A model generated the notes under the pieces. That model was not told the origin of the DNA, searched no databases, and saw nothing but the letters and a program-made list of their open reading frames with translations. 40,995 bases of DNA from a virus. The stretch spans positions 1-40,995 of the IMG/VR virus record IMGVR_UViG_3300025106_000004, one strand, 5' to 3'. Positions 1-40,995 of this stretch are shown here, in pieces (position 1 is the stretch's first letter; every line of letters starts with the position of its first letter). A program made the position numbers and the translations under genes.

Positions 1-37
1 TTCGCATTGGGGTTATTACTGAATGCAAGTGGGCAGC

Positions 38-56
38 AAAAAGCCCCTTGGGCGGG
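38..56 (-). terminator. Possible terminator of the host tRNA-Ser gene
   Basis: Read on the minus strand, just past the 3' end of the tRNA half, a short GCCC/GGGC hairpin is followed by five T residues. The stem is only four pairs, so support is modest. It would end the host tRNA transcript and now lies downstream of the detached 3' half. Confidence 0.35.
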
Positions 57-71
57 GGTTGATGGTGAGCA

Positions 72-127
72 TGGCGGAAGAGGTGAGATTCGAACTCACG
101 GACCCTTGCGAGTCGACGGTTTTCAAG
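72..127 (-). pseudogene. 3' half of the host tRNA-Ser(UGA), split by the prophage
   Basis: On the minus strand this contains the anticodon-loop bases CTTGAAA, the 3' anticodon stem ACCGT, a class II variable arm, a T arm GTGAG-TTCGAAT-CTCAC, the acceptor strand CTCTTCC and an encoded GCCA end. No 5' half lies beside it. Its acceptor strand pairs perfectly with GGAAGAG at 40907-40901, at the other end of the prophage. Joined at the 7-bp core the halves make an 88-nt tRNA-Ser with perfect acceptor and anticodon stems. As it stands the fragment cannot be a functional tRNA. Confidence 0.9.
121..127. other. attL core of the prophage (TTTCAAG)
   Basis: TTTCAAG occurs here and at 40869-40875, at the two junctions between tRNA halves and phage DNA. 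It is the anticodon loop of tRNA-Ser(UGA) read on the opposite strand. Outside the 7 bp the two junctions diverge immediately, so this is the likely overlap region for strand exchange by the tyrosine integrase at 39558-40622. Sequence before 121 is host; sequence after 127 is phage. Confidence 0.85.
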
Positions 128-146
128 TCTTCGGTGGAATCCTTAA

Positions 147-160
147 AAATCAACAGCTTG
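147..160 (+). repeat. Direct repeat AAATCAACAGCTTG, left att copy
   Basis: This 14-mer is identical to 40838-40851. In the circular phage the two copies would flank the attachment core in direct orientation, 19 bp away on this side and 17 bp on the other. Integrase, excisionase or IHF binding are possible roles; none can be assigned from sequence alone. Confidence 0.7.
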
Positions 161-171
161 AGTCGAATTCA

Positions 172-249
172 TTTCCGCAACCCGCCATATTTTTTGGCCT
201 GTAAGGTGTTGATTTTACTGGCGCGTTACATGTAGTTGCGGAAACGATT
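172..249. repeat. Left arm-type integrase sites (GTTGCGGAAA family)
   Basis: An inverted copy TTTCCGCAAC lies at 172-181 and a direct copy GTTGCGGAAACGATT at 235-249. The same element occurs three times near the right end (40786-40821) and was not noticed elsewhere. Short repeats clustered in both att arms next to a tyrosine integrase are typical arm-binding sites. The role is inferred from position. Confidence 0.65.
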
Positions 250-262
250 ATTGCATAAAAGT

Positions 263-295
263 GCCCCCATGCGACTACCCTTTCGGGCTGGGGGC
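263..295 (-). terminator. Hairpin downstream of the lysis genes, possible late terminator
   Basis: GCCCCCA (263-269) pairs with TGGGGGC (89 to 95 of the same hundred, 289-295), and an inner CCC/GGG pair encloses TTTC. On the minus strand it is followed by ACTTTTAT, a weak T tract. It lies about 100 bases past the endolysin stop at the end of the long late operon, where a terminator is expected. Nothing else is recognised between 128 and 399 apart from the att repeats; no credible reading frame lies there. Confidence 0.4.
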
Positions 296-399
296 TGCGC
301 TATCGGCTCCAGCCATGACCAGGGCCGTCCTGGCAGGTTCTCGCGCTGGTATTGCCGCCCCAGCGCCCCCGTTGGCTTTCCGGGTCATGAAGGCGGGGC

Positions 400-831
400 T
401 TAAATCAAGTCGGCTTCGGCCTTCCTTCGACGCACCAGGCCGGGCAGCACGCGGCCACCACCACGCACCCAGCGCATGAGCTGGGTCTTCGCTTCGTCCC
501 AGTCCTCGGCGTTGACCTTGCGGCGCAGAGTGGATGCCTGAAGGTTGCCCAGGCCAAGGTTGTAGGAGAAGTCAGCAATGGCGCTCAGGCGCGTGCCGGC
601 GATGCCAGGGCACAGGGCCAGCGTGCCACGCGCGAAACGCATGGCGTCCTGCTGCATGCGACGGTCGGCATACTCCTGCGTCCAGGCTTGGCCAGGCACA
701 ACGTCCGGGCCGGTCGAGCCCCAGCCGCATGTCCACACACCGGCCGGGCACAGGTAAGGCATGAGCCGGCACCCCTCGAAGGTCCGGATCAGAACGTAGA
801 GCTGCGCCAGGTCAGCCGATCCGACGGTCAC
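400..831 (-). CDS. Endolysin, GH24 (T4/P22-type) lysozyme
   Basis: This muramidase should cut the MurNAc-GlcNAc backbone of peptidoglycan to release virions. Counting from a TTG at 852, it shows the lysozyme triad spacing E26-x8-C35-x5-T41, with Cys at the position T4 lysozyme fills with Asp, plus the WTCGWGST stretch and the conserved FSYNLG region. I prefer the GTG at 831 (143 residues). It leaves about 18 residues before the catalytic Glu, usual for the family, and overlaps the holin stop by 20 bases; a start at TTG 852 is possible. No signal peptide or SAR segment is visible, so a holin is needed for access to the wall. No spanin pair was recognised nearby. Confidence 0.9.
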   Translation of the reverse strand: MTVGSADLAQLYVLIRTFEGCRLMPYLCPAGVWTCGWGSTGPDVVPGQAWTQEYADRRMQQDAMRFARGTLALCPGIAGTRLSAIADFSYNLGLGNLQASTLRRKVNAEDWDEAKTQLMRWVRGGGRVLPGLVRRRKAEADLI

Positions 832-1282
832 GGCTGAGCACCCGCGAAGCAAAGTAGAAGCCGATGATGACGCCGACCAGCTCCCGGTCCCAGTCGCCCA
901 TCTTCCAGCCCTGAGCGTTCAGGGCCACGACCCACAGGTACAGGGCGATCGACGCGGCGGCCGGTCGGATGATGCCGTTCCACAGGTCGGCGATGAAGAT
1001 GCCAGAGCGCTCGGTCGCGCGACCAGTCGCCTGCATCCAGGCGCTGGCCTCGATGCGAGCGATGTCGGCGTCTGCCTGGACGACCACCTCCTTGACGCCA
1101 AGCTCGGACTGAAGGCGCAGGCGCTCGCAGTCGCGCGTATGGCGCTTGTCATCCAGATCGGCCTGGAGCCGGAGCATTTCCAGCTCGTGCTTGTGGTCCT
1201 GCCGTTTGTTGAGCCAGGCGGATACCTGGCCCCAGATCATGCGGAAGGCCGCACCACCCAGGAAAGAAAGAATCGCGCTCAT
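812..1282 (-). CDS. Putative holin (coiled coil plus membrane segments)
   Basis: This 156-residue protein has a hydrophobic N-terminus (about residues 3-18) and a long charged, heptad-like middle rich in Lys, Glu, Asp and Arg (about 25-80). Two hydrophobic segments follow: about 100-120, containing the WNGIIRPAAA turn, and about 133-148. The layout resembles the three-TM holins of gene-transfer-agent type. It lies directly upstream of, and overlaps, the endolysin gene, the classic lysis-cassette order. It should form the inner-membrane hole that times lysis. No family-defining motif is visible, so the call rests on topology and position; a spanin-like role is less likely. Confidence 0.6.
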   Translation of the reverse strand: MSAILSFLGGAAFRMIWGQVSAWLNKRQDHKHELEMLRLQADLDDKRHTRDCERLRLQSELGVKEVVVQADADIARIEASAWMQATGRATERSGIFIADLWNGIIRPAAASIALYLWVVALNAQGWKMGDWDRELVGVIIGFYFASRVLSRDRRIG

Positions 1283-1338
1283 TGATGCACCCCCATACAG
1301 GGATGCTATGGGCGCGACCCTTCAGTCCCGGATATTTG

Positions 1339-4300
1339 TCACTCGTTGTCGAGCGCGTCGGACATCACACGCACGCGGCGCTGGCGCAGGGCGCGCATTT
1401 GTTCGGCAGTGGCCTCGCCGTCGTCATCGCGTGCCAGCTCCTGGCGGATCGAGCCGTTGATCTTGCGCACCGACTTCTCGGCAGCGGAGAACTCCAGCAT
1501 CTTCTTGCGACCCTTGGCCGGATCGCCATCGCCAAGCTCGGCAGCGACCTTGCGGGCCTCGTCCTGGCGGCCGTTCTTGACGTAGTAGTCGAAGGTCTGC
1601 TTGGCATCGAGCACGCGCTTGCGGTCGTCGTAGTAGGCCCGCTCGCGCTGCGCGTCGTCGTTGGCCCCATAGAAGCGACTGGCCAGCGGCACGCGGTTGA
1701 CGCTCACGTCTTTGCCGCGCGATCCGGCTTGTGCGGTGTCGATCGCCTGGTCAAGCGTGCGGCCAGGACCACCGGTCATCGTGTAGAAGACGTGCTTCAT
1801 GATGTCGGGGCTGATGTCGATCGCACCGGGTTTCACCTTGTCGCCGCCGGTCGCGTCGTTGAGCATCTTGGATGCGCCGATCCACACGTCAGGCGTGCTC
1901 TCAAAGTGGCGGGTATAGGCAGGCTTGGGGTCGGTCTTGCCGAAGCCTCGGTCAGCCGACTTATAGACCGGCGCGCCAGTGAAGGACTTGTTCTCGGCGA
2001 TTTGAACGGCAGGGTCAAGCACGCTGGGCGCAATGAGCTGGCCAAGCGACGGAGACGCACCAAGCGGACTGAACGCATCGAGGAACACCCCTGCAATGCT
2101 CCAGCCGTACTCAGAGGCGTTGCGCGGATTCTTGCGGAAGATGGCATCCGACAGAAGGCGACCGGCGTTGTGGAAGACGTGAGGCCCCAGCGGCAGCGGC
2201 ACCTTGACGTATTCGCCAGGGCGCATCGGGTTCATGAAAATCCAGTTGCGAGACTTCTCGAACTCGGGGATCAAGTCGTATCGGTTGCGCTTGGTCTCTT
2301 CATCGTCGCCAGCGGCCATGCGGTTTATGGCATCGAGCACGAAGCCCATGACAGCGATACCGCCAACAAACGCCTGAGCCTTGCGACTCGTGACCATGGC
2401 CTGCGCCAGCCGGGCCGTACCCTGCACGCTCGCGTTGAAGAACATGTAGAGCGAATTGATCGGGGGGGTCAGGTTGCCCTTGCGGTTGAAGTTGACCGTG
2501 ATGTTCTTGGCGATGCTGGCGGCCTTGGCCGTTGAGACATTGGCGTCGCGCGCGGCCTGGAAGACGGACAGGCGCACCGCGTTTTCGATGATGTCGTTGT
2601 AGTCGTCCACGAACTCCAGGGCCAGGCGAGCCAGTCGGCGCGGGTCCGACTTGCCTTGCTGCATGCGGGCGACTTCTTTTTCCAGGTCGGCCATGCGCTT
2701 GTCCGAATTCTCGAACACCTGCATGTACCCAGTGGTGCCGCCTGCTTCCTTGAACTCGCTGGCGTAGCGTGCCCACTGGCCGGTGCCTTGGCCACGGACG
2801 ATCGCGTGCATACCCTTGAACGCCTTGGGCAGGTTGGCCATGGCCTCACGCTGCAATCCTTCGGCGTCGGTGCCCTCCAGGTTGACCAGTGCGCCCTGGA
2901 TGTCGCGGGCAAAGTTGGTCAGCCAGAACATCGGGTTGCGCTGGGTCAGCAAGGAAGCCAAGAAGCGCGTGCCCTTGTTGGCCACCTCCAGAATCTTGTT
3001 CATCGGTGCGATGTCCAGATTCTTCATGGCGTGGGCCATGGCCATCGCGCGCTCACTGTCCTTGCTGAAGACAATGAAGTGCTCCTGGCCGTAGTGCTTG
3101 ACCATGACCACGTTGTCAGCGGTCTGGTACAGGGGATCGACAGCGCTGCGGATCACCAGACCCGTGTCCTTGTCGATGCGCGGTTTTGTAGGCGGAACGT
3201 CAACCTTCCAGAAGTCCGGGTTCGGGTACTGCTTGGCCATGGCCAGAAGCGTGCGACCGACGACGGCCTTCTCGGCGCGGATCGCACCAGTCTCAGCCTG
3301 CGCGACGATGTTGGCCAGGATGTTGACCACTTCACGGTTGGAGCCCACTGCGCGCTTGGATTCAGGGCCTCGAATGCTGAAACCCATACCCTTCGGCGTG
3401 CCCGTGCTCTTGATGTCGCGCTGGAGCGGGACGTAGTGCTTGTACGCGGCTTCCCAGGCCGCCACGACGCCAGCATCCTCCAGGCCGTCGGCGACCAGGT
3501 TGGTGCGGGTGTCGGCCAACAGTTGGTCCACATCGGCAGCAATCAGGGAAAGCGCCTTGTCCTTACCTGCGGCATTGAAGTCGGCGAGCACTTTTGCGGC
3601 CTCTTGGTCGCTCATGCCGGACAGGGCATCGTTGTCCTGCATGCCGGGGTTGATCGCCTTCATCGCAGCATTGCGCTCGGGCGCATGGCGAGCGTGCAGG
3701 TACTGGTTCACGTCGTCCATGGTGACGCCGACGTTCTTGCCTGCGACTGCAATCTTCTTCAGAAGCGGCTCGACCTGCTCGTCGTAAATGCGCGAGACGC
3801 GCGCGGCCACGCGACCGTGGTACAACTCTTCGCCCAGGTAGGCGTCCTTGGACTCGGACATCTTGCCATAACGCTCTGCAATCGCATCGCGCACGCGCTT
3901 CACGTCGATCTTGTTGTTCTGGATCGCGCGGATGAAGGCGTCGCCGGTACCGGGCTCAGTGACTGTCCAAGAAGTGGAAGCCGATGCCACGCCCTGGCTG
4001 AACAGCACCGCCGTGGTGTTCTGATTTGGCGTGCCGCCAGACATGCGGACCGTTTCCATGACAAACCGCTCGGCCGTCGAGGCATTGGCTTCACGCAGCC
4101 ATTTCGCCAGCCGCGCCATGCCAAATACTTCCGCGACCCGCGCCAGAGCCTGCGCGATGCGCTGGATCGTCGTGGGGGTGGGCTTGTTCGTACCTTCGGC
4201 AAGATTCTCGGCAACCTCTGCAAGCGCTTCTTCAACGGCCAGCGCTTCGTAGTTGGCCAGCCGGTCCCCGGTCAGAGCGCCGCGCTCTTCATACATCGAG

Positions 4301-7300
4301 CGTTTGTCCTGGCCATCGACCGACTTCTTCCAAGTCGTGGCAAGCCGACGCACCACCGCGTCGCCAGCCGCCAGGTCCAGCATCGACGCGATATAGTCTG
4401 CATTTCGGGTGAAGCGAACTTTCGCGCCCCGGTGAAACAGCTCATGAAAGACCGTCTGATGAACGTCGATGACCGAGCCGATGTTGTCGGCGAAAAGAAG
4501 TATTCGTCCATCTGGGAGAGTACCCCCCATTGGACGTATTCCAGACGCGACCGTAACCCCAGCGGCAGCGGGGTCAGCGAAGACTTCGATCCCAGGAGCG
4601 TCCGGGACACCCTTTATGGCCGTCTGTGCGGCCTTGCGAACCGCATCAAGCGACATCTTCCCTGGAACTGACGCATCACGGCCAACCGGGCTGTATAGAC
4701 GCATGCCGTCAGCGTCTGTCTGGTCCGTGTCACGGAACAGCATGACACCCTTGTCGGTCTCACGGGACTCGACGGTCTGGAAGAAGTGATCGAAGCCTGC
4801 ACGGATTGCTGGAATCTCCCCGGCCGTGGGGTACGGGTAGCTGTCCTCCAGCTCGAAGCCGATGGCCTCGGCAGCCTTCCAGGTCTCGGGCGAAACGATG
4901 TTGGCCAGGTAGTCGTTGGATGCGTCCTGGTCCTGGAGCTTGGAAATCAGGTAAGACTCGAAGGCGCGCGCCGACATTTCCGGGTCAGTCGTCCAGTATT
5001 CCTTGGAGCGCTTGGCGTCCAGCTTGGCCGACCGCGCCTTGATGGCGGTTTCACGGATGGACTTCATCACCGCGCCAAAGGCTTCGATCATTTCCTTGCG
5101 GACCGCGCCCTGGTGCTGGAAAGCGGACCCACGGGACGCGAGCGACACATCGAGGGCGTCGGTCATCATGCCGTCGCCCTTGGCGCGCATGCGAGAGAAG
5201 TAGTTGTCCAGGGCGTGCCACCACTCATGGCCAAGTGAGCCCGCGCCGGACTTCTTGGTCAGGTTGATGACCACCTTGCCTGGCTCGTAGTGCGCAGCGG
5301 CCGGGTTCACGCCACCGCCACCACGGGCACCGAAGGCCAAGCCAAGTTCGCCGTTAAGCGATAGCGCCTTGGGCGGCACACCAATGATGGCAGCCATGTC
5401 CATGAGCGCATCGAAGGCGTCGTTCAAGTCTTTCTGGCGGCGACCCTGCTCGACCCAGTTGCCAAACTCCACGCCACGGAAGCCGAACGTCTCGCCAAAC
5501 ATCTGCGGCGTCACGTCCTGGCCGTTGCGCATGTCTTCGCCGACGCGCGGCTCGTTGGTGTCGCGGCGCTCGCGCGGGATTTCCTTGGACTTCTCCAGCT
5601 TGGCAACCAGCTCGGCCTGGTTGTTGAAGCGGTAGTCGCGCGCGGCCTTGATGTTGTCAAAAGGCCCGGCCAGGAAAATCGGGTTGCGACCGACTTTCTT
5701 GCCAACCCAGTACCCCTTGGAATCGCGTCGAGAATAAATCTCGAAGCTCGTCTCCTTCTTCTTGGCAGCGGGGTTGATGTCAAGAGAGTCGTAGCGCTCC
5801 TTGAATGCCTTGAGCGCTTCTTCCTTGGTGAAGCCTGTTGCGAGTTGGCGCGGCCAGTTGCTGAATGCTGTGGCTGCCGCCTCCTTCTCGACCGTCCAGA
5901 TCACCTTGGCTGGTTTGTACTCAATGCCGTTATGGATCGAATACTGGCCAGAACTCAGGCGCACACCGCTGAGCGATTGGCGATGACCCACAAGCATGTA
6001 AAGCTCGACGCGGCCAGCGACATCGCGCATTCCCTTTGATGTGAATTGCGTCATGAGCTGCTTGGCGCGCTCGACATCGAGGCGGCCGTCCATGAGCTTC
6101 ATGGTCGTCTCGCGCAGCAGTCGGACCTGATCCGCCCATTGCTTGAGCTTCCAGGACTGGCGTGGCTTGTTGGCCGGAATCTCGTCGCGCGCTGCATGAG
6201 CGAAGGCAACAGCCCAAGGGCTTGCGCCGCCATCGAGCAGTGCCTGGTAATCCGGCTGCGGCCAGATTTTGGACAGCGGCTGATTGGCGATGTCGTCGTC
6301 TGCGACCGCGCCCAGGTCGTCCTGGAAGGATGTCCAGACATCCTTGCGAGCGCCACCAATCTTCTCGCCGAAGTCCTCGATCTTGCCGTTTGGCTTGGCG
6401 GTAGCGCGCGGGTCTGGTGTTGGCTCCACAGTCGTGATGGCGACACCATTCCCGTCGAAGGGCTCGAAGCTCTGTGCAGCCAGCTCGCCGTCCTCGGGGT
6501 TCCACCAAAGCGTGATCGGCTTGTTCAGGCTGTCGGCCATTTTCTGGATGCGCTTGGCCATTTCCTTGCCATCAGACTCGGTTGACCCTTCCTTCACAAA
6601 GGCGTTGGCCACGGCTTGGGCTGGCGTCATGCCAGGCGACGGCATGGGCGCTTGCGCATCTTGCGATGCAGGCGGACTGCTGAAGATGTCCGTCTGGCCA
6701 CGGGATGCGGCCACATCGGCAGGTCGGTCGCTGCCGGTCAGAGCGAAGTCGTCGCGCTGGGCATCGGCTTGGGTCTTCTGTTCCGCCTCGCGGTCCAGGC
6801 GAGCGCGCTCCTGCTCGGCTTGCTCCAGCTTGGCAAGCCGGTCCTCGATGTCCTTCGGGGTGTAGCTGGTCAGTCCTTCGGCTTGGATGTCTTCGGCGGG
6901 TCGGCTCGCTTGAGCTGATCCAGCGTCTTGCGATCCTGCGGGTCGGGCTGCTTGCCCGCCAGCATCTTCTTGAACAGGCTCACGCCCTGCGGGCTGCGCC
7001 AGACTTTCTTGGCTTCCTCGTTCATCTTCGGGCCTCAGTTGGTTGATGATGTCGCCACGGCTTGCGCGTGGCACTTCCCCGAACATGTCCGATGCGGGTT
7101 TGTTCGCTTCAGTGTAGGCCATGTCGGCAGCGCGACCCAGGGCTTCCACCACGGGCTTGACGCTGCGCGAGTTGCGCACGAACAGATCGAGCACTTCACC
7201 GACAAGCGGGTCCGCAGTCATGTCCAGTTGCTGCGCGGCCTTGGCCAGGGCGATGCCTTCACGGCGCGCGTTTACGGCAATCTCGGCCGCCTGCGTCACC

Positions 7301-9516
7301 ACGTCACGGATGTCCAGTGCGCCAGCACCATCCAGGCGGGCCATCTTTGGAGCCACCTGCGCCAGTGCGGACAGCACGTTGCGGGCTTCGGGGTCTTGCG
7401 CCTGCGCGTACAGGCGGACCAGTTGGTCGTTGCCGTAGGCGCGCGAGAAGACGGCGGCGCTGATCCGGTCCACGGCCTGCTTGGTCGGTTGGCCATTGGT
7501 GTCAAGCAAGCCACCTTGCTCGGACTGAGGCATGGCGCGCACGAACTGGCGCACGGTCTCGGGAGTGATGGACCCGTCCTCGGCGAACTGGAGCGCATCC
7601 AGGCTCACGCGCTGGGCGTCGTTCTTGTCCTGCTCCACGGGAGACAGCGAGAGGTTGCCGACCGTGTTGGAAACGTCCCCGATGTCAGCGGTCAGGGAAT
7701 CCTTGGGCATGATGCGCACCAGCACCGGCTGCTTCATGCCCTTGATGACCTTTTTGCTGATGCCATGCAGGGCGTCGTCGGTCAGCTCCTTGCGGTAGCC
7801 GTCGGCCTTTGCGCTGCCGTAGGCGGTCTGCAAGCCAGCGATGCGGCCATTGCCTGCAATCGCACGGATCGCCTGCACCTGGTCGTTTCCATAGTCGATA
7901 TTGGCTGTACCGTCGGACTTGTTGGACGCAAGCACCTGGTCAGCCTCGACCACAGCGTACTGCACGGGAATGCGTCGGCCGTCGCTGGCCACCGCCACGT
8001 CTGACTTGCCGATCTGCGTGGCCGGTACCGTGCCGCCTGAGACCACGGGTGCACCGTTGGCGAAGTCGCGCGAAAAGCCCAAGCGTCCGTAGTCTGGATT
8101 GGCGGCGATGCTGGTCATTTGCGCCACTGAGGAAGGCGTCGCACGGTTGCGGTTCTGGAGCACCATTCCGTCAGCCTGCGGCGTTGGCGGCGTCCAGCCA
8201 GAACCAAGAAGGCGCTGAATCAGGTCGGACGGGGTAGAGGCAGGGCCAGGCTCAGGCGACTGCGCACGCTGCGCGGCTGCGCGCTGAACGTCAGGCGTCA
8301 GGCCCAGGTTGTTCATGCGCTCGACCTCGGCCTGGATGGCGACCAATTGATCGGACGGCATTGGGCTGGCGTTGCCCTGCGGATCGACCTGCATGGTCGG
8401 CTTCGGATTGCGAACGGACGGATCAAAGCCCAGCGCCAGCGGTTGCGGGTCTGGTTGCGGCTGTGGATCAGGCTCTTGACGCTGGGGCAGCTTATCGAAG
8501 ATGCGCGCCACGGTCTGCTGGATGACTTGCGGGGTCTGGCGGTCAGCGACTTCCTGAGCCGCCTGGTCAATCGCACGCGCCACCTGGCGCTCGATGCCAC
8601 CTTTGCCGATGTCGCCTGCATTCGTGGCCACGTCGGTACCGGCACCCACACCCAGGCCGATCATGCCGCCATACAGGCCCTGCTTGCCCATGGCGTTCAG
8701 GTCGATGTCCTCGCCCTTGGCGGTTTGCTTGCCGATGTAGTTGGACGACTCTTCGCCACCTTCTTGTAGGAATTCCTTGGCTCCGGTCTTCACGGCAGAC
8801 TTGCCGATTTCGGCTGCACCTCGAACGGCAGATTCGCCAGCAAGGCGACGCGCCACGACGCCCTCAGCACCACCGCCCAGCAACTTGCCAAGCACAAGCG
8901 ACGCTGCCGCGCTGATACCCGCGCCCTGATACCGATCGCCCATGGCCTGGCCTTCGGTATCTGCGAAGGTCTCGGCTGCGTTCTGTGCTGCGCCGGTCAC
9001 GACAGATGCGCCCGTTGCGGCTGCGCCTGGTGTGACGCTGGCCAGGCGCGGGAAGAGCTTGGCGATGGTCGGCAGCATCTTGACCGTGCCGGCAGCGGCA
9101 CCAGCGGGTAAGAACATTGAGCCGAGCGTGGAGATAGCCGTATCGGCTGCCGCGCGCGGGTTTTGCAGAACGATGCCGGGCAGGTCCGTGATGCCGACGT
9201 TGGGGTCTTGCAGCGCCTGGTTGATTTTGGACTTCTGAAAATTCAGCGCATCAGACCCAACCACCTCGTCGATGGCCTTCATGCCCTTGGACATGCTCTT
9301 GGACACACCGAGGTCGATCGTGTCACCTGTAAGCATGTTGCCCAGGTCCGCCACGCCCTTTACGATGGTCGGACCAATCTTCAGGCCAGCGGCTGCGACA
9401 TCCCTGAGATTGTCAGTCCAGCTCGCATCTGGAGAGGATGTCTCCCCATCGAGATTTCCGGTGAATTCTTTTAGCTTCGGCTGGTCAAGTTGGCCGGAAA
9501 ACTCTTTAAGGGGCAT
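1339..9516 (-). CDS. Giant polyvalent virion/ejection protein with two HExxH motifs
   Basis: At 2,725 residues it covers a fifth of the prophage. The N-terminal 300 residues carry several Ala/Gly-rich hydrophobic stretches. Around residue 555 is a GNGR motif in a ParB/DdrB-like context. HEWWH (1430-1434) and HELFH (1691-1695) are two zinc-metallopeptidase signatures. A C-terminal region near 2,340-2,420, with FNRKGN and a hydrophobic stretch, resembles the LPD38 polyvalent-associated domain. Proteins of this kind are packaged in the head and ejected with phage DNA, where they protect or process it; Bcep22-type phages carry even larger ones. It lies after the internal virion genes and before lysis. 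Its start follows the previous stop by three bases, with GGAG overlapping that stop. Confidence 0.85.
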   Translation of the reverse strand: MPLKEFSGQLDQPKLKEFTGNLDGETSSPDASWTDNLRDVAAAGLKIGPTIVKGVADLGNMLTGDTIDLGVSKSMSKGMKAIDEVVGSDALNFQKSKINQALQDPNVGITDLPGIVLQNPRAAADTAISTLGSMFLPAGAAAGTVKMLPTIAKLFPRLASVTPGAAATGASVVTGAAQNAAETFADTEGQAMGDRYQGAGISAAASLVLGKLLGGGAEGVVARRLAGESAVRGAAEIGKSAVKTGAKEFLQEGGEESSNYIGKQTAKGEDIDLNAMGKQGLYGGMIGLGVGAGTDVATNAGDIGKGGIERQVARAIDQAAQEVADRQTPQVIQQTVARIFDKLPQRQEPDPQPQPDPQPLALGFDPSVRNPKPTMQVDPQGNASPMPSDQLVAIQAEVERMNNLGLTPDVQRAAAQRAQSPEPGPASTPSDLIQRLLGSGWTPPTPQADGMVLQNRNRATPSSVAQMTSIAANPDYGRLGFSRDFANGAPVVSGGTVPATQIGKSDVAVASDGRRIPVQYAVVEADQVLASNKSDGTANIDYGNDQVQAIRAIAGNGRIAGLQTAYGSAKADGYRKELTDDALHGISKKVIKGMKQPVLVRIMPKDSLTADIGDVSNTVGNLSLSPVEQDKNDAQRVSLDALQFAEDGSITPETVRQFVRAMPQSEQGGLLDTNGQPTKQAVDRISAAVFSRAYGNDQLVRLYAQAQDPEARNVLSALAQVAPKMARLDGAGALDIRDVVTQAAEIAVNARREGIALAKAAQQLDMTADPLVGEVLDLFVRNSRSVKPVVEALGRAADMAYTEANKPASDMFGEVPRASRGDIINQLRPEDERGSQESLAQPAGREPVQEDAGGQAARPAGSQDAGSAQASRPAEDIQAEGLTSYTPKDIEDRLAKLEQAEQERARLDREAEQKTQADAQRDDFALTGSDRPADVAASRGQTDIFSSPPASQDAQAPMPSPGMTPAQAVANAFVKEGSTESDGKEMAKRIQKMADSLNKPITLWWNPEDGELAAQSFEPFDGNGVAITTVEPTPDPRATAKPNGKIEDFGEKIGGARKDVWTSFQDDLGAVADDDIANQPLSKIWPQPDYQALLDGGASPWAVAFAHAARDEIPANKPRQSWKLKQWADQVRLLRETTMKLMDGRLDVERAKQLMTQFTSKGMRDVAGRVELYMLVGHRQSLSGVRLSSGQYSIHNGIEYKPAKVIWTVEKEAAATAFSNWPRQLATGFTKEEALKAFKERYDSLDINPAAKKKETSFEIYSRRDSKGYWVGKKVGRNPIFLAGPFDNIKAARDYRFNNQAELVAKLEKSKEIPRERRDTNEPRVGEDMRNGQDVTPQMFGETFGFRGVEFGNWVEQGRRQKDLNDAFDALMDMAAIIGVPPKALSLNGELGLAFGARGGGGVNPAAAHYEPGKVVINLTKKSGAGSLGHEWWHALDNYFSRMRAKGDGMMTDALDVSLASRGSAFQHQGAVRKEMIEAFGAVMKSIRETAIKARSAKLDAKRSKEYWTTDPEMSARAFESYLISKLQDQDASNDYLANIVSPETWKAAEAIGFELEDSYPYPTAGEIPAIRAGFDHFFQTVESRETDKGVMLFRDTDQTDADGMRLYSPVGRDASVPGKMSLDAVRKAAQTAIKGVPDAPGIEVFADPAAAGVTVASGIRPMGGTLPDGRILLFADNIGSVIDVHQTVFHELFHRGAKVRFTRNADYIASMLDLAAGDAVVRRLATTWKKSVDGQDKRSMYEERGALTGDRLANYEALAVEEALAEVAENLAEGTNKPTPTTIQRIAQALARVAEVFGMARLAKWLREANASTAERFVMETVRMSGGTPNQNTTAVLFSQGVASASTSWTVTEPGTGDAFIRAIQNNKIDVKRVRDAIAERYGKMSESKDAYLGEELYHGRVAARVSRIYDEQVEPLLKKIAVAGKNVGVTMDDVNQYLHARHAPERNAAMKAINPGMQDNDALSGMSDQEAAKVLADFNAAGKDKALSLIAADVDQLLADTRTNLVADGLEDAGVVAAWEAAYKHYVPLQRDIKSTGTPKGMGFSIRGPESKRAVGSNREVVNILANIVAQAETGAIRAEKAVVGRTLLAMAKQYPNPDFWKVDVPPTKPRIDKDTGLVIRSAVDPLYQTADNVVMVKHYGQEHFIVFSKDSERAMAMAHAMKNLDIAPMNKILEVANKGTRFLASLLTQRNPMFWLTNFARDIQGALVNLEGTDAEGLQREAMANLPKAFKGMHAIVRGQGTGQWARYASEFKEAGGTTGYMQVFENSDKRMADLEKEVARMQQGKSDPRRLARLALEFVDDYNDIIENAVRLSVFQAARDANVSTAKAASIAKNITVNFNRKGNLTPPINSLYMFFNASVQGTARLAQAMVTSRKAQAFVGGIAVMGFVLDAINRMAAGDDEETKRNRYDLIPEFEKSRNWIFMNPMRPGEYVKVPLPLGPHVFHNAGRLLSDAIFRKNPRNASEYGWSIAGVFLDAFSPLGASPSLGQLIAPSVLDPAVQIAENKSFTGAPVYKSADRGFGKTDPKPAYTRHFESTPDVWIGASKMLNDATGGDKVKPGAIDISPDIMKHVFYTMTGGPGRTLDQAIDTAQAGSRGKDVSVNRVPLASRFYGANDDAQRERAYYDDRKRVLDAKQTFDYYVKNGRQDEARKVAAELGDGDPAKGRKKMLEFSAAEKSVRKINGSIRQELARDDDGEATAEQMRALRQRRVRVMSDALDNE

Positions 9517-9519
9517 TCA

Positions 9520-10650
9520 TTACTCCATGACGTACTTCTTCCCGTCCGGCGCTTGATAGACAGGCTTTCCGTTAGAAGTGCCGATCTGCTTGTAGCCTGC
9601 TGGGACTTTCGCCTCAATTTTTGGTCCGCTTGCGCTGGGTGCCGGATTTTTGTTTCCGGTTTTTGTGATGCCACGACGCTCCAGGCGCTTGTTCACTTCC
9701 GCAGTGATGTCCGCCTCGGAAGCGCCCGGCATTTCCTTCTCGACGGCCGCAATGATCTGGTTTCGGGTCTTCGCGTTGGTTGCATCCACGCCAGACCCTT
9801 TTGGCACCGCCGTGCCCACGGTCCGCATGTCGCCTTTGGTTGGCACGGCCGTGACGGTTGCCGTGCCGTCATCGTTCAGGATCGTCACGAGCTTATCCAG
9901 GCCGCCTTCGACGCGATCGCGCCGAGCGTTCGACAGGTTTGCCGCCGCGCCGGATGCACCTGCGGCCGCGTTGCGCTGGTTGGCCAGGGCGTTCTGAGTG
10001 TCAGAGAACAACTTGGCCAGCGCCGGATTGGACTCAAACTGGTTGCCGGTCAGTGCGTTGATGGATGAGCCGGTGTTGCCCACGTTGTTGAATGGAGCCT
10101 TGCCACTTGCAGCAAAGAAAGCCTGTGCGGTTGGCAGTGCAAGCGCTGGGTTTTGGATGACGGCATCCACGGCACGCATTTCCTGGTCAGTCTGCGCGGC
10201 CTTGGCCATGTCGTCCACCTTGCCGCCCACGCCCAGGGTCTTGTTGAACAGGGCAATCGAGCGCGCAATGCTGCTCATCTTGTCTGGCGTCACGGGTGCG
10301 GGCTGGACTGGACCGACGCCATCGACCGGCGTCTCGTAGGACGGACCAAAGCTACCCGTCTGCATGAAGCTCTCAATGGCACCGCGTCGATCCAGCGGCA
10401 CCTGCTGCTCTGTCATGACAGTCTTGAGCGGGTCGCGTTGCAGCCCGAGCTTGAGCGCCAAAAGCTCAGCTTCTGCCCCTGCCTTGTTTCCGGCCATGTT
10501 GTTGTGATAGACCTGCGCCCCCTTGAGAAGGGAGTCCTGCTCGGCCTTTTCGCGGTATGCCGGGCCAAGCGCTGCCGCCTTGAGTAAGTTGGCAATGCCC
10601 TGGCCTGCGGCGAGTGCGCCACCGTTTGCGTCGATGGTGAAAGTGCTCAT
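9520..10650 (-). CDS. Putative internal virion protein
   Basis: This 376-residue protein is Ala/Gln/Asn-rich with long predicted helices and no recognisable catalytic motif. The chosen ATG (protein begins MSTFTIDANGG) overlaps the previous stop as ATGA; the reading frame extends further upstream, but that part lies inside the neighbour. It forms a run with the next two genes between the tail-nozzle genes and the giant polyvalent protein, the place occupied in podoviruses by ejected core proteins (T7 gp14-16 or P22 gp7/16/20 type). The C-terminus ends in a compact Lys/Tyr-rich segment (PAGYKQIGTSNGKPVYQAPDGK). Function is inferred from position. Confidence 0.6.
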   Translation of the reverse strand: MSTFTIDANGGALAAGQGIANLLKAAALGPAYREKAEQDSLLKGAQVYHNNMAGNKAGAEAELLALKLGLQRDPLKTVMTEQQVPLDRRGAIESFMQTGSFGPSYETPVDGVGPVQPAPVTPDKMSSIARSIALFNKTLGVGGKVDDMAKAAQTDQEMRAVDAVIQNPALALPTAQAFFAASGKAPFNNVGNTGSSINALTGNQFESNPALAKLFSDTQNALANQRNAAAGASGAAANLSNARRDRVEGGLDKLVTILNDDGTATVTAVPTKGDMRTVGTAVPKGSGVDATNAKTRNQIIAAVEKEMPGASEADITAEVNKRLERRGITKTGNKNPAPSASGPKIEAKVPAGYKQIGTSNGKPVYQAPDGKKYVME

Positions 10651-11378
10651 CGTCCGATGCTCCGAAGTGCGTTGATCCAAGACGTGTTGTTTGCGCCCGT
10701 CCACCCCTTGCTGGCGTTGAGCGTGGCAATCGGGTCAGAAGTCGCGTTTGCTGCTGCCAGGTCTGCGCCCGTCACGCTTCCAGTCGATCCGCCGCCAATC
10801 ATCCCCGCCGTCCCCAAGCCCTGGAGGATGCTGCCGCCAAACTGCATGCCAGCATCAGGACGCCCGGCGACCTCGATGGCGATCTGGTCGGCAGCCTGGT
10901 TGCCGCGCGAGAAACTGCCAAGTTGATCGATAGCCTGCCCGGTGTCCATGAGGCGGATGCCCTCATTCATGCGCAGGCGATTGGCCGACGTGGACTTGCC
11001 CAGAAGGCGAGCCAGTTGCTCAGCCGCCTTGAGGGATTGAACATCCGACGCGGCCTTCGCTGTGGAGTAGTCGTCCGAGACATTGCCTTGCGTGGTCTGC
11101 TGCTGCGCGCGGATCGCCTGGCTCTCGCTGACAGGCGTAACCAGCTCCTGCGTGATCTGCTCGGCAAGCTGCGTTTGCTCGGTCTTACGGTCTTCTGTGC
11201 CGTACTCTCGCGCCGTGTCCATGGCTTTTTGCTCGGCCTGCATCTGCAAGTCGCGCTGGCGCTGGAGACCTTCGCGGATGGCTGCGTTTTGACGCTCTTG
11301 TGCGTCCTGCGCGGCCTTGTACTGCATGGCCGATCCAGCGACCATGGCGATGAGCGATGCAATGGTGATTGGGTCCAC
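10647..11378 (-). CDS. Putative internal virion protein with hydrophobic N-terminus
   Basis: The 243-residue product begins with a hydrophobic segment (about residues 4-17, ITIASLIAMVAGSA), then a Gln/Arg/Glu-rich coiled coil (about 20-80) and a Gly/Ala-rich C-terminal half. This pattern is common in podoviral ejection proteins that enter the host envelope (T7 gp14-like). The start is GTG at 11378, preceded by a good GGAGG-type ribosome site. The end overlaps the next gene by four bases. No family could be named with certainty. Confidence 0.6.
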   Translation of the reverse strand: MDPITIASLIAMVAGSAMQYKAAQDAQERQNAAIREGLQRQRDLQMQAEQKAMDTAREYGTEDRKTEQTQLAEQITQELVTPVSESQAIRAQQQTTQGNVSDDYSTAKAASDVQSLKAAEQLARLLGKSTSANRLRMNEGIRLMDTGQAIDQLGSFSRGNQAADQIAIEVAGRPDAGMQFGGSILQGLGTAGMIGGGSTGSVTGADLAAANATSDPIATLNASKGWTGANNTSWINALRSIGR

Positions 11379-11390
11379 TTCCTGCCCTCC

Positions 11391-12050
11391 TTAGCTTCCC
11401 GAATACCGCTGGCTAGGCGAGGAAACGCCGTACCACTGCTGGCCATAACCGCCAGCCGCACGGCCAGCGTTCGCCTGGTTGAGCAGGTACGCCTGGCTCA
11501 GGTCATTGAACAGACTGCCGATGCTGGAGCCGGATCGCTGCTGCGCCACGCTGTCCGCGCTGACCTTCAGGCCGTTCAAAGCCATCGTGGCCGCGCTGCC
11601 AGTGTCAATGCCGGACTGCGCCATGCTGATGAGGTTAGAGCGGGTCTTCTCGTCCGCCGCCTTCAGGTCTGCCGCAGACTGGTCGGCAATGCCGCCAGCG
11701 CGAAGCAGGCCCTCATTGGTGCGACGGTTCAGCTCGGCATTGCTGTCCACATCCACCGATCCGCCAAGTAGGCCCGTGCGGGCCAGTGCGAATCGGTTGG
11801 TCCGCTCAGCCTCGGTCGCCTGGCGATCCACCTCGGTCTTGTTCAGGTCATAGACCGTGCTGCGCTGGTCCGCATAGAGCGTGTCGCGCGAATTGGCTGG
11901 ATCGCCGTCCACCCAGCTCCCGCTCGCATCTTTCACCTTGTTGGCGAAGATGTTGTTGATTTCGTCCGTGGCCGCCTTGATGCGTGCCTGACGCTCTTCC
12001 TCTTGTCTCCGGCTTTCGGCTGCCGGATCGCCACCACCACCGCCTCCCAT
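11391..12050 (-). CDS. Putative internal virion protein
   Basis: This protein of 219 residues begins with a Gly run (MGGGGGGD), then a charged helix and an Ala/Gln/Asn-rich body with repeated helical stretches, ending in Gly/Ser/Tyr-rich sequence. No catalytic motif is visible. It starts one base after the HNH gene's stop and lies in the run of presumed ejection proteins. The assignment is positional. Confidence 0.5.
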   Translation of the reverse strand: MGGGGGGDPAAESRRQEEERQARIKAATDEINNIFANKVKDASGSWVDGDPANSRDTLYADQRSTVYDLNKTEVDRQATEAERTNRFALARTGLLGGSVDVDSNAELNRRTNEGLLRAGGIADQSAADLKAADEKTRSNLISMAQSGIDTGSAATMALNGLKVSADSVAQQRSGSSIGSLFNDLSQAYLLNQANAGRAAGGYGQQWYGVSSPSQRYSGS

Positions 12051-12051
12051 G

Positions 12052-12555
12052 TCAGGCCCCTTTCATCGCTACAGCCAAAGGCCGGTTGAAACAAGAAAAC
12101 TCTCCGTGCGCCTTGATGTGGGCTCTCGCATACGCACTCGCGGCTTCCACTGCTGAGCTGAAAACACCCAAGTAGCGCTTGCGCCCATTGATCCTGATGT
12201 TTGCCTCGAAACGTCCATATGGGCGCTCTACCACACCCTTGGGGAGTTGCTTCAGGTTGGCTTGATTGCTCGTCTGATCTGCGCAGCGCAGGTTCGACCA
12301 GCGGTTATCGCTCGGGTGACCGTTGATGTGGTCGATCAGGTCTGGCGCTGTCCGACCGGTCATGAGCACCCATGCAATTCGATGCGCGTAGTAGCGCTTG
12401 CCTGCTAGGCCAATTTTGATGCTGCCATCCGAGTGCTTCGCGCCTGCAATCAGCGAGCGCGGCACCTTCGGCTTTTGCCTTAGCCAGTAGATTAAGCCCG
12501 TCTCGGGCTCGTATCGCCAGTTGGCTGCCGCCAGTTTGTAATCCAGTTCCGCCAC
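12052..12555 (-). CDS. HNH homing-type endonuclease with AP2-like C-terminus
   Basis: The 167-residue protein carries an HNH core (HRIAWVLMTG, then DHINGHPSDNRWSNLR at about 75-90, with the DHxNG and N-x3-NLR pattern of HNH_3 nucleases). A C-terminal region of the kind that binds DNA in AP2 domains follows (GRFEANIRINGRKRYLGVF, then AYARAHIKAHGEFSCFN). Such proteins are free-standing homing endonucleases that cut DNA lacking their own gene. It starts at GTG 12555 and lies between two virion genes, which fits a selfish insertion rather than a structural role. It is co-oriented and tightly spaced, so it is probably co-transcribed with the late genes. Confidence 0.85.
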   Translation of the reverse strand: MAELDYKLAAANWRYEPETGLIYWLRQKPKVPRSLIAGAKHSDGSIKIGLAGKRYYAHRIAWVLMTGRTAPDLIDHINGHPSDNRWSNLRCADQTSNQANLKQLPKGVVERPYGRFEANIRINGRKRYLGVFSSAVEAASAYARAHIKAHGEFSCFNRPLAVAMKGA

Positions 12556-12556
12556 A

Positions 12557-12976
12557 TCACACCTCCAACTTCTGCCTCACCACCGTGTAGGCTGGCTCAA
12601 ATCCTTTGCGAGCAAGCAACCTGGCCATGCCAGGCGCGCATCGCGCTTCAATCACTTCGGCACCGGCTGACCGGCACCACTGCCTGAACTTCTCCCAGAA
12701 GGCGTCCATGGCTGCATCCATTTGCTCGCCAGCAATCGCCATGACGTTCACTGCGAGCTGGCGCGGGTAGTGGACGAACTCAAAGGCCCCTGCCAGTACA
12801 GGCCGCTCGCCGTCGTACACCGCACCAATGACCGCACGGCCATCGCGCACCATCCCGAACAGGTCGCGCGGCTCAAAGTCGCCGCAGGTCGGGCAGCGCG
12901 TCCATAGCGCCAGCATTGCTTCTTGCTGATCTTCAAGCCCTTTGTGGTCGCTCTCGGAGAAAAATCTGACTTTCAT
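12557..12976 (-). CDS. Small phage protein, possibly GNAT-like
   Basis: The product is 139 residues from the ATG that overlaps the nozzle gene's stop (ATGA at 12973-12976). It has an early CPTCGDF pair of cysteines. Beta strands and helices in the order VIGAVYDGERPVLAGAFEF...EARCAPGMARLLARKGFEPAYTVVRQKLEV recall the ending of GNAT acetyltransferases, where an Arg-Lys-Gly-Phe element precedes the last strands. A clear acetyl-CoA binding loop is not visible. T7-like phages also carry small virion proteins at this point (gp13-like), so a virion role is an alternative. Confidence 0.4.
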   Translation of the reverse strand: MKVRFFSESDHKGLEDQQEAMLALWTRCPTCGDFEPRDLFGMVRDGRAVIGAVYDGERPVLAGAFEFVHYPRQLAVNVMAIAGEQMDAAMDAFWEKFRQWCRSAGAEVIEARCAPGMARLLARKGFEPAYTVVRQKLEV

Positions 12977-14364
12977 CCGCCAGCCCCCAGGTCGTCGAAG
13001 TACAGGGTCACGGCATCGAGTCGGAAAGGCTTGGTGTCGAAGTTGCGAAACTTCAGCGAGAACTCGGTGCCGCAGCACTCGACAGGGATCATTCCGCCGC
13101 CGCGCGTGTTTCCTTTGACCGTCACAGAGTCGGTGAAGGCCGTCTCGTCGCGCACATCAAAGCCCACCGAAAACTCGCACTTGCCTTCGAGCACCAGGTC
13201 AGCGCCGAAGATGCGTTTGGTGTGCCCTGGCTTCTTCAGGTCCATGTACGGGAGCTGGACAATCACCTCGAACGCCTGGCCCTGGTCGGCATGCACGTCC
13301 GTGTCGAGCTTGAAAACATCGTCGCCGCAGCGGATGTAGAGCGTCTGGCCAAGCTCGGCAAATGCGTCCGCAGGCTGGGGCAGGAAGTAGTGCGACCAGG
13401 CTGCAATCTTGGACGTGCGCGAAATCGAATAGACGAACAGCTCGTTGCCCATGGCGCAGACATACTGGCCAGTGCCGTAGAAGTAGAACGACCTGGGGGA
13501 GACGCCACCAGCCTTCAGGCGCGAGCGCACCAGCGTGTCAATGGGCGAGCCCACATCCACGTCGGCCAGGTTGTTCGTGAGCTGGAGCGTTGTGATCGAG
13601 CGAAAGCCGTAGTCCGACAGGAAGTACAGATCGCCCGAGACGTTGGAGACCGTGCGCGGATGGCTCGTGCCCACGTTTTCCACGATGTCCTGGATGGCCA
13701 TGGCAGCGGGATCGGGGTCCACCCTCCAGACCTGCGCACCATCCTTGGACAGCACAACCAGGTTGCCCTGGTAGATGCCAAGTGCGTTGGCCGAACGGTC
13801 GCCGCGCGAGTTGAGGCCAGTTGGCAGGAAGCCCGCGTCGTTGGCAGCCGACCAGTCGCGCGGGTCGCCCGTCTTGGAGTAGCGCACCGTGTCGCCATTG
13901 ACCGCAAAAATCTTGCTGGCCGTCTTGATGACGCCGGAAGACTTTGGGCAGTTGGAGTCCGTGACGCGGCTGCTGGCGCTGCCGTCCAGGTAGTGGTGCT
14001 CAATAAATCCCTGGTCGTATTCGACGGCCGTGTAGATGAAGCCGTTGAAGACATCGGCATAAGGCACGTCGATGACGCCCTTGCTGCCGTCCAGGTACGG
14101 CACGAAGTTGGCCTGGAACAGGGTGTTGGCGTGCGTGACGGAGCCCTGCGCGTAAAACGTGTGCAACTTGCCGAAGGCGGCAAACAAGCCCTTGGTGCCA
14201 GGCTCAAGGGATTGCACCAGCGTCAGACCGGGGCGCTTTTCAGTGGCCAGGCCGGTCGTGACGTAGGCGTTCTTCATCTCCCGCAGCCGGTTGGCATCCG
14301 AGACAGATGCCCCCTTGCGCAGGTCGATGCCCAGGTCAAATCGGTCGAAGGTGATGCTTGCCAC
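12973..14364 (-). CDS. Tail nozzle / DNA-stabilisation protein (P22 gp10 / T7 gp12-like)
   Basis: At 463 residues it has the size and repeat-rich beta content of podoviral nozzle proteins, which extend the portal and close the DNA channel. The opening (MASITFDRFDLGIDLRKG...RLREMKNAYVTTGLATEKRPGL) matches the typical start of this group: a glycine-rich first strand, then a conserved N-A-Y and K-R-P-G. Repeated Tyr/Phe-Gly strand motifs suggest a beta propeller. It begins with GTG immediately after the adaptor gene, the order seen in many podoviruses (adaptor then nozzle). Confidence 0.7.
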   Translation of the reverse strand: MASITFDRFDLGIDLRKGASVSDANRLREMKNAYVTTGLATEKRPGLTLVQSLEPGTKGLFAAFGKLHTFYAQGSVTHANTLFQANFVPYLDGSKGVIDVPYADVFNGFIYTAVEYDQGFIEHHYLDGSASSRVTDSNCPKSSGVIKTASKIFAVNGDTVRYSKTGDPRDWSAANDAGFLPTGLNSRGDRSANALGIYQGNLVVLSKDGAQVWRVDPDPAAMAIQDIVENVGTSHPRTVSNVSGDLYFLSDYGFRSITTLQLTNNLADVDVGSPIDTLVRSRLKAGGVSPRSFYFYGTGQYVCAMGNELFVYSISRTSKIAAWSHYFLPQPADAFAELGQTLYIRCGDDVFKLDTDVHADQGQAFEVIVQLPYMDLKKPGHTKRIFGADLVLEGKCEFSVGFDVRDETAFTDSVTVKGNTRGGGMIPVECCGTEFSLKFRNFDTKPFRLDAVTLYFDDLGAGG

Positions 14365-14365
14365 G

Positions 14366-15070
14366 TCAGCCCCTCAGTACATACCCACCGCCAGAGCGGA
14401 CCACTTGAGCCTCGCGCGCCGCACCGCCAGGACTGGCGAAGTAGCGCTGGCCTTCCTTCTGGCGGGTCTTCTCCTTGTTCAGCATGGTCTGGAAGGCTTG
14501 CGCCGGGGCCTGTGCGTCCGGGTGACGGTAGTGGGCCTTGGCATTGGCCAGGGCATACAGGAACACCAGGCGGTCGGGCACGCTCGGGCGGTCGCTGGCC
14601 TGCGTGAATCGGCTCTTGACGGCCGTGTGCTCGACGATCAAGTCATAGGTGCGCTCAGGCACCGGCCAGACTTCAAGCTGACCATTGAGCGTGCCGTACT
14701 TTTGCGGCTGCTGGCGCAGGCTCTCGAAGGACCGGTCGTTTTCCGTGATGCCGTAGGTCAGCGGCTCGCGGATCGTGTCTGAGACTTTCACCCAGACGGA
14801 AATGACGCTGGCCGGGTCGATGTCCTCGTCGGCCACATCGTCATGCCAGTCGTACAGGTACGAGTTGGCCTGCACCTGGAGCACCGACTTCTTGCGCATG
14901 GCAGGCGGGTCCAGCTCGGCGAAAACGAAGTCATGCGCCTCTTGCAGGTAGCTCTTGAGGGTCGCTTCGTTGTTCTTGGCAGCGGAGCCCTGAGCGACGA
15001 AGCCCAGGCGCACGCGCAGCTCGGTGAGCAGTTCGCCCAGAGTCTTGTTGCGCTCAGCGAGTCCGTTCAT
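14366..15070 (-). CDS. Head-tail adaptor / tail tubular protein A-like (gp4/gp11)
   Basis: This 234-residue protein is mostly helical at its N-terminus (TLGELLTELRVRLGF...LKSYLQEAHDFVFAELD), followed by a strand-rich middle with WxVPERTYDLIVEH and a C-terminal helix and tail (ANAKAHYRHPDAQAPAQAFQTMLNKEK). This arrangement is characteristic of podoviral adaptors that bind beneath the portal. It starts at ATG 15070 and is followed directly by the nozzle gene. The family call is from pattern recognition only. Confidence 0.65.
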   Translation of the reverse strand: MNGLAERNKTLGELLTELRVRLGFVAQGSAAKNNEATLKSYLQEAHDFVFAELDPPAMRKKSVLQVQANSYLYDWHDDVADEDIDPASVISVWVKVSDTIREPLTYGITENDRSFESLRQQPQKYGTLNGQLEVWPVPERTYDLIVEHTAVKSRFTQASDRPSVPDRLVFLYALANAKAHYRHPDAQAPAQAFQTMLNKEKTRQKEGQRYFASPGGAAREAQVVRSGGGYVLRG

Positions 15071-15073
15071 GGT

Positions 15074-15268
15074 TCAGCCTTTCGGAAGTGCGCCATGGCT
15101 CGACAGCCACATGGCCAGGCCCAGCACGGCCGCACCGGTCAGCCAGGCGAGCTTCTTGAGCACCGACTTGCCGACCTCGGTGTAAACCTTCTCCAAGGCC
15201 ACCTCGGCAGCGCGCTCGGCAATGGCCTCGATCTGGTCGTCGGTCAATGGGATGTCTTTTGGCGGCAT
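15074..15268 (-). CDS. Small membrane-anchored phage protein, 64 residues
   Basis: A proline-lysine start (MPPKDIPLTDDQ) leads into an amphipathic helix of Glu/Ala/Ile residues (about 10-37), one hydrophobic segment (about 40-57, LAWLTGAAVLGLAMWLS) and a short tail. The ATG at 15268 has a strong AAGGAG site seven bases upstream; the longer open frame inside the rSAM gene is not used. It lies between the radical-SAM gene and the adaptor gene. It could be a second holin, an antiholin or a membrane factor for tail assembly; no sequence motif decides. Confidence 0.65.
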   Translation of the reverse strand: MPPKDIPLTDDQIEAIAERAAEVALEKVYTEVGKSVLKKLAWLTGAAVLGLAMWLSSHGALPKG

Positions 15269-15279
15269 CAATGTCTCCT

Positions 15280-16629
15280 TCAGGCGGCCACGGGTTGGAT
15301 TGGGATCACGCGCTTTTTGGGCGCGTCGGGCACGCCATGCACTTGACCAAAGATGTCTTTGCGGTCCTCGCGGAAGTCGCCTTCGATGTAGTAGGGCAAG
15401 CAGCCCGTCAGGTACTCGATGGCGGCAGCTAGGAAAGGCACGTTGTCCGAATAGGCGGCATCGCAGCCAGCATCCCAGAGCGTGCCTTCCAGGAACATGC
15501 ACGAGCCCTTGCAGAGCTGAAGCACCGGGCAGCTTGCGCAGTCCTTGCGCTTGCTCCAGTGGGTTGCCGTGCGCATCTTCACGGCCTGCAAGTTGGACAG
15601 ATGACCGATCTGGTGCGACTGGCCATTTGGCGCGGTCGCAGCGGCGCTCACGTTCTGGCAGGTCAGGACGTTGCCATGCAGGTCAACGGCAATGTTGTCC
15701 GCCTTGTCCATGCCGCACTTCTGGCCCAGTGCGGAAGCCGGGCGCGCAGTGCGAATCGACTGTACGAAGTCCATGATCTTTTGCTGACCAATCACAAAGC
15801 TCGTCGCCATGCCCAGGCGCAGCTCCTTGAAGGCCATCGCACGGAAAGCAATGTGATCGGCTGGCGTCTGGAGGGTCGATGCCATGCCGCCATCGTCATA
15901 GGGGTCGATGAATGAGCCCTCGCCGATGCGCACATCCTGGCCAAACTGCTCTTGCAGCCATGCCTGGACGTGGGCGCGACTGCGATTGTCTGCGTGCATC
16001 ATGGCGTTGACGCTGATGCGGCCTTGCGGATGCAAGCGACCGTACAAGTCCATTATGGAAACACGCTTTTCGGGGTCGTCCAGCGGGTCCATGCCGCGAG
16101 CGTGGTAGCCGGGACCGTCGTGCGACAGACCGACAGCAAAGCCCAGACGGTCCAGCCACTCGTTCTTTTCAGCATCAAGCAGACTGCCGTTCGTGATGAT
16201 GTTGAAGTGGGCTTTCGGATAGAGCTGGCGCAGGCCCTCGGCCAGTGGCTTGAGCGTCTTCCAATAGACAAAAGGCTCACCGCCCCAGAATTCGATGCGC
16301 TCAGGCGGCTCAATCATCGCGTCAGGCAGTTGCGCAATGAACTTGTCAACGTCAGCAGGATTAGATGAATCCGCGTGCGGCACGAAGCGCTGGCTGCAAT
16401 AGCTGCACTCGTAGTTGCACGACAGCCCCAGGCTGACTTTGAGCGTGCGAATGTTGCCCTTACGGCCAGGCTGATCGACGGACACTGCCGTCGCATCGCG
16501 GAAGGTTCCGGGCTGAGCCTGAACGACGGGAAGGCCGTCCGCCCAGGTCAGTGTTGAAGCCTGGTTGTCGTAGGTCAGCGTGACTTGCTGGCCATCCTTG
16601 CGCAGTGCATGAATTTTGAAGATTGACAT
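15280..16629 (-). CDS. Radical SAM enzyme with SPASM domain (peptide/protein modification)
   Basis: The 449-residue enzyme has the radical-SAM cluster motif C71-x3-C75-x2-C78 (SCNYECSYCSQ), a GGEPF motif that holds the SAM amino group, and a C-terminal SPASM domain. That domain matches the canonical pattern: C-x13-G-x4-C, then C-x2-C-x5-C-x3-C (CASCPVLQLCKGSC), then a final Cys. SPASM enzymes carry two extra Fe-S clusters and usually modify peptides or proteins (anaerobic sulfatase maturases, thioether- and C-C-forming RiPP maturases, QhpD). About 65 residues precede the radical-SAM core. The ATG overlaps the oxygenase stop by one base (TGATG), so the two genes are translationally coupled. 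Its substrate is not known; the nearby Cys-ended tail fibre is the obvious candidate. Such an enzyme is unexpected between phage tail genes. Confidence 0.9.
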   Translation of the reverse strand: MSIFKIHALRKDGQQVTLTYDNQASTLTWADGLPVVQAQPGTFRDATAVSVDQPGRKGNIRTLKVSLGLSCNYECSYCSQRFVPHADSSNPADVDKFIAQLPDAMIEPPERIEFWGGEPFVYWKTLKPLAEGLRQLYPKAHFNIITNGSLLDAEKNEWLDRLGFAVGLSHDGPGYHARGMDPLDDPEKRVSIMDLYGRLHPQGRISVNAMMHADNRSRAHVQAWLQEQFGQDVRIGEGSFIDPYDDGGMASTLQTPADHIAFRAMAFKELRLGMATSFVIGQQKIMDFVQSIRTARPASALGQKCGMDKADNIAVDLHGNVLTCQNVSAAATAPNGQSHQIGHLSNLQAVKMRTATHWSKRKDCASCPVLQLCKGSCMFLEGTLWDAGCDAAYSDNVPFLAAAIEYLTGCLPYYIEGDFREDRKDIFGQVHGVPDAPKKRVIPIQPVAA

Positions 16630-17315
16630 CAGAACCGCATTTCCTTGTGAAGCTCGATATAGCTGTGGCTGGCGATCTGAAAGTTCACGACGATGCAGAC
16701 GCGCGTGCCTTCGCCACGGTATGGATTGGTCTCGTGCCAGACGTAGGAAGGATGGACGATGGTCTTGCCGGCGTACGGCGGTATCGACACAACCTTTTCC
16801 CAATACGGGTAGTTCACCGCGCCGCGCGGGTCTTGCAGAAGCAGTGCGTGAGTGCCGTGGCGATACGACTTGCCCAGCTCAGGGTCGTTGTGGTCCGGGA
16901 TGTCCAAGTAGTGGATCAGGACGTGATCGACGGACTGGTGATAGTGCGGGAAGGTCCGACCGCCCGATGTCTGCACGTTGCCAAAGCAGCGGCCAGTGAT
17001 CGTCAGCTCGTCGGCCTGCTCGATGTTGAGCGCGCGTCGCAGGTAGTCCCGATACGCACCGCACGCGATCTGCTCGAAGGCGATGATGGCGTTCTTCTCG
17101 GGGTACTTGTGCGCATCGGCGAACAAGTTGTAATGCGTCGAAGCGTAGAACTGCTTGGACTGCATGAACTTGAAAAACTCGGGCGAGTTCTCGGCCAGCT
17201 TTTCCCGGTCCGCCTCTTTGCGCAGCAGGACGGCAATGAGCTGCTGGCGCATTTCCTCTGGAAGCTCCAGGTCAAACTCGGCGACAGGCGTCACCCAGTG
17301 ATTGGTGATCTTCAC
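16629..17315 (-). CDS. 2-oxoglutarate/Fe(II)-dependent oxygenase
   Basis: The 228-residue product fits the putative 2OG-Fe(II) oxygenase family of phages and bacteria. It has an FPHYHQSVD segment (H124, H126 and D130 as candidate iron ligands), an HYLD strand, then IVHPSYVWHETNPYRGEGTR with H194 as distal ligand and R205 to bind 2-oxoglutarate, followed by VVNF. Enzymes of this fold hydroxylate protein or nucleotide substrates. The start is GTG at 17315, overlapping the stop of the 17312 gene as GTGA, and its own stop overlaps the radical-SAM start. Coupling on both sides suggests all three proteins act in one pathway. The exact choice among the N-terminal His/Asp ligands is uncertain. Confidence 0.85.
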   Translation of the reverse strand: MKITNHWVTPVAEFDLELPEEMRQQLIAVLLRKEADREKLAENSPEFFKFMQSKQFYASTHYNLFADAHKYPEKNAIIAFEQIACGAYRDYLRRALNIEQADELTITGRCFGNVQTSGGRTFPHYHQSVDHVLIHYLDIPDHNDPELGKSYRHGTHALLLQDPRGAVNYPYWEKVVSIPPYAGKTIVHPSYVWHETNPYRGEGTRVCIVVNFQIASHSYIELHKEMRF

Positions 17316-18235
17316 GCGACCACCTCGAAGGGAATGTCCAGCATGCCGCTGAAGTTGCGCATGCCGACCTTGACCTTGAACGAGTCACCAGGCTCAAGTC
17401 CCAGTGCTCCCACCTTGAAGGACGCCAAGCCACCAGCCGTTTGCACGCGCCTGTTAGGCAAGTAGCCTCCTGTCTCTTCCAGGTGCAGCGTCGCATCCTT
17501 GCCTTCGTCGCTGGAAAGCCGAACTGTCACATTTGCATAGCCTTCAGCGTCGATTGGACCGCCACCGCTGACCAGCTCCACCTTTGGAAAAGCCACGTCC
17601 ATGTCCGGCAGGTAGTTGTAGTCGTCGGCCTGCACAAACCCGTCGATGTTGGAGCGATAGCCCAGCGACAAGTTGTACTTGAGCGTGATGCTGCATTCCG
17701 TGAATGGTGTGTCGGCAAAGGGCTGATAGATGAACAGGTTGCTCGGCGTGCCCAAATTTCTGACCGAGCGCATCGGGTGCATCTTTGTCGCGGTCTCGAA
17801 TGCGATGGCGTTGTAGAAGGGACGCATGTTCCCCTGATAGTCCACGCCACACACCCAGACGGCCGCATCAGACTTCTCTCCGTTGCGGATGGAAGGGTCA
17901 TCCAGGTCCAGCAGCGAATACGAGACGGCCTTGAAGTACCGACCGGCGAGCTTCGGGTCCAACTCTTCACCTTTGAGAAGAGGCTTCTCCAGTCGGACGC
18001 ATGGCAGGCGGTTGTGATACACACCGCTTGCGGTTGGCGGGAGTTGCCCAGGTACAAATTGCCCTTCAAATTGAAGACTGCGGATGTCTTCTGCCTGGTC
18101 GTCGTAAGGTGTTGCGTCGCCCTCGTAATCTTCCTGCTGGATTTCCAGGTATGAAGTAACAGAAACGACGCGCTTAGTCACAACCAAGTCCAAGAAGACC
18201 GGGTAGGACATGCTGCTGACAGTTTTGCGAAACAT
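17312..18235 (-). CDS. Unknown protein between fibre and modification enzymes
   Basis: About 307 residues, acidic and strand-rich, with no family recognised. The N-terminal part is mixed (VFLDLVVTKRVVSVTSYLEIQQ...) and the middle contains NRLPCVRLEKP, SDAAVWVCGVDYQGNMRPFYNAI and ECSITLKYNL. The last 80 residues (about 225-307) look like an Ig-like beta sandwich (ANVTVRLSSDEGKDATLHL ... PGDSFKVKVGMRNFSGMLDIPFEV). An ATG at 18241 abuts the GAAGGG sequence with no spacing; ATG 18235 has a six-base spacing and is the likelier start. It begins just after the fibre stop and overlaps the oxygenase start. It may be a fibre-tip or scaffold partner for the modifying enzymes. Confidence 0.7.
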   Translation of the reverse strand: MFRKTVSSMSYPVFLDLVVTKRVVSVTSYLEIQQEDYEGDATPYDDQAEDIRSLQFEGQFVPGQLPPTASGVYHNRLPCVRLEKPLLKGEELDPKLAGRYFKAVSYSLLDLDDPSIRNGEKSDAAVWVCGVDYQGNMRPFYNAIAFETATKMHPMRSVRNLGTPSNLFIYQPFADTPFTECSITLKYNLSLGYRSNIDGFVQADDYNYLPDMDVAFPKVELVSGGGPIDAEGYANVTVRLSSDEGKDATLHLEETGGYLPNRRVQTAGGLASFKVGALGLEPGDSFKVKVGMRNFSGMLDIPFEVVA

Positions 18236-18245
18236 GGGCATCCCT

Positions 18246-19883
18246 TCAGCAGTTGCAGTTGCAGTTGCAGTTGCAGTTGTAGTAGTAGCGAACAGAGCGG
18301 ATCTGAATCTGCCCTCCGTTGTCCATGAGTTCTGTGCGCACGGTTGTCATATTCCCACTGCCGTAGCAGTTGATCGGGTTTTCTGGCACGCAATTCCCAG
18401 TTGCGCCAGAGCCCGCAACTAGGGTGGGTGCGCAGTTCCTCACCTGGCTAAAAAAGACGTCATGCAGCCAACCATAGTTGGCGGTCCACACTTGGCCGTT
18501 GTTGTTGACGTACATGTCCCAGTTGCCGTCGGTCTTCAGGAAGCCCATCAGGTCTTCGTTGTGATGAAGGCGTCGGGTGCGTCCAGTGGTCGTGTCGCTC
18601 ATCCCAAGGCTCGGCACATTCAAATGGCCGGTCATCGTGCCGCCTGACTTCGCCACCACCAGGTTGTAGTCAACAGACCCGGCCGGGCCAGTTGGGCCTT
18701 GCGGACCCTGCGGACCCTGCGCACCAGTTGCACCTTGCGGTCCGGTTGCGCCTGCCGGACCCGTCGGGCCGGTCAAGCCTTGCGGACCCGTCGGGCCTTG
18801 CGGACCTGCGGGGCCAGTAGCGCCAATTGGACCTTGGACGCCCTGGACGCCTTGAATGCCCTGGTCGCCTTTGGCAGACAGCTTGCTCCAGACAGTCGTA
18901 GCAGCATCGGACGGCTCAGTGCTCGACGTGGACTGCAATGCAACCCAGGACGCGCCGTTGTGAAAGACCGCATCGTCGGCCGCGTACCCTATGCCAGAGA
19001 CCCAAGGGCCTCGGAAGGTCATGCCGCGCACACCTTGCGGGCCTTGAATACCCTGCGGGCCTTGCAGCCCTTGCACACCCTGCGGACCTTGTGGACCAAC
19101 AGGACCGACGGGGCCAGTCTCGCCCTGCACGCCTTGCGGACCTTGTTGACCGATCGGGCCAGTCGGACCCATGGGGCCAACCGGACCCTGGACACCCTGG
19201 TCGCCTTTTTCGCCCTTACCAAATGGAACGCCACCCGACCAGACGCCAGGCGTATTGCTCAGGCGCAGGTACAGGAAGCCGTTGTCGGTGGACAGGAATG
19301 CGAAGCCGTGCGGCTCGTTGTTGTAGTTGGCGCGGTCGGCATAGACGCCAACAGCGTCCACGTCGAAGGACATGCCAGCGACGCCTTGAATGCCCTGCGG
19401 TCCTTGAGGACCGACGGGGCCTTGCTCGCCAGTCGTTCCCTGGATGCCCTGCTCGCCTTGAGGCCCTTGCGGACCCATGGGGCCGGTCGCACCTGCGGGG
19501 CCAGGATTGCCTTGCGGGCCTTGCTGACCTTCAGGCCCTTGAGGACCGGCTGGACCGGTCTCGCCGCGTGCACCTTGCACACCTTGAGGACCAATAGGTC
19601 CAGCCACACCTTGCAGGCCCTGCATCCCCTGCGGTCCAGTGGCACCTTGTGGGCCTTCTGGACCAGGGATGCCGTCCAGCAGCTCGGGCTTGAGTTGATC
19701 GAGGCCGACGATGCCACTTTGCAGGCTGCCGTCGTCCTTCTGAATTTGGGCCAGATTCGTGCGAATCTGGTTGACCGATTGAGCAGCCGCATCCAGCTCC
19801 TGATTCAGGGCTGCGTGGTCGGTGTCATCGCCCTCGCGTTCGGTGAAGTCAGTTTGTCGGTTGTAGGCTTGCGGCTGCGTCAT
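18246..19883 (-). CDS. Collagen-like tail fibre ending in (Asn-Cys)5
   Basis: This 545-residue fibre has a helical N-terminal segment for virion attachment (about 1-60) and three blocks of Gly-X-Y collagen repeats. The blocks are separated by globular inserts (one with [16 protein letters not shown], one with [19 protein letters not shown], which resembles carbohydrate-binding modules). Then come an SGGTMTGHL fibre motif and a C-terminal domain. All eight cysteines lie in the last 62 residues (484, 498, 506, 537, 539, 541, 543, 545) and each directly follows Asn. The last ten residues are five Asn-Cys pairs, and Cys is the final residue. Collagen stretches trimerise, so the tails would be brought together. 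Candidate fates are metal binding, disulfides or enzymatic modification by the downstream enzymes. Confidence 0.9.
18249..18278 (-). repeat. Hexanucleotide repeat (AACTGC)5 at the fibre gene's 3' end
   Basis: Five perfect tandem copies of AACTGC, read on the minus strand, end immediately before the TGA stop and encode the (Asn-Cys)5 tail. Because the unit is six bases, slippage would add or remove whole Asn-Cys pairs without changing frame. Confidence 0.9.
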
Positions 19884-19895
19884 GGTCTTGCTTTC

Positions 19896-20234
19896 TTACT
19901 TTGCGGTCTGCTCGCCGGTCTGCTCGGCTTCGGCCTTCTTGCCAGTCTTGGCTTTCACGGCCGACTTCTCGACCAGCTCGGTCAGGCGCTCGCCTTCGTC
20001 GTCGCCATAGACCTTGGAGACCTTGGCCGCGCCGTACTTGGCGCTCAGGCGCTCGTGCTCATTGGCTGGATCGACTTCGAACACGCCTGCCTGGTCGCCT
20101 TCGGTGACGTTCTCTTTGCCAAACATCTGGCGCAGAAGGGTCAGCTCGTAGGGGGGCACGGTGACTGGGGTGATGGTCATGGCATCGCGACGGATGGTGA
20201 CGTTGAGCAGGGGAACGTTGATGGTTTTGCTCAT
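19896..20234 (-). CDS. Small head- or fibre-associated protein, unknown
   Basis: The 112-residue protein has a strand-rich N-terminus (INVPLLNVTIRRDAMTITPVTVPPYELTLLRQMFG) and a Lys/Glu/Ala-rich C-terminal tail. The ATG at 20234 has a GAGGAAG site. It lies between the capsid terminator and the fibre gene, twelve bases before the fibre start. Position suggests a minor head or fibre-attachment protein. No family was recognised. Confidence 0.55.
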   Translation of the reverse strand: MSKTINVPLLNVTIRRDAMTITPVTVPPYELTLLRQMFGKENVTEGDQAGVFEVDPANEHERLSAKYGAAKVSKVYGDDEGERLTELVEKSAVKAKTGKKAEAEQTGEQTAK

Positions 20235-20262
20235 GGCTTCCTCATTGGCTTGGGTTGAAGAA

Positions 20263-20290
20263 ACCCCGACCAGGGTGAGCCGGTCGGGGT
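20263..20290 (-). terminator. Terminator after the major capsid gene
   Basis: ACCCCGACC (20263-20271) pairs perfectly with GGTCGGGGT (20282-20290). On the minus strand the hairpin is followed by TTTCTTC. A nine-pair GC-rich stem just past the capsid stop would lower transcription of the fibre genes relative to the capsid, a usual expression control in phage heads. Confidence 0.7.
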
Positions 20291-20304
20291 AGCTGGGTCG
20301 CCGG

Positions 20305-21351
20305 TTAGGCGATGGCCAGGACGGACTGCGCGTTGCTGCGGCTCAGAGACAGAGCACAGCGCAGGTTCACCATGGCGTACATGGCCAGCACGTCGTGGGG
20401 ACGGATGGGTGTCACGATGTCCATGTCGTCGTCGCGGTACTTCATGAACTTGGTGTTCAGGAAGTAGCAGCGCTTTTCCCACTCAACGGCAGGAGTCGTC
20501 AGGGCGTCCAGCTCTTCAAACTGGGGGTCCCAGATGATTTCCACGCCCTTGAAGTACAGGCCGGTGTTGACGCCGTTGCCGACGCCAGCGTCCAGCTTCT
20601 TCACATCGCCAGCATTGGCGTTGTTCGTGACGACGATTTCCTTGCGGTATGCGTCGATGAACTTGCCACCAGCCAGGATGAAGTTGGGGCTGCCGCCGTT
20701 CTTGATGTTCTTGCGCCAGGCGCTTTCCATCTTCTGGGCGAGGTTGCCGACGGTGCCGGTCTGGATGCCAGTCTCGGCATGGTTGCGCCAGTAAGTGGCG
20801 CTTGCACGGTCCAAGCCACCCACCACGCCGGAAGTCGGTGCGGTCGAGACCAGCACGTCCAGGCCAGCAATGGCGTCAGCGTCTTGAGTGCCGTCGCGGT
20901 GCAGCTCCAGGTCCAGCTTCTGCATGAAGCCTTCCTTGAGCGATTCCATCTGCTCGTCCAGCAGGTTCAGCAGTTGGACCTTCTCGTTTTGCTCCAGCTT
21001 GAACTCGCCGCGAGCACCTTCGCGCACCTTGATACCGGCACCGAACAGGCGGTCGTAGTCCAGGTACAGGCCATCCACGGCACGACGCCACGGGAAGGCG
21101 GCCTGCTCAGTGGTGTTGCGCTTGTTGAAGGAAACGGCATCTTCGCCGTAGGCCCAGGTAAAGTTGCTGCCGTAGGTCTTGCGGACGTTTTCGACGACGT
21201 TCTGCTTGGCACCCAGGAAAGTCTTGCGACCTTCCATGAGCTTCTTGAGAAGGGGGCGCTCCGTGGCAATCTGGTCCACGGGCATGTTGCGCAGGTACTC
21301 GTCCAAGGAAACCTTGGCCAACTCCTGCAAGTCTTGATTGGAAATAGGCAT
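20305..21351 (-). CDS. Major capsid protein
   Basis: The product of 348 residues, from ATG 21351 with a GGAG site, follows scaffold and decoration genes and precedes a strong terminator. It has the early helix (DLQELAKVSLDEYLRNMP), a long E-loop-like stretch, FNKRNTTEQAAFPWRRAVDG, and a C-terminal part with strand-rich WDPQFEELDALTTPAVEWEKRCYFLN and PIRPHDVLAMYAM. These fit HK97-fold capsids of Bcep22-like podoviruses. An in-frame upstream extension lies in the non-coding gap and is not used. The call rests on position and overall pattern. Confidence 0.8.
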   Translation of the reverse strand: MPISNQDLQELAKVSLDEYLRNMPVDQIATERPLLKKLMEGRKTFLGAKQNVVENVRKTYGSNFTWAYGEDAVSFNKRNTTEQAAFPWRRAVDGLYLDYDRLFGAGIKVREGARGEFKLEQNEKVQLLNLLDEQMESLKEGFMQKLDLELHRDGTQDADAIAGLDVLVSTAPTSGVVGGLDRASATYWRNHAETGIQTGTVGNLAQKMESAWRKNIKNGGSPNFILAGGKFIDAYRKEIVVTNNANAGDVKKLDAGVGNGVNTGLYFKGVEIIWDPQFEELDALTTPAVEWEKRCYFLNTKFMKYRDDDMDIVTPIRPHDVLAMYAMVNLRCALSLSRSNAQSVLAIA

Positions 21352-21658
21352 GTCACTGCTCCGAAATGAAAGGTTTGAGAAACACCTTCCACGCCGTGAC
21401 GGCACGCAAGCCCGTCTGGTTCAGCTCATCAGGCTCCCGGCGCGACTTCGGGTACAGCTTTGGCCTGGTGCGCATTGCGCTGGTGGACGCGACCCCACCG
21501 ATGCAGCGACAAATTTGGCGTGTACCGCATCGAGGTACTGGCTGGCCCGCTGCGGGAGGCGATCCCCGCTAACGCTCATTTGCAGACCAGTCAGCACAAC
21601 GATGCGGAACTGGCAGATTGAATTTTCTGCGCCCGTCAAGTCCTCGACGGATATTTGT
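21352..21658. other. 307-base gap between capsid and decoration genes
   Basis: No convincing gene was seen on either strand. The open frames here have skewed compositions typical of shadows and no ribosome site. CAAATATCCG, an element repeated elsewhere, starts directly after the decoration-gene stop. A promoter for the capsid gene may lie here, but no good -35/-10 pair stands out. Confidence 0.5.
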
Positions 21659-22024
21659 TCACATCGACGCGATTTTTTTGGCCACGTTGGATGCCGCGCC
21701 GCCTTTTGCACGCGACAGCTCGCCTTCGGCTTTCTCTTCCTTGGCGTTTTCCATGTCGATGTGCGTGACCTGAAGCTCGATGCTTCGGTTCTCTGATCCC
21801 TCAGTGGCCGACTGGCGCGAGCCGATCACCTTGGCCTTGACCTCGAACATGAGCACGGTGCCGACAGAAGGCATCTTGTCGATGCCCAGCTTGTCCAGCG
21901 TGTCGTTGTCTAATTCCAGGCGCAGGCCGTAGGGATAGCGCTCCTGGTCGGCAGAGCCGATGACCATGGCCTCGTTCTTGGTCTTCGCTTCTTTCTTGCT
22001 GATCTTCAGGTCTTTCATGGCCAT
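21659..22024 (-). CDS. Capsid decoration/stabilising (staple-like) protein
   Basis: At 121 residues it has a Lys/Glu-rich N-terminus (DLKISKKEAKTKNEA), a beta core (RYPYGLRLELDNDTLDKLG...VGTVLMFEVKAKVIG...RSIELQVTHIDM) and a charged C-terminal tail. This small beta protein next to the capsid gene is typical of podoviral decoration or staple proteins that reinforce the expanded shell. It starts at ATG 22024 with an AAGGAG site. The call is from composition and position. Confidence 0.6.
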   Translation of the reverse strand: MAMKDLKISKKEAKTKNEAMVIGSADQERYPYGLRLELDNDTLDKLGIDKMPSVGTVLMFEVKAKVIGSRQSATEGSENRSIELQVTHIDMENAKEEKAEGELSRAKGGAASNVAKKIASM

Positions 22025-22048
22025 GGCTGGCTCCTTATGTGATGCGGG

Positions 22049-23182
22049 TTAGATGCCCAAGTTGTCCAGGTGCTGGGCAACGCGGTCGATGGGGTTGTTG
22101 GCTTGCGCAGCAGGGTTGCCCAATTGGGTCGGGCGCGAGCGAAGCGGCTGGGGCTGGGACGTTGGCGCAGCCTTGGGCACGGTGATGCCGTCGTACATCA
22201 TCTGGAGCGCGGCGGTCCACTGCTTGGGCTCGAAGGTCTGCACAAAGCGCTGGAGGTTGGCCGGGTTCTGGAAGTGCTCACCGATGACCTTCAGGCGCGC
22301 GGGATGGTCAGCTTCCTTGGCGCGGGTCTGGAGGTAGGTTTCCATGGCGTTCGCAGCGGACTGCACCGTCTCCTGGAATTGCGCCTGACGATTGGATGCG
22401 TCGGTGTCGGCTTGCTGGCGCGCGGTCTGGTCGGCCTGGGTCTTGCGGAACTTGGCCAGCTCAACCGCCTTGTCGCGGGTGATTTCCATGTTCTCGACGG
22501 CCGTCTTCAGGTCGTCGTGACCGGCCAGCAGATCGACGCCAGGCGCTTCCACACCCAGCTTCTGGTACAGCATGGCGCGCTGGCCCTCGATCATTTCCAG
22601 GGCAACGCGGATGTTCTTCTCGTCGCCAGAGTTGACCAGGCGACCAAATTCCAGGGTCTGGGCAAACTCCTGAGCACTCATGCCGGTGGACTTCACCAGG
22701 TCGCGGAACTCGGTGATGTCGGCTTCGAGCTGCTTGCGCTCTGCGAACACAGACTTGATGCGCTCGCGTCCTCGTTCGGACTTCACGCCCTCCAGCAGCT
22801 CGGCTTCTTCCTGCTCGGCCGTCTTGGGTTGAGCGGGGTCGGCGGGCGGCGTGCCTGCGGCCTGGGGATCGACTGCGGGCTTGTCATCGGCCTTAGGTGC
22901 TTCGGCGGGCTTGCTGCCGGACAGCTCATCGAGCAGCGCCAGCATCTTCGCAGACTGCGGCTTGTCGGTCGGCAGGTCGTCGGCTACCGTCGGCGTGTCG
23001 CTTGTCGGAGCCTCGTTGCCGCTGGCCTCGGGTTCGCCGCCAGCATCGCCAGCAGCCTCGTCTTGTGTGCCAGCGTCATCGGTGCCGGATGATTCGCCGG
23101 ATGCGCCGCCTCCCAGATCACCGCCTTCATCGTCGGCGGGTTTCATCAGGCGGGCAAACATTCGTTGCTTCCAGAGTGGCAT
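22049..23182 (-). CDS. Scaffolding protein
   Basis: A 377-residue acidic protein. Residues about 15-110 are a disordered Asp/Glu/Ser/Gly/Pro-rich stretch. Long charged helices follow (about 115-290; EQEEAELLEGVKSERGRERI...), then a C-terminal helical hook ending PIDRVAQHLDNLGI. Size, acidity and position between portal and capsid fit an internal scaffold that directs procapsid assembly and leaves before packaging. A clear AAGGAAA site precedes the ATG. Confidence 0.8.
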   Translation of the reverse strand: MPLWKQRMFARLMKPADDEGGDLGGGASGESSGTDDAGTQDEAAGDAGGEPEASGNEAPTSDTPTVADDLPTDKPQSAKMLALLDELSGSKPAEAPKADDKPAVDPQAAGTPPADPAQPKTAEQEEAELLEGVKSERGRERIKSVFAERKQLEADITEFRDLVKSTGMSAQEFAQTLEFGRLVNSGDEKNIRVALEMIEGQRAMLYQKLGVEAPGVDLLAGHDDLKTAVENMEITRDKAVELAKFRKTQADQTARQQADTDASNRQAQFQETVQSAANAMETYLQTRAKEADHPARLKVIGEHFQNPANLQRFVQTFEPKQWTAALQMMYDGITVPKAAPTSQPQPLRSRPTQLGNPAAQANNPIDRVAQHLDNLGI

Positions 23183-23212
23183 GGTGGATTTCCTTGTGGT
23201 GGTTGAGAAAAC

Positions 23213-25123
23213 TTATGCGCTGCCGCCAGCGCCAGCCAGTGCGGCCAGCGACGGGAGACCTGGGCCTCCAGGCATGGGCGCTGGCATCGCTGGGGCCTTG
23301 GGAATGAACTGCTCGACATCCAGGCGCTCGTCGAAGCGCTTGATGGTTTCGCGCAGCAGGTTAATGAGGGGTTCAGCGTCTGCGCCTTGCACGCGCGCTT
23401 GCATGATTCCGCCCACCAGGTTCTGGATGATCGGCAGGACCTTGCCCCAGTTTTCCTGCTCTTCGAGCTTGTCGGGTGCGCCAGTCGTGCCAGCGCGGAT
23501 GCGCATCTCGACCATCTCGAAAATCTGGTCGCGCGACAGGGTTGGCCAGTCGTAGGGCTTAACCTCGACGACCATGGGCGTGCCGCCCGTGTTGATCGTC
23601 TTGGGTTCAGGCGGACCCATCATCCGCTCGACCTGCACAGGGGTCAGCTCTTGCAGCAGGATTTGCGCCGCGTACTGAGCAATCTCTTGCAGCCACTCTT
23701 CCACCTGGTCGCGGAACTCGGAAACGCGGCCAGACAGCGATTGCTGCATGATGCTGGCCTCGGTTGCGGTCTTGGGTTTGACCACACTGGAGCGGGCTGC
23801 ATCTTGCAGGCCAGTGACCTGCTCCCAGTCTTGGCGCACGGCACTGGTGTCGTACACCACGGGGTCAATGGCCGGATGCTCGCGGGCCATGATGACCTGC
23901 GACAAGGGCTTGCCCTCGGTGTCCACAATTGTGATTTCGCCCAGTTCACTGTCCTTGAAGCGCTTGATGCTCTTCTCGCTCACTTCGCCGGACGCAACCC
24001 AGCCGGGCAGGCACAGGTCGCGGTGCTGGTTGAAGCGGTCGCGGGCATCGTTATGCTCTTCCTGGAGCTTTTCTGTCAGGTCCACCAGGCTCGGGGCTAC
24101 GAATTGGCCATCGACCACCTGGTAGGGCAGCAGGAAGTACGGAAACCAGCGTTCACCGGCTTTGGGCGGGGAGTACGGTTCACGCAGCCAGAAGTCACAG
24201 CCCTCGGCCATCGTGTAAACGCGCTGGGTGTTCTTGTCCCAGATTTCCAGGATGGCAATCTGCTTGTCCTCGTCCAGCATTGCCGTGCCACTGGCTAGGC
24301 GGCCATCCTTCTTTGGCATCTGCTGGCTGTCCTGATACGCCTTTGCACTGTCCAGCTTGACCTTGTAGGTCGCCTCGGCGGCTGACTTCTTCATGGGGAT
24401 GATCTGGCACATCCAGTCGCCATCCCGATAGTCAAAGAACTCGCACACCGACGGGTCAATCAGCAGGTTATCGGTCAGTACGCGGTCGATGACCAGGCCC
24501 TCGGCTGCAACCACCTCGACCTGCTCGTTGAGGGCGGCCATGAGCTGCTTCAGCTCTGCTAGGTTGGCCTCCTGCGCCTGGCGCTGGTCCGGGTCCTCGA
24601 TGTCAGCCATCAGGCGCTCGGCCTGGGCGATGTTGTCCTGGGTGTCATTGATGCGCGCCAGGATGATCGGGTCATGCTGGATGTCGCGCTGGTACATGAC
24701 CTTCACGATGCCGAAGGACGACGTGAGCGAGCTGCGCACGGTCGCCTTGGCCCGGTCCTTCAGGCGTGCACGCTCCAGGCAGCGGTTCGTGACCGTCTCG
24801 ATGGTCTTGCAAAACAGCTTGAGGTTTTCCGCACGGTACAGCGGGGTCGCGCTGATTTCCGGGTTGCGGGCATAGATGCTGGGCAGGATCGCGGTGATCG
24901 TGCCGTGGATCAGGTTAGCCCGATGCTTGTAGAAGTCCTTGGACTTGGGATCGGCCTGCCAGTTAAAGCCAGCGACCTCGGCGCGGTTGTGACGCACGCG
25001 CTTGTGAAACTTGTCCCAGTAGGCGCGCGCGTTGGCAATGCGCTGATTCCACTTCTTGGCCAGCTCGTCCGGCTGGGGCTTCTCGCGCGAGCCGTCGGCT
25101 GCGATCTTGTTTTGGTCGGTCAT
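23213..25123 (-). CDS. Portal protein
   Basis: The 636-residue protein is the expected size for podoviral portals. It has the N-terminal helix with YWDKFHKRVRHNRAEVAGFNW, a long coiled region (INDTQDNIAQAERLMADIEDPDQRQAQEANLAELKQLMAALNEQ) like the portal stem, a central wing with SVCEFFDYRDGDWMCQ, the TGLQDAARSS and KTATEASIMQQS segments common in this family, and a Gly/Pro-rich C-terminus. It should form the dodecameric vertex used for packaging and ejection. ATG 25123 lies two bases after the terminase stop; an upstream in-frame TTG would overlap the terminase gene. Confidence 0.85.
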   Translation of the reverse strand: MTDQNKIAADGSREKPQPDELAKKWNQRIANARAYWDKFHKRVRHNRAEVAGFNWQADPKSKDFYKHRANLIHGTITAILPSIYARNPEISATPLYRAENLKLFCKTIETVTNRCLERARLKDRAKATVRSSLTSSFGIVKVMYQRDIQHDPIILARINDTQDNIAQAERLMADIEDPDQRQAQEANLAELKQLMAALNEQVEVVAAEGLVIDRVLTDNLLIDPSVCEFFDYRDGDWMCQIIPMKKSAAEATYKVKLDSAKAYQDSQQMPKKDGRLASGTAMLDEDKQIAILEIWDKNTQRVYTMAEGCDFWLREPYSPPKAGERWFPYFLLPYQVVDGQFVAPSLVDLTEKLQEEHNDARDRFNQHRDLCLPGWVASGEVSEKSIKRFKDSELGEITIVDTEGKPLSQVIMAREHPAIDPVVYDTSAVRQDWEQVTGLQDAARSSVVKPKTATEASIMQQSLSGRVSEFRDQVEEWLQEIAQYAAQILLQELTPVQVERMMGPPEPKTINTGGTPMVVEVKPYDWPTLSRDQIFEMVEMRIRAGTTGAPDKLEEQENWGKVLPIIQNLVGGIMQARVQGADAEPLINLLRETIKRFDERLDVEQFIPKAPAMPAPMPGGPGLPSLAALAGAGGSA

Positions 25124-25125
25124 CG

Positions 25126-26523
25126 TCAAACCCTCATTCGATAGGTGTCGTCGTCGTATTTTTTGGTCGGCTCGTCGTCATCGCCGGATATTTGTTCAGC
25201 GTCAGGGTTACGGCGGCGGCGCATGACCCCGTACCTGGTCGCGTCCCATGCGTGGTCTTCGGCGTCGGTGTCCACGTCCTCGGGGTTGTCGTCGGATGGC
25301 GGCAGGCTGGGCACGGTCCTGATCCAGTGCTTGCAGGTGGAAAAAACCTTCAGCCTGCCCTCGGACAGCAGGCGGATGATTTCCTGCGCGCCGTTGACCC
25401 TTGAACCCTTGGCGTTCCAGGCTTCCTGCCACTTCACGCCACCCTCGCGGAAAATCTGGCCGATTGAGCGGTCCGCACCGATCTTGGAGAAGATGGCCGG
25501 GTCCGCCAGGTTCAGGCGGTACTCGTAGCCCATGCGCTCGTCGTGTTCCTCGATGGCCCTGATCTTCCTGGCCACCTTGGCGGCATCCTCGCGGCTGCCC
25601 TCGTTGGGTTTTTCGCCGATGCCGTACAGCTCGCGCCAGATGTAGTGCACCCCGTCCGGGTCCACGGCCATCCAGTAGCAGGCATACGGACGGGCATAAC
25701 CCCAGTCCATGGACTTCCACACCTTCCAGGTCGAAGGGATCGGGAAGGGCTCAACGACATGGCGCTTGGCATCCCAGACGCCTTCCAGGAAGCTGCCGAC
25801 GTGGATGTCCCAGTCGCCATCGAGCCACGCCTTGCGTCGGTTCGGGTCTTTCAGGGCCTGGAGCGTTGCCAGGTAGTCCGGGTCATTGGCCAGCAGGACC
25901 TTGTTCTCGTAGATGCTGGAGCGGATGGCCACGCGCGGCTTCTGGCCATCGACGCGGATGACCTGGCCGGAAGGCACACCACCCTGGCCAAGTTGAAAAC
26001 GCTCCTTGACTGCGCCGTGACCCTTGCCGAATGGGTTGCAGGTCGCGCGCACCATGCGGGGCATGCCTGGGAAAGATGACCGGCAGGTCGAGTGCATGGC
26101 CTCGTAGAAGCCCAGGTCGCGCCAGTTGGTCAATTCCTCAAAACCAAGCCACGGGTATTCGTGGCCGTGGTAGTTCCAATAATCGTCCTCGCTCGCGCCG
26201 TAGCGGAAGAACAGCATTTCCCCAGTCGGCCACTCCCAGTAGTGCTCGGCCTTGTTGAACTTGGCTTCGGGGAAGAACTGGGTGAACCATCGCCTGGACT
26301 TGGCCACCACGTCCGCAAGCTGGGGGTAGGTCAGTCGGAAAAGGACGCCGCGCCAGTGCTGGCCAAAGCCTTTGCCGGTGTGCTGGGCAAATGTCATCAG
26401 CAGCGAGTCGGTCTTGCCGCCCCCGCGCGTGCCGTGCATCAGCGCCTCGAAGGTCGGGCACGTCAGGAATTGAAACTGCGCACCAGGCAGTGGAGCCCAG
26501 CGCGCCGTCAATCCTGCCTCCAT
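25126..26523 (-). CDS. Terminase large subunit (packaging ATPase/nuclease)
   Basis: The 465-residue motor has a Walker A GTRGGGKT (31-38), a Walker B-like strand WLGFEE with catalytic Glu at 129/130, and a C-terminal RNase H-like nuclease with DWGYARPYAC (first Asp) and EDHAWDATRYG (late Asp). It cuts concatemers and pumps DNA into the head via the portal. I chose ATG 26523, since an upstream TTG extension lacks support; this start overlaps the small membrane gene by 16 bases. The genes that follow are portal, scaffold and capsid. Confidence 0.9.
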   Translation of the reverse strand: MEAGLTARWAPLPGAQFQFLTCPTFEALMHGTRGGGKTDSLLMTFAQHTGKGFGQHWRGVLFRLTYPQLADVVAKSRRWFTQFFPEAKFNKAEHYWEWPTGEMLFFRYGASEDDYWNYHGHEYPWLGFEELTNWRDLGFYEAMHSTCRSSFPGMPRMVRATCNPFGKGHGAVKERFQLGQGGVPSGQVIRVDGQKPRVAIRSSIYENKVLLANDPDYLATLQALKDPNRRKAWLDGDWDIHVGSFLEGVWDAKRHVVEPFPIPSTWKVWKSMDWGYARPYACYWMAVDPDGVHYIWRELYGIGEKPNEGSREDAAKVARKIRAIEEHDERMGYEYRLNLADPAIFSKIGADRSIGQIFREGGVKWQEAWNAKGSRVNGAQEIIRLLSEGRLKVFSTCKHWIRTVPSLPPSDDNPEDVDTDAEDHAWDATRYGVMRRRRNPDAEQISGDDDEPTKKYDDDTYRMRV

Positions 26524-26636
26524 GCCTGGATGGCAGCGACCAGGTGCACAACCGGCACGCAAAACCCAGCAATGACCCCTGCAACAGCCATGAAGTCTTG
26601 ACGCGCCAGGAAATGGGCGAACATGTCGAGAATCAT
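26508..26636 (-). CDS. 42-residue membrane micro-protein between the terminase genes
   Basis: A very small gene starts at ATG 26636, overlapping the small-terminase stop as ATGA, with a strong AGGAGGGG site a few bases upstream. The product begins MILDMFAHFLARQDF and has one hydrophobic segment (about residues 16-36, MAVAGVIAGFCVPVVHLVAAI) and a polar end (QAWRQD). Translation runs into the large terminase start. It may only serve to couple terminase translation, or be a small holin-like or membrane-targeting protein. No homologue was recognised. Confidence 0.7.
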   Translation of the reverse strand: MILDMFAHFLARQDFMAVAGVIAGFCVPVVHLVAAIQAWRQD

Positions 26637-27241
26637 TGATTCCCCTCCTGGTGCTTGGCCATCATGGCTTCCCAGTCGGCCTCGTTCATCACGCCAGGCA
26701 CGACCAGCACACCCTTGGGAGCGGCAGGCACCAGGTCCTTGCCGTTGGCCCCGGTGATTTCCTGCTTTTTGACCAGGTAGCCCTTCAGCTCGGCCAGGAA
26801 TCGAAGCGCTCCCAGCTTGTCGTGGGTCTTGAGCTTGAGGCTCCCGCCCGTGGAGCTAAAAGATTCGCTCACCTCGGACACGGCTGCCGCCTGCTCGTCG
26901 GTCAGCTCTTCGCTGTCGAGCAGCTTTACTCCATTCGGCCCCCACCTCATCAGGTCACGCTGGTTGGCGAAGGCGATCTTCACCACCTCGGCGACGATCC
27001 GCTCGATCGTGACCTCGTTGGCTTCGGCCGCTTTCCCTCGAAGCTCTTGAATCCTTGCCTTTACCTTGTCGTCGGCTGCCAGGCGGCTCGCCTTCTCGTG
27101 GACGGTCTTGTCCTTCCACTTGCGCGACTGTGAAAACACCTGCCGGTACGCTTCGGCCTGGGACAACCCGGACGCGATGCCCGTGGCGAATGCCTCCTGC
27201 TTCGGGGTCAATGGCTTTTCAATCATGTACTTCTTGTTCAC
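26633..27241 (-). CDS. Terminase small subunit
   Basis: At 202 residues it opens with the small-terminase signature LTPKQEAFATGIASGLSQAEAYRQVF, an HTH that binds packaging sites. Next come KASRLAADDKVKARIQEL, a central coil-forming region (about 70-100) and a C-terminal tail for the large subunit. The order small then large terminase then portal is standard. A GTG at 27241 overlaps the previous stop (GTGA); ATG 27226 is an alternative start. Confidence 0.9.
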   Translation of the reverse strand: MNKKYMIEKPLTPKQEAFATGIASGLSQAEAYRQVFSQSRKWKDKTVHEKASRLAADDKVKARIQELRGKAAEANEVTIERIVAEVVKIAFANQRDLMRWGPNGVKLLDSEELTDEQAAAVSEVSESFSSTGGSLKLKTHDKLGALRFLAELKGYLVKKQEITGANGKDLVPAAPKGVLVVPGVMNEADWEAMMAKHQEGNQ

Positions 27242-27657
27242 TTCACCACCGCCCAGTCGGTGCTGTGATTCCGGTTGTCGTAATGGTGGCTGTTTAGCTT
27301 GACGAATGCCTGGTCTCGCCTGGTTGCACGTCTGGCTGCCTCCCGCTCGCGATCTGGCCTCATGTCGCTGGTCGATGTTGTGTATTTGGACCCTTGCAAA
27401 AACCTAAGCAACGCTAGGTCAGTCTCTGGGCCATGAGAAAACAAGCGATCCCCGATCTTTGGCAGGCGCTGGGCCATAAAGACACGGACTGGCACGTCCC
27501 ATGGCACCTTTAATGTCGCGCGAAGAAGATTGAAGTCTTCTGCTTTGCACCCAGTCATGTGATGGAACATAAGGAAACAACTACGAAGCGTCTTGCAGTC
27601 CCTCCAACCTCTGATAAGACAGGCGTCCCACACCTTTTGAGCTTCTTCATTGGTCAT
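27238..27657 (-). CDS. Unknown phage protein, 139 residues
   Basis: ATG 27657 overlaps the upstream stop as ATGA. The protein has a helical first half with several cysteines (CLIRGWRDCKTLRSCFLMFHHMTGC), a WDVPVRVFMAQRLPKIGDRLF middle and an Arg-rich end. Codon use is less GC-rich than its neighbours (many A/T third positions), which suggests a recent acquisition. No family was recognised. Confidence 0.6.
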   Translation of the reverse strand: MTNEEAQKVWDACLIRGWRDCKTLRSCFLMFHHMTGCKAEDFNLLRATLKVPWDVPVRVFMAQRLPKIGDRLFSHGPETDLALLRFLQGSKYTTSTSDMRPDREREAARRATRRDQAFVKLNSHHYDNRNHSTDWAVVK

Positions 27658-28097
27658 GTCCTGGTCCTTTCCCATTCCCGGCTGTGCTCGTCGTACATCA
27701 GGGCAGCGTCATCCACGACTTCAATCGGGGTCGCCTCGATGACCCGAGCGGCTGCACGCATCCCGCTCATGAGCGCACCACGGTCTAGGTCCGTGATGTC
27801 CGGGCGCTTGGCCAGGTCATCCAGGGCATTGACGCTGGCGCGCACGATGCGCATGTCTGGCTCGTCGCCCGTCCATCCCAGGTGAATCGCGCAGGCGCTG
27901 GCCACAAAGAACATCAGTGACCCATGGGCCAGCAGGCGCTCACGGTCCGCCCCCGTTATCGCGTGGAGCTGGGCGTTGACAGCCTCGGAATCCCACCTAG
28001 CGCGCGCTTCCTTGGCATCGGTCTTTCGCTTTGCTTCGGCCGCCTGCTTCATGAGCGGGTGCACCCCTATGGGCTTTCGGTGCGTTCGCTTTCTCAT
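27654..28097 (-). CDS. Unknown phage protein, 147 residues
   Basis: A Lys/Arg-rich start (MRKRTHRKPIG) is followed by helical segments (AEAKRKTDAKEARARWDSEAVNAQLHAITGADRERLL) and a hydrophobic patch (GSLMFFVASACAIHLGW). ATGA overlaps join it to both neighbours, between RusA and the terminase. It could be a late-gene regulator, but no HTH or antiterminator motif was identified. Confidence 0.6.
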   Translation of the reverse strand: MRKRTHRKPIGVHPLMKQAAEAKRKTDAKEARARWDSEAVNAQLHAITGADRERLLAHGSLMFFVASACAIHLGWTGDEPDMRIVRASVNALDDLAKRPDITDLDRGALMSGMRAAARVIEATPIEVVDDAALMYDEHSREWERTRT

Positions 28098-28630
28098 GCC
28101 TTACCCGTCCCGTCGCGGTAATACAGGGTCTTCCCCATGCGACTTGGCAGGGCGAGCGCGTCGTTTGCTCCTGGACGCCCGCTATACGGACGGAGCTCAG
28201 CTCCGTTGTAGTGCTGCCCGCTCGGCACGGTTGATCCGATGAGGGTCCGGCTTGTGGCAACTGTTGGGACGACGGTCTCCAGCGGAATCACAGTCACTTT
28301 GACCATGCCACCGATGTCGTCGGACACATCGAACGTGATGCGGAAGATGTTGTCATCCACCTTCAGCGCGTCAGCCAGGCCGTCGAGACCGGCCTTCATG
28401 CTGGCGATGAGGTTGTCCCAGTCGCGTCTGCGCTTGTCTGGCGGGTAAAACGCCAGGTGAACGCTGGCCGCCTTTGCGTTGCTCAAGGTATCGGCTGACA
28501 TTCCAGCCTTCTTGGCCAGAATCCAGCAGGCGTTGCGGTATGCCTTCTTGGCCCGATACAGTGCCATGTGGTGCATGTTCGCATTCGGGTTCAGCTCTTT
28601 TGGGGGCCATGGAAAAACTACTGTGGTCAT
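28094..28630 (-). CDS. rusA: RusA-family Holliday-junction resolvase
   Basis: The 178-residue protein contains the RusA signature: PPKELNPNANMHHMALYRAKKAY at the start, PPDKRRRDWDNLIASMKAGLDGLADALKVDDN at 63-94. Acidic residues D70 and D72 and the D92-D93 pair correspond to the known catalytic aspartates. It would cut Holliday junctions and branched DNA before packaging. Beyond about residue 115 it has an extra C-terminal stretch of some 60 residues, longer than usual RusA (about 120). It sits in a nin-like block with a Ref-like nuclease. Confidence 0.9.
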   Translation of the reverse strand: MTTVVFPWPPKELNPNANMHHMALYRAKKAYRNACWILAKKAGMSADTLSNAKAASVHLAFYPPDKRRRDWDNLIASMKAGLDGLADALKVDDNIFRITFDVSDDIGGMVKVTVIPLETVVPTVATSRTLIGSTVPSGQHYNGAELRPYSGRPGANDALALPSRMGKTLYYRDGTGKA

Positions 28631-28851
28631 ACTTCGATTTTTTGATCCGGCTCCTTCTCCGGCGGATATTTGGCTAATAGGTGTGGCTGGAGCGTCACCA
28701 GGTCATGGCGTGCACCACCATCCAGGCGCACGGTCAGGCGCTGGAAGTGATCCAACTTTGATTCGGCCCCTTTGTGCTTGATGACGGTCCCGATCCGTCC
28801 GGTCGGCGTCTGTACTCGGGTGCCCACTGGGAAGTCATCCATGTCCAACAT
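28627..28851 (-). CDS. Small beta-rich phage protein
   Basis: A 74-residue product (MLDMDDFPVGTRVQTPTGRIGT...) with a compact run of strands: PVGTRVQTPTGRIGTVIKHKG, then FQRLTVRLDGGARHDLVTLQPHLL. This recalls small SH3/KOW-like barrels, which often bind nucleic acid or protein. It overlaps RusA by four bases and starts five bases after the Ref-like gene stop; ATG 28842 is an alternative start. Function unknown. Confidence 0.55.
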   Translation of the reverse strand: MLDMDDFPVGTRVQTPTGRIGTVIKHKGAESKLDHFQRLTVRLDGGARHDLVTLQPHLLAKYPPEKEPDQKIEV

Positions 28852-28856
28852 CCGCT

Positions 28857-29129
28857 TCAAGCCGCCACCAGCCTTTCGACGGTGCGAGCGAGCGCGTCCA
28901 GCTCGTCGAGCTTGCGGATCGCCCAGGCCCGACGCTGGCCATGCAACCCCATCAGCGAGCCGGTATGGCAGGACTGGCACAGGGCCACGGACGTGAACCA
29001 CTGGCCTTGCTTGATTTCATGGCAGTCGCTGGGGCCTGGCTCGTCGCACACAGAGCACGGCAGCGCCTTCACGCGCTCGATGTGGCGCTTCTCGGCGACG
29101 GTCGGGGCTTTCTTGTTCTTCGACTGCAT
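28857..29129 (-). CDS. Ref-like HNH/zinc nuclease
   Basis: A 90-residue protein with two Cys pairs around an HNH-like core: LPCSVCDEPGPSDCHEIKQGQWF, VALCQSCHTGSLMGLHGQRRAW, then a Leu-rich helix. The CxxC-(pro-gly-pro-ser)-H-IKQGQ-LCxxCH-G-x-GLHGQ layout matches the recombination-enhancement (Ref, RecA-dependent) nuclease group found in phage nin regions. The usual second His is Glu here (CHE). ATG 29129 overlaps the previous stop by one base (TGATG). Confidence 0.7.
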   Translation of the reverse strand: MQSKNKKAPTVAEKRHIERVKALPCSVCDEPGPSDCHEIKQGQWFTSVALCQSCHTGSLMGLHGQRRAWAIRKLDELDALARTVERLVAA

Positions 29130-29581
29130 CAACCCCACCCCAAAATGACCTGCTCCAGCAGGTGATCGGCCGTCTCGCGGTCGAGCTGCGGGAGGATGTG
29201 ACGCAGTACCCCGTCGATGGCGGCCTCATAGAACCTGTCGAAGTCGTCCTGCTCCATGGACTCGTAGGCAATCGAGCGCGGCACCTGGATCAACTCGCCA
29301 GTGATCGGGTCAATGACCGGATCGGCGTAACCCGTCACCAACTTCACGGCGACCAGTGCCTTTTCCGGTGTGTCGTAGGTCTCGCTGTTCTCGGCGACGA
29401 GCTGGAGCAGCGCGAAGAGCTTGCGGTGATGCTGGCCGTTGCGCGGGCGAGCCCACTCCATGCGGACCCAGGTGCCGGGCTTCATCGTCTCCAACCGGCG
29501 GCGGAACTTCGCCCAGGCGTCCTGATCGGCCGGCGTCGATCCGCGCAGGCCCTTGTCCGTCTTGATGAGCAGGGCCTTCAT
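29129..29581 (-). CDS. DUF1367-family phage protein
   Basis: The 150-residue product from ATG 29581 (MKALLIKTDKGLRG) contains WVRMEWARPRNGQHHRKLFALLQLVAENSE and a later IAYESMEQDDFDRFYEAAIDGVLRHI stretch. This is the layout of DUF1367 proteins that sit near RusA in many phages. Its biochemical role is not known. The start is fixed by a four-base overlap with the next gene upstream; the longer frame is a run-through. Confidence 0.75.
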   Translation of the reverse strand: MKALLIKTDKGLRGSTPADQDAWAKFRRRLETMKPGTWVRMEWARPRNGQHHRKLFALLQLVAENSETYDTPEKALVAVKLVTGYADPVIDPITGELIQVPRSIAYESMEQDDFDRFYEAAIDGVLRHILPQLDRETADHLLEQVILGWG

Positions 29582-29787
29582 GCAGCCCCCTCGAACAGGT
29601 CCAGCGTCTGGGGGCGCTTCTGCTTCTCGATGCGACGGCGCTGCACAGGGAATACAAGCCCGCTCTTGCGCTGGGCCAGCGGCATCAGGCCGGCGCGCTG
29701 GGCGCACTTCGGGTCGACGGGAAGGCTTCCAATCAGCACGGCGGCCTGGTCCATGGGTCGGCCGCACAGGGCGCAGTACAACTTCAC
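29578..29787 (-). CDS. Small zinc-finger-like protein, 69 residues
   Basis: One CALC pair near the N-terminus and a Cys at about 28 (MKLYCALCGRPMDQAAV...PVDPKCAQRAGL), then a Lys/Arg-rich tail. A GTG at 29787 starts it, and an ATGA overlap links it to the DUF1367 gene. Small Cys-pair proteins of this kind are common in the nin region and are often DNA-binding. Function unknown. Confidence 0.6.
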   Translation of the reverse strand: MKLYCALCGRPMDQAAVLIGSLPVDPKCAQRAGLMPLAQRKSGLVFPVQRRRIEKQKRPQTLDLFEGAA

Positions 29788-29797
29788 AGCAGCCCCT

Positions 29798-30043
29798 TCA
29801 TCTGTCCGTAGGCGACTTCGCAGGCGCTAAGCGGCGTTTCGTCAATTCCTGGGCCACGCACGCCAGAACCTCGTCCCGGCCAGGCGCGCCCGGAAACCGG
29901 GCTATCGCGGCCAGCATCACGGACGCTTGTCTCTTGCTTGGGTGTGCCGACAGCACCAGACGCGCGCAGCACTCCAGGCATGCCAGGTGGTACGCCCCAC
30001 AGTGCCGCCGTTGTCTCGATGATTCGCACGCGGGGCATGTCAC
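29798..30043 (-). CDS. Small Cys-rich phage protein, 81 residues
   Basis: A GTG start overlapping the next gene's stop (GTGA) yields VTCPACESSRQRRHCGAYHLACLECCARL: two CxxC pairs plus an extra Cys, a zinc-finger spacing. A helix and an Arg-rich end follow. Another frame (ATG 30038 to 29784) competes, but its Gly/Pro/Arg-heavy translation without recognisable structure looks like a shadow. The choice is by composition and overlap, so moderate. Confidence 0.5.
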   Translation of the reverse strand: MTCPACESSRQRRHCGAYHLACLECCARLVLSAHPSKRQASVMLAAIARFPGAPGRDEVLACVAQELTKRRLAPAKSPTDR

Positions 30044-30417
30044 GCGACCTCCGCATCGGGCGGCGAAAAGTCCCAAGGGCAAGGACCGACCTGATCGAGA
30101 AGCGGCCCCTTGGCCTTTTCCGTCTCGTTGATGACTGCACGGACGGCATACCAGCCGTGGCATGGCCAGCCCTTGCGGTCGGCCTGATGGCACAGGAACG
30201 GGACGTTCTCGACGACCGCCTTCGCCACGTCCATCTGGGTCTGCAAGCAACCGTTCGGAACCGTCCCTGCCGTAAATGCGCAGGACTTACAGCGATCGTC
30301 AGGCTCATCCAGTGCGACGAGCTGAGAGCAAGCCTTGTCGGCAAGCCTGGCCATCGTTGCACCAAGCGCTCGACCCTCGGCGCTCACCCGCTTGTGGTCC
30401 TTTGTGGGGTCCGTCAT
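30040..30417 (-). CDS. Cys-containing phage protein, 125 residues
   Basis: An N-terminal charged helix is followed by DRCKSCAFTAGTVPNGCLQTQ, then FLCHQADRKGWPCHGWYAV and a C-terminal PWDF motif. The Cys spacing (C-x2-C-x10-C...C-x10-C) is a metal-binding pattern like those of phage nin-region proteins. ATGA overlaps join it to the replication gene upstream. A regulatory role is possible but unproven. Confidence 0.6.
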   Translation of the reverse strand: MTDPTKDHKRVSAEGRALGATMARLADKACSQLVALDEPDDRCKSCAFTAGTVPNGCLQTQMDVAKAVVENVPFLCHQADRKGWPCHGWYAVRAVINETEKAKGPLLDQVGPCPWDFSPPDAEVA

Positions 30418-31031
30418 GCAACCCCCTTCGGCATGGCCATGCGCCGGCGCAGACCTTCAATCAGCTCGCGGACCTTCTCGGGGTTCGCGGTCGCCTGGCC
30501 AGGTGCAGGCAGCGCCTCCATGCGCGGCGGTACCGACGGCAATTCACCCTTGGCCAGTTGCTCGTCCAGGATGCGGGTCCAACGTGCCTTCGCGCGGTCC
30601 CAGCTCGCCTGCCGCAGCTCCCATGAGCCGAACTCCACGGCGGCCCAGTAAATGGCCGGCTTGCTCCAGGTGTCCGTGCCGTTGTCGCGCTCGCGCATCT
30701 GGCGCACGGCCTCGATGAACGCGGCTTCATGGTCCATCGGCGGGTTGCACAGCTTCAGGAATTCGGTAAGCGACGGCGGCCAGTCGAAGCGTTTGCGGCA
30801 CTGGCGCACGGCCTCGGCCACCTGCTGGAGCGTGATGCCCTCGTCGGCAAACGCGTCCGCCCATGCCTCGCGCCAGTTCAGGATCGAGTCAGAGCTGGGA
30901 AATGCAGAGCGCCAGCGTTGTGGGTACATCCCGTCAAGGCGGTTGAACAGGTGGTCCATCGGCGAAAGCTCGCGGTCACCGATTACGCGAATCTCAAGCC
31001 ACGCGTTGCGCGGCAACGTCAATGACGACAT
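30414..31031 (-). CDS. Replication protein P-like helicase loader
   Basis: The 205-residue product from ATG 31031 has a central region with WREAWADAFADEGITLQQVAEAVRQCRKRFDWPPSLTEFLKLC, resembling the helicase-recruiting P-like proteins of lambdoid phages. The LRRRMAMPKGVA C-terminus fits. It follows the DUF1376 initiator, as P follows O in lambda, and overlaps it by 38 bases. It would load host DnaB at the phage origin. The match is by pattern, not search. Confidence 0.6.
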   Translation of the reverse strand: MSSLTLPRNAWLEIRVIGDRELSPMDHLFNRLDGMYPQRWRSAFPSSDSILNWREAWADAFADEGITLQQVAEAVRQCRKRFDWPPSLTEFLKLCNPPMDHEAAFIEAVRQMRERDNGTDTWSKPAIYWAAVEFGSWELRQASWDRAKARWTRILDEQLAKGELPSVPPRMEALPAPGQATANPEKVRELIEGLRRRMAMPKGVA

Positions 31032-31788
31032 GCGCAGCCTCCTTCCTGCTGTTGACGTAGGCCACGGGGTCGAACTTCGTGGGGCGAGCTGGTGCACCGG
31101 CAGCGGGTTGACTGACCCACTCGGCCTTGAAGCCCTGCCAGCCACGGGCGCAGCACATCGCCAGCGCATCGGCCAGCGTCATGCCAGCCTTGATGGCTTC
31201 GCGCTCAATGCCATCCAGGGCGGTGGCGGTCAGCGGTGCGCGCTTGGCCTTGCGTATCGCCTGGAAGTCGGACCACACCGAATCACTCACACCTTCAGGC
31301 TTCACCACAGCGGGCTTGCCCCGCTTGGCGCTTGCGCCTGTATTTGTATTTACTGGTGTTGGTGTTGGTGTTGGTGTTGGTGGCATTGCATCGGCATCGG
31401 TTTTTGATGCCGTGGCATCGTCTTCGTCATGCCGTGGCATTGCCGGTGCATTGCCGGGTTCTTGTTGCGGCTTGTGCCAGCGCTTGTTTGCCTTCTCGCG
31501 CTGCTTCTGTTGCTTCTCGCGCATGGCGATGATTTCGGCATCGGCGCGGCCATTGATCCAGCCGTCGGGCGTCAGCTCGAAGAACTCGCCCAGCACGGTC
31601 TCGACCGCTTCACGTTGGCTGTCCGTGGTGGCCAGCACCAGGCGGCACACGGCGCGCAGCTCGCTTGGCAGCGGCTTTTCGTTCGTGTAGTAGGTGTCCA
31701 GCAACCTCCGATAGGCAGCGTCTTCTTCCCAGCTCAAGTGCCTGGTGGCACTGAGGTAGTCGCCAATGTGAAACGGGTAGTAGTTCAC
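30994..31788 (-). CDS. Replication initiator, DUF1376 family
   Basis: The 264-residue protein opens with MNYYPFHIGDYLSATRHLSWEEDAAYRRLLDTYYTNEKPLP, the hallmark of DUF1376 replication proteins, with a winged-helix N-terminus. A Lys/Gln-rich coil follows at about 85-105, then a low-complexity linker at about 120-150 (PTPTPTPTP) and a C-terminal helical domain. The start is GTG at 31788. The linker-coding DNA carries clustered repeats that may be the replication origin, as in lambda O. It is the first large gene after the Cro-like gene. Confidence 0.8.
   Translation of the reverse strand: MNYYPFHIGDYLSATRHLSWEEDAAYRRLLDTYYTNEKPLPSELRAVCRLVLATTDSQREAVETVLGEFFELTPDGWINGRADAEIIAMREKQQKQREKANKRWHKPQQEPGNAPAMPRHDEDDATASKTDADAMPPTPTPTPTPVNTNTGASAKRGKPAVVKPEGVSDSVWSDFQAIRKAKRAPLTATALDGIEREAIKAGMTLADALAMCCARGWQGFKAEWVSQPAAGAPARPTKFDPVAYVNSRKEAAHVVIDVAAQRVA
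31355..31440. repeat. Candidate replication origin in the initiator gene
   Basis: A hexamer run (GGTGTT)4 at 31355-31378 is followed by two perfect copies of the palindrome ATGCCGTGGCAT (31407-31418 and 31429-31440), centred 22 bp apart, with further GGCAT-G copies between and beyond (near 31382, 31393 and 31436). Iterons inside the initiator gene are the lambda arrangement. Origin function is inferred. Confidence 0.5.
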
Positions 31789-31791
31789 CGC

Positions 31792-31995
31792 TCAGGCTCT
31801 TTCTGCCTGGCGGCGCGGAGTTGCCTTCTGGTCCTTCAAACGGGTCTTGGCGGCGATGACGCGATCCGCGATCCTTGGTGAAAGAACGTCTGGCCATTTA
31901 TGAACGGCCTGGACCGTGCATCCAATCGCCATCGCTGCGCTTTTGACTGAGCCGCCCAGCATGGCGATGGCTTCTGTCTTGGTTGTGTGCTTCAT
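31792..31995 (-). CDS. Cro-like / YdaS-type DNA-binding protein
   Basis: At 67 residues (from ATG 31995) it contains an HTH: AIAMLGGSVKSAAMAIGCTVQAVHKWPDVLSPRIADRVIAA, with the Cro/YdaS-type AV-KW end of the recognition helix. It is the first gene of the long leftward operon, directly opposite cI. It should repress the divergent cI promoter and govern the lytic switch. The predicted promoter places the transcript start within a base or so of the ATG, so its mRNA may be leaderless. Confidence 0.8.
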   Translation of the reverse strand: MKHTTKTEAIAMLGGSVKSAAMAIGCTVQAVHKWPDVLSPRIADRVIAAKTRLKDQKATPRRQAERA

Positions 31996-32002
31996 GAACT
32001 TG

Positions 32003-32031
32003 ATTAAACCATAGTTCAGGAGTAAAAGCAA
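32003..32031 (-). promoter_or_regulatory. PR-type promoter for the leftward (replication/late) operon
   Basis: On the minus strand, -35 TTGCTT (32031-32026), a 17-bp spacer and -10 TTTAAT (32008-32003). Transcription would begin around 31996, at the Cro-like ATG. Operators at 32030-32039 and 32007-32016 overlap the outer two bases of the -35 and -10, so repressor binding would block it. No ribosome site separates promoter and ATG. Confidence 0.75.
32007..32016. promoter_or_regulatory. Operator AACCATAGTT
   Basis: A near-palindromic 10-mer of consensus AACYATRGTT. Five copies were found, all in the two switch regions. This one overlaps the -10 of the leftward promoter and is centred 23 bp from the next, the same distance as in the right-hand pair. 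Confidence 0.75.
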
Positions 32032-32039
32032 CCATTGTT
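32030..32039. promoter_or_regulatory. Operator AACCATTGTT
   Basis: Second copy of the repressor-site family, overlapping the -35 of the leftward promoter. It differs from the consensus at one position, perhaps a lower-affinity site. Confidence 0.7.
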
Positions 32040-32063
32040 CAATCCCTACAGGTTACGATAGAC

Positions 32064-32073
32064 AACTATGGTT
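32064..32073. promoter_or_regulatory. Operator AACTATGGTT overlapping the cI start codon
   Basis: Third copy, containing the ATG of cI (32068-32070). Binding here could autoregulate cI or let the Cro-like protein shut it off. No ribosome site precedes cI; a TACGAT hexamer (32054-32059) would give a start at or near the ATG, so cI may be leaderless as in lambda maintenance transcripts. Confidence 0.6.
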
Positions 32074-32751
32074 GATTACACTGAACGACTTAGACTCGCG
32101 CTCAAGCAATCTGGATGCTCTGTCCAAATGCTTGCGGATGGCCTTGGCATCTCGTACCAGGCCGCAAAAAAGGCCATGGACGGAAAGACTCGCGCCTTCA
32201 CTGCATCCAACAACATGAAGGCCGCCAAGCTCTTGGGTGTGTCAGCCGAGTGGTTGGCCACAGGCGATGGTGAAGTCAAGGTTGAACGCACAGCCTCGGA
32301 AATTCTCGACGGCTACCGGACCATTCCTCAATACGATGTGGCCGGAGCTATGGGGAACGGCGGGTTAGTGCTTGACGAACAGCCGCCAGGGCTCATCAAG
32401 GAATGGCGCGTCGATGAGCAGTGGGTACGCATGAACGTGCCGTCAAACACCGGCATCGGCAACCTCTGCATCGTCACCGGCTTTGGCTCATCCATGCAGC
32501 CAATGTATAACCCCGGCGATCCGCTCTTGATGGACCGTGGCGTGACCGACTGCAAGAGCGATGGGGTCTATTTTTTCCGCATCGGCGACCACGGATGGAT
32601 AAAGCAACTCCAGCGTATCCCGACTGCAACCGGTGTCGCCATCCGCGCCAAGAGCCTAAATCCGAGCTATGACCCGTTTGAAATCACCGATGGAATGGAC
32701 TTTCATGTGCTCGGAAAGATTCTTATGACCTGGAAAAGTGAGAAGGTTTAA
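32068..32751 (+). CDS. CI-type repressor with LexA/S24 autocleavage domain
   Basis: The 227-residue protein has an N-terminal HTH (about 17-40, SVQMLADGLGISYQAAKKAM) and a C-terminal S24 peptidase domain. S142 (GSSMQP) and K179 (GWIKQL) form the Ser-Lys dyad, and A92-G93 is the likely self-cleavage site in the hinge. It maintains lysogeny by binding the AACYATRGTT sites and is inactivated by RecA during the SOS response. It is divergent from the Cro-like gene; two cargo genes follow in the same direction and should be expressed in the lysogen. Confidence 0.92.
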   Translation: MVDYTERLRLALKQSGCSVQMLADGLGISYQAAKKAMDGKTRAFTASNNMKAAKLLGVSAEWLATGDGEVKVERTASEILDGYRTIPQYDVAGAMGNGGLVLDEQPPGLIKEWRVDEQWVRMNVPSNTGIGNLCIVTGFGSSMQPMYNPGDPLLMDRGVTDCKSDGVYFFRIGDHGWIKQLQRIPTATGVAIRAKSLNPSYDPFEITDGMDFHVLGKILMTWKSEKV

Positions 32752-32756
32752 TTCTT

Positions 32757-33257
32757 ATGACAAAACTGAGATTTGCCTTGTTGTCTGTCTCCATCCTGCT
32801 TTCTTCATGTGCAAGCAGCTACGAACACAATGCAAACTGGAGACAACAAGGGTATGACACCCAGTCCGAAACAGTTGGCCAGTTGAGGAAAGAGGGCAAG
32901 CTATCCATCTATGAAGCAAATCAACAAATGCTGCTGGTCTCAAAAAACTATTTTCCGAACGATCATTTGCTGATCGGTCTTTGGCAAGACTTGTCTGAGT
33001 TGGCTGGGAAAATGGATCGCGGCGAAATAACAAAAGACCAGTATGAACAATTTAGAAGCATGCGATGGACAATGTTTGACGATGCAAACAGGAACCGCCA
33101 TTCCGAAGCAAAAGCCATTGAAGCGCAGCAGCAGAGCGCATTATTTTTTGCGCGTGTGTTAGGCGGGGTTGGGCAATCAATGCAGCGTAACAACTCTCCA
33201 GTCATCAACTGCGCAACAACGTCAATGCCAGGCGTAATCACAACCAACTGCCGATGA
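32757..33257 (+). CDS. Predicted outer-membrane lipoprotein (lysogenic cargo)
   Basis: The product is 166 residues. The signal peptide (MTKLRFALLSVSILLSSC) has a lipobox with Cys at 18, followed by Ala, so outer-membrane sorting is predicted. The mature part is helical, Gln/Asn/Glu-rich, ending with two cysteines (VINC...TTNC). It starts five bases after cI and is AT-richer than the rest, a sign of separate origin. Genes after cI are expressed in lysogens; such lipoproteins are often superinfection-exclusion factors. That role is an inference. Confidence 0.7.
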   Translation: MTKLRFALLSVSILLSSCASSYEHNANWRQQGYDTQSETVGQLRKEGKLSIYEANQQMLLVSKNYFPNDHLLIGLWQDLSELAGKMDRGEITKDQYEQFRSMRWTMFDDANRNRHSEAKAIEAQQQSALFFARVLGGVGQSMQRNNSPVINCATTSMPGVITTNCR

Positions 33258-33607
33258 CTTCTATAGCCTGGACAAGGCTGTCAATTTTCGCTTCTATCGC
33301 CTTGCCAGCTGGAAGCGTCCTGTATCTGAACGGGGTTGGCGATGCCGTGGAATGGTTCTCCACATATCGCCCACTTGTTCTGGCTGCCTTCTCTTACTAC
33401 GGCATGATGGCGCTTGCCACAATAGGAGTTCTGCGTCTCATCACACTAGGCGGTGTGATGGTAAAAGAAACCGATCTTCCTGTCCTTGCAAAGGCTCACT
33501 GTTTTTTGTTGCTTCTGGCGACCGTCATTTCTTGGCTCCAGAACAGTTGCGAGCTCTCTCCGTTCTGGGGATGTCTAAACACCTTGTTCATCACTGGAAC
33601 AACGTAA
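33254..33607 (+). CDS. Three-segment membrane protein (lysogenic cargo)
   Basis: At 117 residues it has hydrophobic segments at about 7-26, 37-62 and 80-96 with short loops. It overlaps the lipoprotein stop as ATGA, so the two are translationally coupled, and is followed by a terminator. AT-rich like its partner. A membrane protein and lipoprotein pair downstream of a prophage repressor suggests a surface-acting exclusion module. No family recognised. Confidence 0.65.
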   Translation: MTSIAWTRLSIFASIALPAGSVLYLNGVGDAVEWFSTYRPLVLAAFSYYGMMALATIGVLRLITLGGVMVKETDLPVLAKAHCFLLLLATVISWLQNSCELSPFWGCLNTLFITGTT

Positions 33608-33634
33608 GGGTCACTGCGATCGAGTTGGCGCGTC

Positions 33635-33654
33635 CCGCTTCGGCGGTTTTTTTT
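33635..33654 (+). terminator. Terminator of the cI-cargo operon
   Basis: CCGC-TTCG-GCGG hairpin with a stable UUCG loop followed by eight T residues, 30 bases past the membrane protein stop. A typical intrinsic terminator. Confidence 0.8.
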
Positions 33655-33666
33655 CGCCTACTACTG

Positions 33667-33676
33667 AACCATAGTT
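33667..33676. promoter_or_regulatory. Operator AACCATAGTT of the rightward promoter
   Basis: Identical to the operator at 32007-32016. It overlaps the first two bases of the -35 at 33675-33680. Confidence 0.75.
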
Positions 33677-33703
33677 GACTTCTTGAGGTAACCATGGTTT
33701 AAT
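33675..33703 (+). promoter_or_regulatory. PL-type promoter for the recombination/integration operon
   Basis: -35 TTGACT (33675-33680), a 17-bp spacer, -10 TTTAAT (33698-33703). The -10 and the two-base operator overlaps are the same as in the leftward promoter, which supports both predictions. Transcription would start near 33710 and read the early genes to the integrase. Confidence 0.8.
33690..33699. promoter_or_regulatory. Operator AACCATGGTT (perfect palindrome)
   Basis: The only fully palindromic member of the family, overlapping the -10 by two bases and centred 23 bp from its partner at 33667-33676. Probably a high-affinity repressor site. Confidence 0.75.
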
Positions 33704-33709
33704 TCATCC

Positions 33710-33837
33710 CATCGCAGTTCAACGCGAAACGACCAAGGCCAAGCGATACGTGGCCGAAGCTGACAGGACGCAAAGGCGGGTCTAGGGGCAGTGCTCCGAA
33801 GCGGTTGAAGCGGTAGCAACCAAACGATGGAGTGAAC
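33710..33837 (+). other. Untranslated leader of the early operon
   Basis: About 128 bases lie between the predicted start and the first small gene. The leader is rich in short repeats and inverted segments (GGCCA/TGGCC at about 33752-33774) and ends in a clear GGAGTG ribosome site. It could hold an antitermination signal. No known RNA family fits with confidence. Confidence 0.4.
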
Positions 33838-33975
33838 ATGAACCTAGACCTTCGCTCCGTACTCACGCAGAGCACGGGCCTGCCCCGGTGGGCTGAAACC
33901 ACCCTCGACTATCTGACCGCCATAGGCATCGGCCTCAGCCTGGCCGTGCTTCTTGTCGTGGAGCTGTCGAAATGA
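33838..33975 (+). CDS. 45-residue membrane micro-protein, first early gene
   Basis: The protein begins MNLDLRSVLTQSTG and has one hydrophobic helix (about 25-42, LTAIGIGLSLAVLLVVEL). It starts at ATG 33838 with GGAGTG seven bases upstream, and overlaps the next gene as ATGA. Being the first translated gene after the early promoter suggests a fast-acting host-takeover or protective role. No known family. Confidence 0.65.
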   Translation: MNLDLRSVLTQSTGLPRWAETTLDYLTAIGIGLSLAVLLVVELSK

Positions 33976-34124
33976 TGCCCGCCACACAAGCCCCGCGCGT
34001 GGTCATCCCGACGCGCCAGATCACCGACCCGAAATTCAAGTGGCGCGACTCGGCAAAGACCGATGTGACGCGCACCTGGCGCAAGTTCCGCCTGCTCCAG
34101 CGTCTGCAAGGCGGTGCCGCATGA
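33972..34124 (+). CDS. 50-residue basic early protein
   Basis: Short Arg/Lys-rich product (MMPATQAPRVVIPTRQ...KFKWRDSAKTDVTRTWRKFRLLQRLQ), coupled by ATGA overlaps to the genes on both sides. The tandem ATGATG leaves two start choices. Charge suggests nucleic-acid or RNA-polymerase binding. Unrecognised. Confidence 0.6.
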   Translation: MMPATQAPRVVIPTRQITDPKFKWRDSAKTDVTRTWRKFRLLQRLQGGAA

Positions 34125-34327
34125 ATTGCTGCGACGAGTACGGCGATTGCCGCCAAGGCCGCGACTGTCCTGCTCGCGTCGCCAAAGTTGGCCAGCGCAT
34201 CCCAAAGCATCCCAAGCCGCTGCGCGCCAAACACTGCCGCAACCACCTAAAAGACCTGGCCCGTGCCATGTTGCTTGTGGTTGGAGTGATGCTGATAAGC
34301 GCCCTCACTGTGGGAGTGATTCGATGA
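34121..34327 (+). CDS. 68-residue Cys-rich membrane early protein
   Basis: An N-terminal part with CC, C and C (MNCCDEYGDCRQGRDCPARV) and a basic middle (IPKHPKPLRAKHCRNHLKD) lead to one membrane helix (about 49-66, MLLVVGVMLISALTVGVI). ATGA overlaps at both ends. Similar short Cys-start proteins occur in early regions of other phages, but I know no function. Confidence 0.65.
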   Translation: MNCCDEYGDCRQGRDCPARVAKVGQRIPKHPKPLRAKHCRNHLKDLARAMLLVVGVMLISALTVGVIR

Positions 34328-34626
34328 GCTGCATGAACACCGTCATCGCCAACCGTCACCAGGCCGACGAAGACCGCGCCGAGCGGCGCGCCGACTACAT
34401 CGACCAGCGCACCATTGAATTGATGCAGTCAGGCGAAGACTGCGATCCATGCGAAGGCTGCAACGTAGGAGAAGCATTTGACGAAGCGCCTTACTCATCC
34501 AAAAAGGTTCTCGGAGACCTGCTGCGCGAAGGCAAGTTTTTTGAAGCCGGAGTCTTTTTGCGCGGCATAAGCCACGCCTACTGGGCTGCCAAGTCCTACG
34601 AACAAGCACAGGAAGAAACAACATGA
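34324..34626 (+). CDS. 100-residue acidic early protein
   Basis: ATG 34324 overlaps the previous stop. The product (MSCMNTVIANRHQADEDRAERRADYIDQR...) is acidic with three Cys in DCDPCEGCN. A helical second half (YSSKKVLGDLLREGKFFEAG...HAYWAAKSYEQAQEE) follows. It is coupled to the Bet gene by ATGA. Acidic small early proteins are frequent DNA-mimic or anti-host factors; nothing decides that here. Confidence 0.65.
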   Translation: MSCMNTVIANRHQADEDRAERRADYIDQRTIELMQSGEDCDPCEGCNVGEAFDEAPYSSKKVLGDLLREGKFFEAGVFLRGISHAYWAAKSYEQAQEETT

Positions 34627-35537
34627 ACGCAATCACCAAACACGAATCCGCAGCCATGCCCTCGCTGCAAATGAGCGAAGGCGAGCTGATCGAGGTGCTC
34701 GCCACCAGCCTATACCCAGGCGCGCAAGTCACGTCAATCAAGATGGTGCTGGGCTATTGCAAGGCCGCTGGCCTGGACCCCATGCAAAAGCCCGTGCACA
34801 TCGTGCCAATGTATGACCGCAATCTTGGCGGCATGCGTGATGTCGTGATGCCTGGCATCGGCCTGTACCGCACCCAGGCTGCACGCACCGGTTGCGCTGG
34901 CGTGACCGAACCAGAATTTGGCCCTGACGTGACCGAGATGATCGGTGGCCAAGAAATCACCTATCCCGCCTGGTGCCGCGTCACCGTGAAGCGCCGCCTG
35001 CCCACGGGCGAGGTCGTGGACTTCACCGCCAAAGAGCTGTGGAAAGAGAACTACGCCGTGCGCGGTGGCAAAGAAAAGTCTATCGCACCCAATGCCATGT
35101 GGACTAAGCGCCCCTATGGCCAGATTGCCAAGTGCGCAGAGGCCCAGGCCCTACGCAAGGCGTTCCCAGAGATTGGCAGCGAGCCCACCGCCGACGAAAT
35201 GGCTGGCAAGTCGCTGCACGAGTACGACACCACGATCGACGCCGACACTGCTGAAGTCACTGGCCGAAAGCCGACCGTCACCATGCCCGCCCGCAAGTCT
35301 GCGCCAGCGCCCGAGCAGGCCGTGACCGATGCACCGCCCAAGGCCGAGCCGCACCAGCGCCAGGCTACCGACGGGGCACCGGCCACCGTGGGCGAAGTCG
35401 CCTACATCCTCAAGAAGATCAACGCTAAGGGCGTGACGATCCCGCAGGCGCGCCAGATGGCCGGCCTCGCTGAAGGCGAGAACCTGGAAGGTCTGACCAA
35501 GGACGGCTTCATCGCACTGAAGGACGCGCTGGCATGA
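34623..35537 (+). CDS. bet: Bet/RecT-type single-strand annealing protein
   Basis: The 304-residue protein matches phage Bet recombinases. It has EVLATSLYPGAQVTSIKMVLGYCKAAGLDPMQKPVHIVPMYD, then GMRDVVMPGIGLYRTQAARTG and GGKEKSIAPNAMWTKRPYGQIAKCAEAQALRKAFPE (about 150-185), followed by a disordered, Ala/Pro-rich linker and a C-terminal helical region. It anneals single strands during phage recombination. Coupled to the exonuclease by an ATGA overlap, as in lambda Red. Confidence 0.92.
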   Translation: MNAITKHESAAMPSLQMSEGELIEVLATSLYPGAQVTSIKMVLGYCKAAGLDPMQKPVHIVPMYDRNLGGMRDVVMPGIGLYRTQAARTGCAGVTEPEFGPDVTEMIGGQEITYPAWCRVTVKRRLPTGEVVDFTAKELWKENYAVRGGKEKSIAPNAMWTKRPYGQIAKCAEAQALRKAFPEIGSEPTADEMAGKSLHEYDTTIDADTAEVTGRKPTVTMPARKSAPAPEQAVTDAPPKAEPHQRQATDGAPATVGEVAYILKKINAKGVTIPQARQMAGLAEGENLEGLTKDGFIALKDALA

Positions 35538-36130
35538 GCACCGGACTGACCTTCGACGAAGCGACGCACACCTACCGGTACAACGGGATCGTTGTGCCTG
35601 GCGTGACGACGATCCTCTCGCCTCTGACCGACTTCAGCCGCGTGCCGCCGCACGTCCTGCGCGCCGCCGCCGACTTCGGTACCGCCGTGCACCTAGCCTG
35701 CGAGCTGGACGACCTGGGCACGCTCGACATGGACTCCCTGGACCAGGCCCTTGTCCCCTACCTCACAGCCTGGCGCAAGTTCAGCGCCGAGCATGAAGTG
35801 GAGTGGACCCAGATCGAGCAGCCGGTCTACCACAAGGCCCTGGGCTACGCCGGGACGCTCGACCGTCTGGGCAGCGTAAAGGGCCTGGCCACCGTGCTCG
35901 ACATCAAGAGCAGCGGACAGCTCTACCCGAGCGTCGGCCCTCAGCTCGCGGCCTACCAGCAGGCGGCCGTACAGCCGACGGTTCAGCGCATGGCCGTGCA
36001 GCTCAAGAGCGACGGCACCTACACCGCGAAGACCTACACGGACCCGACCGACTGGCCGGTCTTCGCCTCCCTTCTCACGCTGCGCACCTGGTGCGCGCGC
36101 CACGACATCACCCCCAACTTCAAGGACTGA
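35534..36130 (+). CDS. RecB-like PD-(D/E)XK exonuclease
   Basis: A 198-residue nuclease with the motif order of this class: FGTAVHLACELD (motif with His), YAGTLDRLGSV (Asp), TVLDIKSS (D-x-K), and QLAAYQQA (Gln-Tyr). It would resect double-stranded ends for Bet, which it directly follows. It is unlike the lambda exonuclease in size and motif spacing and closer to Cas4/RecB-type single-domain nucleases. Confidence 0.85.
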   Translation: MSTGLTFDEATHTYRYNGIVVPGVTTILSPLTDFSRVPPHVLRAAADFGTAVHLACELDDLGTLDMDSLDQALVPYLTAWRKFSAEHEVEWTQIEQPVYHKALGYAGTLDRLGSVKGLATVLDIKSSGQLYPSVGPQLAAYQQAAVQPTVQRMAVQLKSDGTYTAKTYTDPTDWPVFASLLTLRTWCARHDITPNFKD

Positions 36131-36133
36131 ACC

Positions 36134-36925
36134 ATGGAAACCAAAACCCAAGACACCGTGACCTATGACGCCAGCAGCGCCGTCGTGCTCGCCGGGAAGG
36201 CGCAATCGGCGCTCGCCAGCGCCAGCGACTTTGTGATCGATAGCCACACCATGTTTGAGCTGGCCAGCGATGACCTGAAGCAGGTCAAGGCCCTGCAAAA
36301 GGAAGTCGAAGAAAAGCGCACCGGCATCACCGGCCCGCTCAACCAGGCAGTGAAAGCCGTGAACGACCTGTTCCGCTCGCCCAAGGAATACCTGGACAAA
36401 GCCGAAGCCACGCTGAAGCGCGCCATGGTCACCTGGACCACCGAGCAAGAGCGCCTGGCGGCCATCGCGCGCGCTGAAGCAGAAGCCGCAGCCCGTGCCG
36501 AACGCGAGCGCCTGGCGGCCATCGAGCGCGAACAGCAAGAGGCCGCTCGCAAGGCACAGGAAGAAGCCCAGGCTGCCGCCGCCGCTGGAGACCAGGAGGC
36601 CGCAGCGCGCGCCATGATCCAGGCACAGGCCGCACAAGAGCAGGCTGCAATGGCCGCCGTGACGGCGAACGTCGTCACTGCCGCGCCCGTCGTGGAAGCC
36701 CCGACGAAGGTCTCTGGCATCAGCGGCCGCATGACGTACAGCGCGGAAGTAACCGATCTGATGGCGCTGGTGCAAGCCGTCGCGACTGGTGCCGCCCCGA
36801 TCGAGGCGATCCAGGCCGATACCAAGTTCCTCGGCGCACAGGCCCGCGCGTTCAAGAAGACCGGCCAGCTCTACCCCGGCGTGATGGCCGTGGCCGAACG
36901 CAGCATTTCGGCACGCGCTGCCTGA
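36134..36925 (+). CDS. Long coiled-coil protein, recombination operon
   Basis: At 263 residues it has a central Ala/Glu/Arg/Gln heptad region (about 105-180, from ERLAAIARAEAEAAARAE onwards). A helical N-domain (VVLAGKAQSALASASDFVI...) and a folded C-domain (SGRMTYSAEVTDLMALVQAVATGA) flank it. It starts four bases after the nuclease stop. Several phage recombination operons have a coiled-coil partner at this point, possibly a Gam-like or loading protein. The role is unproven. Confidence 0.65.
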   Translation: METKTQDTVTYDASSAVVLAGKAQSALASASDFVIDSHTMFELASDDLKQVKALQKEVEEKRTGITGPLNQAVKAVNDLFRSPKEYLDKAEATLKRAMVTWTTEQERLAAIARAEAEAAARAERERLAAIEREQQEAARKAQEEAQAAAAAGDQEAAARAMIQAQAAQEQAAMAAVTANVVTAAPVVEAPTKVSGISGRMTYSAEVTDLMALVQAVATGAAPIEAIQADTKFLGAQARAFKKTGQLYPGVMAVAERSISARAA

Positions 36926-36936
36926 AGGAAAGCCTC

Positions 36937-37155
36937 ATGAAGCAGTCGCAGACCGATTGGATTCTGACCAGGCTGAAGCAAGGCCCCGTCACCGCGATTG
37001 ACGCGCTCAACGGTTGCGGCTGCTTCCGCCTGGCTGCCCGCATCAACGACCTGCGCCAAGCAGGCTACGACATCGAAACCCAAACCATCGAACTGGCGAA
37101 CGGCAAGCACGTCGCTCAGTACCACCTGAAAGAGAAAGAGACAGCGACATGCTGA
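36937..37155 (+). CDS. Winged-helix protein, HTH_39-like
   Basis: A 72-residue protein: QTDWILTRLKQGPVTAIDALNGCGCFRLAARINDLRQAGYDIETQ, matching the small helix-turn-helix found in phage early regions, followed by a strand wing (HVAQYHLKE). Its ATG is 11 bases after the coiled-coil gene and its end overlaps the SSB start by seven bases. Probably binds DNA; a local regulator is likely. Confidence 0.8.
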   Translation: MKQSQTDWILTRLKQGPVTAIDALNGCGCFRLAARINDLRQAGYDIETQTIELANGKHVAQYHLKEKETATC

Positions 37156-37589
37156 ACCAAGTCCAGATCATCGGCCGCGTCGGCAAAGACCCGGAAGTCC
37201 GATACCTACCAAGCGGCGAAGCCGTCGCCAACTTCTCCGTGGCCACCACCGAGAAGTGGAAAGACAAGCAATCGGGAGAGCTGCGCGAAGAGACCGAATG
37301 GCACCGCATCAGCACCTTCGGCCGCCTGGCTGAAATCGTCGGCCAGTACGTCAAGAAAGGCGGCCTGGTCTACGTGAGCGGGAAGATCAAGACCCGCAAG
37401 TACACCGACAAGGACGGCTCGGAAAAGTACGCGACGGACATCCGCGCGAACGAGCTGAAACTGCTCAGCAGCCGCGAGAACAACCAGGGCGGCGAGCACG
37501 CCCCGCGCGCCAGCACGCCCCAGCAACGTCCTGCGCCAGCCGCCCAAGGGTCCGGCTTCGACGACATGGACGACGACATTCCTTTCTGA
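37149..37589 (+). CDS. ssb: Single-stranded DNA-binding protein
   Basis: The 146-residue SSB has the OB-fold (MLNQVQIIGRVGKDPEVRYLPSGEAVANFSVATTE..., WHRIS, YVSGKIKTRKYTDKDG) and an acidic tail ending DDDIPF that recruits partner proteins. The intervening linker is Pro/Gln-rich. It coats single strands for Bet and replication. ATG 37149 is the conserved SSB start. Confidence 0.95.
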   Translation: MLNQVQIIGRVGKDPEVRYLPSGEAVANFSVATTEKWKDKQSGELREETEWHRISTFGRLAEIVGQYVKKGGLVYVSGKIKTRKYTDKDGSEKYATDIRANELKLLSSRENNQGGEHAPRASTPQQRPAPAAQGSGFDDMDDDIPF

Positions 37590-37600
37590 TCGGCATCACT

Positions 37601-38500
37601 ATGTTCAAGCAACTCACTGTATTCAAGCTCGGCGACGAGTTCGAGATTCCCAGCATCGATGACTTCGACGCAATGCTGGATGCCCAAGCCTTCCAGCCGA
37701 TCGGTGCGACACAAACCCTCTCAGCGGGATTTGTTCCGCCTCGCGGATTCGAGAACGGCCAAATGGTTGAGTCGATCAACGGCCAACGCATCATGACCGT
37801 GGCCATCGAAACCAAGTCGGTACCGACTGCCCTGCTGCGCGAGAAAACCAACGAAACATGCGAGCGCATAGAGGAGTCCACTGGCCGCAAGCCTGGCAAG
37901 AAGGAGCGCCGCCAGATCACCGACGAGGTGCTGCTGGCGCTGCTGCCCACAGCCTTCCCAAAGAAGTCCCATGTCCCCGTGTGGATCGACGCCAAGCGCC
38001 GCCTTCTGGTGATCGGCAGCACTGCGCAGTCCAAGGTGTACACCGTGACCATGCTGCTCATGAAGGCCGCGCCTGAAATGCGCATCCAGGTGCTCATCAC
38101 CAAGGCCACGCCATTGTCGTCAATGACCTCATGGCTGCTGGCCGAGACACCGGACGACTGGCCCGACAACCTGAACATCGAGCGCGAATGCGTGCTCAAG
38201 TCAACGGGTGAGGACGGCGCCACCGTCAAGTTCTCCAAGCACCACCTGGCCAACGATGAGGTGCGCAAGCATGTCACCGAGGGAAAGCTGCCGATCGCCC
38301 TGGCCATGAGCTGGGATGGCCGCATGTCCTTTGTGCTGACCGAGCACCTGCAATTCAAGAAGGTGCAGTTCCTCGACGGCGTGATGGATGTGAGCGACGA
38401 GCACGAGGACCGTTTCGACGCCGATGTGGCGCTGGCCACCGGCCAGATCGGACAAATGCTCGATGACCTGATCTATGCCCTCGGCGGCGAATTCAACTGA
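37601..38500 (+). CDS. rdgC: RdgC recombination-associated protein
   Basis: The 299-residue product shows the RdgC layout throughout: MFKQLTVFKL, F-QPIG-TQ--S-GFVPPR, INGQRIMTVAIETKSVPTALLREKTNE, GRKPGKKERRQITDEVLLALLPTAFPK, VWIDAKRRLLVIGSTAQSK, KFSKHHL. RdgC forms a DNA-encircling ring that restrains RecA. Its presence on a phage beside Bet/exonuclease/SSB suggests it channels recombination to the phage pathway. A chromosomal copy would be expected in the host as well. Confidence 0.93.
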   Translation: MFKQLTVFKLGDEFEIPSIDDFDAMLDAQAFQPIGATQTLSAGFVPPRGFENGQMVESINGQRIMTVAIETKSVPTALLREKTNETCERIEESTGRKPGKKERRQITDEVLLALLPTAFPKKSHVPVWIDAKRRLLVIGSTAQSKVYTVTMLLMKAAPEMRIQVLITKATPLSSMTSWLLAETPDDWPDNLNIERECVLKSTGEDGATVKFSKHHLANDEVRKHVTEGKLPIALAMSWDGRMSFVLTEHLQFKKVQFLDGVMDVSDEHEDRFDADVALATGQIGQMLDDLIYALGGEFN

Positions 38501-38525
38501 TCCCCCAACCAACTGAAAGACCACT

Positions 38526-38978
38526 ATGACTGACCAATCAATCGAACAAGAAATCCAAGCCAAGGGCAAGACCGCGCCCCGAGTCACGCCTGCGGACATC
38601 GAGGCCAACATCGCCAAAGAGGTGTTCTTCACCGCTGCGGACGGCATGGCTGGAGCCTGGCGTAATGGAGAGGGCAAAAACCAAGGTTCAGTAAATACAG
38701 AGCACGAACTGCTGACGTTCTGCGTGCTTACTTTACGCAACGGCTTCACCGTCACCGGTGAGTCGGCCTGCGCCAGCCCCGAGAACTTCGACGCCGAGAT
38801 CGGTCGCAAGATCGCACGCCAGAACGCCGTGGCCAAGATGTGGCCGCTCATGGGCTATCACCTGCGCAGCAACCTGCACGCCATCGAATCGATGATCGGC
38901 AAGCCAGATGAAAACGACTTCCCCCTGGGCAAGGCCTGCGACCTGAGCGGTGAAGGCACCTGCGAGGCCTGCCAGTAA
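38526..38978 (+). CDS. Gp49-family phage protein
   Basis: A 150-residue protein: FTLTLRNGFTVTGESACASPENFDAEIGRKIARQNAVAKMWPLMGYHLRS-like core (here LTFCVLTLRNGFTV..., ending GYHLRS), the hallmark of phage Gp49 proteins of unknown activity. The end is Cys-containing (GKACDLSGEGTCEACQ). A ribosome site GAAAGACC lies just before the ATG. Confidence 0.75.
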   Translation: MTDQSIEQEIQAKGKTAPRVTPADIEANIAKEVFFTAADGMAGAWRNGEGKNQGSVNTEHELLTFCVLTLRNGFTVTGESACASPENFDAEIGRKIARQNAVAKMWPLMGYHLRSNLHAIESMIGKPDENDFPLGKACDLSGEGTCEACQ

Positions 38979-39068
38979 TGAATCGGGCCAAAAGCGGATG
39001 CTGGCCACTGGGGTTCCCGGTGGAGCGCACCAGACGCAGCGAGTAGGCCCACCAATTAAAAGAGCAAC

Positions 39069-39311
39069 ATGACAACACTTACCTGGCCAGACGGCACACC
39101 AAAAAGCCGCGGCAATGCTTTCTCGATTGCAGGAGCGTCTGACATCGGCAAGACGATGCAGCGGTCCGCAAGCATTTCCAGCACCGTCACCAAATCCGTC
39201 AACAAGATGCGCGCCAGCGGCAAAGACCTTTCGACCATCCCAGGTCTGAGCGATAACAGCGATCGTCAACCACGCGACCCCAAGCGATTCGCCGTGGCGA
39301 GCAAAGGGTAA
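39069..39311 (+). CDS. Small phage protein, 80 residues
   Basis: Starts with MTTLTWPDGTPKSRGNAFSI, then a Ser/Thr-rich helix (SISSTVTKSVNKMRAS) and a charged end. It follows a 90-base gap containing no clear gene. An AAAGAGC site precedes the ATG. The composition and flanking genes support a true gene; function unknown. Confidence 0.55.
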   Translation: MTTLTWPDGTPKSRGNAFSIAGASDIGKTMQRSASISSTVTKSVNKMRASGKDLSTIPGLSDNSDRQPRDPKRFAVASKG

Positions 39312-39320
39312 GGGGCAAGA

Positions 39321-39551
39321 ATGAGCGAAGAAGAATTCCTGGACGCCGACGAGATTGTCAGGATCACCGGGTACAAGCACGTCGCCAGTCAACGCGAATG
39401 GCTCGACAAGAACGGCTGGAAGTACGTCGTCAACGCATCTGGCCGCCCAATCGTCGGACGCTGGTTTGCGCGCCTGCGCCTGGCAGGTGTCCAGCCGACC
39501 GCGACCAGCATCGAATCTGCCTGGAAGCCAGACTTCTCGACTTTGGGTTAA
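39321..39551 (+). CDS. Excisionase-like protein, DUF4224
   Basis: The 76-residue product has the DUF4224 form: FLDADEIVRITGYKHVASQREWLDKNGWKYVVNASGRPIVGRWFARLRL, a small winged-helix fold. Encoded just upstream of the integrase with a six-base gap, it is the likely directionality factor bending the att arms for excision. AAGGGG serves as ribosome site. Confidence 0.8.
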   Translation: MSEEEFLDADEIVRITGYKHVASQREWLDKNGWKYVVNASGRPIVGRWFARLRLAGVQPTATSIESAWKPDFSTLG

Positions 39552-39557
39552 CCTATC

Positions 39558-40622
39558 ATGATGCGACCCAAAACCAAACACAGCGATCTACCGCCGCGAA
39601 TGCTGCGTCGCTCGCGCACGCTCAAGAGCGGGAAGGTCTGGGAAGCGTTCTACTACAACGGGCGCGACACCGATGGCCGTCGCATCGAGATACCACTGGG
39701 CTCGGACCTGAACGAGGCAAAGCGCCGCTGGGCAGAACTCGAATGCAGGACCGCGCCACCCGAAACCGGCCTGATGAAGTTCATCTTCGACCGCTATGAG
39801 CGCGACATCATTCCGGCCAAGGCACTCAATACGCAACGCGACAACGCCTTGTGCTTGACCAAGCTGCGTGCCGTGTTCGACAGCGCCCCTATCGACGGCA
39901 TCACACCACAGATCATTGCCCAGTACCGCGACAAGCGCGGAGCTGCTGCGCCGGTACGGGCGAACCGAGAAATCACGCTTCTCTCGCACGTTTTCAATAT
40001 GGCCAGGGAATGGGGCTTCACCGCCAAGGAAAACCCGGTCAAAGGCGTGCGCAAGAACAAGGAAAAGCCGCGCGACTACTACGCTGAAGACGACGTTTGG
40101 AAGGCGGTTTACGCCAAGGCGTGCAACGAACTCAAGGACGCCATGGACCTGAACTACCTTACCGGACAGCGACCAGCCGACGTGCTGAAAATGCGCCTGA
40201 CCGACGTGAAGGATGGCGCGCTAGAGGTTCGCCAAAACAAAACTTCGAAGAAGTTGCGCATCCTGCTGGAAGCCGATGGCGTGCGGACCGAACTTGGCTG
40301 TCTGATTGATCGGATCAAGGCGCGAGACCGCAAGGTGTCCAGCATTTTCATCGTCGCCACGGAGGGCGGGGCACCGCTCAACAAGTGGACCCTGCGCACA
40401 CGCTTCGACGATGCCAGGACGGACGCCGCAAAGGCTGCCACAGAAGCCGGAAGCCTGGACCTGGCTGCCAGGATCAAGGCTTTCCAGTTCCGCGACATCC
40501 GACCGAAGGCTGCCAGCGAAACCGACCTGGCGCACGCAAGCAAGCTACTTGGTCACACCGACAAGCGGATCACAGAGACGGTTTACCGTCGCGTAGGCGA
40601 AGTGGTCAAGCCGACAAGGTGA
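39558..40622 (+). CDS. int: Tyrosine integrase
   Basis: The 354-residue recombinase has an N-terminal arm-binding part (about 1-60), a core-binding domain (about 65-150), and the catalytic residues R205 (GQRPADVL), R315 (FRDIRPKAAS), H333 (LGHTDK) and Y343 (TVYRR). The usual first His before the second Arg is Arg312, seen in other phage integrases of this class. It recombines the tRNA-Ser anticodon loop with attP. Tandem ATGs at 39558 and 39561 offer two starts. It ends 46 bases before the phage tRNA gene. Confidence 0.95.
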   Translation: MMRPKTKHSDLPPRMLRRSRTLKSGKVWEAFYYNGRDTDGRRIEIPLGSDLNEAKRRWAELECRTAPPETGLMKFIFDRYERDIIPAKALNTQRDNALCLTKLRAVFDSAPIDGITPQIIAQYRDKRGAAAPVRANREITLLSHVFNMAREWGFTAKENPVKGVRKNKEKPRDYYAEDDVWKAVYAKACNELKDAMDLNYLTGQRPADVLKMRLTDVKDGALEVRQNKTSKKLRILLEADGVRTELGCLIDRIKARDRKVSSIFIVATEGGAPLNKWTLRTRFDDARTDAAKAATEAGSLDLAARIKAFQFRDIRPKAASETDLAHASKLLGHTDKRITETVYRRVGEVVKPTR

Positions 40623-40637
40623 ACGTGCAGACCAAAG

Positions 40638-40665
40638 AAAAAGGCCCCGATCATGGGGCCTTTTT
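40638..40665. terminator. Bidirectional terminator between int and phage tRNA-Ser
   Basis: GGCCCC/GGGGCC with a six-base loop, five A residues before and five T after. It can end int transcription (+) and the tRNA-Ser transcript (-). Confidence 0.85.
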
Positions 40666-40670
40666 GCATG

Positions 40671-40760
40671 TGGCGGAGACGGTGAGATTCGAACTCACGG
40701 AAGGCGTAAACCTTCGTCGGTTTTCAAGACCGATCCATTAAACCACTCTGGCACGTCTCC
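40671..40760 (-). tRNA. Phage-borne complete tRNA-Ser(UGA)
   Basis: The 90-nt minus-strand gene has a GGAGACG/CGTCTCC acceptor, a D arm, an anticodon stem TCGGT/ACCGA around loop CTTGAAA (anticodon TGA), a class II variable arm AAGG/CCTT, a T arm GTGAG/CTCAC with TTCGAAT, and encoded GCCA. All stems pair. It lies inside the prophage next to int, so it travels with the phage and can replace the host tRNA-Ser(UGA) whose anticodon loop is the insertion site. No strong promoter was seen immediately upstream; transcription may come from the host tRNA promoter beyond attR. Sequence differs from the host gene in acceptor and D arm, so it is not a simple duplication. Confidence 0.95.
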
Positions 40761-40785
40761 AAATTCGAGCCCCATCGCTGGGGGG

Positions 40786-40821
40786 GTTGCGGAAACGATT
40801 TCCGCAAGTTGCGGAAACGAT
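40786..40821. repeat. Right arm-type integrase sites (GTTGCGGAAA family)
   Basis: Direct copies GTTGCGGAAACGATT (40786-40800) and GTTGCGGAAACGATC (40808 onward) enclose an inverted TTTCCGCAA (40799-40807). Together with 172-181 and 235-249 they make five copies in the two att arms. A cluster at one arm and two copies at the other is the asymmetric layout usual for attP. Confidence 0.7.
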
Positions 40822-40837
40822 CCAAAAAAAGCATTGC

Positions 40838-40851
40838 AAATCAACAGCTTG
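40838..40851 (+). repeat. Direct repeat AAATCAACAGCTTG, right att copy
   Basis: Identical to 147-160, 17 bp from the core. In attP the two copies flank the core almost symmetrically in the same orientation. Confidence 0.7.
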
Positions 40852-40868
40852 GAAGGCGCTGCAACGGC

Positions 40869-40875
40869 TTTCAAG
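40869..40875. other. attR core of the prophage (TTTCAAG)
   Basis: Partner of 121-127. The host side restores the tRNA 5' half; the phage side reads GCAACGGC. On the minus strand the joined sequence still folds as a hairpin (GCAACGG around the loop to CCGTTGC), so a tRNA-like stem is kept at the junction. Confidence 0.85.
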
Positions 40876-40907
40876 ACCGTTGCAATCGACCACTCTGCCA
40901 CTCTTCC
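40869..40907 (-). pseudogene. 5' half of the host tRNA-Ser(UGA)
   Basis: Minus-strand bases from G at 40907: acceptor GGAAGAG, D arm GCA...TGC, anticodon stem ACGGT and loop CTTGAAA. The rest of the tRNA lies at 72-120, at the far end of the prophage. As it stands the gene cannot yield a tRNA-Ser. Confidence 0.9.
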
Positions 40908-40924
40908 CGGGTCTGCTGGCTTGC

Positions 40925-40930
40925 ATTGTA
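40925..40930 (-). promoter_or_regulatory. -10 box of the host tRNA-Ser promoter
   Basis: Minus-strand TACAAT ends 17 bases upstream of the tRNA 5' end, a good -10; no clear -35 was found. In the lysogen this promoter faces the split 5' half and, about 150 bases on, the intact phage tRNA-Ser, so read-through could express the replacement. Confidence 0.5.
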
Positions 40931-40995
40931 ACGGCAAGATCGACTCTATCCGTCCCGCCTTCAAGTCGCGTTCAGTAAGCCCTTGCGCTCGATGT

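Follow-up and report, generated by a model that had tools for sequence, protein, structure and literature searches.

We propose that the virus analyzed here uses a RiPP-like cassette to mature the distal tip of a receptor-binding fiber, a reading to which we give roughly three chances in four. The stretch of DNA under study, called the window below, is IMG/VR virus record IMGVR_UViG_3300025106_000004, positions 1 to 40,995. It encodes a radical-SAM/SPASM enzyme which, among its relatives, is found so consistently together with a cysteine-tailed fiber that the fiber tip is very probably the enzyme's target.

Layout of the window

The enzyme gene has the NC-tailed fiber, the partner protein c1 and an oxygenase on one side and more virion-type genes on the other (Table 1). 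The original prediction had placed the enzyme between tail genes, and virion-type genes do lie on either side of it in the window. The gene order is conserved among relatives. The c1, oxygenase and enzyme reading frames overlap by a few bases, and are therefore probably translated together. The window fiber itself lacks a Hint domain.

Table 1. Positions of the cassette, its sequence motifs and other virion genes in the window.
Feature	Position	Strand	Basis
Terminase	25126-26562	-	
Portal	23213-25129	-	
Major head protein	20305-21405	-	
Collagen-like tail fiber, 545 aa (N-terminal region, GXY repeats, C-terminal domain), presumed substrate	18246..19883	-	PF01391 1.2e-33; phrog_5073 tail fiber 2.3e-70
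(NC)5 tail NCNCNCNCNC, directly 5' of the fiber stop codon, presumed modification site	18249..18278	-	Sequence; like tails in nearly all relatives
Partner protein c1, 309 aa as listed, start probably 18235	17312..18241	-	C-terminal Ig-like domain
2OG-Fe(II) oxygenase, 228 aa, GTG start overlaps c1 stop (GTGA)	16629..17315	-	PF13759 8.2e-10; phrog_81 3.8e-15
Radical-SAM/SPASM enzyme, 449 aa, ATG at 16629 overlaps oxygenase stop (TGATG)	15280..16629	-	Profile matches, alignment, fold
Radical-SAM cluster motif C71-NYE-C75-SY-C78	16396..16419	-	Invariant in 46 relatives
SPASM motif part 1, C305...G319...C324	15658..15717	-	Invariant in 46 relatives
SPASM motif part 2, C364, C367, C373, C377 and C389	15463..15540	-	Invariant in 46 relatives

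Elsewhere in the window, positions 1339-9516 encode a 2725-aa polyvalent protein with ddrB-ParB, LPD1, LPD5 and LPD38 domains, which may be an internal virion protein. The virion genes are interrupted by an inserted HNH endonuclease (PF13392, 12052-12555), and the record closes with a tRNA-Ser (tga) (40671-40760). Near 32-34 kb the GC content drops to 52%, and the coding strand appears to switch there.

The enzyme is a complete SPASM protein closest in fold to a thioether maturase

The prediction of a complete SPASM enzyme with every cysteine motif intact was borne out, with 10 of 10 cluster cysteines invariant in 46 relatives. The radical-SAM CX3CX2C motif corresponds to C71-C75-C78 and the SPASM motif to C305-X13-G319-X4-C324, C364-X2-C367-X5-C373-X3-C377 and a final C389; none of these residues varies in alignments of 32 to 46 relatives, the largest of which reaches down to 37% identity. 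We assigned SPASM proteins by the seven-cysteine motif CX9-15GX4C-CX2CX5CX3C-C together with the TIGR04085 cut-off; the window enzyme has all of the motif cysteines and scored 35.4 against a cut-off of 27. It is placed in the radical-SAM superfamily by PF04055 (34.8 bits against a cut-off of 29.5), by the motif and by its fold. It also matched phrog_1802 (1e-57), a PHROG of the category "other" annotated as "radical SAM domain-containing protein"; this corrects an earlier note, as the family is already a PHROG. That family includes JWF gp30 (per the annotation of phage 2-1), and its PHROGs entry gives no function and no link to a cysteine tail.

An AlphaFold2 model of the enzyme had a mean pLDDT of 91.9. 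Its best fold match was CteB, a SCIFF thioether maturase (5wgg; Z 23.9, rmsd 4.2, 351 residues), in an alignment that spans enzyme residues 1-410. The next matches were ChlB (Z 21.6), anSME (20.8) and TigE (18.0). Viperins stood at Z 16, and the small-molecule enzymes (viperin, BtrN, MoaA) ranked below the peptide and protein maturases, so no small-metabolite family was the best match and the enzyme probably modifies a peptide segment. Among NCBIfam models, the highest scores were those of the geopeptide (TIGR04280) and PapB (NF047865) maturases, at 54.9 against a cut-off of 400 and 53.6 against 340; all of the RiPP maturase models compared (geopeptide, PapB, SCIFF/CteB, nif11, CcpM and Clo7bot) remained far below their curated cut-offs. 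The same was true of anSME (41.5 versus 349) and QhpD (39.1 versus 453). Residues 1-60 of the model form strands without RRE helices, and a complete RRE-like leader-binding domain was not evident. Some maturases bind their substrate via parts other than an RRE.

Nearly all enzyme loci encode a cysteine-tailed protein

Relatives of the enzyme were gathered blind to the fibers, and comprised 80 viral contigs (306 matched in IMG/VR), 80 bacterial genome contigs, mostly prophage-like, and the cultured Achromobacter phages JWF and 2-1. Two genome loci fell short of the enzyme profile threshold. We limited the forward test to the 136 enzyme loci whose upstream sequence spanned 2.6 kb or more, and scored by script any same-strand reading frame within 5.5 kb that ended in at least 3 X-Cys pairs, or that carried such a run ahead of a Hint-like start. 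A tail was present at 127 of the 136 loci, 121 of them found by script and six by hand. The hand-found tails lay farther away (L019, L020), before a Hint domain (L030) or 18 residues short of the protein end (L233), and two were atypical, one being less regular (L027, ACNCAGGACDCG) and the second found on the opposite side of the enzyme (L273).

By script and inspection, no recognizable tail was found at L018, L080, L222, L239, L256 or L262, and at L275, L277 and L278 the enzyme gene itself is no more than fragmentary. On the enzyme tree, L018 and L222 nest among tailed relatives; the former has non-cassette genes upstream and the latter a fiber start with an apparently frameshifted C-terminus, which suggests loss or misassembly. 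L239 belongs with L331 and L332 to a separate small chromosomal clade of the enzyme, in which both phage genes and a cysteine tail are lacking. In that clade the enzyme gene lies beside ABC/HlyD-like export genes (L239, 7971-9335), near an FlgL-like gene (L331, 9968-11332) or after a LuxR-type regulator (L332, minus strand, 1256-2662). The contigs of L209, L221 (MAG "Akkermansia") and L270 (MAG "Klebsiella") are binned into distant taxa, yet they encode enzymes 55-69% identical to Burkholderiales-type phage copies, and are probably misbinned phage contigs.

Cysteine tails lead back to the enzyme

In the reverse direction, we scanned 2.9 million viral contigs with a DNA pattern encoding NCNCxCNC-stop, which returned 80 records. 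The enzyme was found in 54 of them (40 of the 66 tested, plus 14 already known), and in all 54 the match was a genuine reading-frame end. The remaining 26 comprised 17 chance matches (reading frames no longer than 36 residues, or lacking a stop codon) and nine genuine tails, each with a contig end 72 to 2441 bp away on the side where the enzyme was expected. Genuine tailed reading frames in viral contigs thus numbered 63, 54 with the enzyme and nine near a contig end. For the 44 records in which tail and enzyme fell within one fetched stretch, the enzyme was always downstream and on the same strand (44/44), at 16 to 3367 bp and a median of 1.3 kb.

A second pattern, a cysteine run followed by the Hint start CFPAG, gave 20 records, with the enzyme in 9 of 9 genuine and 0 of 11 chance matches. 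Among 399 Burkholderiales genomes, 7 carry the enzyme; genuine tails occurred in 4, all within those 7. No counter-example with sufficient flanking sequence was found in the viral contigs or the Burkholderiales genomes.

The original prediction had looked to repeated pairing of such enzymes with NC-tailed fibers for support, and the pairing proved strong both ways (127/136 forward; 54/63 reverse, the other nine near contig ends). It had also named the cysteine-rich fiber terminus as the likely substrate, and this near-absolute co-occurrence in both directions, a matter of sequence, argues that the tail is very probably what the enzyme acts on. Chance is ruled out by the more than 300 IMG/VR relatives, the conserved gene order and the mixed codons of the tail.

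The tail is constant and the fiber body is not

We examined 106 non-redundant tails. Cysteine is their invariant element; the alternating X residues are N (339), A (65), D (53), R (12) and Q (8) out of 508, followed by rare ones, and the first X is N in 99 of the 106 tails. The number of X-Cys pairs per tail ranges from 3 to 10 and is mostly 4 or 5, and an exact cysteine end was seen in 51 of 97 C-terminal tails. The codons mix TGC with TGT and AAC with AAT, a mixture that no DNA microsatellite would show. A chance or microsatellite origin was considered and discarded; the AACTGC microsatellites of some Burkholderiales genomes are not at reading-frame ends.

The tailed proteins are about 60 to 690 residues long and fall into at least 8 fiber families that are mutually unrelated by BLAST. 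(Two members of that BLAST set, L066_0 and L250_0, are shadow reading frames called by the script; both loci also have a genuine tail.) Since the fiber body changes family, tail and enzyme are the constant elements. Known RiPP precursor families were absent from the tailed proteins in an NCBIfam search. In some phages three short tailed proteins stand in tandem (among L038-L048 and L063-L071).

A Parasutterella prophage (L335) likewise encodes three tandem proteins, with a c1-like gene and then the enzyme after them. The three proteins end in HCSYCSYCTYC... and TTVNCTTVNC... repeats, where CxxC and CxxxxC spacing replaces strict (XC)n alternation. Two of the three were scanned, and both have a Major-tropism-determinant N-terminal domain (Mtd_N, PF18454, to 5e-11). 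In Bordetella phage BPP-1, Mtd serves as the receptor-binding protein, and the part presumed to be modified is therefore probably the one that meets the host.

Thalassobacter stenotrophicus CECT 5294 (L257, L260, L266) has three full enzyme copies and one fragment, with a short NCNCNCRC-tailed protein at every full copy. There were four enzyme matches in Magnetospirillum sp. SS-4.

Hint domains follow the cysteines in several lineages

A Hint domain comes directly after the cysteine run in phages JWF and 2-1, in Burkholderia paludis MSh1 and in Rhodospirillales prophages; the junction in JWF reads NCNCDCNCNCS|CFPAGTMVLMADG. In the JWF and 2-1 fibers PF05203 scored 47.5 and 46.6 bits against a cut-off of 32.1, from residue 308 and 306, respectively; this start is the catalytic cysteine, and only the N-terminal 37-40 profile positions match. 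At least 5 changes (gains or losses) are needed to explain the Hint label on a quick tree of the enzymes. Hint domains cut at their own first cysteine, so the cut would leave a fiber that ends in its cysteine tail, just as fibers without Hint do. Its recurrence directly after the cysteines in several lineages thus implies a free modified C-terminus as the product.

Phage fiber C-terminal domains that remove themselves are known, both Hint/intein-like domains and S74 intramolecular chaperones. The likeness to these is the self-removing C-terminal domain, Hint (PF05203) in JWF and others, whereas here the cut would expose a cysteine-rich tail that is paired with a radical-SAM enzyme.

At L333 (minus strand, 2339-3280) a distant relative of the enzyme lies next to a protein with a leader-like stretch (DDTLEQVAGGGG). 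We read this protein as a Nif11-like leader that ends in LEQVAGGGG, then a hydrophobic core of short length, then CCFPKHTRV as the start of a Hint-like domain; a Pfam scan gave no match, and leader and Hint are our own reading. This single case, which points to RiPP biology, is possibly a RiPP whose core is released by Hint.

Partner genes

The window oxygenase belongs to PF13759 (39.4 bits against a cut-off of 27) and falls outside TIGR02466 (28 against 62.5). The coupling of enzyme to oxygenase that had been predicted holds in the window, where the two genes overlap, but is only partly general: a 2OG-oxygenase-like gene, of several families, is common, at 62 of 80 non-redundant loci, without being obligatory. 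We considered whether it might act as a collagen prolyl hydroxylase. Collagen-like fibers occur at only 4 of 128 tailed loci, so that this is not mainly its role and is unlikely in general.

The partner protein c1 is encoded at 61 of the 80 loci. It is absent from 19, and in 13 of these it is replaced by c10, an unrelated protein of about 235 residues. The two never co-occur (Fisher 9e-11, 80 non-redundant loci) and thus probably have the same role. The AlphaFold2 model of c1 (pLDDT 80) has a C-terminal Ig-like domain, and its N-terminal part had no solved counterpart among the structures listed in a fold search; c1-like predicted structures occur only in phages, mostly uncultured.

Other genes were seen between fiber and enzyme. 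Proteins with desaturase-type histidine boxes (HxxxxH, HxxHH) are encoded there in L014 (4319-5818), L019 (7923-8654) and relatives, and in one phage (L056, 8805-9989) a 394-aa ATP-grasp-looking protein that had no Pfam match lies between oxygenase and enzyme.

Nature of the proposed modification

During assembly in the host cytoplasm, the 5'-deoxyadenosyl radical of the SPASM enzyme would modify the C-terminal (XC)n tail of the fiber, joining cysteine sulfurs to carbons of the alternating Asn, Ala and Asp residues, most likely as thioethers. The outcome would be a rigid, reduction-proof tip, immune to disulfide scrambling. The oxygenase, where present, would add further hydroxylation, and in several lineages the Hint domain after the cysteines would cut itself off and free the mature C-terminus. 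That tailed phages have such a dedicated crosslinking system, with a tip on receptor-binding proteins crosslinked through thioethers or otherwise, at least 8 unrelated fiber scaffolds and Hint-mediated release, so that RiPP chemistry would serve as a structural device of the virion, seems to us somewhat more likely than not.

Going by family resemblance and the pattern of the tail, we would give thioether chemistry an even chance. It is favored by the many closely spaced cysteines, the varied acceptor side chains and a best match that is a thioether enzyme, and an alpha-carbon acceptor would fit best, since the acceptor side chain varies freely. The tail might instead be modified by C-C crosslinks, oxidation of cysteine of the formylglycine type, epimerization or some other change of cysteine, which we hold possible though rather doubtful. 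The enzyme anSME, which turns Cys or Ser into formylglycine, is among the nearest folds (Z 20.8), and cysteine itself is what never varies in the tail; however, it is the thioether-forming CteB that scores best (Z 23.9) and covers residues 1-410, and 3 to 10 closely packed cysteines suit crosslinks better than formylglycines.

CxC runs could also be plain metal binders, as in the needle of the T4 long tail fiber, where HxH repeats hold iron. The cysteines would then point inward, in alternation, within a trimeric metal-binding tip, and the enzyme would only help to load or protect the site or make a minor change. Strict (XC)n alternation is the pattern expected of a strand that points inward in a trimeric needle, and the tails do sit at the C-terminal end of the fiber. 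Against this, metal loading needs no radical-SAM enzyme, the CxxC and CxxxxC spacing in Parasutterella breaks the alternation, and the near-absolute pairing with one peptide-maturase-type enzyme is left unexplained; we regard a metal tip as improbable. Least probable is that the enzyme acts on c1 or a further virion protein, with tail and enzyme merely co-inherited as a module, for although c1 is conserved at 61 of 80 loci and lies between fiber and enzyme, it is missing at the other 19 (13 with c10 instead), the fiber body varies, only tail and enzyme persist, and tails without the enzyme were found only at contig ends.

Relation to known systems

Like the thioether maturases of sactipeptides and ranthipeptides (CteB, PapB, geopeptide), the phage enzyme combines a radical-SAM core with SPASM cysteines for two auxiliary clusters, and in both a cysteine-rich target is encoded nearby. 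Unlike in those systems, the target would be the C-terminus of a virion fiber rather than a short leader-bearing precursor, the operon often contains a 2OG oxygenase, and no complete RRE was seen. The enzymes anSME and QhpD modify full proteins rather than RiPP precursors, and anSME ranks third in the fold comparison, but no sulfatase or amine dehydrogenase was seen near the phage enzyme. Other phage radical-SAM genes (SPN3US-type, Campylobacter CPt10) were rejected as relatives with the same role: they share only the core, with 24-29% query coverage, and lie outside fiber cassettes. In open-access PMC papers we found no earlier description of the pairing of a SPASM enzyme with a cysteine-tailed fiber.

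Points against the maturation cassette are that no complete RRE-like domain was evident, that a chromosomal clade of the enzyme is tailless, that L018, L080, L222, L256 and L262 have no recognizable tail, and that CxC runs could be plain metal binders.

The known products of radical-SAM peptide chemistry are small secreted peptides, cofactors and a few enzymes. If our reading is right, phages would add a new kind of virion modification, on the part of the particle that probably touches the host. A CxC C-terminus together with a SPASM gene would be a simple genetic mark for such systems, and the tail would offer a leaderless C-terminal recognition tag for producing crosslinked peptides. Cultured carriers include Achromobacter phages JWF and 2-1, and cultured Limnohabitans strains have it in their prophages. 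The pairing also hints at what phrog_1802 does, and at a function for the accompanying 2OG oxygenases and c1 and c10 genes.
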